From: Peptococcaceae bacterium BRH_c4a
GTDB taxonomy: Bacteria; Bacillota; Desulfotomaculia; Desulfotomaculales; Desulfocucumaceae
DNA length: 64,000 bases
Direction of reading: 5' to 3'
NCBI GenBank assembly: GCA_000961585.1
Contig: LADN01000070.1
Span: 62,001-126,000 of the forward strand
The notes under the pieces were generated by a model. That model saw only the letters and a list, made by a program, of their open reading frames with translations. It did not search any database and was not told the origin of the DNA. This document shows positions 1 through 64,000 of the stretch, one piece after another; the first letter of the stretch is position 1, and each line of letters starts with the position of its first letter. A program made the position numbers and the translations under genes.

Positions 1-488
1 CAGGCTAACCGATAGGGTGTGAATTTAAATGCATTGATTATCTGCGTCCTGGTTTTTCCGTCGAAGGCCTTTAGGATGCTGCTTTCATCCAGGACAACAC
101 CGGCCAAATCACAGGTATCGAAGTTTTTCAACATTTCGTAGTTGGTTATATTGATCCCGGGCTTTACTTCTAATTGGTCCCGGCAGTAGTTTACCTGAAT
201 ATCAAACTTCTGTCCTTCCCTGACGGTCTGTGCCGCAACGGCCAGGGGCGCAAGTATTAATACGTTCCCGCCTGTATTTTTGTGAATATACATTGCCCAT
301 TCTAACTGCATACCGGTCTTGCCCAGGCCGGTCCCGGCAAATATTGCCGATTTTCCCTTTGCCAATGCCCACCGTACAATGTCCCGTTGGAAGGTAAAAA
401 GCTTAGGGTTTATATTGGAACTGGGAACAATTATCCCGGAAGGCTGAATTACTATCCTTTTGGATTCAAGAAATTCCTGGTATTCCAT
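1..488 (-). CDS. Phage-type SF2 helicase, N-terminal part (runs off window)
   Basis: Only about 162 residues are visible; the gene continues beyond the left edge. Reading leftward from the ATG at 488, residues 51-58 form a Walker A loop (AGTGLGKT) and residues 133-137 (LDESS) fit a superfamily 2 motif II. SF2 helicases of this kind use ATP to unwind or remodel DNA and are common in replication modules of tailed phages. The start codon shares one base with the stop of the upstream small gene, so it belongs to the leftward early operon. The subfamily cannot be fixed because motifs III-VI are outside the window. Confidence 0.75.
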   Translation of the reverse strand, partial: MEYQEFLESKRIVIQPSGIIVPSSNINPKLFTFQRDIVRWALAKGKSAIFAGTGLGKTGMQLEWAMYIHKNTGGNVLILAPLAVAAQTVREGQKFDIQVNYCRDQLEVKPGINITNYEMLKNFDTCDLAGVVLDESSILKAFDGKTRTQIINAFKFTPYRLA

Positions 489-670
489 TAAAATACCCCC
501 ACCACCGCGGCCACCGCAAGCAGCACCGCCGCCACTCCATAAATCCCCGGATTTCCATAAATCCCCGCATTTCCCCACTTCCGGGAAATAACATAATATC
601 TCACGGCACAGTGGGCAAAGTATCCAGCAAAGAAAATAAAAAATAAAGAGATAATCATTGATTTAATCAT
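488..670 (-). CDS. Small two-helix membrane protein of the element
   Basis: A 60-residue protein with a hydrophobic N-terminal helix (about residues 4-22) and a second one near the C terminus (residues 45-60), separated by a short polar loop containing a repeated GIYGNPGIYG stretch. It overlaps the nuclease gene upstream by 4 bases and the helicase downstream by 1 base, which supports translation as part of the operon. No family is recognised; a holin-like or membrane-anchor role is possible but nothing in the sequence proves it. Confidence 0.5.
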   Translation of the reverse strand: MIKSMIISLFFIFFAGYFAHCAVRYYVISRKWGNAGIYGNPGIYGVAAVLLAVAAVVGVF

Positions 671-1755
671 ACTCCCTGGTCAACCCCCTTCGCCTCCATG
701 GCATTACTCACCCGATCCAACCTACCCAAACACCTACCCAGAACCATTTCCCCGGCCACCCCGCCAGGCAGCTTCCCGTTATCCCCCAACTCCTTAACCG
801 ACTCCTCAATCACTACACGGGCATCCCTGGTGCGGATTTCCCTTTTGGAGCCAAGGAGTTGAAGGTATTCCGACATCTTTTCCTTATTCTTTGACCGCTC
901 AATTTCCCGCTCCAACTTCTCTCTTGAAAGACACTCATGTCCCGGCCTCTGAGACTGCAGAACAATGCCCCTGGCTTTATATCTTCCTGGCCCCTCAATG
1001 CTTACCAGGCCCACCTTTAACTCCCGGTTAATCTCGCCTATGTCCCTGGAAAGGTGGCAGACTGCCCCATAATTGACTATTAATGTTCCGTTGAGCAGAT
1101 AGGTGGCTTCGTGGCCATTATGAAGGTGGCCGTTAACAATGATGTCAGGCACCAGGGAGGATGGACAACAACAAGGCTCATTGAACGTAGTATACCTATG
1201 CCTCCGCCCCTCCCGGTCAGTTTTATTTTCCTTATCTGTGATGTACCATGGGTGATCCGGCATCAATGCCCCGTGGGTAAGGTGGATTGTAACCTGTGCC
1301 AGTCTCTCCTTTATGCAGTATTGAGTTATGTCCCAGTCAGTATTTTCGTCATAAGGATGGCCGGTTACAGCAAATCCATAATCCAGGGAAACAAATGGAT
1401 TGTCGTATGCATCCCAGATAACACCGGCAGCCCTCAACACGCCATATGGGGCCGCCTTCAAATCTTCCCTGTTCGTCGTCTCTTTGCAGTGGTTACCGTC
1501 AATCGCAATCACCGGACAGGGAAACCTTTTTATTGCCTCAATAAATTCTGTCTTTACACGGTCACTCATTAAGTGGGTGTCGGTTACATCCCCCGGAATA
1601 AGGACAGCAGCGCAATTATGTTCCCGGGCCAACTCGGCACATTCGGTTAAAATATTAAGTCCATCCTGCTTATAGGCGGCAGGGTTCGGCAAGTATGCTT
1701 CCGGACCTTTGCCGGAGTGGTGGGGGTCGGTTATTGTGAGGAGGTTAATTGTCAT
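667..1755 (-). CDS. SbcD/Mre11-like metallophosphoesterase
   Basis: This 362-residue protein carries the metallophosphoesterase signature motifs in order: D-x-H near residues 10-12 (TDPHH), GDVTD near 55, GNH near 87, a TH near 160 and NGHLHNGH near 213. These residues bind two metal ions in SbcD/Mre11 nucleases, which process DNA ends together with an SbcC/Rad50 ATPase. A Rad50-like ATPase, split into two genes (4797-6584 and 2380-3048), lies just upstream in the same operon, so a phage recombination or end-processing complex is the likely setting (inference). It overlaps both neighbours by 4 bases, indicating tight coupling. A non-nuclease phosphoesterase role cannot be excluded. Confidence 0.8.
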   Translation of the reverse strand: MTINLLTITDPHHSGKGPEAYLPNPAAYKQDGLNILTECAELAREHNCAAVLIPGDVTDTHLMSDRVKTEFIEAIKRFPCPVIAIDGNHCKETTNREDLKAAPYGVLRAAGVIWDAYDNPFVSLDYGFAVTGHPYDENTDWDITQYCIKERLAQVTIHLTHGALMPDHPWYITDKENKTDREGRRHRYTTFNEPCCCPSSLVPDIIVNGHLHNGHEATYLLNGTLIVNYGAVCHLSRDIGEINRELKVGLVSIEGPGRYKARGIVLQSQRPGHECLSREKLEREIERSKNKEKMSEYLQLLGSKREIRTRDARVVIEESVKELGDNGKLPGGVAGEMVLGRCLGRLDRVSNAMEAKGVDQGV

Positions 1756-2135
1756 TTCGGGGATACCTCCAGTAATTCAGGATTTTCAAAGATGTTACCA
1801 ATAACTTCTCCATTTTCAACAGTGGAAAGAGTTACTGCTTCATCGTCAATGCCTTTGTAGTCAAGATAGAAACCGGTTTCCTTTTCATCCCACTTCACCA
1901 AAAATCTTCCCATGCCCTCATCGACATCGACAATATCTCCATTGTAAACCTCTTTGCCATTGCGGTCTTTTCGGCCGGTGAAAAACTGGACTATGTGGGT
2001 GTCGGCCCTGACCATGCAGGGAAATGACCTTTTCGTACTCATGTGCATAATAAACCCATTGGGTTTAATGGCTATTTCGTCTTTTTCCCACTCATTGTTG
2101 TTCTTACACCAAACACGATATTTTATTGGAAACAT
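1752..2135 (-). CDS. YopX-family phage protein
   Basis: A 127-residue protein with the YopX-family hallmark TGRKDRNGKEVYNGDIV at about residues 53-69, followed by a beta-rich region ending in a GEVIGNIFENPELL segment typical of the C terminus. YopX proteins are small phage and prophage proteins of unknown biochemical role, usually found in early or replication regions. A GGAGGTG ribosome site lies about 8 bases before the ATG at 2135. The stop overlaps the metallophosphoesterase start by 4 bases. The family assignment is from motif recognition only. Confidence 0.8.
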   Translation of the reverse strand: MFPIKYRVWCKNNNEWEKDEIAIKPNGFIMHMSTKRSFPCMVRADTHIVQFFTGRKDRNGKEVYNGDIVDVDEGMGRFLVKWDEKETGFYLDYKGIDDEAVTLSTVENGEVIGNIFENPELLEVSPK

Positions 2136-2328
2136 TACATTTACACCTCCGCCTTTTTATTTTCCTTCCCTGCCTTCTCCTTCTCTCCCTCTCCCTCATC
2201 TCCGCCACCCTCTCGGCCCACCTAAACCCATTCCGCTCACACTTAGCCTCATCCCTGCACCAGCACTCCTCGCACTTGCCCTTTTCTTTCAAAGGAGGAA
2301 TAAAACAAACATACTCAAGCCAGGTCAT
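2104..2328 (-). CDS. Small Cys-rich basic protein
   Basis: A 74-residue candidate with a Cys cluster (KCEECWCRDEAKC, residues about 18-30) that could bind zinc, followed by a strongly Arg/Lys-rich helix. Its ATG overlaps the TGA of a 17-codon leader frame (2325-2378) that has its own ribosome-site-like GGGTG upstream, a coupling arrangement that supports translation. The last 32 bases run into the YopX gene in another frame. No family is recognised. The extreme Arg content of the second half may mean that the true protein is shorter. Confidence 0.4.
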   Translation of the reverse strand: MTWLEYVCFIPPLKEKGKCEECWCRDEAKCERNGFRWAERVAEMRERERRRRQGRKIKRRRCKCNVSNKISCLV

Positions 2329-2379
2329 TTTCGGCGGAAAACTTCTTCCTTGGTCAAAGCGTATCTTTTATCGGACATC

Positions 2380-3048
2380 CTATTTCACCCTTTCAACCTT
2401 ACTGGTCATTTCTTTTACTTTGACCACCCGATAGACCACATCCCCGGCTTTCTCCAACCCCTCATTATGGGTAATAAAGAGAAACTGCAACCCCGCCTCC
2501 CTGACAAACTCCTTCAGAAAAAAGGCCACATTCTCAGTTTTCTTATCTCCCCCCTGCCGGTCCACATGTTTTGCCGGTTCATCCCGGGAGAATAATCCCT
2601 GGGGAGGTGGGTCAAGTAACTGACTGAAAGACAAATCCTGAATGAGGCTTACTATGTCAGATACCCCGCCCCCTGATTGTTCGTCGGGGTCAAAAGCTTC
2701 ATACTCTCCATCTTCCCCCTCCCGCTTCAGCACTTCCCGCCATGCCCCCGGCTCTCCCCGGTAGGTATCAAACCGGAACCTAAACAACCTATCATCCTCC
2801 CAGAGAAGCTGCAGGGCCATGGATACCGGTTCCTCCATCCTGGACACCAAATCATTCATCATTGATCTACTGGCATGAGATAGAACAACCTGCTCGGCAT
2901 CCAGGTGGCGGATCTCGTGGCGAAGGGAGAGCAGGGAGTCGGTTTTTTCAAGTTGTTGATTCAGGAGGAGGTTACGGGCGCCAACCCCCTCCTGATATTT
3001 TTGTTTCATTGATTCCAGGGCGGAATTCATAAGGTCTATATTGCTCAT
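2380..3048 (-). CDS. C-terminal lobe of a split Rad50/SbcC-like ATPase
   Basis: This 222-residue protein matches the C-terminal half of SMC/Rad50-type ATPases. It has a coiled N-terminal helix, an SGGG signature at about residues 125-128 (replacing LSGGE), a Walker B-like SRDEP at 154-158 with HVDR after it, and an H-loop FITHN near 191-195. It has no Walker A. The missing N-terminal lobe with Walker A is encoded separately at 4797-6584, so two polypeptides probably assemble into one ATPase that works with the SbcD-like nuclease at 667-1755 (inference). A GGGAGGT site sits 8 bases before the ATG. Such two-gene arrangements occur in Firmicute phages. Confidence 0.7.
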   Translation of the reverse strand: MSNIDLMNSALESMKQKYQEGVGARNLLLNQQLEKTDSLLSLRHEIRHLDAEQVVLSHASRSMMNDLVSRMEEPVSMALQLLWEDDRLFRFRFDTYRGEPGAWREVLKREGEDGEYEAFDPDEQSGGGVSDIVSLIQDLSFSQLLDPPPQGLFSRDEPAKHVDRQGGDKKTENVAFFLKEFVREAGLQFLFITHNEGLEKAGDVVYRVVKVKEMTSKVERVK

Positions 3049-3262
3049 CCGGTAATACCTCCCGGTAAGTTATTTCAATACTTTTTATGGTTGGGATAAA
3101 TCTGAAGTCACAGCACCAACACCGGCACTTTTCATTTACCTGATTATCCGCCATGATGGAGATTGAACTGCAACACCGTGGGCAGGATACCAGGGCCATG
3201 GCGTGGCTTACTTCTTGGACCATGAGGGTTTTGGACGTTTTGATGTTACCGCTCACAATCAA
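2972..3262 (-). CDS. Zinc-ribbon small protein
   Basis: A 96-residue frame with a Cys-x2-Cys pair (SCPRCC) and a second Cys group (KCRCWCC) about 20 residues later, as in zinc ribbons. The true start may be one of the internal Met codons (MVQEV or MALVS), which would leave a compact metal-binding domain. It overlaps the gene upstream by 17 bases, and its tail overlaps the following ATPase-lobe gene by 77 bases, which is unusually long. No function is recognised; small Cys-rich proteins are frequent in this part of the element. Confidence 0.5.
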   Translation of the reverse strand: MIVSGNIKTSKTLMVQEVSHAMALVSCPRCCSSISIMADNQVNEKCRCWCCDFRFIPTIKSIEITYREVLPDEQYRPYEFRPGINETKISGGGWRP

Positions 3263-3467
3263 TAACCCCTTCCCTGATCAATCTCTGCCGCAAACCATAT
3301 ATTTCATTGCACCTTTTGCAGTCAGTAACAACCTTCATCTTTCCCCGGTAGGTCGTATGCTCCTTGCACCCATTCGCTAGGATGACCAGTATTTCAATGT
3401 GGCGGTTAGCACGGCGCAGAGCTTCCGTGTTGTCTATGGCTTCCTGCATGGAAAATGCGGGTGGCAT
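3246..3467 (-). CDS. Small hypothetical phage protein
   Basis: A 73-residue protein with an N-terminal helical stretch and two closely spaced cysteines (DCKRC) plus one isolated Cys on each side. A strong GGAGGTC ribosome site lies 9 bases before the ATG at 3467. It overlaps the following zinc-ribbon frame by 17 bases. No homologous family is recognised; the conserved-looking operon position and the ribosome site are the main evidence that it is expressed. Confidence 0.5.
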   Translation of the reverse strand: MPPAFSMQEAIDNTEALRRANRHIEILVILANGCKEHTTYRGKMKVVTDCKRCNEIYGLRQRLIREGVIDCER

Positions 3468-3470
3468 AAT

Positions 3471-3608
3471 TTATTTGACCTCCTTCTTATCTTCCTTCTT
3501 TTCCTCCTGGGACGGAATTTCAGCACCACATTCAGGGCAAATCCAGACTCCCTCGGCATCTGCGCTGTACCATGTGGCGTTGCAGTGGGGGCAGATTCTA
3601 CTGACCAT
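3471..3608 (-). CDS. 45-residue zinc-ribbon protein
   Basis: A very short gene read leftward from the ATG at 3608. Its product has two Cys-x2-Cys pairs, CPHC near residue 6 and CPEC near residue 24, which is a textbook zinc-ribbon spacing, followed by a charged Glu/Lys tail. The start overlaps the stop of the preceding gene in a TAATG arrangement, which supports coupled translation. Single zinc ribbons of this size are typical phage accessory proteins; the partner is unknown. Confidence 0.6.
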   Translation of the reverse strand: MVSRICPHCNATWYSADAEGVWICPECGAEIPSQEEKKEDKKEVK

Positions 3609-3775
3609 TACTTATCACCCGCCTCACAATAAGCCTTACCCCGCCATTTTTTCTCCCCGCACTTCCGGCAAATCTGATAGTCCCACCAGTCATTATGGCA
3701 AAAGTAATATTTCAGGATTTCCGATCCCCAGTCATGATCACAGGGGAATAACATTTTTAATAGCCAGCCAAACAT
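3608..3775 (-). CDS. 55-residue Cys/Trp-rich protein
   Basis: A short gene whose product has a hydrophobic start, then C-D-H-D-W, a YYFCHND stretch and a CRKCGEKKW segment, giving Cys/His positions that could hold one zinc ion. Both of its ends overlap neighbours in TAATG junctions (with 3775-3987 upstream and 3471-3608 downstream), a pattern repeated along this operon. No family is recognised. Confidence 0.55.
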   Translation of the reverse strand: MFGWLLKMLFPCDHDWGSEILKYYFCHNDWWDYQICRKCGEKKWRGKAYCEAGDK

Positions 3776-3987
3776 TAGGAGTCACCCGCCTTTTTCTCTA
3801 GTTCAAAGCACAGACAACAACAGGTGTTTGTATTTGAAAAATCTATTATGTCACCGTCTACAAAATCTGAAATCACAATGGTATCCTTGATACACCTATG
3901 CAAAAATTCCCCACGCTTATTTTTTGCTCTTGATTTTTTTTTACTTCTGTATCTGCAATTATCCCTATAACAATAAACATTAGCCAT
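3775..3987 (-). CDS. 70-residue Cys-rich protein
   Basis: The product starts with YCYRDNCRYRS and ends with a dense CCCLCFE cluster, separated by a Val/Ile-rich segment. The layout resembles small Cys-rich proteins with a V-x-C-x4-C start found in Clostridia and their phages, but I do not assign a family. A GGGGAG ribosome site precedes the ATG. It overlaps the next gene in a TAATG junction. Confidence 0.5.
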   Translation of the reverse strand: MANVYCYRDNCRYRSKKKSRAKNKRGEFLHRCIKDTIVISDFVDGDIIDFSNTNTCCCLCFELEKKAGDS

Positions 3988-4102
3988 TTATTATCACTCC
4001 CCACCAGCCTTTTCCGCAGAGACTTTCAGTAAGTTGAAAATTAACATGGGAAGGGTGATTATTGTTTTCAGGCTTTTCCTTTTCCTGTCCCTGCTTATCC
4101 AT
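3980..4102 (-). CDS. Possible 40-residue protein
   Basis: A short frame from an ATG at 4102 with a charged N terminus rich in Gln, Glu and Lys and a CGKGWWG tail. Its last codons overlap the start of the Cys-rich gene in a different frame. Only a G-rich run and no clear ribosome site precede it, so expression is uncertain. It fills what would otherwise be a 140-base gap in a very compact operon. Confidence 0.3.
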   Translation of the reverse strand: MDKQGQEKEKPENNNHPSHVNFQLTESLCGKGWWGVIING

Positions 4103-4126
4103 CACCGATTAACCACCCCCCCCTGA

Positions 4127-4393
4127 TTAATTGCCTTTGTATTCATCCGGTATCATGCTTGCCACCTGCTGGAGCCCCTCCACTATCTCCTGATCCAACT
4201 TAGCAATCTCCGCCTCCAAATTCTCCGGTTCAACCCCTAACCCCCGGACCTCTCCCTCTAATTCCTGCAGTCTCTTTTCGGCGTTGGCCTTGTCGGCCTC
4301 GGCCCGGACACGGGCGGTCTCCATTTTTTTGAGGGCGGCGCGGCGGGCTTCTATTTGGGTGGTGTAGTTGGGTGTTGTGTTTTGAATGGACAT
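4127..4393 (-). CDS. Coiled-coil small protein
   Basis: An 88-residue, mostly helical protein with heptad-like Glu/Lys/Ala-rich repeats from about residue 12 to 75, predicted to form a coiled coil. A clear AAGGAGGT ribosome site precedes the ATG at 4393. It lies between the two halves of the split Rad50-like ATPase, itself a coiled-coil system, so a structural partner role is conceivable but only a guess. Confidence 0.55.
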   Translation of the reverse strand: MSIQNTTPNYTTQIEARRAALKKMETARVRAEADKANAEKRLQELEGEVRGLGVEPENLEAEIAKLDQEIVEGLQQVASMIPDEYKGN

Positions 4394-4409
4394 TTTAATA
4401 ATTACCTCC

Positions 4410-4706
4410 TTATTTAAAACTGGGATGTTGGTCTTTCCACTTTTGGTATTTTAAGAAATTCAATTCTTTTTCTTCTACCGATTTACAGGGATAGATCCTG
4501 CCACTTATGCATCTGTCGTAACAATTCCACTTATCTTCACAATGGAAGCAATCGGTTATTTTCTCATTTGTTTTTTGCCATATTTCTCGTATATTAGCCA
4601 TTGCTCCACATTTGAGGCATTTGTGCTTCGATTCATAAATATTGCCACTCTCTTTGCTTTCTGTATTTTTAACGGCAATACTCTTACAGTAATGGCAGTA
4701 TTCCAT
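4410..4706 (-). CDS. Cys-rich zinc-finger-like protein
   Basis: From the ATG at 4706 the product begins EYCHYCKSI, has a second pair KCLKCG about 30 residues on, and a later CFHCEDKWNCYDRC segment, giving at least three Cys-x2-Cys type groups that could bind two zinc ions. The frame stays open to a GTG at 4790, which would add 28 hydrophobic and basic residues; I prefer the shorter start because the Cys motif then sits at the N terminus and a G-rich run precedes it. Function unknown. Confidence 0.5.
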   Translation of the reverse strand: MEYCHYCKSIAVKNTESKESGNIYESKHKCLKCGAMANIREIWQKTNEKITDCFHCEDKWNCYDRCISGRIYPCKSVEEKELNFLKYQKWKDQHPSFK

Positions 4707-4796
4707 GACCCCGCCCTGGTTTTTAAAAACCCAATACAGAAAAACCCTAACTTTGGCTAAAAAACTAATATTTTTCTTCAACGACACCACCCTTTC

Positions 4797-6584
4797 TTAT
4801 TCCACCGCCGCCAGCACCTCACCAACCACCTTGCACCCCTCGCAGATCCCGGCCTCCAAAAGCAACTCCCTATACTCCTGGGTGGTAGTGTCAATTTTGG
4901 CAGTGAGATTATTAACCTGCCCGGAGTAACTGTCCACATTGAAGGCTGCTACCTTTATCTGCCCCGGGAAGGGAGTTAAGCGGTTTAATGTAAGCGCCTT
5001 GGCTTCAATCTGGGTAAGAACCCTATTCCCCCAACCAACTCCCTCCGTGGCCGCCAGCACATTACCGGACAGGGCCAATTCATCTTTCTGTGAGGAGATT
5101 TCTTTTTCCAGTTCCCGGAGTTTCTTGACTTTAGGGATTGCCAGTTCCACCCCGGCCAAAACCTCCTTCCCTTTGTCGGTGTCCGCAGTCAGGGCAATGG
5201 TTTTGTTATGCCGAAAAATATCCCTCTGAATATTCGCTATCCCCACCTGTGAACTCAGCAAAGAACTTCTGGTACGATTGGACTCCGAAAGGTGCTCTAA
5301 GCTCTCAGCGGCCTTTTTGTGGCCCTCGGTGGCCCTTAAAATTGTGTCGGCATGGGTGATTTTTGCGGCTTCGCCCTGAATGTCTTTTTGTAACCTTCTC
5401 AGGGTAGAAAGGGTGGCGTTCCTCTCGGCCATGGTGGTTATAATGGTTGACATTTCGGGTGCGGACTTGGTGTCGGTAATAACTTTTTCCGAATCTCGTA
5501 ACTCTGCAAATGACACATAAATCTGATCGCATAAGGCATTAAGCCTTTTGAAAAGACTGTGTGATACTTCCAGACGAGAAAGACTTTCCTGCCCCCTGAC
5601 AACGCTATCGGTGGCCCGTAAAATAATATTGGCACTACCCAGGGTGACTTTTTGGGTATTGATATTATCCAGGGCAGAAGCAAGTCTCTGAACAATTCCC
5701 ATATTTCTTTCTGTCCGCCCCAGCCATGCATCCACCTGAAGAATAGCCTTATTTAGAAAGAATCGCCTATTATTTGCTTCAAAGAGCTGTCTTTGTTCTT
5801 CTTGGATGTTTTCCAGAGCGGCCAACAACTTACCCCTTAACTCCTGCTTCCGGCCAATTTCCACCAACGCCGCCTCAACCTTTTCGATATCTCCTCCCAG
5901 AACTTCCAGCCAATCATAACCCTTCACTTCCTCATCCAGGGCGGTAATTTCCTTATCCAGAACGGTTTCCTGTTTCCTCCCCCGGATGATCTCCGTCCCC
6001 ACCTCTTTCAGGGCAGCGTCAACCTCCAGCGTCCCGGCCAGTATCCCCAGAACCCTATATCTTTCGTTAGGTGATTTGTCACCCAGGAAGGGGCCGTCTA
6101 GCTGGCGGTTAAAGTTAAAGTTAAGGGTGGTTCCGCCTATGACCACAGGGCGCACACCGGTAATTTCCTGGATGGCCTCGGGAACGTGGCCCTGGCGGCC
6201 GCCGCCCTCAATAACCACTGTTTCCAGTTTACATCCTTCACCTATGCCGCCCCTGGCAATCTCCCACCACGCCTTGCCGGCATCGGTATTCCGCCCCTTC
6301 CAGCACCAGGACACTGTTAAGTTATCCGGGGTGTCATATATTACTGCTATGGAGGCAGACTTACATTTACGGCGGACTATTTCTTTTGTCGGAACGTCAT
6401 TAAAAAACAGTTTGCGAAGTGCGCGGGAAGCTAAGGTGGTTTTGCCGGTGTCACTACCGCCCACTATAACAGTTAATTTTCCTGAAGGCGCGGGCTCAAT
6501 TTCAGCAAAGGGAAGGCTTTGAATGTTTTTAAGTCGGATTAGTTTGATAGGTGGACGGAATGAATCTTCCCGTTTCGACATCAC
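4797..6584 (-). CDS. N-terminal lobe and coiled coil of a split Rad50/SbcC-like ATPase
   Basis: This 595-residue protein opens with an ABC/SMC-type N-terminal lobe: Walker A GGSDTGKT at residues 42-49 and a Q-loop-like region near FNRQLDGPFL at about 163. A long helical region with repeating 20-40-residue coiled-coil segments follows and runs to the C terminus. It has no signature motif, Walker B or H-loop; those are encoded at 2380-3048. Together they resemble one Rad50-like ATPase cut in two. Translation starts at GTG 6584 (or ATG 6581), overlapping the HNH gene stop. The likely job is DNA end processing or recombination with the SbcD-like nuclease (inference). Confidence 0.75.
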   Translation of the reverse strand: MMSKREDSFRPPIKLIRLKNIQSLPFAEIEPAPSGKLTVIVGGSDTGKTTLASRALRKLFFNDVPTKEIVRRKCKSASIAVIYDTPDNLTVSWCWKGRNTDAGKAWWEIARGGIGEGCKLETVVIEGGGRQGHVPEAIQEITGVRPVVIGGTTLNFNFNRQLDGPFLGDKSPNERYRVLGILAGTLEVDAALKEVGTEIIRGRKQETVLDKEITALDEEVKGYDWLEVLGGDIEKVEAALVEIGRKQELRGKLLAALENIQEEQRQLFEANNRRFFLNKAILQVDAWLGRTERNMGIVQRLASALDNINTQKVTLGSANIILRATDSVVRGQESLSRLEVSHSLFKRLNALCDQIYVSFAELRDSEKVITDTKSAPEMSTIITTMAERNATLSTLRRLQKDIQGEAAKITHADTILRATEGHKKAAESLEHLSESNRTRSSLLSSQVGIANIQRDIFRHNKTIALTADTDKGKEVLAGVELAIPKVKKLRELEKEISSQKDELALSGNVLAATEGVGWGNRVLTQIEAKALTLNRLTPFPGQIKVAAFNVDSYSGQVNNLTAKIDTTTQEYRELLLEAGICEGCKVVGEVLAAVE

Positions 6585-7363
6585 GGCAACCCCCCCCTTT
6601 CCTTGAATGTTAATCCAGCAAGTGCATATGTGTTTTTTAGACCACCAAAGCGTTTTTCGTAAGTACCGTAACTTGGAATATCGAGCTCATCGTCAATATC
6701 TTTTTTACTTGGCAATCTGCCTATTCTTTCCGATAATTCTCGTATTTGCTGCAAAAGCCACTCATTTGACTTTGCTGTCGTCTTGAGGCGGTTAAAGTAT
6801 TTTGGCTCCATTTCTTCCAGTCCAGCAGCAACCACCGCATCATATAAACTGCCAAACCTGACATTATATAATTTTGAATAAGGCATATCTGCCTGAATGT
6901 CAATATCCTTACCTCTTGGTAGTCTGTTTAGTGAAAGAGCCAACTCCCTAAATTTACTTATTAAAAATTCGTCAGTATATCTAATGTGCGATCTGTGATG
7001 CTCCCTGCATTCCATTGCACGCAAGTTTTCTGGGTTATCATCAAGCGTATTCCGGTTAATATGATGAACATGTTCCCACGACTCCAAGTGTCTTTTAAGT
7101 TGAGCCTCTATGACTGCTCTGGCAAAGTAGACTCTTGAGCCATCACGGCAGATAATAACCCACCTTGCCCCACCGTCTTTTTTATGGAGAGATAAACCCA
7201 TATTATAGTGACAATTTAGGCTTCCATGTTGATTGTGTCCGTGAATATATTTTATGGGCTTTCCATTTACCCATCCGTTTTTCTTGTGACCATAAGGAGC
7301 TAATTTTGTTTTTTGCCCGCAGCCACACTGACAATATCCTTCGGGTATGCTTATAGCCATCAC
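6581..7363 (-). CDS. HNH homing-type endonuclease
   Basis: A 260-residue protein with an N-terminal Cys group (CQCGCG), an HNH nuclease core around residues 95-125 (HVHHINRNTLDDNPENL followed by EHHRSH) and two C-terminal copies of a helical repeat ending in FGSLYDAVVAAGL and FGGLKNTYALAGL. The latter are the homing-endonuclease-associated repeats that bind DNA. HNH proteins cut DNA with a divalent metal ion. The gene sits inside the early operon, overlapping the ATPase start by 4 bases, as expected of a free-standing phage homing endonuclease. Whether it still mobilises itself is unknown. Confidence 0.85.
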   Translation of the reverse strand: MMAISIPEGYCQCGCGQKTKLAPYGHKKNGWVNGKPIKYIHGHNQHGSLNCHYNMGLSLHKKDGGARWVIICRDGSRVYFARAVIEAQLKRHLESWEHVHHINRNTLDDNPENLRAMECREHHRSHIRYTDEFLISKFRELALSLNRLPRGKDIDIQADMPYSKLYNVRFGSLYDAVVAAGLEEMEPKYFNRLKTTAKSNEWLLQQIRELSERIGRLPSKKDIDDELDIPSYGTYEKRFGGLKNTYALAGLTFKERGGLP

Positions 7364-7379
7364 CCCTTAGTTTTATTTT

Positions 7380-7407
7380 CCCGCCCCGACTGGCTCAGCG
7401 GGGCGGG
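7380..7407. other. Perfect GC hairpin upstream of the HNH gene
   Basis: A 9-bp perfect inverted repeat (CCCGCCCCG / CGGGGCGGG) with a 10-base loop lies just before the HNH gene in the leftward reading direction. No T-run follows on the minus strand, so it is not a standard terminator for the operon; a T-rich stretch lies on the wrong side. It could act as an attenuator, RNA-processing site or boundary of inserted DNA. Confidence 0.5.
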
Positions 7408-7493
7408 AATGTTAAATTTGGTGAAAAAATAATTAATCTGTTGGCGACATTAATTCCTTGCCCACAAGTCACCATGCAGGCCAGCCGCCGCAT
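7395..7493 (-). CDS. Possible 32-residue leader peptide
   Basis: A short frame from an ATG at 7493, preceded by AAAGGAG about 11 bases upstream, ending inside the GC hairpin at 7380-7407. A translated leader ending in a hairpin would fit an attenuation-like arrangement before the HNH gene, but this rests only on the ribosome site and the geometry. The encoded sequence has no recognisable domain. Confidence 0.25.
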   Translation of the reverse strand: MRRLACMVTCGQGINVANRLIIFSPNLTFPPR

Positions 7494-7554
7494 TTTGACC
7501 AACTCCTTTCTGGGGGTTATTTTGTTAATTATTAAATTCTTAATTATTAAATTC

Positions 7555-7698
7555 AGGGTGGGCAGGGATTTGCACCCTTGCAGCGGGTAACTCCTAATCG
7601 CCAGTTACAAGCGGTTGCCGTATTTGCAACTTTACGACCTGGGAACCATACCGACTATTCCCGGTTACTATCGCGTCTACCTATTCCGCCACCACCCC
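7555..7698 (-). ncRNA. tRNA-Leu-like sequence with an enlarged middle
   Basis: Read leftward, the first 25 bases match a tRNA-Leu 5' half: acceptor GGGGTGG, TG, then a D-arm GCGGAATAGGTAGACGC almost identical to bacterial tRNA-Leu. The 3' end gives CCACCCT, which pairs with the 5' acceptor (one G-U), next to a T-arm-like AGGG-TGCAAAT-CCCT. Between them lie three extra hairpins (GGGAA/TTCCC, GTTGC/GCAAC, GTAACT/AGTTAC) instead of a normal anticodon arm, giving 144 bases rather than about 87. No anticodon loop with U33 is visible and no CCA is encoded. It may be a degenerate tRNA or a tRNA-mimic RNA of the element. Confidence 0.4.
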
Positions 7699-7706
7699 GA
7701 AAACTT

Positions 7707-8000
7707 TTAACCCACCCTCCGATTCCGCCTCTTACTCTCCCGGGCCATCTTCCTCCGACTCTTAACATTGGCCCACTCCCTGGGAGTATAATGCCTTTTG
7801 CCGTACACTTTGGTTCCGCCCCGGGAAGCCATAACCGCCCCACCCATGCCCATACCGAGTGCGCTTCCCATTCCGCCCAATATGCCACCCATGGCCCCCA
7901 GCATCCGGAGTGTGGTTAACATGGAGGTTCTGCCCCGGTTTATGAATCTCTGGTAATTAAATATCGTTTTTAAATCACCGTTCCTCTTCTCTTTTACCAC
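7707..8000 (-). CDS. Small Gly/Met-rich membrane-like protein
   Basis: A 97-residue frame starting at GTG 8000, overlapping the upstream gene by 7 bases. Its middle (about residues 27-60) is rich in Gly, Met, Leu and Ala and could insert in the membrane or bind lipid, while the C terminus is very basic (KSRRKMARESKRRNRR). No family is recognised. The basic tail followed by the tRNA-like element suggests the end of a transcription block. Confidence 0.45.
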   Translation of the reverse strand: MVKEKRNGDLKTIFNYQRFINRGRTSMLTTLRMLGAMGGILGGMGSALGMGMGGAVMASRGGTKVYGKRHYTPREWANVKSRRKMARESKRRNRRVG

Positions 8001-8869
8001 GCCCTTCCGCCATCATCGCCCGTGGTGGACGGTTGGGCGGGTACGTCGATGGTGGCGCCGGTGTGGTCGGAGTAACCGGCGCCCTCATCCTGTACACTTT
8101 CCGCAGCACTATCAGCAGTTTCCTCGCCGGTGTTGTAATCTTCATCACTAATCCCGATTTTCCGCAGGTAGGGCTTCATAAACTTGGCCAACTCACCCAT
8201 TTGCTTTGCGGATTCCTTGTCCAGATCCCCGACCCTGCCAAGCACTGCCTTGCTGAATTCAATGCCGGTACTGTTTTCAGCCGAGTCCAGGGTAATCTTG
8301 GTTTTAACCGCCGTGAATTTCTTCACCTTGCCAGTTAACCGGCGAATGTAGTCATTGAAGTTTTCCAGACTTCCGGGAGGCAGGGGAATAAGGTAAGGGA
8401 ATATCCCGCCTTCCGGGATAATGTAAACCCGCCGGATGTTTTTGCAGGCTTTACCTTTGGTGGGATTGCCCTTATCATCAGTGGCGGTGCCAAACTGGTT
8501 CTTGGGACAAGTGGCACAGGGACGTTGTTTTCCATCCTGGTCGATGCCGGTAATGCCATCGGGGGATGAACAGTCAGGCGGTTTACCCTTACCGCCGCCG
8601 CCTGAGAACTTTTCTTTCCACCATGCATTGATAGGGTGGTGGTCGATAATAACCCCTTCTATGGCCTCGGCTATAGTGGGTTTGCCGCCCTCATCATTGG
8701 GTATCTGCCAGGCCAGACCGCCCCCGGAGGGAACCTTGATCCGCTCATACTTCATAGGGATGCCTTCGCCCATGTTTTCCTGTATGACTTCTTGGAGTTC
8801 TGAAAGGTCCGTCACGGCCAAGGCGAACTGTTGGGGGTCGGTGGTTACGAGTGCTTTGGTGTTGCTCAT
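7994..8869 (-). CDS. Probable phage single-stranded DNA-binding protein
   Basis: A 291-residue protein with a zinc-binding-type central segment: a Cys at CSSPDG, then CATCPKNQFG and later KACKN, about residues 100-145. A beta-rich region follows, then an acidic, Ala/Asp-rich tail ending DDGGRAW. The combination of an OB-like middle, metal-binding Cys and acidic tip resembles phage ssDNA-binding proteins (inference from architecture; no confirmed family). It precedes a coiled-coil protein in the operon and lies among recombination genes, which agrees with that role. The ATG at 8869 is 4 bases after the upstream stop. Confidence 0.5.
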   Translation of the reverse strand: MSNTKALVTTDPQQFALAVTDLSELQEVIQENMGEGIPMKYERIKVPSGGGLAWQIPNDEGGKPTIAEAIEGVIIDHHPINAWWKEKFSGGGGKGKPPDCSSPDGITGIDQDGKQRPCATCPKNQFGTATDDKGNPTKGKACKNIRRVYIIPEGGIFPYLIPLPPGSLENFNDYIRRLTGKVKKFTAVKTKITLDSAENSTGIEFSKAVLGRVGDLDKESAKQMGELAKFMKPYLRKIGISDEDYNTGEETADSAAESVQDEGAGYSDHTGATIDVPAQPSTTGDDGGRAW

Positions 8870-8872
8870 GAT

Positions 8873-9769
8873 TTACCATGCTCCTTTGTTGTTATTTTTT
8901 GTTTCCTGTGGAAATTTTGCCGGGGTAGAATCAGCCACCGCCACCTGATATACAGGCAACTTCCCACCCGCCCCCAATGCCGCCGCGTAAATGTTCATTT
9001 CAGCGGTCATGGAGTCCAGGGTTTTGCACTCTGTCTGGAAGTGCATTTCAAGGGTTTTCAGTTCCACTTCTAGGGAGGAGATTTCATCCTCCAGGGATTC
9101 CATTTGGTCCCTGACTACCTTGTATTGATGGGTAGCATTTAGATAGTCAAAATCCGTTCTCTTCATGGACATAAGTTCGGCCTGACGGGCCTTGTCGTTT
9201 GAGAACTTGGCCTTATCGCTCCCGGGCAGAGTTTCCGCCATTATGTCTGCCAGAAGTGAAGCCTCTGCTTCCTTGACGGATAACTCTGCATCCGAAAGGG
9301 ACTGACGGACGGTGCGGAGGGTTTGGCGTTTGGAGTTAATATCTTCCTTGGTGCGCTGGGTGAGTTCTATTAAATTACCTATTTCCTTATAAGTACCGTT
9401 GACATTGAACCTCTTTCCGATTTCCCCCAGCGTTTCCATATTCGCCGCCACCTTGGCCTCCGACACCGCATCCCTCACGGCCTTGGCAACCTCATCCACC
9501 TTCAGGGCGCTAATTTGAGTGCCGATAATGTCGCTGGCCTGTTCCTTGAATTTCAGTAAACCCTGATCCATTTTGTCGCCCATATCAACCATGGATGATT
9601 GGATTAATTCCAGGGCGGCCATGGTCTTGGCGGCAACCTCCTGGGTTACCATGGCGGCGATCAGGTCATTAATAGTCGGGGATGGTTCCTGCAATTCCCC
9701 CCTAAAATACTCTTCGTTCGGGGAGAATTGCTCCATCTTGATTTCACTGTTTCCTGTTCCTTCTTTCAT
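8873..9769 (-). CDS. Coiled-coil phage protein
   Basis: A 298-residue, almost entirely helical protein. Heptad-rich coiled coils run from about residue 130 to 265 (for example KEDINSKRQTLRTVRQSL and the segment around DQMESLEDEISSLEVELKT). It ends KNNNKGAW, sharing the last two residues and general tail style with the neighbouring ssDNA-binding-like protein. A GGAGGTAAATTT ribosome site precedes the ATG at 9769. It may be a scaffold or annealing-accessory factor for the adjacent protein, but no family is recognised. Confidence 0.55.
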   Translation of the reverse strand: MKEGTGNSEIKMEQFSPNEEYFRGELQEPSPTINDLIAAMVTQEVAAKTMAALELIQSSMVDMGDKMDQGLLKFKEQASDIIGTQISALKVDEVAKAVRDAVSEAKVAANMETLGEIGKRFNVNGTYKEIGNLIELTQRTKEDINSKRQTLRTVRQSLSDAELSVKEAEASLLADIMAETLPGSDKAKFSNDKARQAELMSMKRTDFDYLNATHQYKVVRDQMESLEDEISSLEVELKTLEMHFQTECKTLDSMTAEMNIYAAALGAGGKLPVYQVAVADSTPAKFPQETKNNNKGAW

Positions 9770-9839
9770 AAATTTACCTCCACTTTCTTAGATTTTTAAG
9801 TTAATCAGTTTTTAAGTTAACAATTTTTAAGTCAATAAT

Positions 9840-10019
9840 TTAATCCAGCCCCACCAGTCTATCCCGGCACGACTTAATCACGTAGCACCATCCCGGAGCC
9901 ATTCCAGGCACGGAAAGATTGTGATTTGCACATATTTTTTTGTAGGCTGCCTTTATTTCTTCCTGGGTGAATTTATCAAGAATTACCCGTCCTTCTCCTT
10001 GTCGGGCCAACTCCCACAT
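9840..10019 (-). CDS. Small hypothetical phage protein
   Basis: A 59-residue frame from the ATG at 10019. The frame is open for 13 more codons upstream (YYITPGAYSRM), which look like coding sequence but lack a standard start, so a non-ATG start near 10055 is possible. The product has a helical KFTQEEIKAAYKK segment, two Cys and a GWCYVIKSC end. It fills a 300-base space between the coiled-coil gene and the 3D-domain gene. Confidence 0.4.
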   Translation of the reverse strand: MWELARQGEGRVILDKFTQEEIKAAYKKICANHNLSVPGMAPGWCYVIKSCRDRLVGLD

Positions 10020-10078
10020 TCGGGAATATGCTCCTGGGGTAATATAGTATCTCAGCGATCACCACCTGCCTCTTTTTC

Positions 10079-10588
10079 TTATTTGTTTTGCTTTTCCACC
10101 TTATCCACGCTTTCCACAACTACCCTCACATCCCGCCGCCCCCACGCCCAGCATGATTTTTCGTCGGACATAAAGATATCAATTTTCGCCCCCTTTGCCA
10201 CGCTTTCATCTGGGATTAAATCTTCCGCCAGGTACCAGTTATTTAGCTCCTTAATGAACACCCGACTGCCGAGAGGGATAGCTTTTGGGTCTACGGCTAT
10301 CGTGCGTCCTTCCCGGGGCCATGTTTCTGTGAAGGTCCGGTTTCCGGTGTGACTGTAAGCGGTGGCCTGAATTGTCACTTCCTTAACCGTAGCCGCTCTT
10401 CTGTCTACCTCACCCCTGGATAGGGGCAATATAAGCATTGGCCTTTCTCGGGGAGTCTGTGTTGTCTGTCCCGGGATAAGCATTACCGTCAACACTAACG
10501 TCAATAATCCAGTCAATAAGTTGATGTGCTTTACTGTTTTAAACCTCCCTCCACAAACTAGCCACCAACACCCCCAGCGCCAGCGCAA
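10079..10588 (-). CDS. 3D-domain protein (cell-wall lytic fold)
   Basis: The C-terminal 100 residues form a 3D domain, named for conserved Asp residues: ATAYSHTGNRTFTETWP, then TIAVDPKAIPLGSRVFI, AEDLIPDES and a KIDIFMSD-type end. This double-psi barrel is shared with MltA-type lytic transglycosylases and Firmicute cell-wall proteins such as YabE and YocH. A hydrophobic N-terminal helix suggests export or anchoring. The listed TTG start overlaps the upstream repressor gene; a GGAGGGAGG site at about 10546-10554 suggests initiation nearer residue 20, but no standard start lies at the right distance. A wall-remodelling role in the element is likely. Confidence 0.75.
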   Translation of the reverse strand: MRWRWGCWWLVCGGRFKTVKHINLLTGLLTLVLTVMLIPGQTTQTPRERPMLILPLSRGEVDRRAATVKEVTIQATAYSHTGNRTFTETWPREGRTIAVDPKAIPLGSRVFIKELNNWYLAEDLIPDESVAKGAKIDIFMSDEKSCWAWGRRDVRVVVESVDKVEKQNK

Positions 10589-10853
10589 TCTTGACCATTA
10601 AGTCAGGCCCGGCCCATTTGATTCCGGCCTCTATGTTGCTGATTGTGCACGGATCTACACCAACCTTTTTCGCAAGGGCCGTCTGTGTCATTTTCTTCCT
10701 GGTCCTGTACTTTTTAATGTTCTGGCCGAACCGGGACATTTTCTGTCTGCGCTTTTCCTGCCACTCTTTGATCTGAAGATTTTCTGTGTCATGTTCATGG
10801 AGCTTTTCCGTGTCCTTTTCCTGACCATCCATCTCCCTGCCATTATCGGTCAT
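10539..10853 (-). CDS. XRE-family transcriptional regulator
   Basis: A 104-residue protein with a charged N-terminal extension and a helix-turn-helix domain from about residue 40 (SRFGQNIKKYRTRKKMTQ, then ALAKKVGVDPCTISNIEAG). XRE proteins bind DNA as dimers. It is the first gene of the leftward transcript starting at a TTGACA-N17-TAGAAT promoter (10964-10992) whose spacer holds one arm of a 13-bp operator; the regulator transcribed in the opposite direction is at 11080. The C-terminal helix is hydrophobic. A Cro-like role is an inference. Confidence 0.8.
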   Translation of the reverse strand: MTDNGREMDGQEKDTEKLHEHDTENLQIKEWQEKRRQKMSRFGQNIKKYRTRKKMTQTALAKKVGVDPCTISNIEAGIKWAGPDLMVKIALALGVLVASLWREV

Positions 10854-10891
10854 TCGCTATATCCACCCCCTGTCAAAATAATTTTCTAATT

Positions 10892-10948
10892 TACCTCCCG
10901 GGGAGGTATAAAAGAATTGCCATCGAATATACTTTTAACGTGGCAATT
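10892..10948. promoter_or_regulatory. Two inverted repeats in the leader
   Basis: TACCTCC-CGG-GGAGGTA (10892-10908) and AATTGCCA / TGGCAATT with an 18-base spacer (10915-10948) are both perfect dyads lying between the leftward promoter and the XRE start. They may be extra operator sites or RNA hairpins in the leader. Confidence 0.4.
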
Positions 10949-10963
10949 ACTTCCTGTGTAAAC

Positions 10964-10992
10964 ATTCTAATTCTATATATCCACCTTGTCAA
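10964..10992 (-). promoter_or_regulatory. Leftward sigma-A promoter of the early operon
   Basis: On the minus strand TTGACA (10987-10992) and TAGAAT (10964-10969) are separated by exactly 17 bases. It reads into the XRE gene at 10853 and the early genes beyond. The left arm of the inverted repeat at 10973-11013 lies in its spacer, so a bound repressor would block polymerase. Confidence 0.65.
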
Positions 10993-11013
10993 TATTTACT
11001 GGTGGAAATATAG
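10973..11013. promoter_or_regulatory. 13-bp-arm operator between divergent promoters
   Basis: CTATATATCCACC and GGTGGAAATATAG form an inverted repeat with one mismatch across a 15-base spacer. The left arm falls in the leftward promoter spacer and the right arm covers the -35 of the rightward promoter (11003-11008), so one bound factor could govern both regulators. Confidence 0.6.
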
Positions 11014-11031
11014 AAAATATTTTTTTATAAT
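11003..11031 (+). promoter_or_regulatory. Rightward promoter for the XRE gene at 11080
   Basis: TGGAAA (11003-11008), a 17-base spacer and TATAAT (11026-11031) precede the ATG at 11080. The -35 overlaps the right arm of the shared operator, consistent with autoregulation. Confidence 0.5.
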
Positions 11032-11079
11032 TGTGGTTGCTCGTTAGTATCAATACTATATATAGGGGGTTGGTTATCA

Positions 11080-11508
11080 ATGGTAAGCGCAATAGGCCAA
11101 AAAATCAAGGATTTGAGGACCGAACAAGACCTTTCTGGGATGGATGTATGCCGCCTGGCCGACATTGCTCCAAGCTACCTAAAAGACCTGGAGTCTGGCC
11201 GAATAGCAAACCCTGGCTTCTTTACGCTTGAGAAAATAGCCAGGGCTCTAAAAATAAGTATACTTTATTTTCTTGACGATCAGCAGTTTGCCAAAGACTC
11301 AAAGTTGGAGGATATCAGGGCCTTGCATAATACCAAATGGCTTGACCTTCTCCGGTCTACAGATTTTCAGAAATACTTTGACGTGACAGTAAAGGCACGT
11401 GATAATGGAGTGCTGCCGGAAGTCTTGTCCATGTTGATTGATGCGATAATTATTGATCGGAGTGGGAGTGGTCGGAATCAGAACACTGGCAACTGCAACC
11501 CTGAATAG
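11080..11508 (+). CDS. XRE-family regulator (repressor-like)
   Basis: A 142-residue protein with an N-terminal helix-turn-helix domain (GQKIKDLRTEQDLSGMDVC, then LADIAPSYLKDLESG) and a C-terminal half of about 75 residues without a recognised fold. It is transcribed away from the other XRE gene across a shared operator, the standard arrangement of a bistable switch. No Ala-Gly cleavage site or S24 peptidase motif is visible, so it is not a self-cleaving repressor. Its 3' end overlaps the convergent gene 11450-11728 by 59 bases. Confidence 0.8.
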   Translation: MVSAIGQKIKDLRTEQDLSGMDVCRLADIAPSYLKDLESGRIANPGFFTLEKIARALKISILYFLDDQQFAKDSKLEDIRALHNTKWLDLLRSTDFQKYFDVTVKARDNGVLPEVLSMLIDAIIIDRSGSGRNQNTGNCNPE

Positions 11509-11728
11509 TTGCATGCTCCCACTTAATTCCGGGAAGCTCGGGGGAATGGGCAGACATTTTGCACTTCAGGGCCATATGCGTAAAACTTTCTGTTATGTAG
11601 TCTTCTATGAATTCCATGGCCATGTCGTACGTATACCCCGCATCGGCAAAGGCAGTATGGATTTTCTGGAAGATTTCTTTTTCCTTGTCGGTCATGGGGG
11701 GGAGAATGATTCTGGTTTTTGGGGTCAT
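11450..11728 (-). CDS. Small hypothetical protein
   Basis: A 92-residue protein, helical in its first 50 residues (MTDKEKEIFQKIHTAFADAG) and ending in a Cys/Ser/His/Asp-rich tail (CSCQCSDSDHSHSDQ) that could bind metal. An AAAAGGAGGCC ribosome site precedes the ATG at 11728. The opposite strand is also open here but without a ribosome site, so I take this strand as coding. Function unknown. Confidence 0.55.
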   Translation of the reverse strand: MTPKTRIILPPMTDKEKEIFQKIHTAFADAGYTYDMAMEFIEDYITESFTHMALKCKMSAHSPELPGIKWEHATIQGCSCQCSDSDHSHSDQ

Positions 11729-11821
11729 TGGTTTTGGCCTCCTTTTGCTTTTTGAGTTTTTATTTTTTTTATTTACTGCTTGTCCGTTGACCAGTTAATA
11801 AAATTTGCCTAAAATTTGCGC

Positions 11822-12574
11822 CTACTCCCCGGCTGCGGGGGATAGTTTTAGGTAATCTATTTTTGCTTTAATCTCTGCGTACTGATAACCGGCCATAATC
11901 ATCCCGGCAATGAATACCTCTGCCTTCTCCAGGACTTCAAGTTCCTGTGCCGTCAAGTTGTCGCGGAGTTGATCGTTATCCCTAACGCACATTTCCAGTC
12001 GTAGTTCTTTTGCGGATTTCCCAAATATCTTTCTATAAACCAGGTCAGTGAAGTGTTTGTATTGCCATCGCTTATTTGGACTCTCTTCGATGTAATCACG
12101 TATTGCATCGGTTACGGTCCTGCGCTTTGCTTTGCTGAGTTCCCGTTGCAGGGACCATTCTTTCTGATCCGGTTCGGCCACTTCTTCCAGATTGAGCAGG
12201 TAATTGCGGACGGTTTTTGCAACTTCTGATTCGGTGAGCAGCATCCCCAGACGGAGGACTGCGCGTTTGGGAAGCAGTGTCAGTTTTCTTGTTTTGCTAG
12301 ATTTGCTACCTTCATCGTGAAGGTCACAAAGTATCGTTTTTAGTTCCTGGCCCGAAACAACCTTAATGCCATCCTCTTTAAATTCTTCCTGGTTTCTTTT
12401 TAAAACGGTGTCGATGGTCTTTTCTGAAACCTCATAATACGCTGCTGCCTGTTGAATTGTTGACCGGGCATCTTTGGTTAAATACGGTAGCACCTTAATC
12501 TTATCCAGGATACTGCACCGGCCAATCATCTGCTGTCGTGCGGTTTTGCTCTCGACGAGGATTAGGTCTTTCAT
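11822..12574 (-). CDS. Phage antirepressor-like regulatory protein
   Basis: A 250-residue protein. The first 60 residues contain a helix-turn-helix-like segment (TIQQAAAYYEVSEKTIDTVL), followed by a region around RKLTLLPKRAVLRLGMLLTE that resembles the DNA-binding or regulatory part of phage antirepressor and BRO-like proteins, then a long helical tail. Genes of this sort sit in early regulatory regions and counter the main repressor. It has a GGAGGCAACC site before the ATG and follows the Xis-like gene. The family name is tentative. Confidence 0.55.
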   Translation of the reverse strand: MKDLILVESKTARQQMIGRCSILDKIKVLPYLTKDARSTIQQAAAYYEVSEKTIDTVLKRNQEEFKEDGIKVVSGQELKTILCDLHDEGSKSSKTRKLTLLPKRAVLRLGMLLTESEVAKTVRNYLLNLEEVAEPDQKEWSLQRELSKAKRRTVTDAIRDYIEESPNKRWQYKHFTDLVYRKIFGKSAKELRLEMCVRDNDQLRDNLTAQELEVLEKAEVFIAGMIMAGYQYAEIKAKIDYLKLSPAAGE

Positions 12575-12607
12575 GGTTGCCTCCTTTCTCTGGCTTGTCC
12601 CAGGTCA

Positions 12608-12823
12608 CTACATGGCCCTCAATTTCCTTGGTGCACATCCCCGAGAAGCCTCTTTTTCCATCCACTCATCAACGGCTTTCCTGGGAAAAATGTACTTATT
12701 GCCCAACCTAACCTTCGGAAAATCCTTGCGTTGTGCCAGTTGATAGGCTTTGGTTATGCCGATATTTAAGTAATTTTTAAGATCCCTAACGTCCAGATAA
12801 TCATTGTGCGTGCTATCGCTCAC
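12608..12823 (-). CDS. Excisionase-like (MerR-type winged-helix) DNA-binding protein
   Basis: A 71-residue protein matching the excisionase-type helix-turn-helix: YLDVRDLKNYLNIGITKAY, then QLAQRKDFPKVRLGNKYIF and RKAVDEWMEK. This is the pattern of small Xis/AlpA-like factors that bind DNA at attachment sites and direct integrase towards excision. The integrase at 14152-15444 is nearby in the same element, which supports that role, though such proteins may also act as transcription activators. It is transcribed with the leftward early genes. Confidence 0.75.
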   Translation of the reverse strand: MSDSTHNDYLDVRDLKNYLNIGITKAYQLAQRKDFPKVRLGNKYIFPRKAVDEWMEKEASRGCAPRKLRAM

Positions 12824-12838
12824 CCCGCCACCCCCCCT

Positions 12839-13105
12839 TTATTTCTTTCCCCACCTTAAATAGTCAAAGCTTGTCCTGAGTGCATTGGCTATGCGGACCA
12901 CTGTTTTAACTGAAGGGTCGAATATCCCGGCCTTGATGCCGTGCAAATAACTCCGGGATATTCTTGCGTCCTTGGCAACTTCTTTTTGGGTGGTTCCCCT
13001 TTCCTTGATTTCTTCCTTAATTCGCTTGCCCACGCCGTTGTCGTCCACCTTAAAATTCACCGCCTTTTTAAGATTCGGTGCCGGTTGGCTTTTGCGATGT
13101 GTCAT
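12839..13105 (-). CDS. XRE-family regulator
   Basis: From the ATG at 13105 this is an 88-residue protein whose C-terminal 65 residues form a helix-turn-helix (KRIKEEIKERGTTQKEVA, then ARISRSYLHGIKAG). The frame stays open to 13168 inside the previous gene; I chose the internal ATG because GAAGATGG lies shortly upstream. It overlaps the Cro-like gene by 38 bases and is probably co-transcribed from the strong promoter at 13332-13360. Confidence 0.7.
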   Translation of the reverse strand: MTHRKSQPAPNLKKAVNFKVDDNGVGKRIKEEIKERGTTQKEVAKDARISRSYLHGIKAGIFDPSVKTVVRIANALRTSFDYLRWGKK

Positions 13106-13298
13106 CACATCCATCTTCAAAAAATTTTTGCCATGAAAAGCCCAGGACACTGCCAATCCTCTTGGCAACTCTGACGCTGGGAGTCTGTCCTGCTTCGATT
13201 TTTGCTATGTAAGACCTGTTAACCTCCGCCTTGTCTGCTACTTCCTCCTGAGTCAGCCCAAGAGATTTACGGAGGTCTTCCAGCCACTTATAATCCAC
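13068..13298 (-). CDS. Cro-like XRE regulator
   Basis: Start chosen at GTG 13298 because GGGAGGTGG lies directly upstream and the promoter -10 is only 34 bases away; a longer reading to 13574 would have to be translated from DNA upstream of the transcription start. The 76-residue product is essentially one helix-turn-helix domain (LRKSLGLTQEEVADKAEVNR, then SYIAKIEAG). It is the first gene of the leftward transcript and faces the repressor-like gene at 13471 across a region with two sigma-A promoters and three operator-like dyads. A Cro-type role is an inference from this layout. Confidence 0.75.
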   Translation of the reverse strand: MDYKWLEDLRKSLGLTQEEVADKAEVNRSYIAKIEAGQTPSVRVAKRIGSVLGFSWQKFFEDGCDDTSQKPTGTES

Positions 13299-13314
13299 CT
13301 CGCCACCTCCCTGC

Positions 13315-13331
13315 TGTGATTTCATGTCACA
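13315..13331. promoter_or_regulatory. Operator-like dyad
   Basis: TGTGA-N7-TCACA lies immediately downstream of the leftward -10 box and matches the GTGA-N7-TCAC dyad found in the rightward promoter, so both are likely sites for the same repressor. Confidence 0.6.
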
Positions 13332-13360
13332 ATTATAGTGTGATACATCATCACTGTCAA
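13332..13360 (-). promoter_or_regulatory. Consensus sigma-A promoter, leftward
   Basis: TTGACA (13355-13360) and TATAAT (13332-13337) with a 17-base spacer are a perfect consensus on the minus strand. The spacer contains the dyad GTGAT-N5-ATCAC (13340-13354), and a second dyad lies at the expected transcription start. Confidence 0.85.
13340..13354. promoter_or_regulatory. Operator-like dyad in the leftward promoter spacer
   Basis: GTGAT-N5-ATCAC occupies the spacer between the -35 and -10 boxes of the leftward promoter; its GTGA/TCAC ends match the other two dyads. Confidence 0.6.
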
Positions 13361-13420
13361 GGTGTTTTTGTGACTGGGTATAACTTTTTATTTTATGGGA
13401 CAAAATCCTATTAATACCCT

Positions 13421-13449
13421 TTGAAAGGTGACGGATAATCACATATAAT
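13421..13449 (+). promoter_or_regulatory. Sigma-A promoter, rightward, with internal operator
   Basis: TTGAAA (13421-13426), a 17-base spacer and TATAAT (13444-13449) precede the repressor-like gene. The spacer contains GTGA-N7-TCAC (13428-13442), matching the dyads of the divergent promoter, so the repressor could control its own synthesis. Confidence 0.8.
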
Positions 13450-13470
13450 ACTGATTGAGGTGATTGTGTC

Positions 13471-13821
13471 ATGTCTGTGACGTCAGATAGATTAAGGGTA
13501 TTGAGAGAGGAGGTAAATCTAACCCAGGAAGAATTATCCAAAAAAATAGGGATAAAGCGGACTAGGTATGCCAAGTATGAAACAGGGGAAAACCCTTTAA
13601 GCGGAGATATTATAAATAAACTGGCCGACTTTTACGGCGTTACTACAGATTACCTATATGGCCGCAGTCCACTTACTCTCCGTGTTTTTAATGAAAAAGG
13701 TATTAATAACGAGTATACGGAATTAATCGACGAATTTGAAAGGAAGGGATTATCACCCGAGAGAGTGAAGGACCTATTGGACGAGCTGTCTTTAATTTTG
13801 GAAAAATATAAGTCGAAATGA
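13471..13821 (+). CDS. CI-like XRE repressor of the element
   Basis: A 116-residue protein: an N-terminal helix-turn-helix (SDRLRVLREEVNLTQEEL, then SKKIGIKRTRYAKYETG), the YGVTTDYLYGR segment typical of Firmicute phage repressors, and a short helical C-terminal domain for dimerisation. It lacks a peptidase domain, so SOS self-cleavage is not expected. GAGGTGAT precedes the ATG. It is divergent from the Cro-like gene across two promoters with shared dyads, so it most likely maintains the integrated state (inference). Confidence 0.8.
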   Translation: MSVTSDRLRVLREEVNLTQEELSKKIGIKRTRYAKYETGENPLSGDIINKLADFYGVTTDYLYGRSPLTLRVFNEKGINNEYTELIDEFERKGLSPERVKDLLDELSLILEKYKSK

Positions 13822-13885
13822 GTCGCAGAATAATATAGCTTAATGTGACTAATTTCCCCTTTTTATGCCCTTGCTTGTGTCGTAT

Positions 13886-13913
13886 TATTGTTATAAAATA
13901 TCACATAACAATA
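13886..13913. promoter_or_regulatory. 9-bp inverted repeat next to the LexA box
   Basis: TATTGTTAT and ATAACAATA flank a 10-base spacer, directly abutting the LexA box. It overlaps TATAAA, which could be a -10 box, so it may be an operator of the integrase transcript. Confidence 0.5.
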
Positions 13914-13927
13914 CGAACAAATGTTCT
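13914..13927. promoter_or_regulatory. Bacillus-type LexA (SOS) box
   Basis: CGAACAAATGTTCT matches the Gram-positive LexA consensus CGAACRNRYGTTYC at 13 of 14 positions. It lies just upstream of the small gene at 13943 and the integrase, suggesting LexA restrains integrase expression until DNA damage. Confidence 0.7.
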
Positions 13928-13942
13928 GTGTCATAAAGGGGG

Positions 13943-14146
13943 ATGATCATAATGTCTTGGGTATACGACCACTTACCAAAGGAGATAAGGAGTTTTAAAT
14001 GCAGAGATATTATACTGATAGTAAATTCTACCATCTGCCCCCAACAAAAACTTCGTCCCTGCAAAGAAGCAAGGATTTACTGTCTTGGCGAAGAAAAATC
14101 ATGCGTTAATAATAACTGCCATAACAAACTAAATAGTAAGGGGTAA
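13943..14146 (+). CDS. Small Cys-containing protein upstream of the integrase
   Basis: A 67-residue frame (or 64 residues from the second ATG at 13952, which is better spaced from the AAGGGGG ribosome site). It has single Cys residues in FKCRD and RPCKEARIYC and a CVNNNC group near the end, so metal binding is possible. It lies between the LexA box and the integrase, with 5 bases to the integrase start, so the two are probably co-transcribed and SOS-controlled. No family recognised. Confidence 0.55.
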   Translation: MIIMSWVYDHLPKEIRSFKCRDIILIVNSTICPQQKLRPCKEARIYCLGEEKSCVNNNCHNKLNSKG

Positions 14147-14151
14147 AAATC

Positions 14152-15444
14152 ATGTCCGAGAAATTGGATACCAAAACCAAAGACCCCAAAACCAAAAAAC
14201 CAAGAAACGCCAACGGCGAAGGGACCATTTACCAATGCAAAAGCGGCAAACATAAGGGCAGATGGACAGGCCAGGTAACTATTGGGATAAATCCTAACAC
14301 TGGCAACCCCAAGCGTAAAAGCGTATATGGGAAATCAAGGCCAGAGGTCAAGGAAAAGATGAGAGCTTTGCAGGAGGAGCTTGGCAAAGGCATTGACTTA
14401 GATGTGCGGTATTCCTTTGGTGAATGGATGGCCACATGGATGGAAGATTATAAAAAAATGGAAGTGCGCATTTCTACCTGGGAAAACTACGAGATAAATA
14501 TAAAAACCCATATACAGCCAGCCCTCGGGCATATACCACTAAGGGAAATAAAAACAGATGATATTCAAAGGCTATACAACAAAATGAGGAAGGCCGGGAA
14601 GGCTCCAGCCACTATACGGCGATGTCACCAGATTATTAGATCGTGCCTGGAACAGGCCGTTGAAAACAGGATATTAAGCTGGAACCCGGCAAAATCAACA
14701 AAGCTGCCGAAGTTGGAAGGTAAGGAGGTCCGGGCCTTAACCCCAGAGGAGATGGATCGTTTCCTGGAGCAGCTAGGCAATGACCGGTGGGGAACTGCTT
14801 TTCTGTGTCTGCTTGGGACAGGCTTGCGGGAAGGTGAGCTTTTGGCCTTGAGGCGGCAGGACGTAGACCTGGAGGCCGGAACGATCAGGGTATCTCGGGC
14901 AATGTCTCGCACATCAACGGGTCTTATTATGGATGATCCAAAAACAGAAAAATCTAAGCGTATGGTCCCCATGCCGAAACCTTTAATTGAAGCCATGAAA
15001 AAATATAAGGCTTATCATGCTGCGGTGGAATTAAATGCCGGGGATAAATACGATAAAAGCACCGACCTTATTTTCTGTACCAAGCATGGCAAGCCTGTTA
15101 TCCCCCGGAATTTCACCAGGGCGTTTTATGCCGCGAAAGACAAAGCGAATATACCCAAAGATGTCAACCTTCACGCCTTGAGACATACCTATGCCACCCG
15201 ACTTTTAGAACAGGGGGAACTCCTGAAGGTGGTACAGGAATTGTTAGGCCATGCCGATATAAAAACCACCGGGAATATATACTCCCATGTGTCCCCTGAC
15301 CTTAAAAAACAGGCAGCCAAGAAGTTGGACAACCTGTTAGCCCCCAAGGAAAAGAATAATGCAACCGGTAATGCAACGCGACCGTCAAGACGTGTTAAAG
15401 TGAATAAAAATATAGTAACTTTGGTTTCAAGGGTAATGCAGTAG
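14152..15444 (+). CDS. Tyrosine recombinase (integrase)
   Basis: This 430-residue integrase has an N-terminal AP2-like arm-binding domain (about residues 20-65, NGEGTIYQ to GRWTGQVTIG), a SAM-like core-binding domain (about 80-180) and a C-terminal catalytic domain with Arg226 (TGLREGE), His341-x2-Arg344 (HALRHTY), His367 (LLGHAD) and the nucleophile Tyr377 (NIYSHV). It catalyses site-specific recombination between element and chromosome. The attachment site lies only 55 bases downstream as a tRNA-Val 3' fragment, the usual integrase-att arrangement. An SOS box is upstream. All catalytic residues are present, so the enzyme should be active. Confidence 0.95.
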   Translation: MSEKLDTKTKDPKTKKPRNANGEGTIYQCKSGKHKGRWTGQVTIGINPNTGNPKRKSVYGKSRPEVKEKMRALQEELGKGIDLDVRYSFGEWMATWMEDYKKMEVRISTWENYEINIKTHIQPALGHIPLREIKTDDIQRLYNKMRKAGKAPATIRRCHQIIRSCLEQAVENRILSWNPAKSTKLPKLEGKEVRALTPEEMDRFLEQLGNDRWGTAFLCLLGTGLREGELLALRRQDVDLEAGTIRVSRAMSRTSTGLIMDDPKTEKSKRMVPMPKPLIEAMKKYKAYHAAVELNAGDKYDKSTDLIFCTKHGKPVIPRNFTRAFYAAKDKANIPKDVNLHALRHTYATRLLEQGELLKVVQELLGHADIKTTGNIYSHVSPDLKKQAAKKLDNLLAPKEKNNATGNATRPSRRVKVNKNIVTLVSRVMQ

Positions 15445-15499
15445 ACCCCTAAAATGATAGGTTTCATAAAATTAAATCAAGCCGCACTAAGGCCGATAG

Positions 15500-15549
15500 C
15501 GACCTTGACACGGTAGGGGTCGCTGGTTCAATCCCAGCTGTACCCACCA
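15500..15549 (+). other. Attachment site: 3' half of a tRNA-Val(GAC) gene
   Basis: The sequence starts in the anticodon stem (CGACC), has loop TTGACAC with anticodon GAC, the 3' stem, a five-base variable loop, a complete T-arm (GCTGG-TTCAATC-CCAGC), the acceptor strand TGTACCC, discriminator A and encoded CCA. No matching 5' half (acceptor GGGTACA or D-arm) precedes it. This is the duplicated tRNA end created when an element integrates into a tRNA gene. The intact gene should lie at the other end of the element, beyond the left edge of the window. Confidence 0.85.
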
Positions 15550-15589
15550 AGCAATAAAACCCTTCAGAAATGAAGGGTTTTATTGCTTG
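15550..15589 (+). terminator. Hairpin terminator after the tRNA fragment
   Basis: AGCAATAAAACCCTTCA and TGAAGGGTTTTATTGCT form a near-perfect stem around a short AGAAA-type loop. It is likely the original terminator of the chromosomal tRNA-Val transcript. Confidence 0.75.
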
Positions 15590-15592
15590 CTC

Positions 15593-15715
15593 CTGTCTCC
15601 TGATTCCTGGATTCCGCCGTCTAAGCATCGGGGACATTCCTCCGCCCCCCGGAGGCAGTCGCACCAGAGAGGTGTGTCCCCTTTCCTTAGTCGGCACCGC
15701 CGACAAGGCGGTTTT
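15593..15715 (+). repeat. Structured intergenic repeat, copy 1
   Basis: This stretch of about 120 bases recurs, inverted, at 57731-57847 with most positions conserved. It contains GGGGACA and TGTCCCC as an outer stem enclosing two hairpins (CCTCCG/CGGAGG and CACC/GGTG), then ACCGCC-GACAA-GGCGGT followed by T6, which would terminate rightward transcription. No coding potential is apparent. Conservation of stems in both copies suggests a mobile or RNA-structured repeat such as a REP/MITE type element. Confidence 0.75.
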
Positions 15716-15835
15716 TTAAGGTTTTGGCTGAAAGGCCATCATAATGTAAATGGCGGCCACTATAATACCGAGGGCGATCAGGGTTAGTCCCCCACCAAAT
15801 ATTGTTAACATAACACCATACTGCATATCCGTCAT
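15716..15835 (-). CDS. Small gamma-type subunit of a Na+-translocating decarboxylase
   Basis: A 39-residue protein with a single transmembrane helix (GGGLTLIALGIIVAAIYIMM) preceded by a YGVMLTIFG stretch, resembling the membrane anchor of OadG-type gamma subunits but without their usual C-terminal tail. It is 21 bases downstream of the beta subunit gene in the same direction and has a GGGGGA site upstream of its ATG at 15835. In these pumps gamma holds the complex together at the membrane. Carboxyltransferase and biotin carrier genes are not in the window. Confidence 0.65.
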   Translation of the reverse strand: MTDMQYGVMLTIFGGGLTLIALGIIVAAIYIMMAFQPKP

Positions 15836-15856
15836 TTTTTAAAATCCCCCACTTTT

Positions 15857-16996
15857 CTATTTCATGGCCTGAACCAGCGCCAGCATTATGCTGGCCGCCA
15901 GCACCGATCCTATCTGGCCGCCGGTGTTTACTCCCATGGCGTGCATCAGAAGGTAGTTCTGCTTGTTTTCCTCGGAACCCACTTTATGGACCACCCTGGC
16001 GGCCATGGGAAAGGCCGAAATTCCAGCCGCCCCAATGAGCGGGTTGATTTTTTCCTTGCAGAAAACGTTCATCAGCTTGGCCATCATTATCCCAGCCGCA
16101 GTATCGCCAACGATGGCCACCAGGCCAAGGCCGTATATCATCAGGGTTTTCCACTGAAGGAACACATGTCCGTCCATGGTGGCTCCGATGGTGAGTCCCA
16201 GGAACAGGGTAATAAGGCTGGACAGCTCGTTTTCAGCGGTTTTAACCAGTCGTTCCACCACTCCTGCCTCCCTTATAAGGTTGCCGAACATGAGCATGCC
16301 CATCAGGGGAGCACCGAAGGGAGCGATGATTATGGTTATAATGGTAACCATAATGGGGAAAAGTATTTTAATGGTCCGGGAAACAGGCTTCAGATTGGCA
16401 TAGGACATCACCATGACGCGTTCTTTCTTAGTGGTCAAAAGCCTCATCACCGGAGGCTGAATTATGGGCACCAGGGCCATGTAGGAATAGGCGGCCACCG
16501 AGATGGGTCCCAGCAGGTGCGGGGTAAACTGGCTGGTAACGTATATGGCTGTGGGGCCGTCACAGGCTCCAATAATACCTACGCTCAAAGCTTCCAGCCG
16601 GTCAAAGCCCAATAACAGGGCCAGCAGAAGGGTCATGTAAATCCCGAACTGACCCGCGCCCCCCAGAAGAAGTATTCTGGGATTACTTAAAAGCGGTCCG
16701 AAGTCAGTCATGGCTCCTATCCCCACAAAAAGAAGGCAGGGAAAAAGTTCGGTGGCAATCCCGGCGTTATAAAGCGCCCTCAGGATCCCCTCATCACCCA
16801 TCAGTCCGGTTAAGGGAAGGTTGATCAGTATGGCCCCAAATCCAATGGGAAGCAATAACAGGGGCTCATAATCCTTTACAATGGCCAGGTATAACAACAA
16901 CCCGCCAATTAGCAGCATAACAACATTTTGCCATCCAAAACTAAGTATTCCGCCAAATACCTGGGCTAAAAAATTAGATAAATTACCTTCAAACAT
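15857..16996 (-). CDS. Na+-translocating decarboxylase beta subunit
   Basis: A 379-residue polytopic membrane protein of the OadB/MmdB/GcdB family. Diagnostic stretches include LFVGIGAMTDFGPLL, IIGACDGPTAIYV (the Asp region needed for Na+ transport), TMDGHVFLQWKTL and GAAGISAFPMAARVV. The beta subunit removes CO2 from carboxybiotin and uses the energy to export Na+ across the membrane. Which substrate (oxaloacetate, methylmalonyl-CoA, glutaconyl-CoA or malonate) is served cannot be told from beta alone. AAGGAGATTGATGAA precedes the ATG; the small gamma gene follows. Confidence 0.95.
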   Translation of the reverse strand: MFEGNLSNFLAQVFGGILSFGWQNVVMLLIGGLLLYLAIVKDYEPLLLLPIGFGAILINLPLTGLMGDEGILRALYNAGIATELFPCLLFVGIGAMTDFGPLLSNPRILLLGGAGQFGIYMTLLLALLLGFDRLEALSVGIIGACDGPTAIYVTSQFTPHLLGPISVAAYSYMALVPIIQPPVMRLLTTKKERVMVMSYANLKPVSRTIKILFPIMVTIITIIIAPFGAPLMGMLMFGNLIREAGVVERLVKTAENELSSLITLFLGLTIGATMDGHVFLQWKTLMIYGLGLVAIVGDTAAGIMMAKLMNVFCKEKINPLIGAAGISAFPMAARVVHKVGSEENKQNYLLMHAMGVNTGGQIGSVLAASIMLALVQAMK

Positions 16997-17170
16997 TTCA
17001 TCAATCTCCTTGAATCATTCCGTTAGTTACATGATGGAAAACATTATCCACGATTCTGCTTGAATTGTCACATCCTTTTGCTATATAAACCTTTCCAGGC
17101 TGCCCGCAGCCCATCCTCCTTTCAACCACTTTGTTATGAAAATTTGATGCTTGCATATGTTCCGGACTCT

Positions 17171-17200
17171 ATAATAATCGATAATTTTTAAGTAAGTCAA
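17171..17200 (-). promoter_or_regulatory. Probable promoter of the decarboxylase genes
   Basis: On the minus strand TTGACT (17195-17200) and TATTAT (17171-17176) are 18 bases apart, leaving a leader of about 165 bases before the ATG at 16996. The 16997-17406 interval otherwise holds no gene; its right part carries an extended -10-like TGGTATATT before the gene at 17407. Confidence 0.5.
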
Positions 17201-17406
17201 GTTATCTGTTCCCCGGTTCCCCGGATATGTCTTGAATACATCATATGTCTTTCAATACCTGACAAATAAGCTTCGCAGACATGGTCATGGGCCTCCCCAC
17301 ACCTTATGGTTTACATAAAACACAAACAAATTGTGGTAAAAAACTTTTCCCCATTCGATCATTTTTGGTATATTATTTATTGAGCTATAAATATCTGGAG
17401 GCCCTT

Positions 17407-18141
17407 ATGGGAAAAAAGCTTCTAATTATCCTATCGGCGGCAATCGTCATGGCTTCTGCGGGATCAATCATATTGGATCATCTTGGTCAGGATAAATTTG
17501 TAATAACCGGAATGTTCAAGAATAGCCGGGAAATGGCGGACTGGCTCCTGTCCTTTGGAACCTGGGCCGTTTTGATAAGCATAGTGGTTATGATTATTCA
17601 GACCATCGCCACTCCAGTGCCTTTGTTCCTGGTGGCCGGGGCAAACGGTTTTATTTTCGGAATAGCCTTTGGTATAGTGATAACTCTGGTGGGAGCGCTC
17701 CTTGGATCCACTGTGGCCTTTTTTATAGCCAGATTTCTGGCCCGGGATTACTTTACCAAAAAACTTTCCAAATATATGCCCCGGGTGGAGGAGATGAGTA
17801 AAAAGTCAGGAGTGCGGGTGGTTTTCCTGGCAAGGCTGGTGCCTATACTGCCTTCCAGTGTGATAAGCTATGCCGCCGGCCTCAGCCGGATGAAATTCAG
17901 AGGTTTTTTCCTGGCCAGTGTTTTTGGAAAACTTCCCGAAATTATAATCTATACGGCACTGGGCCACAGCCTGGAAAGAGCCGATGGTCTTTTGACCAGG
18001 GTTACCGTATTGATAGTGCTTGGCAGCCTTCTGCTCATATCACTTCAGTCCAAAAAAGCATCCCACTTCTGTAACAGCATCTATTGCTGTATCACCGGCA
18101 AAACAGAAAACCCGGATAAGAAAAACTCCGGGCGGGAGTGA
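17407..18141 (+). CDS. TVP38/TMEM64-type (SNARE-associated) membrane protein
   Basis: I place the start at ATG 17407, five bases after GGAGG, rather than at the upstream in-frame Met at 17281. The 244-residue product has an N-terminal helix, then the family core: a re-entrant region (PVPLFLVAGANGFIFG), GALLGSTVAFFIARFLAR, and the signature FLARLVPILPSSVISYAAG followed by SRMKFRGFFLAS and a GKLPEII segment. These proteins belong to the DedA/VTT superfamily, linked to lipid scrambling or transport. It ends 7 bases before the convergent gene at 18149. Confidence 0.9.
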   Translation: MGKKLLIILSAAIVMASAGSIILDHLGQDKFVITGMFKNSREMADWLLSFGTWAVLISIVVMIIQTIATPVPLFLVAGANGFIFGIAFGIVITLVGALLGSTVAFFIARFLARDYFTKKLSKYMPRVEEMSKKSGVRVVFLARLVPILPSSVISYAAGLSRMKFRGFFLASVFGKLPEIIIYTALGHSLERADGLLTRVTVLIVLGSLLLISLQSKKASHFCNSIYCCITGKTENPDKKNSGRE

Positions 18142-18148
18142 TATAGAT

Positions 18149-19642
18149 TCAGAGCTTTAAGTTGTATAATATTTTAGCCAGCAGAGGGTCGGACATTTCC
18201 AGTCCCTCAATGGGGGATTTACCTGAGGTATACCGGGGGTCGAAGGCCACCAGATCCAGGGTTCGGCACAAAGAACGGAATTTTTCCGACAGGCTGGAAG
18301 GGTTAATGCCAAATTCACCGGCCAGTTTCTGCTGCATACCCCCGTTAAACTCCAGCCTCCCCAAGGCGTAGACCACCGCTGCCACCCATAGCTGATCCTT
18401 GCGCACACCTGGATTTTCCCTGGAACAATAATCAAACCACAGCTTTATTGCCCCATTTATCTGATCGGTCCTGTATTTTTTTGATTTCAGGCACTCATTT
18501 ATCAATGAGGCAACTCTGGAGTGATTATGGTTTAGCCAGGGGTAGTTTTCCCAGGTCAATCCTTTAACTGCTTTACCGCTTTTTAATGTATCGGCGCCGG
18601 AGATCCCCCCACGGACAAGGCCAAGCCGCACCCTCACCTTGCTGATGTCGTAATGGGGCTCACCCTTTTTCACCCTGGTCCTCTCAACCTTTTCCAGTTC
18701 CTTCAGCAGTTCCTCCACCTTTGCCCTCCCGTGCACGGTTTTACATGACTCCTGCGGTGTTTTTCCGTCCAGGGCCTTTATAGGCTGGTTTACCCACCTT
18801 TCATAGTAGTCGTCCAGAAAGGCGTCGGTAATTTGTTGTGCTATTTTTGAAGATATTTTCTCCGACAGGGCCGAAACATCCGAACCGTGCATTCCTTGTT
18901 CCTTGTCAATGCCCGGCGTATATGCTTTAAGAGCAAAATCCAGCACCCATGCATTAATTTTATGGGCCCGTTCCTTTAAATAACTGTTCGGAGATAAAGG
19001 TCGGCTTTTTTTATTGTTATACTTACCCATATCCAAACCTATTTTTTCCATCAGGGGTCCGCAGCAGACCGGAGGTAGTCCAAGGCCTCCGGTGGAGAAT
19101 TCATACTCCCCTCCTACTTTTAAAACCCTCATATAAACCATGGATCCTTTATCCAATGTCCCTGTAACATTATAATTGTTAATGATAATTTTTCTGTTAA
19201 ATATCAGATCCCTTATTTTCAAACCTTCTCCGGGGATGACACCATAGACTTCAAAAACCGACAGACGGGACTCGGCCCAGTCATCCAGAAGTTTCTTTTC
19301 CATTTCCGAAAGGTCTTTCCGGGACGCAAAAATTTCAATGGGAGTCATCCCTCCCTGCATTACATAGTCAAATATAAACCACTCAAAACATCTTTCCATT
19401 ATAATATCTTCATTATCATCAATGAAATCCGTATCCAGGTCGGCAAGGTACATCTGCTGAGCCTTGCTGATCTCCCTGGAAAACCCGGGATCTGCGGCAA
19501 ATTCCCCCAGTTTCTGGCGCAGCTTCCGGCCCGCCTTTCTCCACCTGTACCGCTCAAGGAAAATCACTCCGGCCTTTTCAGAAGCCTTGCCGCCACCACT
19601 ACCTTCGGAGGAGCGAAACATATCACCATCATTATTTCCCAT
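18149..19642 (-). CDS. Large hypothetical protein with SEC-C-associated-type N terminus
   Basis: A 497-residue cytosolic protein of unknown function. Residues about 85-200 (FEWFIFDYVMQGG, LLDDWAESRLSVFEV) resemble the N-terminal domain seen in many SEC-C motif proteins of Firmicutes, but no Cys/His SEC-C motif is present. The middle contains WVNQPIKALDGKTPQES and a GRAKVEELL stretch, a pattern also seen in MbcA/Xre-type toxin-binding tails. The C-terminal third (NHSRVASLINECL to FGINPSSLSEKFRSL) is all-helical and ends in a helix-turn-helix-like element. No nearby partner is obvious. Confidence 0.6.
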   Translation of the reverse strand: MGNNDGDMFRSSEGSGGGKASEKAGVIFLERYRWRKAGRKLRQKLGEFAADPGFSREISKAQQMYLADLDTDFIDDNEDIIMERCFEWFIFDYVMQGGMTPIEIFASRKDLSEMEKKLLDDWAESRLSVFEVYGVIPGEGLKIRDLIFNRKIIINNYNVTGTLDKGSMVYMRVLKVGGEYEFSTGGLGLPPVCCGPLMEKIGLDMGKYNNKKSRPLSPNSYLKERAHKINAWVLDFALKAYTPGIDKEQGMHGSDVSALSEKISSKIAQQITDAFLDDYYERWVNQPIKALDGKTPQESCKTVHGRAKVEELLKELEKVERTRVKKGEPHYDISKVRVRLGLVRGGISGADTLKSGKAVKGLTWENYPWLNHNHSRVASLINECLKSKKYRTDQINGAIKLWFDYCSRENPGVRKDQLWVAAVVYALGRLEFNGGMQQKLAGEFGINPSSLSEKFRSLCRTLDLVAFDPRYTSGKSPIEGLEMSDPLLAKILYNLKL

Positions 19643-19712
19643 ACCCTGTCACCTCCTTCAGCTTACCGCTATTTTTCCACACAAAGAGATTATTTCCTGC
19701 CGCCCCAACCTC

Positions 19713-21179
19713 TCAATCCTCCAAAACAATCCGGTCATTCTGTGGATCTGCTTTAATTCCCAGGTCTTTTAGCATACCTATGGGTATGTATGACACACTG
19801 TCCTTCATATAAATATTTTTATTTGTCTTAATCTCTTGTCCGTTAATAAGGGGGTATCCCTTTACCGGGATTACTATACTGTTACCCAGCTTTTGCAGAA
19901 TGATTTTCCCCCCGTCGTTATCCCAGGAAACCACATATCCCATCGCCTCAAAGGTAAACCTCAGAGGAAGGCATAATGTGCCTTCATTATTAATCATAGA
20001 ATCTTCCAGCAGGATCTTTTCACCGTCAATATTTACCTCATCACTGCCGGTGGTAAAGGTAATCATCCTTTTATGTTCCGGGTGCAACAGTTTTAAAGCG
20101 AAGAGAACCTGCAGATCCGGGTTGGTGACGCTGAAATCCGGCTTTAGTCCCTGCTTTTGAAGATGCCTGCCCTTTGGTGTGCTGTACTCGGCCGTAGTTA
20201 CCTTTAAGGCCCCCCCGGTCTCCAATGGTATCAGGCTCTGTACCACCCCTTTGCCATAACTGGTTTCACCCACAAGGGCGGCCACCCCGTAGTCCTGCAA
20301 AGCCCCGGCAAATATCTCGGAGGAACTGGCGCTGCGGGAATTAACCAGTATGACCATGGGCATCCTGACGGTCTTCACATCCATGGGAGCACTGTACTTT
20401 TTAACCGACCCGTTATAATCCCTTGTACTTACTATCAGATCACCCTGCTTCAGAAAATTTGAGGCCATATCAATTGCAGAATTCAAAAACCCCCCGGGGT
20501 TGTCTCTGAGGTCAATGATCAGTCCGCTGACTTTAAGCGCAGCCAGTCTTTTCAAGGCAGAGCCGAACTCCTCCGGAGTTTTAAATCCAAAAGACCTGAC
20601 GGCGATATATCCGGTGTTATTACCCAGTACCTTTGACTCGGTGGTAACGGCATTCAGGTCTGCCCGTATAAGTTTAAAGGTGATGTCCCGACCGTCCCTT
20701 TCTATGCCCAGCTCCACTTCAGTCCCCGGAGGCCCCTTTATTTTTTCCACCACCTGTTTCAGGGGCAAGCCCTTTATATCGGTCCCGTCCACCTTTTTAA
20801 TGATATCTCCGGCCTTTATTCCGGTCTCAAGGGCAGGGGACCGGGAAAGAACCCCGGAAACCCTTGGATAATCCGGCTGTCCCTCCAGATAAAGGCCCAC
20901 ACCGCTGTACCCTCCGCTTATGTCATCAACAAACTGCTTTACCTCCTGGTCAGTGAGGTATACGGTATATGGATCATCCAGGGTATCAATCATGCCCCAG
21001 ATGGCCCCCTCCACCAATTGCTTTGTTTTGGGATTGTCTTTGTGATACTTGATTAAATAATCGAACACCTCATTAATGACATCTTTGCCTTCGGACGGGT
21101 TCTCCGCAGCGTAAGCATACCCAGCCCCGGTCACGACAAGCAGGAAGATCAGTAGAGCAAACAAAAGTTTCCTGGCCAT
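19713..21179 (-). CDS. Carboxy-terminal processing protease (S41) with CuAO-N-like repeats
   Basis: A 488-residue exported protease. A signal peptide occupies residues 1-24, a PDZ domain about 90-165, and the S41 peptidase core about 185-345, with the nucleophile Ser in SRSASSSEIF (near 285) and the general-base Lys310 in TSYGKGVVQ. The C-terminal 110 residues are a copper-amine-oxidase N-terminal-like (stalk) domain, shown by LPLRFTFEAMGYVVSW and YIPIGMLKDLG; in Clostridia it serves as a surface-binding module, not a redox domain. Such proteases trim C termini of secreted proteins and activate signalling proteases. Confidence 0.93.
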   Translation of the reverse strand: MARKLLFALLIFLLVVTGAGYAYAAENPSEGKDVINEVFDYLIKYHKDNPKTKQLVEGAIWGMIDTLDDPYTVYLTDQEVKQFVDDISGGYSGVGLYLEGQPDYPRVSGVLSRSPALETGIKAGDIIKKVDGTDIKGLPLKQVVEKIKGPPGTEVELGIERDGRDITFKLIRADLNAVTTESKVLGNNTGYIAVRSFGFKTPEEFGSALKRLAALKVSGLIIDLRDNPGGFLNSAIDMASNFLKQGDLIVSTRDYNGSVKKYSAPMDVKTVRMPMVILVNSRSASSSEIFAGALQDYGVAALVGETSYGKGVVQSLIPLETGGALKVTTAEYSTPKGRHLQKQGLKPDFSVTNPDLQVLFALKLLHPEHKRMITFTTGSDEVNIDGEKILLEDSMINNEGTLCLPLRFTFEAMGYVVSWDNDGGKIILQKLGNSIVIPVKGYPLINGQEIKTNKNIYMKDSVSYIPIGMLKDLGIKADPQNDRIVLED

Positions 21180-21298
21180 TTTGTTCCCCCAATTGTTTTC
21201 TTTTATTAAGATTTCTCCTTTTCAACTTTTTTTCCTTCATTAAAACAGCCTGGCAAATAATAACCTCTGGCAGGGTAAGGCAGGTATTCTATACCATA

Positions 21299-23989
21299 AT
21301 GGTGAAAATAATAGCTAACAGTACAAATAGAAAGCGGGTGCATATTTTGACCCCGGAAATATTTTTGGTTATAGACGGAAACAGCCTGGCCCACCGCGCC
21401 TTTCATGCCATACCATTGCTTTCCACCAGCCAGGGTACCGTCACCAATGCCGTATACGGCTTTGCCACAATGCTCTTGAAAATACTGGCGGACAGAAAAC
21501 CCGGTATGGTAGCAGTCTGCTTTGACAAGGGTAAAATAACTTTCCGTCACCATGAGTGTGATACTTACAAAGCAACCCGGAAAGCAACACCTGATGATCT
21601 GAGACCTCAGTTTCCATTATTGAAGGAAATGCTTTCGGCCATGGGTATACAGGTGCTGGAAATGGACGGGTATGAGGCCGATGATCTGATAGGAACAATG
21701 GTAACCCTGGCCGAGAAGGAAAGTATAAACAGTGTAATAGTCACCGGAGACAGGGACGCTCTTCAACTGGTTTCCCCCAGGACCACGGTTTTACTCACCA
21801 AAAAGGGAATATCGGATCTGGAAGAATATAATGTGGACAAGGTCAGGGAAAGGTACAGTTTAGATCCCGGACAGCTCATTGATTTGAAAGGACTGGCCGG
21901 GGACACCTCGGACAACATACCCGGAGTACCTGGAGTAGGAGAAAAAACAGGTATAAAGCTGATTAGTGAGTTCGGCAGCCTGGAGAATTTACTGCAAAAC
22001 ACCGATTGCATTAATTCACGGGTGGGGGCAAAAATAAGCCAGCACGCCGAACAGGCCCGGTTGTCAAAAAGGCTGGCCACCATTGAAAAAAGAGTCCCTG
22101 TAAATATCAACCCGTCCCTGTGCCGCTGGACAGGATTCGATTACAACAATCTCCTCCTGATCTTCAGCAAATTAGAATTTCACAGTCTAATTAAAAGCGT
22201 GACCAAGCTTATTAACAAGGCCGATGAAAAAACGGAAAGCAGCACCGGGACAGAAGTCGGGGCCAGTGATACTGTGCTGAAAACCTACAAGGCGGACTAT
22301 ACTCTTGTGGAAAAAGGCGATTTTGAATTTCTGATGGATAGGCTTACAGGCTTTAAAATAGGACTGGCCCTGGAAGGAAACCGGGAGAATGGACTGACCG
22401 CCGCAGCCATCAGCCTATCTGACACAGACAATTACTATATTCCGGTATCCTCCCGGGACGCCCTGGATTTTGTGTCCAGGCTGGCAGATAGCGATAGAAT
22501 AGAAAAGCTATGTTTCAACGCCAAATCCGATATGTGGACACTTTACCGGCACGGCATAAAACTCAGGGGACTGGCCTACGACCTGGTAATTGCCGCATAC
22601 CTTTTAAACCCCGCCACTCCCGGGCGGGATATCAGTGACCTGGCGCTGAAATACCTGGAGGTTGTGCTTCCTGCCGGGGGATCGGCATCTCTTTGCTCCC
22701 GGGCCGATGTTATAAGAAAACTGGCCGTGATGTTGGAAAAAGAAATAGCGGAAGCCGATATGGAAAATCTATACTACGGGGTTGAACTGCCCCTGGTTAC
22801 CATACTGGCAGAAATGGAAATGGCCGGGGTAAAGGTTGACTCCGAACTCCTGGAAAAAATGTCGGACAATTTGGGCCAGCGCATAGAACAATTGGCCCAG
22901 TCAATTCACGAACTGGCAGGAGAAAAATTCAACATTAACTCTACCCGTCAGCTGGGCCATATACTTTTTGAGAAATTTCACCTCCCGGTTATAAAGAAAA
23001 CCAAGACCGGTTACTCTACAGACGCAGAAGTGTTGGAAGAACTGGCAGATACCCATGATATCGTTAACCACATTATAATGTACCGCCAACTGGCCAAACT
23101 GAAGTCAACCTATATGGACGGACTCCGCCCTCTGATCCGCCCGTCAACCGGGCTGGTACACACGACCTTCAACCAGAATGTAACTGCCACAGGAAGGCTG
23201 TCCTGTTCAGATCCCAACTTACAGAACATACCCATCCGGCTGGAGGAAGGAAGAACCATAAGAAAGGTTTTCAAGCCGCACCTGGACACAAACATCATGC
23301 TAACGGCGGACTATTCCCAAATTGAACTGAGAATACTGGCCCATATGGCAAAGGACCCGGTGCTTCTGGAAGCCTTCCGGGAAAATCAGGACATCCATAC
23401 CCGGACAGCCTCGGAGGTATTTGGAGTGGCCGTTCACGATGTTACCGGAGATATGAGGGGCAGGGCAAAGGCGGTTAATTTTGGAATAATATATGGGATA
23501 AGCGATTTTGGGCTTGCCAGGGATATAAAAGTAACCCGCCAGGAGGCGGGGAGGTATATAAGAAATTATTTCCAGAGGTACAGCGGCACCAGAAACTATA
23601 TTGATCAAACCATTGCCGGGGCCAGGGACAGGGGCTATGTCACCACCATTCTAAACCGCCGCAGATACCTGCCGGATTTATTCAGCCCCAACAAGAATAT
23701 CAGGAACTTTGGTGAGCGGACGGCCACCAACACCCCCATTCAGGGAAGCGCCGCAGACATAATAAAGCTGGCCATGGTAAAAATATGGTATGAGCTGAAA
23801 AAACGTAATCTCCAGACCCTCATGGTACTGCAGGTTCATGATGAATTGATTTTTGACGTACCCCCGCAGGAAATTGAAGAAATCCGGGAACTGGTAAGGG
23901 ACTGCATGGAAAATGCCATCACTCTGGACGTACCCCTAAGGGTGGACATGAAAATGGGCCCCAACTGGTACGATGTTAAAAAGATTTAG
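21299..23989 (+). CDS. polA: DNA polymerase I
   Basis: An 896-residue family A polymerase. The N-terminal 5' nuclease is intact (VIDGNSLAHRAFHA, GYEADDLIGTM, VTGDRDALQLV, GLAGDTSDNIPGVPG). The 3'-5' proofreading domain is present in fold but has lost the exo I acids (IGLALEG where D-x-E is expected), so proofreading is probably absent, as in other Firmicute and Thermus enzymes. The polymerase domain has motif A DYSQIELR near residue 670, motif B around RAKAVNFGIIYGIS and motif C QVHDELIFD near 845. The first 15-20 residues are uncertain because no strong ribosome site marks the ATG at 21299. mutM follows. Confidence 0.97.
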   Translation: MVKIIANSTNRKRVHILTPEIFLVIDGNSLAHRAFHAIPLLSTSQGTVTNAVYGFATMLLKILADRKPGMVAVCFDKGKITFRHHECDTYKATRKATPDDLRPQFPLLKEMLSAMGIQVLEMDGYEADDLIGTMVTLAEKESINSVIVTGDRDALQLVSPRTTVLLTKKGISDLEEYNVDKVRERYSLDPGQLIDLKGLAGDTSDNIPGVPGVGEKTGIKLISEFGSLENLLQNTDCINSRVGAKISQHAEQARLSKRLATIEKRVPVNINPSLCRWTGFDYNNLLLIFSKLEFHSLIKSVTKLINKADEKTESSTGTEVGASDTVLKTYKADYTLVEKGDFEFLMDRLTGFKIGLALEGNRENGLTAAAISLSDTDNYYIPVSSRDALDFVSRLADSDRIEKLCFNAKSDMWTLYRHGIKLRGLAYDLVIAAYLLNPATPGRDISDLALKYLEVVLPAGGSASLCSRADVIRKLAVMLEKEIAEADMENLYYGVELPLVTILAEMEMAGVKVDSELLEKMSDNLGQRIEQLAQSIHELAGEKFNINSTRQLGHILFEKFHLPVIKKTKTGYSTDAEVLEELADTHDIVNHIIMYRQLAKLKSTYMDGLRPLIRPSTGLVHTTFNQNVTATGRLSCSDPNLQNIPIRLEEGRTIRKVFKPHLDTNIMLTADYSQIELRILAHMAKDPVLLEAFRENQDIHTRTASEVFGVAVHDVTGDMRGRAKAVNFGIIYGISDFGLARDIKVTRQEAGRYIRNYFQRYSGTRNYIDQTIAGARDRGYVTTILNRRRYLPDLFSPNKNIRNFGERTATNTPIQGSAADIIKLAMVKIWYELKKRNLQTLMVLQVHDELIFDVPPQEIEEIRELVRDCMENAITLDVPLRVDMKMGPNWYDVKKI

Positions 23990-24132
23990 TGATGTACTGC
24001 AATAGGAATCCAGGAGCCAGAAGCCAGAATGGCTTAAACATTCCCCAAGGCCGAGGATGCAGGTATTCCTTATTCTGTCTCCTGTCTCCTGACGGGAAAG
24101 TATTTCAGTATAAGCCAAGGAGATGTGTTGAA
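23990..24132. repeat. Short-repeat spacer between polA and mutM
   Basis: This spacer holds non-coding short repeats of the GGAATCCAGGAG and CTGTCTCCTG type that recur at about 15.59, 24.99, 25.15, 53.54, 55.42 and 57.84 kb. It includes two adjacent CTGTCTCCTG units at its end. An apparent open frame through it only extends mutM upstream of its true start. Confidence 0.5.
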
Positions 24133-24957
24133 ATGCCGGAGCTGCCGGAAGTGGAAACCGTTAAAAGAAGCCTTGAGGCACAAATATTGGGTTTATCCTT
24201 CACCGAAATAGAACTGATGATGCCTAAAATAGTGAAAACCCCTTCTCCCAACTCTTTTGCCGAAAACCTCACCGGCAAAAAAATAAAAAAGCTGGGCCGC
24301 AGGGGTAAATACCTGTTAATACATTTAAGCGACAACCTAACCATGGTGATACACCTGCGAATGACAGGAAGGCTGGTCTATTCACCTCAGGACAAGCCTG
24401 CTGAAAAGCACACCCATGCTATCTTTAAACTTGACAACGGGTTTTCTCTGCATTATTCCGATATCCGTCAATTTGGCCGGATGGGACTGACCGATACCGA
24501 TAAGCTGGAAGCTTTCCCGGGATTGAAAGACCTGGGAATAGAGCCGCTCAATGAAAATTTCACCAGGGATTTTTTAAAAAGGGAACTGAAGAGAAAGCGC
24601 ACCAAAATAAAGCCCCTGCTTTTGGATCAAACATTTATAGCCGGGCTGGGGAATATATACGCCGATGAGGCCCTGCACAGAGCCCGCATAAACCCGGAAA
24701 AAATCGCCGTAAACCTCACCGCCAGGGAGACAGCCCGCCTTTATCAGTCCATCAGGGACGTGCTGTCCGAAGGCATAGAAAACAGGGGCACCTCCTTCCG
24801 GGACTATGTTGATGGAAACGGACAGGCAGGATCAAACCAGGAATCACTAAGGGTTTACGACCGGGAGGGCAAGCCCTGCCTGGGCTGCGGCAAAACGGTG
24901 GCGCGTATCAGGCTGGCGGGGCGCAGCACATACTACTGCCCCAAATGCCAGAAATGA
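24133..24957 (+). CDS. mutM: Formamidopyrimidine-DNA glycosylase
   Basis: Start set at ATG 24133 because the mature enzyme must begin with the catalytic Pro (MPELPEVETV) and AGGAGATG lies just upstream. The 274-residue product has the catalytic Pro1 and Glu2, Lys near residue 57 (GRRGKYLL), the conserved LGNIYADEAL helix-two-turn-helix segment and the C-terminal zinc finger with CLGCG and CPKC pairs. It removes oxidised purines such as 8-oxoguanine and cuts at the abasic site. It follows polA, a base-excision-repair partner. Confidence 0.97.
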   Translation: MPELPEVETVKRSLEAQILGLSFTEIELMMPKIVKTPSPNSFAENLTGKKIKKLGRRGKYLLIHLSDNLTMVIHLRMTGRLVYSPQDKPAEKHTHAIFKLDNGFSLHYSDIRQFGRMGLTDTDKLEAFPGLKDLGIEPLNENFTRDFLKRELKRKRTKIKPLLLDQTFIAGLGNIYADEALHRARINPEKIAVNLTARETARLYQSIRDVLSEGIENRGTSFRDYVDGNGQAGSNQESLRVYDREGKPCLGCGKTVARIRLAGRSTYYCPKCQK

Positions 24958-25333
24958 CATGCATCAGAACTCAGAAAAAATATCCGGTCAGGAGACAGGA
25001 GACAGAAGTTGGCCAAGGCATTCCTTATTTGCTTTTCTTAATTGGGCCAGTTAATGGGGGTTTAGATTTCAAACACCAATTTCTCTGTGTCCTCTATGGC
25101 TAAAGGCATTTTCATCCTTCTAAGGTTGCCACGTCCGCGGCACGTGGGTCTGAATTCTGTCTCCTGTCTTCTTTCTCCTCCCGCCTCCCGGCTGAAGAAT
25201 CCTGCAAATCCGAGCTGCAGAGGTATACCATTGCCCAGTATTATCCATAATACTTAATGTGGTTGGAATTTTAAAAACCATTATAATCTATTGGCTTTAA
25301 AGCAAACAACTTTTAAAGGAGGTGAAAAATGAT
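24958..25333. other. Intergenic region with dispersed short repeats
   Basis: No gene is visible. It contains CAGGAGACAGGAGACAG (about 24991-25007), a TTCTCTGTGTCCTCT unit (25081-25095) also found at 55257-55271, and CTGTCTCCTGTCTTC near 25158. A GC-rich dyad CCGCGGCACG lies near 25135. The promoter for the following gene is probably in the A+T-rich last 60 bases. Confidence 0.5.
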
Positions 25334-25555
25334 ATGGCATGGTTATTCAGGACGGCCATGGTGCTTGCTATCATAGGGGCCGTCAACTGGCTTTTGGTGG
25401 GATTGTTCCAGTGGGACCTTGTACAGGCCCTTTCGGGCACCGACCCATTCAGGGCATCCAGCATGTTCAGCAGGGTAATCTATTCCCTGGTAGGGCTGGG
25501 CGGACTATATTTAATCCCGTACTTATTCAAAGAGAGAGTGGAAGCTCAGCGTTAA
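25334..25555 (+). CDS. DUF378-family membrane protein
   Basis: A 73-residue protein starting at ATG 25334, with AAAGGAGG about 11 bases upstream; the GTG at 25322 overlaps the ribosome site and is less likely. It has two transmembrane helices (MVLAIIGAVNWLLVGLF and VIYSLVGLGGLYLIPYLF) with the conserved GAVNWLLVG motif and a short loop carrying DPF. DUF378 proteins are small inner-membrane proteins of unknown function common in Firmicutes. A strong terminator follows directly. Confidence 0.85.
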   Translation: MAWLFRTAMVLAIIGAVNWLLVGLFQWDLVQALSGTDPFRASSMFSRVIYSLVGLGGLYLIPYLFKERVEAQR

Positions 25556-25602
25556 AAAAAGACAAGGCCCTGGCATCAACTGCCAGGGCCTTGTCTTTTT
25601 CA
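25554..25602 (+). terminator. Strong bidirectional terminator
   Basis: GACAAGGCCCTGGCA and TGCCAGGGCCTTGTC form a perfect 15-bp stem with loop TCAAC, flanked by A7 and T5, so it can end transcription from either side. Confidence 0.95.
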
Positions 25603-25708
25603 TTTGATGGCTTAGTGTCCATACCCCGGACTCATTTGGGGTCATTGATCTGGGCGTTTCAGGAGATCCGGCAGCATACTGCCGGGCTTGTGCTTTCACT
25701 CAAATACC

Positions 25709-26437
25709 TTAAGTGGTGCTCAAGATCAATACTATTTTGGTGTATACAATTCCCATGAAAATGATGAACAAAACCCCTGTTAAAGTACTGAACCTTATTT
25801 TGAACCTTTGCAGGGTAATTATGCCGCCGTTAAATCTTGCGCCTTCATTGGCGTCTTCAATTGCCGCCCCGGCCAGTTCCAGGAAAATCAACAGCAATAT
25901 CAGACAGAGAGACATTACCAGGCCAACATTTAATCCTTTTCCGGTTGCAAAGCTGCCATCATAGTGGGTAAAGGTGGCCATGGAGCTCATAACTGTTGTG
26001 GAAAACGAGGCAAATGAAATAAAGCTGCTTGCCACCTGGGGCGGGAATGAAGGTATGGAAACAATTTTTTCATAATTATTTACATCCGATGAGGTTTTAA
26101 CAGTAAAGCTAACCCTTTGGCCAATTTCAACCTGTGAATCATAAAGATACTGATAGGTCTTGGAGGATAGGGGATTGATACTGGCCTGCCCCTCCTTCAA
26201 CAAAACCCCGTCGACATAGAACTGGTAGTTTGTCACAAAATTGCTGAGACCCCGATTGTTCAACTGAAAAGTTACCAAAATGGGCTCACCCTGTCGAGGG
26301 GCTTCAGGCATAGCTGTAATGCGCACCGGCTCGTAGGTTTCCCTGATGCTGAGATAAAAGATACCAAGCAGGACCACGGCAAGCCATACCATAATTGTTT
26401 TGAAATAGGTTATCCTTTGCCATGCCTGTTTTCCCAT
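25709..26437 (-). CDS. Membrane protein with extracellular CARDB/Ig-like domain
   Basis: A 242-residue protein: an N-terminal transmembrane helix (about 14-32), an extracellular beta-sandwich of about 100 residues (RITAMPEAPRQGEPILVTF, NNRGLSNF, FYVDGVLLKEGQ), and two C-terminal helices (about 168-190 and 215-240). The outer domain resembles CARDB or DUF11 adhesin-type folds. It is the last gene of a leftward run that includes a CPBP membrane protease and the archaeosortase-like enzyme, with 16 bases to the CPBP gene, so it may be an accessory of that system (inference). No specific family is assigned. Confidence 0.6.
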   Translation of the reverse strand: MGKQAWQRITYFKTIMVWLAVVLLGIFYLSIRETYEPVRITAMPEAPRQGEPILVTFQLNNRGLSNFVTNYQFYVDGVLLKEGQASINPLSSKTYQYLYDSQVEIGQRVSFTVKTSSDVNNYEKIVSIPSFPPQVASSFISFASFSTTVMSSMATFTHYDGSFATGKGLNVGLVMSLCLILLLIFLELAGAAIEDANEGARFNGGIITLQRFKIRFSTLTGVLFIIFMGIVYTKIVLILSTT

Positions 26438-26453
26438 GAATATTCCCCTCTCA

Positions 26454-27323
26454 CTAGTTATTAAAAACGTGGGGGTATACGGCCACCAGAACCGTATTGT
26501 TGACCCCGTGGATCAATATGGATGTAAGTAAACTTCCGGTCCTTATGTAGAAATATCCAAAGATAAGCCCGGCCAAAAACACAAAAAACAGCTCAGGGAT
26601 TGATCGCCAGGTCAGGTGCATAATACCAAAAAGCAGCGATGTTCCCACCAACCCCCATTTCCATCCAAAAAGCCGGGTTAAATTCCGCTGAATCAAGCCC
26701 CTGAACAGCAACTCCTCCCCGAGACCCACAAAAAATACCATGTAAAACAGGTTCAGCAGTAAATATTTGATGGAAAAGTCGGGAGAAAAGGGAGCTGGCC
26801 TGAGTATTAAATACTCACACAAGCCCAGTGGAATACCGATGGTCCCGATTAGCACGTACGGAATTATTCTTTTCTTTTCAGGCATTCCCAAAATATCCCT
26901 GAGGCTCAACTCTTTCTGGAATATGTGGAGAAAGCACAGCCCCAAAATACAGGTGTAGACCGCCGGCAAAAGATATTGCTGGTTAATAAAAAACCAGGGC
27001 AGGGAAGAAGTGAACAATATATATAAGGGCACCAGCACTAGGGACTCGACGCTTTCCGTAAGCCCATCCTCCACCTTGCGAACAGCCAGGAATATGTAAA
27101 GCGACAATGTCAGCGCCAGGGAAAGTACAATTCCATGAGCCACATTCCTGTATGCAAAAATGTATTCGCAAAGAGCAATAGCCGCCATTATGCAGATAAT
27201 CAACAGACCCGACTGCTGCAGCCGGCGAACTTCCGACTGCCGGTTAGAAATCTCTGCACCACTGGTTAATACGTGTTCCATGCCACTCAATTCTTTATTC
27301 CCCTTTAAAATCCACCGGATCAT
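26454..27323 (-). CDS. CPBP-family intramembrane metalloprotease
   Basis: A 289-residue, eight-helix membrane protein with the CPBP/Abi (Rce1-like) motifs: EELLFRGLIQRNL (the paired Glu and Arg), LFGIMHLTWRS with the metal-binding His, and ILIHGVNNTVL with the second His. These enzymes cleave peptides within the membrane and act in CAAX processing, bacteriocin immunity or surface-protein maturation. It sits one base downstream of 27325-27735 and next to sorting-signal proteins with C-terminal helices, so a role in processing their tails is conceivable but unproved. Confidence 0.85.
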   Translation of the reverse strand: MIRWILKGNKELSGMEHVLTSGAEISNRQSEVRRLQQSGLLIICIMAAIALCEYIFAYRNVAHGIVLSLALTLSLYIFLAVRKVEDGLTESVESLVLVPLYILFTSSLPWFFINQQYLLPAVYTCILGLCFLHIFQKELSLRDILGMPEKKRIIPYVLIGTIGIPLGLCEYLILRPAPFSPDFSIKYLLLNLFYMVFFVGLGEELLFRGLIQRNLTRLFGWKWGLVGTSLLFGIMHLTWRSIPELFFVFLAGLIFGYFYIRTGSLLTSILIHGVNNTVLVAVYPHVFNN

Positions 27324-27324
27324 C

Positions 27325-27735
27325 CTATTTTAAATAATAAGTCAGTTTTTCAACCGGATCCGGCATATTGTTCCTGTAAATAAGATAGTTTACTTTTCCG
27401 TCAACGACATCTTCAGAAAAAATATGATGCGTAAAAACATACGCCCCGCCACCGGGTATTATAACCGATCCCCGGTAGGACGCCACGGTACCAAGCATCT
27501 CATGAATTTCGTAAGCGCTATTCTCTTCCTGCACATTCACCAGCTCAAACTGGATTGCCCATCCCTCTCTTTTTTTTATAACCTGCTCTTTTTGAACGGT
27601 GCTGTATTCCTTGCCGTTGGCCAGAGGCATGAAAAAAGCCATAACAAAAAGTACCCCCAGAGCCACCAATGACAGTAAGTAAATTACCCTGATCGGCGGC
27701 ATCTTCTTTTTACCCAAGTCATCTGGCCCTTGCAT
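27325..27735 (-). CDS. Single-pass membrane protein with extracellular domain
   Basis: A 136-residue protein with a cytosolic basic N terminus, one transmembrane helix (about residues 17-38) and an external beta-rich domain (for example GSVIIPGGGAYVFTHH). No family is recognised. Its stop is separated by a single base from the CPBP gene start and it lies 18 bases after the PEL-CTERM protein gene, so it is part of the same operon. The topology would suit a membrane-tethered partner of the sorting enzyme. Confidence 0.5.
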   Translation of the reverse strand: MQGPDDLGKKKMPPIRVIYLLSLVALGVLFVMAFFMPLANGKEYSTVQKEQVIKKREGWAIQFELVNVQEENSAYEIHEMLGTVASYRGSVIIPGGGAYVFTHHIFSEDVVDGKVNYLIYRNNMPDPVEKLTYYLK

Positions 27736-27753
27736 CGCTTACTCCTCTCCGGG

Positions 27754-28362
27754 TCATGCGGCCAAAATATCTTTTCCTTTATGCATCCTGTAGTAAATAA
27801 AGGCACAAATACCCGCCACGGCGATTCCTGTAATGCCTGCCGGCAATTCGGGTATGGCCGCTGCCTCCACAATAAAATTGCATCTCGCCTCAATATGTTT
27901 GGGGTTTTGTCCTTTTCCAGCCTCGGCTCGCCATTCCTGCGGAGATTCCCAACCCTTTATCTGATATGCTGCAATAAACCCTCCAGTTTCTTTGTCGGCC
28001 ATCACACCTATTGTGGCCACAAGAGAATCCTTCCCGTCGTATATATTGACCCAGTATTTTCCGTTCTTCTGCATATTGGTTCCAGTTATTCTTATTATGT
28101 CATGGCTGGCAGTGTATATGGGTTTTTCAGCCCGGATAGTGCCAGGGTCACCCTGTCTTTCCAATAGCTGGTGCTGTTGATCCTGCTGCTGGCTCTGGTC
28201 GTCTTCGCCCTGATCACCTTGGGTCTGGCCGGAGAATAAATCCGAATTTCCCGTTGGTTCGGCATAGGACGGCGGAACTATAGGGCTATTGACCGACAGC
28301 ATAAAAAAAGCGATACAGAAATAGCATATTAGCTTTTGTAGAATACTTCTTTTAATAAGCAA
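27754..28362 (-). CDS. Secreted protein with PEL-CTERM-type sorting tail
   Basis: A 202-residue protein starting at TTG 28362 after GAGAGGATG. It has a signal peptide (residues 1-34), a Gln-rich linker (about 45-70), then a beta-rich domain (ITGTNMQKNGKYWVNIYDG) and a C-terminal sorting signal: AIPELP, a hydrophobic helix of about 18 residues and a basic cluster YRMHKGK. The last 120 residues are clearly homologous to those of the SLH protein at 29605-31035. The three-part tail (motif, helix, basic cluster) is what exosortases and archaeosortases recognise, and a candidate enzyme is encoded immediately upstream. Confidence 0.75.
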   Translation of the reverse strand: MLIKRSILQKLICYFCIAFFMLSVNSPIVPPSYAEPTGNSDLFSGQTQGDQGEDDQSQQQDQQHQLLERQGDPGTIRAEKPIYTASHDIIRITGTNMQKNGKYWVNIYDGKDSLVATIGVMADKETGGFIAAYQIKGWESPQEWRAEAGKGQNPKHIEARCNFIVEAAAIPELPAGITGIAVAGICAFIYYRMHKGKDILAA

Positions 28363-28434
28363 TAATTATCATCCTCTCGATAATTTATTAAAATCACCCC
28401 CCATAGTCCGATTCAGATAACCCTGCGCATTTTT

Positions 28435-29274
28435 TCATGTGGGCTTTGCCAGGCTTTTTCTACCCACCTGCTTAAAATAGACAAAAGCAAAAACCAGATA
28501 CCAGACCGGAAACAAAATGTATATCGTCCAGAAATGGGCAGTCCAGAGGGCCTCTTCCCCGAAGTTATAGCCCATTCCTAAAATGATCAGTATCCGGATA
28601 AGACTCTGCAGCCACGTGCCAGCTACCCCGAAAGCGAAGATGCACACCGCCCTTTTTAGGGGAAGCGGCATATCCAGGTGCATTAAGGCGAACAGTCCCA
28701 GGAAAACCCCCATGGTGGTCGGCCCGGCACAGGCCGCAGTAACCATCACGGTAATGGAATCTCCTGTTAAAGTTAACATGTTAAGCAACTGATCATTAAC
28801 CCCCAGAGGCAAGCCCATAATCCAGGCGATAGCTTTCACCGGTACAACTGCGGTTTTGGCGTAGCCTGTTTCGGCATAGTTGGCTATGATTATAGGAAAT
28901 GTAGTGGCAGCCGTATATATCATTAATATTACCAGTGGAATTTTTGCCGCCCGGTCGTAAACAAGGGCGAAGGCCCCCGTTAGAACAAAGGCCAGCTTTA
29001 GTATTAAAAAATCCAGCTCAGCCGGCATAAAAACGGCTGCGGCAATCAGCACAACACCGCTGGTAATATATAAATGTTTTCCCCTGGAACCTGTCCGGAC
29101 AGCTTCTTCTTTTATTTCCTTCTTTTTGCTGAAAAGAAAAAGAGAGCACAGTACCAGCATTCCGCAGGGAGAGGCATGGTGTTCCCCAAATATAAAATCA
29201 TAAGAAAACATATTCATAATGCTGTCCCAGAATGAACTGTCAAAAGTTATCAAAACAGAAATTGAAATCAGCAT
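28435..29274 (-). CDS. Archaeosortase/exosortase-like transpeptidase
   Basis: A 279-residue protein with about eight transmembrane helices. The exosortase/archaeosortase catalytic triad can be read in the expected order and spacing: Cys182 in TAACAGPTTMG, Arg227 in SLIRILIILG and His247 in WTAHFW. Enzymes of this family cut a C-terminal sorting signal and attach the protein to a lipid or glycolipid. The two genes on either side encode proteins with matching PEF/PEL-type tails, making them the likely substrates. It has its own promoter block (29402-29546). The start is uncertain because no good ribosome site precedes the ATG. The system is unusual in Firmicutes. Confidence 0.75.
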   Translation of the reverse strand: MLISISVLITFDSSFWDSIMNMFSYDFIFGEHHASPCGMLVLCSLFLFSKKKEIKEEAVRTGSRGKHLYITSGVVLIAAAVFMPAELDFLILKLAFVLTGAFALVYDRAAKIPLVILMIYTAATTFPIIIANYAETGYAKTAVVPVKAIAWIMGLPLGVNDQLLNMLTLTGDSITVMVTAACAGPTTMGVFLGLFALMHLDMPLPLKRAVCIFAFGVAGTWLQSLIRILIILGMGYNFGEEALWTAHFWTIYILFPVWYLVFAFVYFKQVGRKSLAKPT

Positions 29275-29401
29275 CCATAAAAAAAAAATTCTGGGAAATG
29301 ATAAAGTTCAAACGAACCACCCTGCTATAAATACATTTCCATACCTTAGTTGCGGGCAATGCAACTATTTAATAATAACATTCTCAAATACATGCAATAA
29401 C

Positions 29402-29546
29402 ATAATACCATGCACAATTCACCTAAACAACATATATATACCGCAATTTATGTCGTTTTACTTAACATATTTATGTCATTAAAATACAAATATCCACATT
29501 TATTATTGAATCGTCGGTTTATGTCATGTTTATACCAAACTAATCC
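29402..29546 (-). promoter_or_regulatory. Promoter block B upstream of the sortase gene
   Basis: On the minus strand an extended -10 (TGG-TATTAT, 29402-29410) ends a region homologous to the block before the SLH gene (31181-31321). It contains three copies of TTTATGTCR on the plus strand (29447, 29470, 29518), probable activator or repressor sites. It starts right after the terminator at 29548-29582. Confidence 0.6.
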
Positions 29547-29547
29547 A

Positions 29548-29582
29548 CCAAAAAAATCCCCGGTAAAACCTGGGATTTTTTA
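29548..29582 (-). terminator. Terminator after the SLH/PEF-CTERM gene
   Basis: AAAAAATCCC and GGGATTTTTT flank a short GC-containing loop just downstream of the stop at 29605, with T-runs on both strands. It separates the SLH gene from the sortase gene, so the latter depends on its own promoter. Confidence 0.75.
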
Positions 29583-29604
29583 TGGTTTATTCATTGTCTC
29601 CCCG

Positions 29605-31035
29605 TCAAACCACCAAAGACTCTTTTCCTTGCTTCATTCTGTGGTATATAAAGACGCATATTCCCACCACGATAATCCCGGCAATAGCCGCCGGAAATTC
29701 CGGTATGGCCGACAGCGGCACAAAGAATGTGCAGCTTACCTCGGTGTGCTGAAGGTTTTGTCCTTTCAAGACATCTATCCGCCAGTTACCAGAAGCTTCA
29801 GTACCTTTTATGCTATAACTGGTGACAAACCCGCCGTTACTGTCAGCGTTGATACCTATTGTGCCCACATGGTTATTATCGCCATCATAAACCTGCAACC
29901 AGTAGCTGCCCTGTTTTTCCATGTTCTGTCCGGTTATATGAATTAACGGTGTCTGGACGCTACATGTAATCACCTGGTTCAACTTTTCCAGTAAACATAA
30001 GATTGCCGCATAGGCCTCAGCCCTCGTTAAAGTACTTTGGGACCTGAAGGTCTGGTCGGGATAACCCTGCATCATCCCTTCAAGTACCACTATCCTTACC
30101 TGATCTCTAAACCATGGAGCTATCTGTTCCGCATCGGTGAAATTTAGGTTTTCAGTTGCTCCGGCTGTGTTTTTACCTTTAAGCGCTTTTACCAGTATAC
30201 CGGCCATTTCCTGCCTGGTGATGGGTACGTCCGGGTCGAGCCTTCCTCCATATCCAAAAACCAGGCCGGCTTTGGCTGCCGCCTGCACGAACCCATAGTA
30301 CCAGGCCGACCTCTGTACATCTTCAAAAGCAGGTGGATCTGAAATAATCTCGGTAATACCAAGTGCCACTATAAGAATTCTGATGAATTCTGCCCTGGTT
30401 ATGTTTTCATCCGGGTTAAAAGTGTTATCGGGGTATTCGTTAATCATCCCCAGTCGACAGAGTTTGTATATGACGTCATGCACCCAGTGCGTCTTTGGCA
30501 AATCGTTAAAAACAATTTCTTTTGCTGTGGAAAATCTCCAGCTTGTTTCTCTGTTGTACACGGCGCCGCTTTTACTTCTCACTGTATTCCCGGGTATTGT
30601 TACAGTGTAATCGGTTTCGTACGCCAATCCTGAATGGCTAACCGTAAGCTTTCTTCCCGTCAAAGTCGAGTTAACACCGATTACGGCTTTGCCTTTATGA
30701 TCTTTAATGATGATTTTGGAAAGATCGACAGGGTCAACCTCCCTGTCCAGGGTGGCGGTTATTTGAATCTCCGGGGGCACTCCTTCAGCGTTTTTCCCAG
30801 GAAAATGATTCACAATGGTAGGGTAATTAAATACACTGTCCTGAAGGGTAGCCACCTGCACAGTTCCCCTGAAAATTTGTGACTGCCTTCCAATAGGTGA
30901 AGTTTGCTCGGACAAAGCCGCAGGGATCTCGGCTTCAGCAATGGAAGATGGCACAGTACCCGAAATGAGCAGGATCAGCAAAGCTGTACAAAAAAAGTAT
31001 ATTACCTTGAATAAAGATTTACCTTTAAAAAACAA
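29605..31035 (-). CDS. S-layer-homology protein with PEF-CTERM-type sorting tail
   Basis: A 476-residue exported protein. A signal peptide (1-34) is followed by a Big_5/SbsA-type Ig domain (about 75-170), three SLH repeats (about 175-345, for example FNDLPKTHWVHDVI and NTFNPDENITRAEF), a beta-rich domain shared with the protein at 27754-28362 (about 350-440) and a C-terminal tail: AIPEFP, a hydrophobic helix, and basic HRMKQGK. SLH repeats bind secondary cell-wall polymer, while the tail should be handled by the archaeosortase-like enzyme next door; having both anchors in one protein is unusual. Translation starts at TTG 31035 after GAGAGGGGGG. Confidence 0.85.
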   Translation of the reverse strand: MFFKGKSLFKVIYFFCTALLILLISGTVPSSIAEAEIPAALSEQTSPIGRQSQIFRGTVQVATLQDSVFNYPTIVNHFPGKNAEGVPPEIQITATLDREVDPVDLSKIIIKDHKGKAVIGVNSTLTGRKLTVSHSGLAYETDYTVTIPGNTVRSKSGAVYNRETSWRFSTAKEIVFNDLPKTHWVHDVIYKLCRLGMINEYPDNTFNPDENITRAEFIRILIVALGITEIISDPPAFEDVQRSAWYYGFVQAAAKAGLVFGYGGRLDPDVPITRQEMAGILVKALKGKNTAGATENLNFTDAEQIAPWFRDQVRIVVLEGMMQGYPDQTFRSQSTLTRAEAYAAILCLLEKLNQVITCSVQTPLIHITGQNMEKQGSYWLQVYDGDNNHVGTIGINADSNGGFVTSYSIKGTEASGNWRIDVLKGQNLQHTEVSCTFFVPLSAIPEFPAAIAGIIVVGICVFIYHRMKQGKESLVV

Positions 31036-31180
31036 TAATCATCCCCCCTCTCTTATTTTAAAAATAATCCTCCTCCTCTCACAAGTTTATGATTTCATTT
31101 ACCCTGGCCTGAATCATTCTTGAACATTAACCATAAATCCCATGACTTAAGGATGATGCAGCGCATAATCTTACAAAGAT
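31036..31180. other. Leader of the SLH/PEF-CTERM gene
   Basis: An untranslated region of about 140 bases lies between the -10 box at 31181 and the TTG start at 31035. It holds a polypurine run on the minus strand near the start codon (ribosome site) and no gene; no known riboswitch motif is recognised. Confidence 0.35.
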
Positions 31181-31321
31181 ATAATATCATACACAATTAT
31201 CCGAAACAACGAAATTTAACTGCAGTTAGTGTCGATTTACTTAATCTATTATGACATTAAAATCCATATATCCATATCATCCCGAACCAGCCATTTTGTC
31301 ATTTTATATCTAAACTAATCC
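31181..31321 (-). promoter_or_regulatory. Promoter block A upstream of the SLH/PEF-CTERM gene
   Basis: Homologous along about 140 bases to block B before the sortase gene. It has an extended -10 (TGA-TATTAT, 31181-31189) and three TTTATGTCR-like sites at 31226, 31248 and 31293 with nearly the same spacing as in block B. The remaining DNA to 31552 is A+T-rich and has no gene. Confidence 0.6.
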
Positions 31322-31552
31322 TTTAATTTGTTGCTTATCCATATTATCTGCAACCTTAGTGAGGCAAAAACAACAACATTACCCCTTATGACCTGTTTGA
31401 CAAATTTTTTACAGACACATAATAATTAATGAACTCCCGGCATAATGACTAATATTGCTTTATATTGTAATATTTTGCAAAAATAATTTTCACATTTAGT
31501 AAATTATGGTATATATAAGAGGTACTCTTTAAAGCGTGGGGGGAACACCGCC

Positions 31553-32740
31553 TTGTCCTTGTTTTTCTTTTCACTCCATAATGCGTTCCGAAAAAGGGCG
31601 GTTTCAGCCCTGGCCGTTTTAGGTGTAGCCTTTGGCACAGCATTAATGACCTTTCTTTTTTCCCTGACCGCCGGAATGGAAAGGCGGGCCGATCATACAT
31701 TCAGCGACCTTTCCAGCAGAATAATGGTTACAGGCAGGGACGCCATATTTGGTGGTCTGTTTCTGGGTATGGGAACTCCTCCAATACCATCTACTTATGC
31801 TGAGGCAATAAAAAAAATACCCCACGTAGAAAAGGTATACACCCAGGTTTCAACCATCATGAGACCCCAGAAGATAATTTACGCCATGCCACTTTACGGC
31901 TACGGTCAGCAAGAGATCTCAGAACAAGCCGGCACACCTTTTAGCAAAATAATAGAAGGTGTAGTTCCCGGGAATAACCAGGAAATGATCCTGGGAAAAA
32001 GCCTTCGGGAATACATGAGACTATTAAATTTACCCTACGAAATAGGCGGCGTTTACCAGTTTGCAGTCAATGACAAGGGGCGGTCCAGGGTAGTGGATTT
32101 AAAGGTGGTTGGAGTCTACCATACCGGAAACGAGGTTCTGGACGGGGCCTTCAGCGGTTATGAAAAACTTGCCCGGGATATCGGGAAAATCCCAGCCGGG
32201 AAAATAACCGCGATAAATGTCTCGGTGGATGGCATACAAAATGTCGAGACGGTGGCCAAGGCCATACAAACCGAATTGTCGGGGAAAGTTCCCGAGGTGC
32301 AGGTGGTGGTCCCCAGAGAGGTGCTTACCCCGCTCAAAAACATTATGGATATATTTGGAAGGTTTCTTATGGCGGTCTCACTGGTGGCAGTAATTGCCGG
32401 GGGGCTTTCCATCGTGGTGGTTATGCTTTTATCCGTTGTCAGCCGCATGAAAGAATTCGGTGTGTTGAAAGCCCTGGGATGGACACCTTCCAATATAATT
32501 TTTATGGTGCTGGTGGAGTCCCTGGCGCTGAGCATTTTGGGGTCAGCCCTTGGTATAGCGCTGGGCTGCGGAGGCCTGGCGCTGGCCAGGACTTTCATAG
32601 CCCCGGACATTGCTGTTCTGACCTGGAAGGTGACCGCTGTTGTGTGTCTTTCCGGAATCATCATTGGGGTGGCCGGGGGTATATACCCTGCTTTTCGGGC
32701 AAATAGTGCGACGCCGTCAAAAATATTGCGGGAGGCATAG
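31553..32740 (+). CDS. ABC transporter permease (MacB/FtsX type)
   Basis: A 395-residue permease starting at TTG 31553 with a GGGGGG ribosome site. It has one N-terminal helix (about 17-40), a large external MacB-like periplasmic core domain, and three C-terminal helices (about 268-295, 318-345 and 360-380) with the FtsX-type motif MKEFGVLKALGWTPSNI. Such permeases move lipids, peptides or lipoproteins, or act as mechanotransmitters. The ATP-binding partner is encoded 19 bases downstream. Confidence 0.93.
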   Translation: MSLFFFSLHNAFRKRAVSALAVLGVAFGTALMTFLFSLTAGMERRADHTFSDLSSRIMVTGRDAIFGGLFLGMGTPPIPSTYAEAIKKIPHVEKVYTQVSTIMRPQKIIYAMPLYGYGQQEISEQAGTPFSKIIEGVVPGNNQEMILGKSLREYMRLLNLPYEIGGVYQFAVNDKGRSRVVDLKVVGVYHTGNEVLDGAFSGYEKLARDIGKIPAGKITAINVSVDGIQNVETVAKAIQTELSGKVPEVQVVVPREVLTPLKNIMDIFGRFLMAVSLVAVIAGGLSIVVVMLLSVVSRMKEFGVLKALGWTPSNIIFMVLVESLALSILGSALGIALGCGGLALARTFIAPDIAVLTWKVTAVVCLSGIIIGVAGGIYPAFRANSATPSKILREA

Positions 32741-32759
32741 ATTTCTGGAGGCTTTTAAT

Positions 32760-33443
32760 ATGCAGCAAAACAATATATTGATTTCTGTTAAGAACCTGAC
32801 AAAAACGTACGGAAAAGGCAACCTTGCAGCCAGGGTGCTGGATTTAAAACACCTGGAAATAATGGAAGGTGACTTTATTTCGGTCACAGGTCCCTCCGGG
32901 TGCGGTAAAAGCACCCTGCTGAACCTTCTCAGTGCTCTGGACAGACCCAGTGGAGGGGATATTTTTTTCAGGGGGGAGAATATTGTCGGCCTGAACGAGA
33001 CAGCCCTTTGCAAATACCGCAAAGCTAAAATAGGCTTTGTATTCCAATCGCACCATCTCATTCCCTCTCTAAACGCACTGAAGAACGTACTGCTGCCGGC
33101 ATTAACCACCGGGAACGGGTTTCCGGGGCGTGCACGGGAATTGCTTGGCATGGTGGGGCTGGCAGGAAAGGAAAGGCGCCTGCCGGGACAGCTTTCAGGG
33201 GGAGAGCAGCAGAGGGTGGCCATTGCCCGATCACTGATAATGGACCCGGATCTAATCCTGGCCGACGAACCTACAGGCAACCTGGACACAGCATCCGGTG
33301 AGATAATACTTGATCTGTTTAAGAGATTAAACCGCCTGGGCAAAACAATGATTATGGCAACCCACGACCCCCAGGTGGCAGGAGCCTGCGGAAGAATTAT
33401 ACGGCTGCGGGACGGCAGGATTGTTAGCGACAGCCGACTTTAA
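32760..33443 (+). CDS. ABC transporter ATP-binding protein (LolD/MacB type)
   Basis: I use ATG 32760, preceded by GGAGG, instead of the upstream in-frame start. The 227-residue protein has Walker A GPSGCGKST, Q-loop VFQSHHL, the ABC signature LSGGEQQRVAIARSL, Walker B LILADEPTGNLD and an H-loop ATHDP. These are the traits of the small MacB/LolD/FtsE-like ATPases that pair with the permease encoded just upstream. No membrane-fusion protein gene is adjacent. Confidence 0.95.
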   Translation: MQQNNILISVKNLTKTYGKGNLAARVLDLKHLEIMEGDFISVTGPSGCGKSTLLNLLSALDRPSGGDIFFRGENIVGLNETALCKYRKAKIGFVFQSHHLIPSLNALKNVLLPALTTGNGFPGRARELLGMVGLAGKERRLPGQLSGGEQQRVAIARSLIMDPDLILADEPTGNLDTASGEIILDLFKRLNRLGKTMIMATHDPQVAGACGRIIRLRDGRIVSDSRL

Positions 33444-33660
33444 TAGCGACCCCAAAGATGCCTGGATTGCACAAAGGTGCTTTAACGTTTTATCACACTA
33501 AAGCATCATATGCTTAAACTAACGATAAAAAGACCGCCCTACGGGCTGGCCGGAATTCAGAATTCGGACTGACTTGCCGCTAACGCGGCATCACAGCTTA
33601 TTAAGCCCTTGAGAATTTTTGCCAGGAATACCGTCTATTCTGGATTCTGACGCATAAGCA
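33444..33660. other. Intergenic region with short repeats
   Basis: This 217-base gap holds no gene. GAATTCAGAATTCGGACTGA and TATTCTGGATTCTGACGC belong to the dispersed TTCTGGATTC-type repeat set. A small GC hairpin GCCC-TAC-GGGC (near 33537-33547) with T's on the minus strand could weakly terminate leftward transcription. Confidence 0.4.
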
Positions 33661-34314
33661 TTACATTTTATTGATAGGCAATTGCCCGGCCCTTGCGCTT
33701 TTCCTCGCTTCGTAGGTTTCTTTGGCCCTGAGGGCTGCATCTGTAGGGAAAGAATTTGACCTGAGTTCACCCTCGAAGGCTTCCAGTATGGAATAAACCT
33801 GGGAATCGCACTCGGCTTCCAGGGACTTGCCGGCAGAGTAGTATTTGTTTATCAAAGGAGATATATCAGCGTTGGGGTTTGACTTCCTAACGCTGCTGTA
33901 TTCCTGCATGGCGGAGGCAACCAGTCCGTTTAGTCTTCCTTCATAGGAGGCGGCCAGGGACTGGAGCCTGGAAATATAGTTCTGCTCAATCTGTCTGCGC
34001 AGGAGTTCAACCCCTCCGCCGGAAAATGGCGGCTGTTTCGTTGACCTGGCTTCGGACTCCTCTCTTTTAGCGGCCTCAACCTTCGCAGGGGCAGCAGGCG
34101 ATGGAGCATCGTTTTTCATTACCTCTTCAATATCCCCGGCGGGGATTACTTCCACAAAATCCTTATGATTATAGCGAAGGTCTCCGATGTGATTTTGTAA
34201 ATCACTGCTTTTCCTATCCTGCTTTTTAACCGTGTAGGCATTAAACAGAAAACCCCCATAAAAACCAGACGAAAAAACAACAAGCAGCATAAGAAATAAA
34301 GCCTTTCTTGTCAT
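33661..34314 (-). CDS. Membrane-anchored helical protein of unknown function
   Basis: From the ATG at 34314 (AAAGGGTG about 9 bases upstream; a GTG at 34323 is too close) this is a 217-residue protein. A transmembrane or signal helix (LFLMLLVVFSSGFYGGFLF) is followed by a low-complexity Ala/Pro/Lys/Glu linker (about 65-100) and a helical, charged C-terminal domain of about 115 residues with coiled-coil character. No family is recognised. It is divergent from the large SLH gene and might work at the envelope. Confidence 0.55.
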   Translation of the reverse strand: MTRKALFLMLLVVFSSGFYGGFLFNAYTVKKQDRKSSDLQNHIGDLRYNHKDFVEVIPAGDIEEVMKNDAPSPAAPAKVEAAKREESEARSTKQPPFSGGGVELLRRQIEQNYISRLQSLAASYEGRLNGLVASAMQEYSSVRKSNPNADISPLINKYYSAGKSLEAECDSQVYSILEAFEGELRSNSFPTDAALRAKETYEARKSARAGQLPINKM

Positions 34315-34535
34315 ATCATACACCCTTTATAACGTTGTTCTTCCATATTGTAACATATGTACCTTATAATGTCATGATGGATTCCCTATTAAATAACTTA
34401 ATTTTCCATCTAAAAAGGAATGAATGAGTTTTTCTTGAATATCTTCGTCATGTATTTATATGCCAGTAATGGGAGGTGCTGCCATATAGTATAAATACTT
34501 TACTATAAAAAAGTTAAACAGGAGGTAGAAGTAGG

Positions 34536-37337
34536 GTGAGGAAGTACGTAAGTTTTCAGGTATTGGTTTTAATCCTGTTGGCATTTATTCTGTTCGGCGT
34601 TGTTTTATTTAACGTGCCAACCAGAGCATCGGCCTACACCATTGACGACGCCATAACAAATCTGCAAAAGGTATATGACAAACTGAACCAGGACCCCGCC
34701 GGGAAGAGTGCAGTAATAACAGCCAAGTCCAATCTACAGAATATAACAGGGAACCCGGTCTCCGGACCCTGGCCGGGTGTTTTCAGTTATCTGTATAACG
34801 AAACAGTTAGAACAAAACTCCAATGCACAGAGCAGGAAGCAAAGCAAAAAATTATCGATTTTATCTGCGACCTTGCGGCAATGCAGTATACTTCCAACGC
34901 CACGGAATTGAGAAGCTACATGGAAAGTTTCAAGACGGAACATTCATCCACCGTAACCAAGCTCTTCGGAAACGATTTTACAGTGGATGACCTATGTAAC
35001 TATTTTCTTTCGGCCAAAAATCATATCCCGGGCGCCATCAGTCAAAGCCCGCAGGGCCTGCTGAACATCGCCATGGGCAACTACCTGCAGATACGGCAAC
35101 ACGAAAAAGAGTGGATTCGTAATGCCCTTAACGCTGCAGCCACCGGAAGGCACAGTACTTTCCCCGGTAAGCTCAGTGCCATAGGTTGGAGCATCGACAA
35201 GTTGGTTGACGCCAAGGACCAGGTCAGCAGCCATGTAGATCCCGGCTTTGTCGCTGAAATAGCCCTGATGAAGGCCTACATAAGGTCGGAGACAATGTTT
35301 ATCATAAACGGGAGCCCTCTGCCGCCGGGTTCGCCCATTGTTCTCACAAAGGGGACTTCGGTGCCCTGCACCCTTTCAATACTGGGTTTCTCCCAGGCCG
35401 GCCTAATTGCAAACTGGCTGACTGATAACACATCCGTCGCCAGGATTGAGAACCGCAATATTATAGCAGTCAACCCCGGCGCCACCCGGGTGATAGCCTA
35501 CAACCGGGACCCGGACAGTGAATGGGCCTTAATAGCTGCGGTAATTGTACCGGGGCCGCCCGGAAATGTATCCTTCACAGATAATGACCTGGACCCGGGT
35601 CAGTTGGGAGGCGCAATCACATTCTACAGCACTCCGGAAGAATCTGTCATAAGCAAGTACAGGGCCTATTTCCTTGATCAAGGCGGCAACCGCACGGGTG
35701 AAATAGGAGAAGTCAACAAAGGCCCCGCCAACAGGGATTCCAACGGAAGATACAGAATAACCGTCCCGGACAACACTGTAATGCCGGCACTTGCTGTAAA
35801 AATCGGCGTATACTCGGTAAACAACAATGAAATCGTCAGCGACCCGGCCACAACAACCATTATCGACTTAATCCGGGCTGGAACAGTCCAGAACGCCCCG
35901 GTAACAGTTAATGTGAATCAGCGGGAAAGCACACAGGGGGCTCTGGAAATAACGTCCGCCCCAACCGTTTCAGGCAGCACCGCAACATATACCCTGCCTG
36001 AAGTAAAAATAACATCCTCTACAAGTGCAGGCACTGTAGCAGTTGCCATTCCGCCAGGAACAACCATTTCTGGAGACACCTCGACATGGAGCGGGGTGAT
36101 CAATGTTCCCACCGTAGTTTCAAGAACGGAAGCCGAACTGGGTATCGGGCAAAACGCAGCGGTCCATTCAGTCATAGAGATTGGTTTCGGCGATGTACAA
36201 CTAACCCTAGGCAGTGCGGCCCGTATTCTATTAACAAATCAGGCGGGTAAAAGGGTGGGTTATTCCAGAAACGGTGTTTTTACGGAAATTACAACTGATT
36301 GCCAGGAAGATACCCAGGCCTGGGCTGATGCAAACCTGCCAGCAGGAGGAGATGGTAAGAAAGATGTCGGAAGCGACCTGGTGGTTTGGACGAAGCACTT
36401 TACCAGATTTGTAACCTTCAGTCAGAGTTCTTCATCCGGCGGGGGTGGCGGAGGCAGTTATTCGGCGCCGGGAGCGTCGGAATTATTCCCGGTAAAAGAC
36501 GCCCATGGTGTCGACCCGGATATCATAATCACCGCAACTTTTGATATGGACGTTGAGGTTGTGGATCTGTCAAAAATCACCATACAGGACTCCGTAGGCA
36601 ATAAGACCGGTGGTGTGACCACTATCCTGGACGGCAGAAAACTCATTATCAATCACGATAAACTTGCATACCTTACCAAATACACGGTAACGATACCCGG
36701 AAATGCTGTTAAAGGAAAAAGCGGCGGCAAATTCAACGATAAAATCAGCTGGAGCTTTACCACCCGGGATAAAGATATGAGTTTTAGTGATTTGCCAAAG
36801 ACCCACTGGGCACTGGAAGACATTAAAAAACTGTACCGGCTGGATATTATTCACGGCTACCCCGGCAACACCCTGCGACCGGAAGCCAGCATAACCCGGG
36901 CCGAGTTTGCGGTGATACTGGCAAAAGCCCTCGGCATTCCCGGGCGGGATTCCGGTGAGCCCGTCTTCCTGGACGTGCCGGATACGGCCTGGTATTTCGG
37001 ATGCGTTCAGGCCATGGCCAAGGCCGGCCTGGCAAAAGGTTTCGAAGGTAAATTCAGCCCGGGTGAACTCATCACCAGGCAGGAAATGGCTGTTATGCTG
37101 GCAAATGCGCTAAAAGGCAAGGGCGCTACGGCAACATTTGAAAGCATGGTATTTTCAGATGTGGATAAAATAGCCCCCTGGGCAAGAGATTCCATTGCCA
37201 GGGCAGTTAAAGAAGGGCTTATGCTGGGCTACCCCGACGGCTCCTTCGGACCCCAAGGATACGCCACCAGGGCCGAGGTCTGCTCCGTAACATGCCGGCT
37301 GCTGGACAAAAATAAAATTCCAGAATCCAAAATTTAG
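34536..37337 (+). CDS. Large S-layer-homology surface protein
   Basis: A 933-residue exported protein from GTG 34536 (GGAGGTAG upstream). A signal peptide ends near residue 33 (RASA). A helical domain (to about 240), a bacterial Ig-like domain (about 255-345), further beta domains, a Gly-rich linker (SSSGGGGGGSYS), a Big_5/SbsA-type domain (about 645-740) and three SLH repeats (about 745-920) follow. The Big_5 plus SLH block is homologous to that of 29605-31035, but this protein has no PEF-CTERM tail. It is probably an S-layer or outer-surface structural protein bound to cell-wall polymer. Confidence 0.88.
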   Translation: MRKYVSFQVLVLILLAFILFGVVLFNVPTRASAYTIDDAITNLQKVYDKLNQDPAGKSAVITAKSNLQNITGNPVSGPWPGVFSYLYNETVRTKLQCTEQEAKQKIIDFICDLAAMQYTSNATELRSYMESFKTEHSSTVTKLFGNDFTVDDLCNYFLSAKNHIPGAISQSPQGLLNIAMGNYLQIRQHEKEWIRNALNAAATGRHSTFPGKLSAIGWSIDKLVDAKDQVSSHVDPGFVAEIALMKAYIRSETMFIINGSPLPPGSPIVLTKGTSVPCTLSILGFSQAGLIANWLTDNTSVARIENRNIIAVNPGATRVIAYNRDPDSEWALIAAVIVPGPPGNVSFTDNDLDPGQLGGAITFYSTPEESVISKYRAYFLDQGGNRTGEIGEVNKGPANRDSNGRYRITVPDNTVMPALAVKIGVYSVNNNEIVSDPATTTIIDLIRAGTVQNAPVTVNVNQRESTQGALEITSAPTVSGSTATYTLPEVKITSSTSAGTVAVAIPPGTTISGDTSTWSGVINVPTVVSRTEAELGIGQNAAVHSVIEIGFGDVQLTLGSAARILLTNQAGKRVGYSRNGVFTEITTDCQEDTQAWADANLPAGGDGKKDVGSDLVVWTKHFTRFVTFSQSSSSGGGGGGSYSAPGASELFPVKDAHGVDPDIIITATFDMDVEVVDLSKITIQDSVGNKTGGVTTILDGRKLIINHDKLAYLTKYTVTIPGNAVKGKSGGKFNDKISWSFTTRDKDMSFSDLPKTHWALEDIKKLYRLDIIHGYPGNTLRPEASITRAEFAVILAKALGIPGRDSGEPVFLDVPDTAWYFGCVQAMAKAGLAKGFEGKFSPGELITRQEMAVMLANALKGKGATATFESMVFSDVDKIAPWARDSIARAVKEGLMLGYPDGSFGPQGYATRAEVCSVTCRLLDKNKIPESKI

Positions 37338-37371
37338 GATCACAAGCTTAGCGTAATTCATTGATTAACAT

Positions 37372-37416
37372 AAAAAAGGGAGCCGGGGGAGTGGTACTCC
37401 CCCGGCTCCCTTTTTT
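37372..37416 (+). terminator. Strong bidirectional terminator
   Basis: GGGAGCCGGGGGAG and CTCCCCCGGCTCCC form a perfect stem around TGGTA, flanked by A6 and T6, ending the SLH gene transcript. The next 275 bases to 37692 are A+T-rich and hold only the promoter region of the following gene. Confidence 0.95.
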
Positions 37417-37692
37417 CAGCAAGAAAAATTTATCGACAGATTATGTTCGGGAAAAGAAATGTGCTCACTAAAAAATATCGCTTTTCACTGTAGAGGCTCA
37501 CAAATAATTGGAAATAACAGGAAATATATGCCCCGGCGTACATGCTGACGAATTGATAAATTTTCAGTCGTCAAATATACCTATTTAAGGTATATTATAG
37601 TAATTTTTGAGTTGGCTTTTGGACTTTAAGCATGTAGAATAACAAATGAATTACCAGAAAGTACCCATACATAAAAAATGAGGTAATTAAGT

Positions 37693-38922
37693 ATGATTTA
37701 TGATGTGGTTGTTATAGGAGGAGGGCCGGTCGGCTGCTTTACCGCAGCGGAAATCGCAAAAAACGGCCTCAAAGTATTAGTGGTTGAAGAACACAAAAAA
37801 ATAGGTAATCCGGTGCAGTGCGCCGGATTGGTTTCACCCCGCACCATGGCGCTGGCCTCTGCCCCCAAAGACCTGGTTATGAATGAATACAGCAGCGCAA
37901 GGATACTATCCCCTCTGGGAGGCGAACTTTTGATTGAGGGTGACAGGGTTCACGCCCAGGCGATAAACAGGGCGGCCTTCGACAGGCACATGGCCAGCCA
38001 GGCTCTGGAGACCGGCGCAGAAATAATAACCTCGGCCAGGGCCACAAAAATCTACGCCCTCCCCGAAGGTTTCACGGTGACGGTGAGCGCAGCCGGTAAA
38101 ACACATTTCGTTGACTGCAGGCTTTTAATCGGCGCGGACGGTGTAAACTCCAGGGTCTCCCGGTGGCTCGGACTACAGCAGGTTAATCAAAAAGTCTACA
38201 TGTACGCCGGGGATTTTGAGCTGTCAGATCCCAACCCCGGCGAGGTGACCGTACTGCTGGGACAAAGCTACTCCCCGGGCTGGTTCGGCTGGATTATACC
38301 GCTGGACGGCAGGACCGCCCGGGTAGGCGTAGGCAGTATTTACAATGACAAATCCTCCAGGCATTACCTCAAAAGCATGATCAGACACTTTCCCTCCAGG
38401 TTCAAGAATTTTAAGGAATTAAGGTATACCGGAGGCTCAGTTCCCTTTAGCATCATGAAAAAGATATATTCCTCCCACGCCATGCTGGTGGGGGACGCTG
38501 CCGCCCAGACCAAGCCCATGTCCGGCGGAGGTATATACACCGGACTAAGGAGCGCGCAAATCTGCTCCCGGGTGGCCGTAAGGGCCCTCATGGAAGACAG
38601 GCTTCATGATGCATCCCTCTACGAGTACCAGTCACTCTGGAACAAGGAATTTCGCTCTGAATTCCGGTCCGGCCTAAAGCATAGGGAGGTCTACAACAGC
38701 ATGAGCGACCGGGAAATAGAAAGCCTGCTCAGTTTCCTGGACCGCCCGTACTGGCGCAGTCTCATTGCCGGCCACGGAGACATTGACTACCCCTCCTGGC
38801 TGGCCCGCCGCCTCTTTAGCGCTGGGCCGTGGGTACAAAAGTTTGCGTTGGCGGCGGTGGAGTTGACTGGTTATAGGGAAAGGCTTAGGAGAGATACTAA
38901 AGATCTAAAAGCAACACCATAA
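37693..38922 (+). CDS. Geranylgeranyl-reductase-family flavoprotein
   Basis: A 409-residue FAD enzyme with the N-terminal dinucleotide motif VVVIGGGPVGCFTAAEIA, the conserved GNPVQCAGLVSPR segment with its Cys, a second FAD motif RLLIGADGVNSRVSRWLG, and GDAAAQTKPMSGGGIYTGL near residue 275, all diagnostic of the geranylgeranyl reductase family. These enzymes saturate isoprenoid double bonds, for example in archaeal lipids, menaquinone side chains or polyprenol carriers. Placement at the head of a polysaccharide cluster suggests it reduces the lipid carrier (inference). AGGTAATTAAGT precedes the ATG. Confidence 0.9.
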   Translation: MIYDVVVIGGGPVGCFTAAEIAKNGLKVLVVEEHKKIGNPVQCAGLVSPRTMALASAPKDLVMNEYSSARILSPLGGELLIEGDRVHAQAINRAAFDRHMASQALETGAEIITSARATKIYALPEGFTVTVSAAGKTHFVDCRLLIGADGVNSRVSRWLGLQQVNQKVYMYAGDFELSDPNPGEVTVLLGQSYSPGWFGWIIPLDGRTARVGVGSIYNDKSSRHYLKSMIRHFPSRFKNFKELRYTGGSVPFSIMKKIYSSHAMLVGDAAAQTKPMSGGGIYTGLRSAQICSRVAVRALMEDRLHDASLYEYQSLWNKEFRSEFRSGLKHREVYNSMSDREIESLLSFLDRPYWRSLIAGHGDIDYPSWLARRLFSAGPWVQKFALAAVELTGYRERLRRDTKDLKATP

Positions 38923-38951
38923 ATCTAATCTATATGTGGAGTTGATAATGA

Positions 38952-39671
38952 ATGACCGTTAACCAATTAGTTACTAGTTGGGATAGCAATCAACTAAATC
39001 TTAATGGACATAAGGTAACAATTCTCTTATGTACATTAAATGAAGAAAAAAATCTCCCTTATATCTTACCCCTTCTGCCCCCCTTTGCGGATGAAATACT
39101 CATTGTCGACGGCCATTCAAAGGATAATACCGTAAAAGTTGCAAAAAGTATTCTGCCAAAAGCTCGCATTTTATTTCAACCGGGCAAGGGTAAAGGGGAT
39201 GCTTTAAGGTACGGAATCCAAGAAGCAAAAGGTGACATTATAGTCATGCTGGATGCTGACGGTTCAATGGCACCGGGTGAAATACCCAGATTTATTGAGC
39301 CATTGCTGAATGGTTATGACTTTGTAAAAGGCTCTCGCTTCCTCCCAGGTGGGGGAACAGTGGATATGTCAAAGCACAGGGTTTTTGGTAACTGGGTTTT
39401 CACGACTCTGACTAATGTATTCCATCGTTGCAAATATACTGATCTTTGTTATGGTTACAATGCCTTTTGGAAAAGGTCCTTCACATCGGTGAATTTTAAA
39501 GGAAATGGGTTTGAAGTTGAAACAGAAATAAATATAAAAATAAAAAAATCAGGGTTAAAGGTAGCAGAAGTGCCCAGTTATGAATCAGAACGGATTAACG
39601 GTGAGGGAAAATTACATAGCTTAAAAGATGGCTGGCGCATTTTATCTACAATATTTAAGGAAGTAGTCTAA
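38952..39671 (+). CDS. Family 2 glycosyltransferase (dolichol-phosphate-mannose-synthase-like)
   Basis: A 239-residue GT-A enzyme with TILLCTLNEEKNL at the nucleotide-binding start, EILIVDGHSKDNT, MLDADGSMAPGEI (the DxD metal site) and a KGSRFLPGGG stretch. It lacks membrane helices. Enzymes of this type move a sugar from a nucleotide donor to a polyprenyl phosphate or start a glycan. It begins the A+T-rich part of the polysaccharide cluster, 29 bases after the reductase gene. Confidence 0.9.
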   Translation: MTVNQLVTSWDSNQLNLNGHKVTILLCTLNEEKNLPYILPLLPPFADEILIVDGHSKDNTVKVAKSILPKARILFQPGKGKGDALRYGIQEAKGDIIVMLDADGSMAPGEIPRFIEPLLNGYDFVKGSRFLPGGGTVDMSKHRVFGNWVFTTLTNVFHRCKYTDLCYGYNAFWKRSFTSVNFKGNGFEVETEINIKIKKSGLKVAEVPSYESERINGEGKLHSLKDGWRILSTIFKEVV

Positions 39672-39734
39672 AAAAGTTAAGAGAGCTAACATATCAGGTT
39701 TAGCCAAGATATTACACAAAGTAGGTATGTAAAC

Positions 39735-40850
39735 TTGAAAATATTATTGATTCCCTGTGAAAAACCCAATCACCCATACGCAGATGTGAGACTTGTACCG
39801 ATTATACCCATTCTCAAATCCAGAGGTAATGTCGTTGGATTGGAGTTTATACATTCAGCAAGCTTTGAAACTGTAAGAAATTTCTCCCTTTCAAAACTCA
39901 GAGGATATTTTTCACTAGCTGGTTATTTAGTTAAGTCACTCTACTTTGGGCTTCGTCACATGAGAACTATAGATTTAATATTCTGTGAGCATTTATATTG
40001 TGCAGTTATCGGTGTATGCTTATCTTTTCTGGGAAATAAGCCATTTATTTGGGACAGTCATGGCAATTTAACTGCTGCCAGCAAAGAAATGGAAGATCCC
40101 AAAATATATACGAAAATATTGAACTACACAGAGCATCTAATTCACAACCACTGTAATATGCTTGTCGTTCCAACTGAGCTTGATAAAGAATTGTATTTGT
40201 CCCAAGGTTTTAGAAATGATCGAATCCGGGTAATACCGTGCGGGGTAAACTTATCTGAAGTTGATAGCGCAATACAGGATACTCACAATATTCGCAAAGA
40301 CCTCGGCCTAGATCATTCAACTCCGTTATTGATATTCACCGGTAAAAGAACATATCTACCCAATAAAGAGGCAGCTTGGTGGATTAATGACGTTCTTGCG
40401 CCATCAATAAAAGAAAGTTTCGGTAAAGTTAAAATTATTATTACCGGTTCTGGCGAAACCCCTAAAATAACCCATGAAAGCGTAGAGTTCGTTGGTTTTG
40501 TCCAAAATATTTTTAAATACATACATGCTGCAGATATTTGTCTTGTGCCAGTACATCTGGATAATGGTATTTCAACAAAACTGCTGGACTTCATGGCATG
40601 TGGGAAGCCTTCTGTTGTTCTGTCTACTGTCGCAAGGGGAATGCCTGAAATTGAGGATAATAAAAATGTATTACTGGCCGATGATCTAGATGGCTATATA
40701 AAAAGGACAATCGAGGCATTGATGATGGGAAAAAACCAGATTGATAAAATTGGACTTGCTGCTAGACAAGTCATTGAAAGGCTCTATAACTGGGAGACTA
40801 TTAAAAATAGATGGTCCGCTCTACTTGATGAACTAATAAGTAAGGGGTGA
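39735..40850 (+). CDS. Family 4 glycosyltransferase
   Basis: A 371-residue GT-B enzyme starting at TTG 39735 with GTAGG upstream. The C-terminal nucleotide-sugar domain is clear: VIPCGVNLSEVD, LIFTGKRTYLPNKEAAWW, IIITGSGETPKI, FVGFVQNIFKYIHAADICL and the E-x-rich loop replaced by LDNGISTKLLDFMACGKP. The N-terminal acceptor domain is less conserved. It transfers a sugar to the growing glycan on the cytosolic side. The following gmd frame opens directly after its TGA. Confidence 0.9.
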   Translation: MKILLIPCEKPNHPYADVRLVPIIPILKSRGNVVGLEFIHSASFETVRNFSLSKLRGYFSLAGYLVKSLYFGLRHMRTIDLIFCEHLYCAVIGVCLSFLGNKPFIWDSHGNLTAASKEMEDPKIYTKILNYTEHLIHNHCNMLVVPTELDKELYLSQGFRNDRIRVIPCGVNLSEVDSAIQDTHNIRKDLGLDHSTPLLIFTGKRTYLPNKEAAWWINDVLAPSIKESFGKVKIIITGSGETPKITHESVEFVGFVQNIFKYIHAADICLVPVHLDNGISTKLLDFMACGKPSVVLSTVARGMPEIEDNKNVLLADDLDGYIKRTIEALMMGKNQIDKIGLAARQVIERLYNWETIKNRWSALLDELISKG

Positions 40851-40856
40851 GTTGAT

Positions 40857-41915
40857 ATTAAAAAGCGAGCATTAATTACAGGTATAACGGGGCAAGATGG
40901 AGCATATCTTGCAAAGTTTTTGCTTGAAAAAGGATACCATGTTTTTGGGACATACAGACGGCTATCTACGCCCAATTTCTGGAGATTGCAGTTTTTAAAC
41001 ATTTTCGACGAAGTTAATTTAATATCTGCAGATCTGTTAGATTCACCTTCCATATTCGAAGCCATAATTACTTCTCAACCAAATGAAATTTATCACCTTG
41101 CTGCCCAGAGCTTTGTAGGTGCATCTTTTGAACAACCAATCGCCACAGGTGAGGTTACAGGGTTGGGTGTAGTCCGTTTACTGGAGGCTGTAAAAAAAAT
41201 CAACCCTGAAATTCGTATATACCAGGCCTCCACCAGTGAACTATACGGCAACGGATCTGAAAAACCAATGAGTGAAGCTTCACCTTTTTGTCCATCAAGT
41301 CCCTATGCGGCTTCCAAGCTATATAGTTATTGGATCAACAAGATTTACCGTGAAGGGTATAACATGTTCACATGTAACGGTATCCTTTTTAACCATGAGT
41401 CACCAATACGCGGGTTAGAATTTGTCACTCGCAAAATATCCAACGGAGTAGCTAGAATTGCCCTGGGGTTGGATAACGAACTTTCGCTGGGCAATATTGA
41501 AGCCAAAAGAGATTGGGGATATGCCCCCGAATATGTCGAGGCAATGTGGAGAATTCTGCAGCAGGATGAACCGGACGACTATGTTATAGCTACAAACGAA
41601 ACACACTCTGTTAAGGAGTTCTTAACCAAAGCTTTTGAATATGTTAATCTTGAATGGGAAAAGCACGTAAAAATTGACGGAAAATTGCACAGGCCCCTTG
41701 ATGTCAAATATCTGCAGGGAGACTACACAAAATCCTCCGAAATACTTGGCTGGAACCCATTGACAAAATTTAACCGGTTAGTAGAAATAATGGTTCATGC
41801 AGACTTAAAGCGCTGGGAAATGTGGCTTAAAGGTGAAAAATTCCCATGGGATGCGCCATTTTACCCAAACGATAACAAAATTATACCTAGGACATGGAGA
41901 TTGGAGAGAAGATAA
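40857..41915 (+). CDS. gmd: GDP-mannose 4,6-dehydratase with probable ATT start
   Basis: An NDP-sugar short-chain dehydrogenase with the NAD(P) motif TGITGQDGAYLAKFLL, catalytic STSELYG, Tyr-x3-Lys in SPYAASKLYSYW, and the GMD-type segments FNHESPIRGLEFVTRKI and AKRDWGYAPEYVEAMW. It converts GDP-mannose to GDP-4-keto-6-deoxymannose. No ATG, GTG or TTG exists between the upstream TGA (40848-40850) and the nucleotide-binding motif; ATT at 40857 lies 8 bases after AAGGGGTG and gives the family's usual N terminus (IKKRALITG). A later TTG at 40920 would remove the binding motif. Product feeds the aminotransferase at 42990. Confidence 0.85.
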   Translation: MKKRALITGITGQDGAYLAKFLLEKGYHVFGTYRRLSTPNFWRLQFLNIFDEVNLISADLLDSPSIFEAIITSQPNEIYHLAAQSFVGASFEQPIATGEVTGLGVVRLLEAVKKINPEIRIYQASTSELYGNGSEKPMSEASPFCPSSPYAASKLYSYWINKIYREGYNMFTCNGILFNHESPIRGLEFVTRKISNGVARIALGLDNELSLGNIEAKRDWGYAPEYVEAMWRILQQDEPDDYVIATNETHSVKEFLTKAFEYVNLEWEKHVKIDGKLHRPLDVKYLQGDYTKSSEILGWNPLTKFNRLVEIMVHADLKRWEMWLKGEKFPWDAPFYPNDNKIIPRTWRLERR

Positions 41916-41917
41916 AG

Positions 41918-42316
41918 TTGATTGAAAAGATTGGATATAATGGTGAACTATTTGCAATTATTATACGCTGCAGCTTCTCACCTAAAGGAACTAGCTTTAT
42001 AACATCTAATGACAATTTTCTCCAAGTTGGCGTATTTGTTCATGAACAAGGAAAACAAATAACACCTCATTTTCATAAAGAGTTTGCACGCTCAATAAAC
42101 CTCACGCAGGAAGTATTACATTTGGAATATGGCAAGATTGAAGCCTCTTTTTTTAAAGAAGGAAAAGAAGTGGCAAAATCTGTCTTGTCTGGAGGAGATA
42201 CTATTATACTTTTAAACGGCGGCCATGGCTTCAATGCACTAGAGGAAACTAAAATGATTGAAGTAAAACAGGGGCCGTATAGTGGTCATGATAAAGATAA
42301 AGAGATGATTTTTTAA
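41918..42316 (+). CDS. Cupin-fold protein (WbuC/RmlC-like)
   Basis: Start placed at TTG 41918, two bases after the gmd stop, with GGAG about 10 bases upstream; the ATG at 41894 lies inside gmd. The 132-residue protein is a single cupin beta-barrel with metal-ligand-type His in ITPHFHKEF and a GGDTIILLNGGHGF strand. Cupins in polysaccharide loci epimerise or isomerise nucleotide sugars, or are structural. Its place between gmd and the aminotransferase suggests action on a keto-deoxysugar (inference). Confidence 0.7.
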   Translation: MIEKIGYNGELFAIIIRCSFSPKGTSFITSNDNFLQVGVFVHEQGKQITPHFHKEFARSINLTQEVLHLEYGKIEASFFKEGKEVAKSVLSGGDTIILLNGGHGFNALEETKMIEVKQGPYSGHDKDKEMIF

Positions 42317-42336
42317 TAGCTCGGGGAGAATTTACT

Positions 42337-42972
42337 ATGTGGATACCGGAAGCGTTCAGAAGGGGTTTGCACGTTTTAAAAACTGAAGGTTGCTATCACC
42401 TTTTCAAGGCGGTTTACTCACATTTGTATTGTGATGAAACATATTTTCTATACATGAAAGCCTTAGATGGAAACTCACCTGTATTATCAATAAACCTCAT
42501 GGACGGAATGGAATTAATATTAATTAACAGCACAGATCAGTACACTAAACTACTAGATAGTGGTTTTGACTTTAAAAACACGATTTTCCGTAAAAGACTA
42601 AAAACATCTTGCAAGGCCTTTTGCTTATTTGAAAATAAGCAGCTTGCCCATGTAACTTGGATTGCTCTTAATAATGACGGGAAAAAAGAAATAGATTATC
42701 TTCCCTTCAAAGTAGATTTTGATAATGGGGAGATTTGTTCAGGAGCTTCGTATACTGAACCTAAGTATCGGGGAAAAGGACTTTTAAGCTATACATACGC
42801 TGCGATCTTTTCCTACCTCGACGAAATAGGAATAACAAAAGACATATTCACTATTAACGTAAATAACCTTCCTTCAAATAAAGCACATTCAAAATTTAAT
42901 CCGTCAATAATTGGCAAATACCGTTACCTGAAAATTACACTTTGGGAGAGATGGGTTAAAATAGAAAATTAA
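42337..42972 (+). CDS. GNAT-family acetyltransferase
   Basis: A 211-residue protein with an acetyl-CoA-binding motif (YRGKGLLSYTYAAIF) and the following N-x2-S-N-x-A-H-x-K segment (NNLPSNKAHSKF) typical of GNAT enzymes. The N-terminal 90 residues are less conserved and may bind acceptor. It lies just before a perosamine-synthase-like aminotransferase, so N-acetylation of the amino sugar (as done by PerB-type enzymes) is a reasonable inference. A GGGGAGAA site precedes the ATG. Confidence 0.75.
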   Translation: MWIPEAFRRGLHVLKTEGCYHLFKAVYSHLYCDETYFLYMKALDGNSPVLSINLMDGMELILINSTDQYTKLLDSGFDFKNTIFRKRLKTSCKAFCLFENKQLAHVTWIALNNDGKKEIDYLPFKVDFDNGEICSGASYTEPKYRGKGLLSYTYAAIFSYLDEIGITKDIFTINVNNLPSNKAHSKFNPSIIGKYRYLKITLWERWVKIEN

Positions 42973-42989
42973 TTGTGAGGAGTAGCAGT

Positions 42990-44105
42990 ATGATACCAGT
43001 ATGTGAACCTCTTATTAACAACAATGAATTGAATAATGTTATGGACTGTGTAAAATCCAATTGGGTCTCCTCTATGGGAAAATACATAGAAGTATTTGAG
43101 GAGGGTTTTTCCCATTATTGCGGATGCAAGTACGGAATTAGCACAACTAGCGGAACGACTGCTCTGCATCTAGCGCTTGCTGTTCTTAATATTGGGCCAG
43201 GAGACGAGGTAATAGTACCCACCTTCACGATGGCTGCTACCGTATTTGCAATACTTTATACCGGCGCCAAACCTGTGTTTGTTGATTCTGAGCCAGATAC
43301 GTGGAACATCAACCCATTTAAAATTGAAGAGAAAATAACTAATAAAACAAAAGTCATCCTCCCAGTTCATATTTATGGTCATCCCTGTGACATGAATTTA
43401 ATTAACAGTTTAGCAAAAAAATATAACCTTTTCGTTATTGAAGATGCGGCCGAAGCTCATGGAGCAGAATATTTTGGCCGGAAGGCTGGTTCCCTTAGTG
43501 ACATCGGGTGCTTCAGTTTTTATGCCAATAAGATCATCACTACCGGAGAAGGGGGAATGATTGTAACAAATAACGAAGAGTTTGCCAGGAAGGCTCGACT
43601 GCTTAAGAACCTGGCTTTTCTTCCAGAAAAAAGATTTGTTCATTTAGATATAGGCTATAACTACAGAATGACCAATATTCAAGCCGCTATTGGGGTGGCT
43701 CAATTAGAAAAAATAGATTATTTAGTTGAAGCGCGCAGACGCAACGCAAAGATGTATATCAATCTATTATCCGAACAACCCGGGATCACATTACCTATTG
43801 AGCTGGAAAATGTTAAAAATGTGTACTGGATGTTTGGAATACTATTAACTGATAGGTCTGGCACCACAAGGAACAGTTTAATGTCGGAGCTTCGGAAAAG
43901 GGGAATTGAAACCAGAACATTTTTTTACCCCATTCATTCCCAACCAGCAATAAAGGATATGGGTTATACCCCTAATGAAAGCTTTCCTGTGGCAGATTCT
44001 TTGGCAGAAAGAGGTTTGTACCTCCCTTCCGGGTCAGGGCTAACTGCAGAACAAATAGCTTATGTTTGTGACACCGTTAAGGAGATAAATTATTTATATG
44101 AGTAA
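42990..44105 (+). CDS. DegT/DnrJ/EryC1 aminotransferase (GDP-perosamine-synthase-like)
   Basis: Start at ATG 42990 with GAGGAG 8 bases upstream. The 371-residue PLP enzyme has the family traits TTSGTTALHLAL, EDAAEAHGAEY, FSFYANKIITTGEGGM (Lys that binds PLP) and NYRMTNIQAAIGVAQL. The start IPVCEPLINNNEL matches perosamine synthases, which aminate GDP-4-keto-6-deoxymannose, the product of the Gmd enzyme encoded upstream. The cluster thus probably makes a perosamine-type residue. The next gene overlaps by 8 bases. Confidence 0.9.
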   Translation: MIPVCEPLINNNELNNVMDCVKSNWVSSMGKYIEVFEEGFSHYCGCKYGISTTSGTTALHLALAVLNIGPGDEVIVPTFTMAATVFAILYTGAKPVFVDSEPDTWNINPFKIEEKITNKTKVILPVHIYGHPCDMNLINSLAKKYNLFVIEDAAEAHGAEYFGRKAGSLSDIGCFSFYANKIITTGEGGMIVTNNEEFARKARLLKNLAFLPEKRFVHLDIGYNYRMTNIQAAIGVAQLEKIDYLVEARRRNAKMYINLLSEQPGITLPIELENVKNVYWMFGILLTDRSGTTRNSLMSELRKRGIETRTFFYPIHSQPAIKDMGYTPNESFPVADSLAERGLYLPSGSGLTAEQIAYVCDTVKEINYLYE

Positions 44106-45216
44106 AATGGACATTTGTTTAATAACTGGCACACCCCCAACGAACATACTTATTGAAAAACTAATCTCAGTCTTAAGACCTATAGTTACCAAAATGGTTG
44201 TCATTACCGGCAATATGGCGGATGATAACTCACTAGACATTAATACAAAAATAGTTAATGTAGGCTGGGAGCATCCTAAGGGGCTTTTATTTACTTTAGT
44301 TAACAATATATTTTTACAACTAAGATACAGTTATCATATTTTAGTAAAGGCAAGAAACATTAAAACAATAATATATTTTCTTGGAGGCAGTGCATTTCCA
44401 TTACCCATTATAATATCTCGTTTTATGAGAAAAAGAATTTATCTTATAGTTACTCATTCGACTTCCCAAATAGCAAAAAGAATTTATCCTAACTTTGCCA
44501 TATCGTTAATTACTCGATCTTTAGAACGCCTCAACTATTATTTATGTCACCAGTTAATTGTATATTCCCCTAACATGACTAAAGACATGGGATTGGAACT
44601 ATACCGCAACAAAACAGTCATAGCTTATGAACACTTTGTGGACTTCTCTCTCTTTTACAAGAATAAAGAAGTTACTCAGCGTAAATATTCAATAGGTTAT
44701 GTTGGGAGGTTAAGCGAGGAAAAAGGCATTTTCAACCTCCTTAATGCCATGTTGCTGCTACCTCCTGAACTAAACTTGATTGTTTGCGGTGATGGAGGAC
44801 TTAGGGGCTCTGTTGAAGAGTATATCCAGGCTAATAGGCTGAATGACCGGGTGAAACTAACCGGATGGATTGATAACAAGTGTTTACCGCACTTTTTAAA
44901 TGATATGAAAATATTAATAATCCCTTCTTATACGGAAGGACTGGCCAACATAATGTATGAGGCTATGGCATGCGGAACTCCTGTGTTGGCTTCTCCCGTC
45001 GGTGCTATTCCTGACTTTGTACGTAATGGAGAAACCGGTTTTTTACTTAAATCAAACAAACCAGAAGACATTGCAAGCGGATTACTCAAGGCCTTAAATT
45101 CCCCAAAACTGCAGGAAATAGTATATAACTCAATAGCGCTTACCCATGAATTTTTTTCTATTGAAAAAGCTATAGAGAGATACCGTAGTGTTCTGGAAAA
45201 CAACCATGGAGATTAA
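44098..45216 (+). CDS. Family 4 glycosyltransferase
   Basis: A 372-residue GT-B enzyme. The C-terminal domain has SIGYVGRLSEEKGIFNLL, LIVCGDGGLRGSVEEYI, VKLTGWIDNKCLPHFL and the E-x7-E catalytic motif EGLANIMYEAMACGTPV. The N-terminal half is hydrophobic in places, suggesting membrane association. Its ATG overlaps the aminotransferase stop. It adds a sugar to the repeat unit; donor and linkage are not determined. Confidence 0.92.
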   Translation: MSKMDICLITGTPPTNILIEKLISVLRPIVTKMVVITGNMADDNSLDINTKIVNVGWEHPKGLLFTLVNNIFLQLRYSYHILVKARNIKTIIYFLGGSAFPLPIIISRFMRKRIYLIVTHSTSQIAKRIYPNFAISLITRSLERLNYYLCHQLIVYSPNMTKDMGLELYRNKTVIAYEHFVDFSLFYKNKEVTQRKYSIGYVGRLSEEKGIFNLLNAMLLLPPELNLIVCGDGGLRGSVEEYIQANRLNDRVKLTGWIDNKCLPHFLNDMKILIIPSYTEGLANIMYEAMACGTPVLASPVGAIPDFVRNGETGFLLKSNKPEDIASGLLKALNSPKLQEIVYNSIALTHEFFSIEKAIERYRSVLENNHGD

Positions 45217-45217
45217 A

Positions 45218-46891
45218 ATGCAACATGTGAACTCAACAAAGAACACCAACACATTAAATCCAAAAACAATGACCATGTTACTATTTGTAGCATTTAACAT
45301 AAGCTTATCTCTTTTTCTTATTGGCACATACTCAAAAACGGCTGTAGTTGTAAATTACACAGATTTTTTAGGTTTATTGCCGTATTTAAGCGCTTATTAC
45401 TGGATAGGCTTATTTATCCTGATATGCAAGCTTATTACAATTTACTTCTATGATGTCTGCCACGCCAAGCTGTTGTCAGTATGTTCTGTAATTTTATTAG
45501 GAATCTACCTCTTATCCCCAACTGTTTTTATTCAGGAAAATGGGTCTTTCTTTGTGTCATATTACCCTGCAGGGGAGATTAAATCGATCCTCCAAAGTCA
45601 TTATTTGGATGTAAACAGAGAAGGGCAGCTTATTGCTTATTATTCCTGGCCAGGCATGCATTTTTTTTCGGCTATTAACATGTTAACCCTTGATGTTGGA
45701 TTGGAGTCACTAATAAAATACATACCGATGCTTTGGGTTATCGTTTTTATCCTTTTGACATATCCATTAGCCAGAAAAATAGGCCTAGATATACGCCAGT
45801 GGCTCCTAATGGCCTGGCTTCTTATCACAGCACAATGGGTAGGACAATATTATTATAGCGCCCAGGCCCTAGCGATTATAATATATCTTATAATACTTAC
45901 ATTTATACTTGACATCAATGTTAGTAAATTTAATTCTGTAATTTTGATTTTAGCTATCTGTACTCTTGTGATAACTCACTCATTAACTCCATTTGCAGTT
46001 TTCATTGGGACTTGCATCATGTCAATCAACAAGGTGCCAACACGCTATCTGGCCATTCTATATAGCGTTCTTTTTTTAGCATTTTATATGTACCTATCTC
46101 ACAATGTATTTGTTTATGGAGTACATGAATTTATAGGCAAAATTATAAACATGGAGAACAATGAGTTCTGGAAAAGCAGTGAATTTAGGAGCGAAATAAC
46201 AAGTCTCTCCAGAAAGATCTGCCATTATGCCAAGGGGTTCTTTGCATTATCATTTGGAGTATTTCTCATTGCGGCACTCTGGGCACTAATTAAAAACCGT
46301 CAGACATGGCCATCGGAGAAAAGGAAAATATTTTTCGATGCCTTGTTATTTCTTACGGGTATTGGCATGCTGCTGCTCTTTCGCTATGGTACTGAGATGC
46401 AGTATCGTGTGTATCTATATTCTTCTGTAATAATAGCTGGTTTATTTATTTTATCATATCCCCGCTCAAAGCTAATTGTTATATTTACCGTTATGTTGAC
46501 TATAGTCCACTTTCCCGCTCATTATGGGACATATAGCTATGAACAAACACTAAATACCGAACTTGCTGGAGCTAAATTTATAGCCCATCAGGTCAGGCCG
46601 ACGGTTTCATATTCATACAGGTTTTACCCGTACGTAAGATTCTTTGATCCGAATAACCTTCTTGTGCGCTGCATAACCTTTGCGCCCCAATACGAAAGAA
46701 GCAATCCTATTAGCTTAGAACTGATGTCCACTGCTTATATATCTGACAGCTTACAATCTCATAATTACATGGTTTACGCTTTTGAGCACGATCCTATAAG
46801 AAATTGGATTGAAGAGAACAACGGTCGGATAAAAATGATTTATGATAATGGATCCTTTTGGACATATATGAACGGTTTAGTGGGGAAATAA
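45218..46891 (+). CDS. Polytopic membrane protein, candidate Wzy-type polymerase or GT-C enzyme
   Basis: Start chosen at ATG 45218, six bases after GGAG and just past the previous stop. The product of about 557 residues has at least ten predicted membrane helices, a large external loop near the centre (about residues 90-160, with YYSWPGMHFF) and a soluble C-terminal part of about 110 residues. This topology suits O-antigen polymerases or GT-C glycosyltransferases; no catalytic motif settles which. It is the only polymerase candidate in the cluster, next to a flippase. Confidence 0.6.
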   Translation: MQHVNSTKNTNTLNPKTMTMLLFVAFNISLSLFLIGTYSKTAVVVNYTDFLGLLPYLSAYYWIGLFILICKLITIYFYDVCHAKLLSVCSVILLGIYLLSPTVFIQENGSFFVSYYPAGEIKSILQSHYLDVNREGQLIAYYSWPGMHFFSAINMLTLDVGLESLIKYIPMLWVIVFILLTYPLARKIGLDIRQWLLMAWLLITAQWVGQYYYSAQALAIIIYLIILTFILDINVSKFNSVILILAICTLVITHSLTPFAVFIGTCIMSINKVPTRYLAILYSVLFLAFYMYLSHNVFVYGVHEFIGKIINMENNEFWKSSEFRSEITSLSRKICHYAKGFFALSFGVFLIAALWALIKNRQTWPSEKRKIFFDALLFLTGIGMLLLFRYGTEMQYRVYLYSSVIIAGLFILSYPRSKLIVIFTVMLTIVHFPAHYGTYSYEQTLNTELAGAKFIAHQVRPTVSYSYRFYPYVRFFDPNNLLVRCITFAPQYERSNPISLELMSTAYISDSLQSHNYMVYAFEHDPIRNWIEENNGRIKMIYDNGSFWTYMNGLVGK

Positions 46892-46916
46892 CATAGTTTA
46901 AGGAGGAAAGCGAAAA

Positions 46917-48212
46917 TTGACTTCTATACTAATCGCCGATCCAATTCCATTACTGAACAAGGGAGAACAGGCTCTCCTGGAGGGAATAGTTGAGTCCCTA
47001 AATATAATCTTCAGTAAACCTGATATTATGTTACTTTCCAATTATCCCGAGAAAGATGCAAGGCGTTCCAGGATTCCGGTTATTAATCGCAACCCGGTAC
47101 TATTTAAATCCATCAAAAAAATCATGCCTCGGTCTGCCTTTCTGTTGGAGGGCGCTTTAATGGCAATCTTAGCCAGGTTTGGAAAGCAAAACTTCAGACG
47201 ACTATTTACCCGGTCCGAACTTTGGCAAGCATTTCTAAATAGTGATATTATCGTGGTCGGTCACGATTCTTCAGTCAGCTATGATGCTGTCATTATTGGC
47301 TGGTTACTTAATAAACCCCTGGTTATTTTTGCCGGTTCCATAGAGTTATTCCGCAACAAGCTTAAGGAAAGCATAGCTAAGGTACTCCTAAAAAAAGTTA
47401 ATCTAATAACTCTCCGGGAGGACGATTCCTACAAGGCGCTTATGGATTTGGGAGTAATACCAGGGGTAAAAACCCAAGTAACCGCGGACGCAGCTTTTCT
47501 TTTAAAGCCTTGTTCACCGGAGCGGGTAAAAGAGATCACACAGCAAGAGGACCTTCCGGTTCACGACAGACCAAAGGTAGGCGTAACCTTAACAAGACAG
47601 ATGTGTGAGCGCAGTCATCAGGAAATCAACGATGTCAATGAAAGATATAAAAAAGCTATAGCTGAAAAGGCCATAGTGCTAGATGAAATCATTGAACGGT
47701 ATAACGTGGAAATTGTCTTCTTCCCCCACTGCATAGGACCCGGAAAAAATGACGACCGATTAGTAGCCAGGGATGTGATTCAGTTGATGAAAAGGAAGGA
47801 TATGGTTAAACCTGTAGTGTCGGATCTCGGTGCTTCGGAACTTAAAGGATTAATCGGTCAGCAGTGCGAGGTTTTTATCGGTGAAAGGACACATTCGGTT
47901 ATTGCAGCAATGTCCCAGGGAATACCGTCAATCTGCATCACATTTCCGTCAGACAGACGCACCCATGGAATAATAGGAGGAATGATCTGCCAAAGGGATT
48001 TTATTTACAATGTCGAGAGATTAAATCCAATTGAACTTCTCACACTGGTTGACAAGTTATGGGCTGAGAGGCCAGTGATTCGAAAAAAGCTGGAGGGTAT
48101 TATTCCACTGGTCAAAGAGAGAGCCTTAAACAGCGCCCGACTAATTCAAACAATTGTATCTGAAAAGGAGAAATCGGATAATGGCTACCGGTGCCCATCC
48201 TCACAACATTAA
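46917..48212 (+). CDS. Polysaccharide pyruvyl transferase-family protein
   Basis: A 431-residue GT-B-like enzyme from TTG 46917 with AGGAGGAAAG upstream. Typical features are the N-terminal NKGEQALLEGI, ITLREDDSYKAL, PKVGVTLTR, VFFPHCIGPG and the C-terminal GERTHSVIAAMSQGIPSI. The family moves pyruvate from phosphoenolpyruvate onto sugars (CsaB-like ketal formation); pyruvylated polymers bind SLH domains. Since the window encodes at least two SLH proteins, this gene may help make their anchor, although CsaB itself may be elsewhere (inference). It overlaps the next gene by 32 bases. Confidence 0.85.
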   Translation: MTSILIADPIPLLNKGEQALLEGIVESLNIIFSKPDIMLLSNYPEKDARRSRIPVINRNPVLFKSIKKIMPRSAFLLEGALMAILARFGKQNFRRLFTRSELWQAFLNSDIIVVGHDSSVSYDAVIIGWLLNKPLVIFAGSIELFRNKLKESIAKVLLKKVNLITLREDDSYKALMDLGVIPGVKTQVTADAAFLLKPCSPERVKEITQQEDLPVHDRPKVGVTLTRQMCERSHQEINDVNERYKKAIAEKAIVLDEIIERYNVEIVFFPHCIGPGKNDDRLVARDVIQLMKRKDMVKPVVSDLGASELKGLIGQQCEVFIGERTHSVIAAMSQGIPSICITFPSDRRTHGIIGGMICQRDFIYNVERLNPIELLTLVDKLWAERPVIRKKLEGIIPLVKERALNSARLIQTIVSEKEKSDNGYRCPSSQH

Positions 48213-49461
48213 AACTGCCCAAGATTTATGCACTGGATGTGGGTCCTGCCAGGGAATCTGCCCAAAAGGGGCGATTTCTCTTGAAATAGATTCCTTGGAA
48301 GGGTTTTACAAGCCAAACGTAGATAGTGAACTCTGCACAGAGTGCGGGCAGTGTTTAAAGGTTTGCCCGGGTGAAAAAATGGATTTTCATTCGCTTGAGC
48401 AATCTGTGTTCGGAAGGACAAGAACCGATCAGTTGCTGGGTGTTTTTAATAATTGCTACGTGGGCCATTCCACAGATTCCGAGTTACGCTTTGCGTCATC
48501 TTCCGGAGGCTTGGTTACTGAATTGCTACGAACCGTTTTGGATCATGGGCTGATAGATGGTGTTGCAGTGACAGCCATCAAAATGAACCCAAACGGGGAA
48601 CTCCAGCCAACACCTTACATAGCCAGAACGAGCAGCGAGGTTATGTCAGCCATTGCTTCAAAATACGCCCCCGTTGCCACAAACACCTGTATAAGTGAAA
48701 TAATGAGAACCAATGGCCGCTATGCCTTAGTTGGTTTGCCATGCCATATACACGGGATAAGAAAAATGCAGGATACTATCCCGGTACTTAAAAAAAGAAT
48801 CGTATTTTGTTTGGGGCTGTTTTGTGCTAAAAACATAAGACTTACGGGCACTTATTACCTGCTTGAAAAATTAAAGATCGATAGGAAAAAGATAAAATCA
48901 CTTTCATACCGTGGCCAAGGATGGCCTGGAGGAATGAGCATATTGTGTCATGACGGAAGTTCTTATTTTCTTACAACTGGTGATTATTATAAACCAGACT
49001 TCGACGCATTCACGATACCCCGTTGCTCGGTTTGCTGCGATCAGACCAATGAATTGGCAGATTTATCCTGCGGTGACGCTTGGCACATTGTGAAAAACGA
49101 TTTTCAGGGCAGTTCGGTGATAATCGTGCGCAGCGCCCCAGGAACTGAACTAATATCCTATGCTTTAAGAAAAGCCAGGATAAAACTTACAGAAGCAGAT
49201 CCCGGTGCAATCATCAAGTCCCAGGGAGGTTTTAAGTACAAAAAACGTGATATTGCAGGACGTATTACTTTGCGTAAAGCAATGGGCAAAAGGAGCCCGG
49301 AATACATTGGTATTAAATATACCGCAGCCAACGCGACCACCTATATTAACGCAATTAGTACAGCACTGAAAATGACACTAGCATCAAAAAAAGAACTATG
49401 GCCCTTTTTAAAGCTTTACTGCAACTCTACGGCTAAACTTGCGAATTTATATAACAAATAA
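48181..49461 (+). CDS. FrhB-like (F420 hydrogenase/dehydrogenase beta) iron-sulfur protein
   Basis: Start at ATG 48181 with AAAAGGAG upstream. The 426-residue protein begins with two [4Fe-4S] motifs (CTGCGSCQGICP and CTECGQCLKVCP), followed by the FrhB N- and C-terminal domains (FASSSGGLVTELL, GLPCHIHGIRKMQ, CLGLFCAKNIR, DLSCGDAW). FrhB proteins bind FAD and pass electrons to F420 or other carriers. Copies beside pyruvyl transferases are common in polysaccharide loci, where the role is unclear but may be a sugar reduction. Cluster Cys are all present. Confidence 0.88.
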   Translation: MATGAHPHNIKTAQDLCTGCGSCQGICPKGAISLEIDSLEGFYKPNVDSELCTECGQCLKVCPGEKMDFHSLEQSVFGRTRTDQLLGVFNNCYVGHSTDSELRFASSSGGLVTELLRTVLDHGLIDGVAVTAIKMNPNGELQPTPYIARTSSEVMSAIASKYAPVATNTCISEIMRTNGRYALVGLPCHIHGIRKMQDTIPVLKKRIVFCLGLFCAKNIRLTGTYYLLEKLKIDRKKIKSLSYRGQGWPGGMSILCHDGSSYFLTTGDYYKPDFDAFTIPRCSVCCDQTNELADLSCGDAWHIVKNDFQGSSVIIVRSAPGTELISYALRKARIKLTEADPGAIIKSQGGFKYKKRDIAGRITLRKAMGKRSPEYIGIKYTAANATTYINAISTALKMTLASKKELWPFLKLYCNSTAKLANLYNK

Positions 49462-49479
49462 AAAAGGATTGAACAAAAA

Positions 49480-50820
49480 ATGACCAATCGCTGCGGAGAA
49501 GTTTCTTCGTTTTTTATAAAAGGTTATCTGCATAACATTTGCTTTGGCGCCTGGAAATCAAAGCTTTACCAAAATGCATTCTATCTTTCACTCAATACTA
49601 TGACCACCTCTCTACTGGGTTTTGTCTTTTGGAATCTCATGACCCATTTTTTTACCCCAGCACAGGTAGGCATCGGATCATCTCTGGTTGCTGCTTCAAG
49701 CCTGGTTGCACTGCTAGCCAACATGGGTCTTGGAATAGGACTGATCCGGTTCCTCCCGGGTGCAAATGAAAAAGCTGAAAGATTAATTAACGCCACTTTT
49801 ACTTTATCGGGAGCTTTGTGCATAATTGGTGCACTTGTATACCTGACCGGGATAAGGCTATTTTCCCCTCCCCTGGGATTTGTGTTCGAAAGCCCCTGGA
49901 TGGCAAGTTTTTTTGTTATTTTTACCTTGGCCGGTTCGTTATCCATATTAACCGACAACTCTTTAATAGCAGGCCGAGTATCTCAATATATTTTAATCAA
50001 GAACTTTATGATTAGTATTTTAAAAATTCCCTTAGCGATTATTGCCTTCAAATCTCAATATGGATATGGAATTTTTACTGCTACCGGAACATCCCTATTA
50101 ATAGTTACTTTTTTGTCCTGGTTTACCTTCTTGCCTAAGGTTTATAAAGGATATACCCCCCGTCCAGCTATTGAGAAAGATATGACATTAAAGATGTTGC
50201 CCTATTCTTTCGCAAATTACATGGCTAACCTGCTAAACCAGGCTCCTTCATACATTTATCCTCTGATTGTTTTATATATTTCAGGACCAGAAGAAAGCGC
50301 ATATTTCTGGATTGCCTGGATGATGACCATGGTGCTTTCAATTATTCCCGGGAGCGTATCGCTATCCCTTTTTGCAGAGGGCTCTCACAACTCAAATAAA
50401 ATAGGCCACAACGGTAAGAGAGTTTTACTCCTAACAATATTGATTACAATACCGGCGGTTGGTTCCATCCTTTTGCTTTGTAATTGGCTCCTTGGCATTT
50501 TCGGCCCGGGATATTCAGAGCACGGTTCCGCTGTAGTCCGTCTTCTGTCCCTGGCAATTATTCCACAGTCAGTAAACAATCTTTTTATAACGGTTAACCA
50601 GGTAAAGAAAAGAGCCAAGCTAATTGTTGTCCAAACAGGTGCTCAGGCCACCATTTCCATAGGACTGGGCTACTGGATGTTGGAGCATTGGGGGTTAAAA
50701 GGCTTGGGTATGGCTTATACCTTTGCTCATTTAACGATAGCCGCAATTGTTATTTGGCCGTTACTTAAATCCTTAAATGAAAAACCGAATAGAATCATAG
50801 AAGTTAAAGAAAGGAATTGA
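49480..50820 (+). CDS. Wzx-type polysaccharide flippase
   Basis: A 446-residue membrane protein with about 12-14 helices and the MATE/MVF-like layout of oligosaccharide flippases. An amphipathic N terminus is followed by YLSLNTMTTSLLGFVFW, the repeated G-x-G-x2-RFLPG region (GLGIGLIRFLPGA) and charged loops. It would flip lipid-linked repeat units to the outer leaflet for polymerisation. Start ATG 49480; the next gene begins 2 bases after its stop. Confidence 0.88.
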   Translation: MTNRCGEVSSFFIKGYLHNICFGAWKSKLYQNAFYLSLNTMTTSLLGFVFWNLMTHFFTPAQVGIGSSLVAASSLVALLANMGLGIGLIRFLPGANEKAERLINATFTLSGALCIIGALVYLTGIRLFSPPLGFVFESPWMASFFVIFTLAGSLSILTDNSLIAGRVSQYILIKNFMISILKIPLAIIAFKSQYGYGIFTATGTSLLIVTFLSWFTFLPKVYKGYTPRPAIEKDMTLKMLPYSFANYMANLLNQAPSYIYPLIVLYISGPEESAYFWIAWMMTMVLSIIPGSVSLSLFAEGSHNSNKIGHNGKRVLLLTILITIPAVGSILLLCNWLLGIFGPGYSEHGSAVVRLLSLAIIPQSVNNLFITVNQVKKRAKLIVVQTGAQATISIGLGYWMLEHWGLKGLGMAYTFAHLTIAAIVIWPLLKSLNEKPNRIIEVKERN

Positions 50821-50822
50821 AA

Positions 50823-51434
50823 ATGAAAAATTATTTTCTTGTAATTCCCCTGGTTATTTTAATTATTGTAGGTATCTCTGCAAAGAAAAACGAAACCTTA
50901 AGCAAAAATAGAGAAACTAAAATAATATATGTTGCGGCGGCGAACTCAATTTCTCTGTCAAAATCTCAAGCAAACTACATCTGCGATGGAACTAATGACG
51001 AAGTTGTTATACAAAACGCCATTAATGAAAATAATGGCAAAAAAGTGGTTCTTTTAGAGGGTGTCTACAATAAGGATAATGCCGAAGGGATATCTATTCA
51101 GTCAGCCACTGAAATAGAGCTGGATGGAGCCATAATTAATCTAAACAAATTGGATACCGATGCTTGCATATTCACCAATTCGGACCATACCCGTGGTAAC
51201 AGCAATATAAAAATATGGGGCTCGGGGATCCTTAATGGAAACCGTCATTTAAGCACCACTGGAAATCATTACGCCGTTAACTTTGAAAATGTTAAAAAAA
51301 GCCTTGTTGAATTGTATATTGATAATTTCAGAACCCTAGAGGCAAGGTTGTATCAATCAGATTGCGTGGTTAGAAACCTGCGATTTTATAACACACCTAA
51401 AAAAGAAGAAAAAATAATGCAGTTTACTGAGTAG
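50823..51434 (+). CDS. Beta-helix (pectate-lyase-like) part of a gene interrupted by an in-frame TAG
   Basis: From ATG 50823 (AAAGGA upstream; a TTG at 50817 is also in frame) the product has a signal or anchor helix (YFLVIPLVILIIVGISA), then a right-handed beta-helix start (YICDGTNDEVVIQNAINEN, VVLLEGVYN, IKIWGSGILNGN). It stops at TAG 51432-51434, but the same frame continues without another stop through a jelly-roll and a deacetylase domain to 52547. The whole would be a 576-codon polysaccharide-modifying enzyme. The TAG could be a mutation, a suppressed stop or, less likely, a pyrrolysine codon. Confidence 0.7.
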   Translation: MKNYFLVIPLVILIIVGISAKKNETLSKNRETKIIYVAAANSISLSKSQANYICDGTNDEVVIQNAINENNGKKVVLLEGVYNKDNAEGISIQSATEIELDGAIINLNKLDTDACIFTNSDHTRGNSNIKIWGSGILNGNRHLSTTGNHYAVNFENVKKSLVELYIDNFRTLEARLYQSDCVVRNLRFYNTPKKEEKIMQFTE

Positions 51435-51515
51435 GAATCTGCCGACTGGTTATGGGTTGGAATTCCGGTATCTTGGTATATAGATAAATTATACCCCGCT
51501 TCCGGTGACACTTGC

Positions 51516-52547
51516 TTGAAGGTTACCATTGATAAAAACAAAACAGTACAACTATTTAACAGAAGCTGGGTAAAGGCAGGGGTAATACGAGATATGCGTT
51601 ACAACTGCATCTCCTTCTGGATGAAAATAGACGGAGATTATACCCTGGAAGAGCTACAGGAAATAGTGGCTATGGTGCGACTGGAATTTGACGGGGCCGA
51701 CGGCACAAAACCGATCACCTACAACACATACCTGAAAAGCTTTAATAGTACTGGTTGGGTCAGGGTTTTCCTGTATCCATGGAATATAAAAAGTTTAGAC
51801 CGCAATATGGATAAAATATGCAGATTAAAGCTGGTCTTTGACACCAATAATACGGGATCGTTAAAAGGCCCCTTTACTGTATGTATTGATGATATTACTC
51901 TAATACCCATAATAAGCGGGGGCAAGGTATGTTTTTCTGCAGATGACGGGCACTCTTCCTGGGAGAGTGTTGAAAATATATTAAACCAATATGGTTATAA
52001 GGGATGTTACAATGTTTTTCCAGCAAAAGATTACGCTGATGGTGAACATTACAGCGACATATTAGACACATTGAAGAAAATAACAGGAAATGGAGGAGAA
52101 ATTGCCTCCCACAGTTATACCCATGACGTTCACAAAAATAATCTTTGGGAAGAGTTAACCCGCTCAAAAGAAACGTTGCAGAAAGATCATCTGGGAGAAA
52201 TAAATTTTATGGGCATTCCCGGAGGCTACAGTATTTGGACCGGTGACATGATTGCAGATTGCCACCAGGTATATTTCGGCGTTAGAAGCACCTTACCCAG
52301 TATTTGCTCAAAGGGTGAAAAAGTCCCTGTATTTAGTACGGTGCCAATTATTCTGTCAGATAACCTTGAAAGCATAAAGAATAAAATCGCCTGGGCGGTT
52401 AACAATCACGAAAATGTGGCGTTGTACTTCCACCGACTGGATGGTATTGACATGAATGAGGCACGTCTTCATGATATTTGCGAGTGGTTATATGACAAAG
52501 GAATTCCGGTTGTAAAATACTCGCATATGTTTCCAGACCGGAAGTAA
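51516..52547 (+). CDS. Polysaccharide deacetylase part downstream of the in-frame TAG
   Basis: The reading frame is the direct continuation of 50823-51434 after TAG; it is open from 51435. TTG 51516 is only the first possible internal start and lacks a ribosome site. Residues about 1-135 form a carbohydrate-binding-like jelly-roll (SFWMKIDG, YNTYLKSFNSTGWVRVFL). The rest is a NodB deacetylase with the Asp pair in FSADDGHSSW, His-x3-His in ASHSYTHD, and IPGGYSIWTGDM. Such enzymes remove N-acetyl groups from surface glycans. Translation likely depends on readthrough of the TAG or on internal initiation. Confidence 0.7.
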   Translation: MKVTIDKNKTVQLFNRSWVKAGVIRDMRYNCISFWMKIDGDYTLEELQEIVAMVRLEFDGADGTKPITYNTYLKSFNSTGWVRVFLYPWNIKSLDRNMDKICRLKLVFDTNNTGSLKGPFTVCIDDITLIPIISGGKVCFSADDGHSSWESVENILNQYGYKGCYNVFPAKDYADGEHYSDILDTLKKITGNGGEIASHSYTHDVHKNNLWEELTRSKETLQKDHLGEINFMGIPGGYSIWTGDMIADCHQVYFGVRSTLPSICSKGEKVPVFSTVPIILSDNLESIKNKIAWAVNNHENVALYFHRLDGIDMNEARLHDICEWLYDKGIPVVKYSHMFPDRK

Positions 52548-52563
52548 TGATAGAAAAATCTAC

Positions 52564-53199
52564 TTGATAAATAGTATTTTCAATCAAATTGAAAAGCCTT
52601 TTGGGAGGGATACGGCTGCGGCAATTGGGCTAGCCGCAATACACCTGGGCCGCAAAAACCCCCGTGAGATAATGGTGGTGCTGCCGGCAGACCATTATAT
52701 AAGCGGTGTTTCCCGGTTCAAGGAAGTTCTAAAAAGCGCAATGAACGCCTCAATGCGAGGAGAGGAAATAATTACGTTGGGGATTACCCCGGACAGGCCC
52801 GAGACAGGGTATGGTTATATAGAACGGGGATTTTTACATGATACCTTTGCCGGAATAACGGCCCACCGGGCCGCCCGCTTTCTGGAAAAGCCGGATTATA
52901 CAAGGGCGTTGGAGATTCTCTCTAGCGGAAATCATTTATGGAACAGCGGCATGTTTATCTGGCGGGTGGATCTTATCAAAAAACTTATTGAAAAACACAT
53001 TCCCGAACTGGTAAAGGGCCTTGGGGAAATTGAAGAAGCATTGGGCGGGGATCATTATGAGGGCGTACTGGAGCAGGTTTATTCACGACTACCCAGAGTT
53101 TCCATTGATTACGGTATCATGGAAAAAGAGGACAATGTTTTGGTGATGCCGGGTGATTTCGGCTGGGATGATATAGGCTCCTGGGCCATGCAATTTTGA
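52564..53199 (+). pseudogene. Fragment of mannose-1-phosphate guanylyltransferase
   Basis: The frame matches the middle of ManC-type enzymes (EKPFGRDTAAAIGLAA, VVLPADHYI, ETGYGYIERG, FLEKPDYTRA, NSGMFIWRVD and WDDIGSW) but lacks the first 90 or so residues with the GGxGTRxxP nucleotide motif, and breaks off after GSWAMQF. The frame has no ATG and its first start is a TTG without ribosome site, so it is a remnant. A functional copy elsewhere must supply GDP-mannose for Gmd. Confidence 0.75.
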
Positions 53200-53607
53200 G
53201 GGAGACACTGAATAACGGAAGGATTATCAGCCATACCCTGGTATTTGCCGCCCTGCTGTGGGTGATCGCCCTTTTGGCCCTACGGAAGGGCATGTACGGG
53301 CCGATGGCGGTTTCCTTCGGATCTTTTGCCCCACCTGGCGCTGGACCAGATGTGGCTAAAGCCGGCAACACTTTTCTGGCCTTTTTTGGGGTGGGAATTT
53401 CCTTACTCCAATAAAGATTTTCTTCTTGGCATCATTCAGAATCTGGATAAGCCCGGGGTATTCATCCCGGAAATATTGGGAGGGATGATACTGTTGGTTT
53501 TTATTCTGAACCGAAGGCGAAAAGCCATCCTATGGGCGGGCTGGAATCCAGAATCCAGAATAAGCTTGAGTGCCCTAAATAAGTATTCATCATATCTTGC
53601 TGTTTAA
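53196..53607 (+). pseudogene. Frameshifted YdjM-like (DUF457) membrane-bound hydrolase remnant
   Basis: Two frames together resemble the C-terminal two thirds of membrane metal-dependent hydrolases of the YdjM type: ISHTLVFAALLWVIALL and FGSFA in the first frame, then HLALDQMWLKPATLFWPFLG, YIPEI-like FIPEILGGMI in another. Removing one C from the CCCC run near 53328 joins them as SFAHLALDQMW. The N terminus is missing too. This is a decayed gene lying directly after the manC fragment. Confidence 0.6.
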
Positions 53608-53757
53608 ATATTCTTTGCACCCTGCAATTGTCTATTTAATATTTCTTTCCATAAATGACCTTTAATTTGTCCCGTTTCCTTTGATATCTTGGTCCTTTTT
53701 AAAATATCGGGCATTTGCGATAATAATTATGATCTGTATTCTTGTACAGCTCAGTTA
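53588..53757 (-). pseudogene. Relic of a HicA-like toxin gene
   Basis: Read leftward, this region matches the toxin gene at 55480-55698 nearly base for base (ELYKNTDHNYYRK, then KRTKIS and GQIKGHLWKEILNRQLQ in a shifted frame) but contains an internal stop and frameshifts and lacks the 5' end. It marks one half of a duplicated block whose other half is at 55480-56430. Confidence 0.7.
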
Positions 53758-53796
53758 TGAGTATTACAAAATCTAACAACAGGAGTGAAGCTATAA

Positions 53797-54636
53797 GTGA
53801 GCTTTGCAATTAAGAATGAATTCAAAGTCATTATAGGCCTGTCATTAATCCTGGTACTGTTGATCACCGCCGCTGACGTTCACACCCTGAGGGTGGCCCT
53901 GGGGCTGCCCTTCGTGTTGTTTTTCCCGGGATACACCCTCATCGCCGCCCTATTCCCCGGACGGGAGGATCTTGACGGGATAGAGCGGGTGGCTCTTAGC
54001 TTCGGCCTCAGCATCGCAGTGGTGCCACTCATTGGGCTGTTGCTGAACTACACACCGTGGGGCATACGGCTGTATCCCATCCTCTTTTCCTTGAACCTTT
54101 TCGTGCTGGCCATGTCGGTGCTGGGCTGGTACCGGCGGAAGGGGCTGCCGGAGGAAAAGCGGCTGGTGATAGGAATAAACATTTCCCTTCCCCAATGGAC
54201 GGAAATGAAAAAAGTGGACAGGGCACTTTCGGTGCTGCTGGCGGCTTCTATACTGTTTGCCGTTGGAACACTGGCTTACGTGATTACAACGCCCAAAATT
54301 GGGGAGAGATTCACCGAATTTTACATACTGGGACCCGGGGGAAAGGCCGAAGGATACCCAAGGGATCTTAAAGCGGGACAGGAAGGCAGCGTCATACTGG
54401 GGGCGGTCAACCACGAGTACGGCCCGGAAGAATACAGGGTGGAGATTAAGGCCAGAGACTACACCATCGGCGGGCTAAATCCCATAGCCCTGGACCACGA
54501 GGGCAAATTTGAAAACCCGGTAAAATTCATGCTTTTAGAGCCCGGCCAAAATATAAAGGTGAAGTTCCTGCTCTACCGTAAGGGAGACTGCGATCCGTAC
54601 AGGTCTCTCCACCTCTGGGTGAATGTGCTTCCCTGA
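53797..54636 (+). CDS. DUF1616-family membrane protein
   Basis: A 279-residue protein from GTG 53797 with AGGAGTGAAG upstream. Four membrane helices (about 12-30, 32-52, 68-88 and 92-112, including LPFVLFFPGYTLIAALFPG and RVALSFGLSIAVVPLIGLLL) precede a fifth (about 145-165) and an external beta-sandwich (FTEFYILGPGGKAEGYP to the end). This is the DUF1616 architecture, best known from archaea and some Clostridia; function unknown, envelope-linked. A shortened second copy exists at 56204-56420. Confidence 0.8.
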   Translation: MSFAIKNEFKVIIGLSLILVLLITAADVHTLRVALGLPFVLFFPGYTLIAALFPGREDLDGIERVALSFGLSIAVVPLIGLLLNYTPWGIRLYPILFSLNLFVLAMSVLGWYRRKGLPEEKRLVIGINISLPQWTEMKKVDRALSVLLAASILFAVGTLAYVITTPKIGERFTEFYILGPGGKAEGYPRDLKAGQEGSVILGAVNHEYGPEEYRVEIKARDYTIGGLNPIALDHEGKFENPVKFMLLEPGQNIKVKFLLYRKGDCDPYRSLHLWVNVLP

Positions 54637-54720
54637 AAAACTGTAATGCTCTTCCGTCAGAATCCAAAATATGACTTTGAGTCAGGTAGCTATGGCTTTT
54701 AGCAGCTGGACACTTCTTCC

Positions 54721-54942
54721 TCAGCGGGCAACCTGATAAATTACGGGGCGATATTTCGGTGGCGGCACGGGCTGATGCTCAGCAAGGGCTGCCTCTATCC
54801 ATGCTGCTTTAGCAATTTGAACCTGTTTCAGCGCTTCTTCGGGACTGCCGCCGAATGCGGAACAGCCGTCCAGGTCAGGAATATCGGCTATATACCCGCT
54901 GTCTTCTTCACTGTAAAAGATATTAATGTGATAATCCATCAT
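54721..54942 (-). CDS. HicB-type antitoxin
   Basis: A 73-residue protein with the HicB RNase H-like half: YHINIFYSEEDSGYIADIPD, then LDGCSAFGGSPEEALKQV and a short tail ending KYRPVIYQVAR. HicB proteins neutralise HicA toxins; this short type lacks a DNA-binding domain. It lies downstream of, and overlaps by 4 bases, the HicA-like gene on the same strand, the common hicA-hicB order. Confidence 0.85.
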   Translation of the reverse strand: MMDYHINIFYSEEDSGYIADIPDLDGCSAFGGSPEEALKQVQIAKAAWIEAALAEHQPVPPPKYRPVIYQVAR

Positions 54943-55163
54943 AAATCATCTCCCATTTTCAGATTATACCATTCAATCAGGCGTAAGAATTGACGTATCT
55001 GGTATGGTTTAGCCATGCCATCCACCTCTTGCAGGTTGATCAATTCCCGTATTTCCGGATGAAAGAAGATATGATGACTCCCGCTGACACGTGATAAACA
55101 AAAACCAAATGCCTGCACTAGAGAAACTATTTCAGTGAACCGAATGTTCTTCGATCCATCCAT
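54939..55163 (-). CDS. HicA-type toxin (mRNA interferase)
   Basis: A 74-residue protein with a dsRNA-binding-like fold: IVSLVQAFGFCLSRVSGSHH with the catalytic His in GSHHIFFHP, followed by INLQEVDGMAKPYQIRQFL, the standard end of HicA. HicA cleaves mRNA and stops growth until bound by HicB, whose gene follows with a 4-base overlap. It lies between the two copies of the duplicated HicA/DUF1616 block and may have been inserted there. Confidence 0.85.
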   Translation of the reverse strand: MDGSKNIRFTEIVSLVQAFGFCLSRVSGSHHIFFHPEIRELINLQEVDGMAKPYQIRQFLRLIEWYNLKMGDDL

Positions 55164-55479
55164 TGCTTTAGTATTTTTACAAGAATCTCATAGGCTTTTT
55201 AAGCCACAGAGAACACAGAGCCGAAAAAGGAAGCCAATTTAATTTAGTTTTCATTTTTCTCTGTGTCCTCTTTCCTTTCTATCTGAGTTCTGAAAATAGC
55301 AGTCAGCAATCAGCGGTCAGATCTCAGCTAGTAGTTATTCATGCCGCCAATGACAAGCGGCACCATCAAAGAATGAAAAAAGCTTTATTCTATTTGCCTG
55401 GAAGAAACGCTTAGAAATTCTGGATTCTGAATTCTGGGTACTGGATTCCGACAGAATAAGGTCTTCAGTATGAGGTATT
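55164..55479. repeat. Intergenic region with dispersed repeats
   Basis: No gene is visible. It contains CCACAGAGAACACAGAG (about 55204-55220) and TTCTCTGTGTCCTCT (55257-55271), an inverted and a direct copy of a repeat also present at 25081, and TTCTGGATTCTGAATTCTGG (near 55418) of the second repeat family. The region probably accumulates mobile short repeats. Confidence 0.5.
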
Positions 55480-55698
55480 TTATATTTTGCTATTGAAATA
55501 CTCTTTGGCAACCTGCAATTGCCTATTTAATATTTCTTTCCATAAATGACCTTTAATTTGACCCGTTCCTTTTGATATCTTGGTCCTTTTTAAAGTGCCG
55601 TCAGACATTTGCTTACGATAATAATAGTGATCGGTATCCTTGTATAGCTCCCAACCGTCGTTTTGGCAAAACCTTTTTAGCTCCTTCCAGCTAGGCAT
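55480..55698 (-). CDS. HicA-like toxin, second system
   Basis: A 72-residue protein (SWKELKRFCQNDGWELYKDT, then DHYYYRK and TGQIKGHLWKEILNRQLQ). The helix-strand pattern and the D-H replacing the usual S-x-H suggest a divergent HicA-family mRNA interferase. It overlaps the upstream antitoxin-like gene by 8 bases. A decayed copy of this gene is at 53588-53757. Confidence 0.65.
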   Translation of the reverse strand: MPSWKELKRFCQNDGWELYKDTDHYYYRKQMSDGTLKRTKISKGTGQIKGHLWKEILNRQLQVAKEYFNSKI

Positions 55699-56110
55699 CT
55701 ATTAAACTAACGACCCCGCTAATATCATTCTGTATCAGAACTTTAAGAACATAAGGAAAGTGCGGCTGACGGTTAAGGGAATTGTAATAAAGCTGGAAAT
55801 CCTTGAAATACTCATTGGCATACTCAACAAGTTCTTCAGCCAGTGCTTTTTTAGCCGATGTCTCGTCCTTTTCATTTACAACCAGGTCGAAATTGTCAAG
55901 AGTTGCCGTGACTGAACCATCCCCTTCGGTAACAAATCTGGCCTTAAATGTTCTATCTTTCAGTAATGCCATGGCATGATTTATTGACAGAGACAAAAAG
56001 CAGTCCCGATTTCGCTTTACTACCCCGGGTTTTTCATGAACAACCGTATCAATAAATTTGCCCCATTCCCTGCGGACATCAGTAGCATTCAGGATTCCCT
56101 GCATAAGCAT
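55691..56110 (-). CDS. Phd/HicB-like antitoxin, second system
   Basis: A 139-residue protein. The N terminus (ILNATDVRREWGKFIDTVVH, then EKPGVVKRNRD) is like the DNA-binding part of Phd/YefM antitoxins, and the C-terminal part (TLDNFDLVVNEKDETSAKKA) resembles a HicB-type partner region with a long helical tail. It precedes and overlaps a HicA-like toxin gene, so the pair is a toxin-antitoxin system with the antitoxin first. The family split is tentative. Confidence 0.65.
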   Translation of the reverse strand: MLMQGILNATDVRREWGKFIDTVVHEKPGVVKRNRDCFLSLSINHAMALLKDRTFKARFVTEGDGSVTATLDNFDLVVNEKDETSAKKALAEELVEYANEYFKDFQLYYNSLNRQPHFPYVLKVLIQNDISGVVSLIDA

Positions 56111-56203
56111 ACACCTCCACCTCCATTATATATAATAATCATAGTGTACGCAATGTACACTGTGATTATTACAAAATCTTAAGCAACAATGGAGTGAAAG
56201 GCA

Positions 56204-56420
56204 ATATTGGGAGCGGTCAACCACGAGTACGGCCCGGGAGAATACAGGGTGGAAAGTAAGGCCGACTATACCATCGGCGCTTTAAATCCCATAGCCCTGG
56301 ACCACGAGGGAAAGTTTGATAAACCGGTAAAATTCTCGCTATTAGAGCCCGGCCAAAATATAAAGGTGGAGTTCCTGCTCTACCGTAAGGGTGACGGCGA
56401 TCCGTACAGGTCTCTCCACC
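56204..56420 (+). pseudogene. Truncated DUF1616 copy with internal deletion
   Basis: This stretch matches codons about 200-270 of the gene at 53797-54636 (AVNHEYGPGEYRVESK, NPIALDHEGKFDKPVKF, FLLYRKGDGDPYRSLHL) and is preceded by a copy of that gene's 5' flank (ATTACAAAATCT with GGAGTGAA). The roughly 600 bases between were lost and the 3' end runs into other sequence. It is the second half of the duplicated block. Confidence 0.8.
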
Positions 56421-56461
56421 TACCTATTACCTATTACCTCTGTCAACAAAATCATGGCATG

Positions 56462-64000: not shown

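Follow-up and report, generated by a model that had tools for sequence, protein, structure and literature searches.

A likely exosortase-type sorting cassette with a constant CPBP protease partner in a Peptococcaceae bacterium, with relatives in Chloroflexi and archaea

Most work on exosortases concerns Gram-negative bacteria with exopolysaccharide, and most work on archaeosortases concerns archaea. Among the described systems, archaeosortase C (ArtC) and its PEF-CTERM substrates (TIGR03762/TIGR03024), found in archaea, resemble the locus reported here in fold family, in the order of Cys, Arg and His, and in a tail made of a PEF signature, a transmembrane (TM) helix and a basic cluster. XrtG (TIGR03110) of Gram-positive bacteria is likewise an exosortase-family protein in Firmicutes. 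An exosortase linked to a CPBP-type protease is also known from exosortase E/VPEID-CTERM (TIGR04162) and from pepcterm_CAAX (TIGR03008), which is related to CAAX prenyl proteases. The myxosortases MrtX, MrtP and MrtS (MYXO-/Synerg-CTERM) likewise pair a CPBP glutamic protease with a Cys in surface-protein tails, and MrtX cuts MYXO-CTERM adjacent to the invariant Cys (PMC11980579). Sortase A/LPXTG follows the same logic of a tripartite tail and a Cys transpeptidase, but its enzyme fold and signature are unrelated.

In a 64-kb stretch of DNA from a Peptococcaceae bacterium (the window), we found a multi-gene machine that is larger than the enzyme with two substrates described in the original prediction; that its parts function jointly is inferred (Table 1). 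The ORF coordinates of that prediction held. Beyond it lie the Cys and Tyr within the tail helix, the CPBP, CARDB-like and small partner proteins, and a terminator-like hairpin. We consider the locus likely to be a dedicated exosortase-type system for C-terminal sorting or transpeptidation of one to three surface proteins, with CPBP as a constant partner. Catalysis, cleavage site, acceptor, and the roles of CPBP and the accessory proteins are inferred.

Table 1. Features of the cassette, in window coordinates
Feature	Coordinates	Strand	Details or support
CARDB-like accessory membrane protein; N-terminal hydrophobic segment, beta domain, C-terminal hydrophobic segments	25709..26437	-	Homologues at loci
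CPBP (Rce1-like) glutamic intramembrane protease; EExxxR, FxxxH, HxxxN	26454..27323	-	PF02517, 80.2 bits
Small accessory membrane protein; N-terminal hydrophobic segment, extracytoplasmic domain	27325..27735	-	Homologues beside enzyme
Substrate 2: small exported protein; signal peptide, module, tail	27754..28362	-	ORF, alignment, AF2 model
Sorting tail of substrate 2 (putative): AIPELP, TM helix with Cys and Tyr, basic end	27757..27858	-	Alignment, pattern scan
Membrane-proximal module and tail, substrate 2	27757..28089	-	Alignment, AF2 model
Exosortase/archaeosortase-family enzyme	28435..29274	-	279 aa; Cys182, Arg227, His247; CAGP motif
Terminator-like hairpin between substrate 1 and enzyme operon	about 29550..29580	-	Read from sequence; plus-strand scan match at 29559
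Substrate 1: signal peptide, Big_5, three SLH domains, membrane-proximal module, sorting tail	29605..31035	-	Pfam
Sorting tail of substrate 1 (putative): AIPEFP, TM helix with Cys and Tyr, basic end	29608..29709	-	Alignment, genome pattern scan
Membrane-proximal beta-sandwich module and tail, substrate 1	29614..29937	-	Homologues in three phyla

The claim that 28435-29274(-) encodes an exosortase or archaeosortase with ordered Cys182, Arg227 and His247 was upheld. The protein passed the general family profile HMMs, with 36.0 bits against PF09721 (cut-off 25.7) and 32.3 bits against TIGR04178 (cut-off 23), and contains the motifs TAACAGPTT, SLIRI and TAHFW. The three residues were invariant in an initial set of 3 and then in 14 homologues from three phyla, which were 33 to 45% identical to the window enzyme. 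With the tailed substrates present in the genome, these data assign the protein to the family; cleavage or transpeptidation through the Cys is inferred. The AF2 model was mostly helical (mean pLDDT 84), and its comparison with PDB folds gave no match (best E 0.55). A T10 tract at 29279-29288 makes the start of the enzyme uncertain.

No subfamily model in NCBIfam (June 2026) was reached by the enzyme, the CPBP protein or the tail. We rejected XrtG (16.0 bits versus a cut-off of 102.75) and ArtC (30.7 bits versus 100) as identities for the enzyme. ArtC was the best named subfamily and was matched by all 14 enzymes. However, true ArtC proteins of the archaeal order mostly scored 251 to 288 bits against TIGR03762, whereas the present family scored about 29 to 40. 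A maximum-likelihood tree placed all 14 in a single clade (100/99) that excluded ArtC, XrtG and the other archaeosortases. Elsewhere the genome has a second exosortase (C66), which is XrtG-like and has other neighbors. A glycosyltransferase gene lies alongside it, an arrangement of XrtG-like genes not shared by the window enzyme, and we saw no PE[FL]P-tailed neighbor of the XrtG-like genes.

The genes on either side of the enzyme had been predicted to encode exported proteins with a common C-terminal module and a tail of AIPE[FL]P, helix and basic cluster. This was confirmed: the module is 54% identical between the two over 109 residues (E 5e-36), and the tails, AIPELPAGITGIAVAGICAFIYYRMHKGKDILAA in 27754-28362(-) and AIPEFPAAIAGIIVVGICVFIYHRMKQGKESLVV in 29605-31035(-), both have the layout AIPE[FL]P-TM-Cys-x3-Tyr-basic. 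A six-frame scan found only these two PEF/PEP/PGF/LPXTG-type tails in the window. We did not find a third copy of the module in the 3.49-Mb, 100%-complete genome. Our survey of tails in this genome, which relied on pattern and module searches, could miss a module-less tail without the Cys or Tyr. The module spans about 110 residues before the tail and is common to cassette substrates in three phyla. AF2 modeled substrate 2 as a beta-sandwich followed by a C-terminal helix, and structural searches with the module returned only generic (Ig/FN3-like) beta-sandwiches, none at E 0.001 or better. Each cassette genome had one to three clear proteins with module and tail, except G118, where the match was only weak. 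One Chloroflexi protein, at L051, appeared to have the tail but not the module.

Across Firmicutes, Chloroflexi and archaea, the cassette tails aligned without gaps at constant spacing. They consist of AIPE[FL][PS], a hydrophobic helix, a Cys at a fixed position, a Tyr (rarely Phe) four residues on, and basic residues. Unlike the other aligned cassette tails, that of L026 has no Cys. The Cys sits well inside the helix, some 14 residues past PE. The nearest named tail model was PEF-CTERM (TIGR03024); 4 of the 11 modules matched it, the best at E 0.0011. We rejected it for the window tails: substrate 1 scored 13.0 bits against a cut-off of 23 and substrate 2 did not match. Because the enzyme falls outside ArtC and the tails fall below this cut-off, the label "PEF-CTERM-type" of the original prediction holds only as resemblance, not membership. 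Compared with ArtC/PEF-CTERM, the present system has CAGP instead of CSG in the enzyme, a fixed Cys and Tyr in the tail helix, a beta module, links to CPBP, CARDB-like and small partners, and members in bacteria too.

Substrate 1 scored 119.6 bits for SLH and 53.3 bits for Big_5. The pairing with SLH proteins had been put forward as new. It is one of several arrangements among the substrates: L011 too has an SLH protein as substrate, and other loci have other exported proteins.

A scan of genome contigs with the single window enzyme sequence found no relatives. Among 113 genomes of the order, clear full-length homologues were present in only two further genomes (40 to 44% identity). A three-row profile run over 84,980 species genomes yielded 13 loci, in Peptococcaceae/Clostridiales, in Chloroflexi/Dehalococcoidia (several from groundwater), and in archaea labeled Methanophagales, Methanosarcinales and Candidatus Argoarchaeum. 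In broader searches, the enzyme was present in 11 of 393 genomes of the class containing the Dehalococcoidia locus and matched in 17 of 238 of the Argoarchaeum class. We also searched the 113 genomes for the tail at the DNA level. Most matches were out of frame or nonhydrophobic and were discarded as chance matches. In-frame hydrophobic matches occurred in 5 places, all within the 3 enzyme-bearing genomes, and none occurred in the 110 genomes without the enzyme. The claim that the enzyme is flanked by dedicated substrates was supported: the window substrates carry the only two module copies found in the genome, and the tails track the enzyme. The prediction was to be abandoned if no family model matched, if the triad was not conserved, or if substrate homologues lacked the tail. 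None of these proved to be the case, and substrate homologues with the same tail were found beside the enzyme in relatives.

In Peptococcaceae, Chloroflexi and ANME-type archaea alike, the enzyme is accompanied by the CPBP, CARDB-like and small proteins as one cassette. The CPBP match to PF02517 and the three motifs establish 26454-27323 as a CPBP glutamic intramembrane protease, and its residues E203, E204, R208, F232, H236, H272 and N276 were invariant in 14 homologues. The protein scored 30.2 of the required 150 bits for TIGR04162 and 29.7 of 81 for TIGR03008. The present system differs from both in having separate genes, another tail and two extra conserved membrane proteins. The CARDB-like protein scored 16.5 bits for CARDB, below the cut-off, and the small protein (about 130 aa) was weakly similar to DUF1616, with weak matches in 7 of 10 members. 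CPBP was present in 14 of the 14 cassette loci or genomes; the CARDB-like protein, the small protein and an adjacent substrate were each present in 11. Several contigs are short, and in G021 CPBP and the full-length enzyme lie on different contigs. We did not find the CARDB-like protein in L017, L019 and L021 or the small protein in L019, L021 and L022, some of which are on short contigs; the accessory proteins may therefore not be essential. Pairwise distances of the four cassette proteins were correlated (r 0.76 to 0.92, Mantel p 0.001 or less; r 0.90 for exosortase and CPBP). Thus, the set has been inherited together.

The tail type also follows the enzyme. Deeper relatives of the enzyme for the most part retain the CPBP, CARDB-like and small proteins and have PEF-like tails without Cys at that position; CPBP is present with Cys-less tails in L026, L151, L152 and the archaeal loci L156 to L162. 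On the enzyme tree, the Cys-tail label required a single change, and 0 of 500 shuffles gave a value as low, although branch support was only moderate (87/75). Such agreement between a tail type and a single clade of the enzyme is expected if enzymes and tails are cognate. Archaea with the Cys tail were placed among Chloroflexi (89/86), which suggests transfer between the domains, with the direction unsettled.

Within the window, the minus-strand genes for the enzyme, substrate 2, the small protein, CPBP and the CARDB-like protein are tightly packed, with gaps of 1 to 72 bases. The hairpin, AAAAATCCCAGG-TTTT-ACCGGGGATTTTTT with a T run, lies 3' of the SLH substrate gene and sets it apart from the enzyme operon. 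The SLH substrate gene is thus likely to be its own transcription unit, an inference from sequence alone.

We propose the following mechanism. Gene content, conservation of the catalytic residues of both proteases, co-occurrence of tail and enzyme, and inheritance as a unit are shown. Export, arrest, attack and transfer are inferred from established exosortase and sortase biology, without biochemistry. Sec would export both substrates, and the tail helix would hold each one with AIPE[FL]P at the outer membrane face. Cys182 of the polytopic enzyme would then attack the tail near this motif, assisted by Arg227 and His247. The helix and basic end would be released and the new C terminus passed to an acceptor, for which a membrane lipid or a lipid-linked glycan is the likeliest candidate. 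CPBP would probably remove or further process the tail peptide, and the small and CARDB-like proteins would probably form an extracytoplasmic docking part that recognizes the beta-sandwich module. Glycosyltransferase-like, UDP-GlcNAc 2-epimerase-like and polysaccharide deacetylase-like genes, as read from their sequences, adjoin the archaeal cassettes, and in the window a glycan cluster (37693-52547) is located some 6.7 kb away from the cassette. These neighbors favor a glycan or lipid-linked acceptor, but this is unproven. Points against the sorting reading include that SLH domains could anchor the window SLH protein without the tail and that the tails miss the PEF-CTERM cut-off (13 versus 23 bits). 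A bolder version, which is possible but clearly less likely than not, is that both proteases act on one tail, recognized through the dedicated module and the in-helix Cys, with two docking subunits, and that the unit moved between bacteria and methane- or alkane-cycling archaea.

We considered other explanations. The one that survives best is a special form of the sorting model with two sequential cuts, the exosortase acting outside at PE[FL]P and CPBP within the membrane at or near the Cys to clear the remnant. In its support, the two proteases always occur together and diverge in step (r 0.90), as does not seem out of place given the known model in which exosortase E is fused to a CPBP domain (TIGR04162). 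However, there is no direct evidence that CPBP contacts the tail, and related cassettes do without the tail Cys; it remains possible but is clearly less likely than not. An unlikely alternative is that CPBP, rather than the exosortase homologue, cuts the tail in the manner of a myxosortase, next to a lipidated Cys in a CaaX-like C-x-x-x-Y box within the helix. In its favor, CPBP is in every cassette with EExxxR, FxxxH and HxxxN intact, MrtP, MrtS and Mrt_core are among the named models nearest to it, every tail of one clade has the Cys at fixed spacing, and MrtX provides a precedent for cutting next to a Cys (PMC11980579). However, every named Mrt model was below cut-off (47.1 bits versus 100 for Mrt_core, NF040914), the Cys is inside the helix whereas that of MYXO-CTERM precedes it, the exosortase is always there with its triad strictly conserved, and CPBP is found equally with Cys-less tails. 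The last point weakens the in-helix Cys as a CPBP target and leaves the CPBP substrate not established; since CPBP is constant even there, this model is less plausible than one in which CPBP acts as a partner, for example by removing the cut tail. We also rejected MYXO-CTERM as the identity of the tail, whose Cys is within the helix and missing in related cassettes. That the enzyme no longer sorts proteins, or works in a different pathway such as polysaccharide export, could be argued from the nearby glycan cluster and the uncertain enzyme start; it is very unlikely given the intact triad, adjacent and conserved substrates and a cassette that is a unit in three phyla. A plain ArtC/PEF-CTERM system acquired from archaea is also very unlikely: ArtC and PEF-CTERM are the nearest named models, but the enzyme scores far under the cut-off and under true ArtC, forms a separate clade and has CAGP in place of CSGL.

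Peptococcaceae (Firmicutes), Chloroflexi and ANME-type archaea thus have in common a single set of genes that comes with a tail type of its own. In the literature searched, which covered few subscription papers, we found no report of such an exosortase system in Peptococcaceae or Chloroflexi. A 2017 survey described ANME-1 as without PEF-CTERM domains and archaeosortases A and C (PMC5244752). Despite these absences, the Methanophagales genome at L016 bears the present, unnamed enzyme type, which bears on the surfaces of methane-cycling and deep-subsurface microbes. With one enzyme and two substrates in the window, the system is small and suited to testing what exosortases attach to their substrates, and the constant CPBP partner hints that a second, intramembrane protease may join exosortase processing. 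At one Chloroflexi locus (L015, 8944-10956), either through a true fusion or through an unresolved assembly error, enzyme and substrate share a single 670-aa open frame.

The exosortase/archaeosortase-family enzyme gene is annotated to start at an ATG (window position 29274), but we observed a TTG upstream of it, at 29311, accompanied by a Shine-Dalgarno-like GGGTGG. The two codons are in different frames and a T10 tract (29279-29288) lies between them. Deleting one T of this tract would give the enzyme the N-terminus MNFIISQNFFLW-MLISISV, which is about the same length as the N-termini of homologues. It is possible that the frame break at the tract reflects a homopolymer error or transcriptional slippage.

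That a Fur-family-like regulator adjoins the cassette in three Chloroflexi loci (L014, L015, and L022) hints that its expression there could be metal or stress dependent. In Peptococcaceae nzgw226 (L018, 2297-10405), the cassette is flanked on one side by genes resembling those for a [NiFe]-hydrogenase large subunit and a cytochrome b, and on the other by one resembling a hydrogenase maturation protease gene.

In genome G021, the full-length enzyme gene and the cassette-adjoining remnant of the enzyme C terminus in locus L013 are on different contigs. A second CPBP gene in L013 is adjoined by a DUF1616-like protein, as in the archaeal loci L153 and L155; this pair may represent a sister system. 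Within the window, the DUF1616 protein and its partial copy adjoin a glycan cluster (37693-52547).

The beta module is apparently missing from the tail-bearing protein of L051. At the catalytic Cys position of the XrtG-like exosortase, we found Ser (ESSG) in L005 and L006, versus ECSG in L004.

Coordinates of these and other features
Feature	Position	Remark
DUF1616 protein	window 53797-54636	285 bits
DUF1616 protein, second copy	window 56207-56518	partial
Second SLH/Big_5 protein	window 34536-37337	opposite strand; without sorting tail
Second exosortase of this genome (G000)	G000:C66:9763-9984 (L006)	XrtG-like, with glycosyltransferase
Tail-bearing protein	G113:C144:7386-7481 (L051)	nuclease/phosphatase-like C terminus (PSDHAGI)
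Enzyme C-terminal remnant	L013 9099-9290	63 aa
Fur-family-like regulator	L014 5366-5782	adjoins cassette
Fur-family-like regulator	L015 10960-11406	adjoins cassette
Fur-family-like regulator	L022 7204-7812	adjoins cassette
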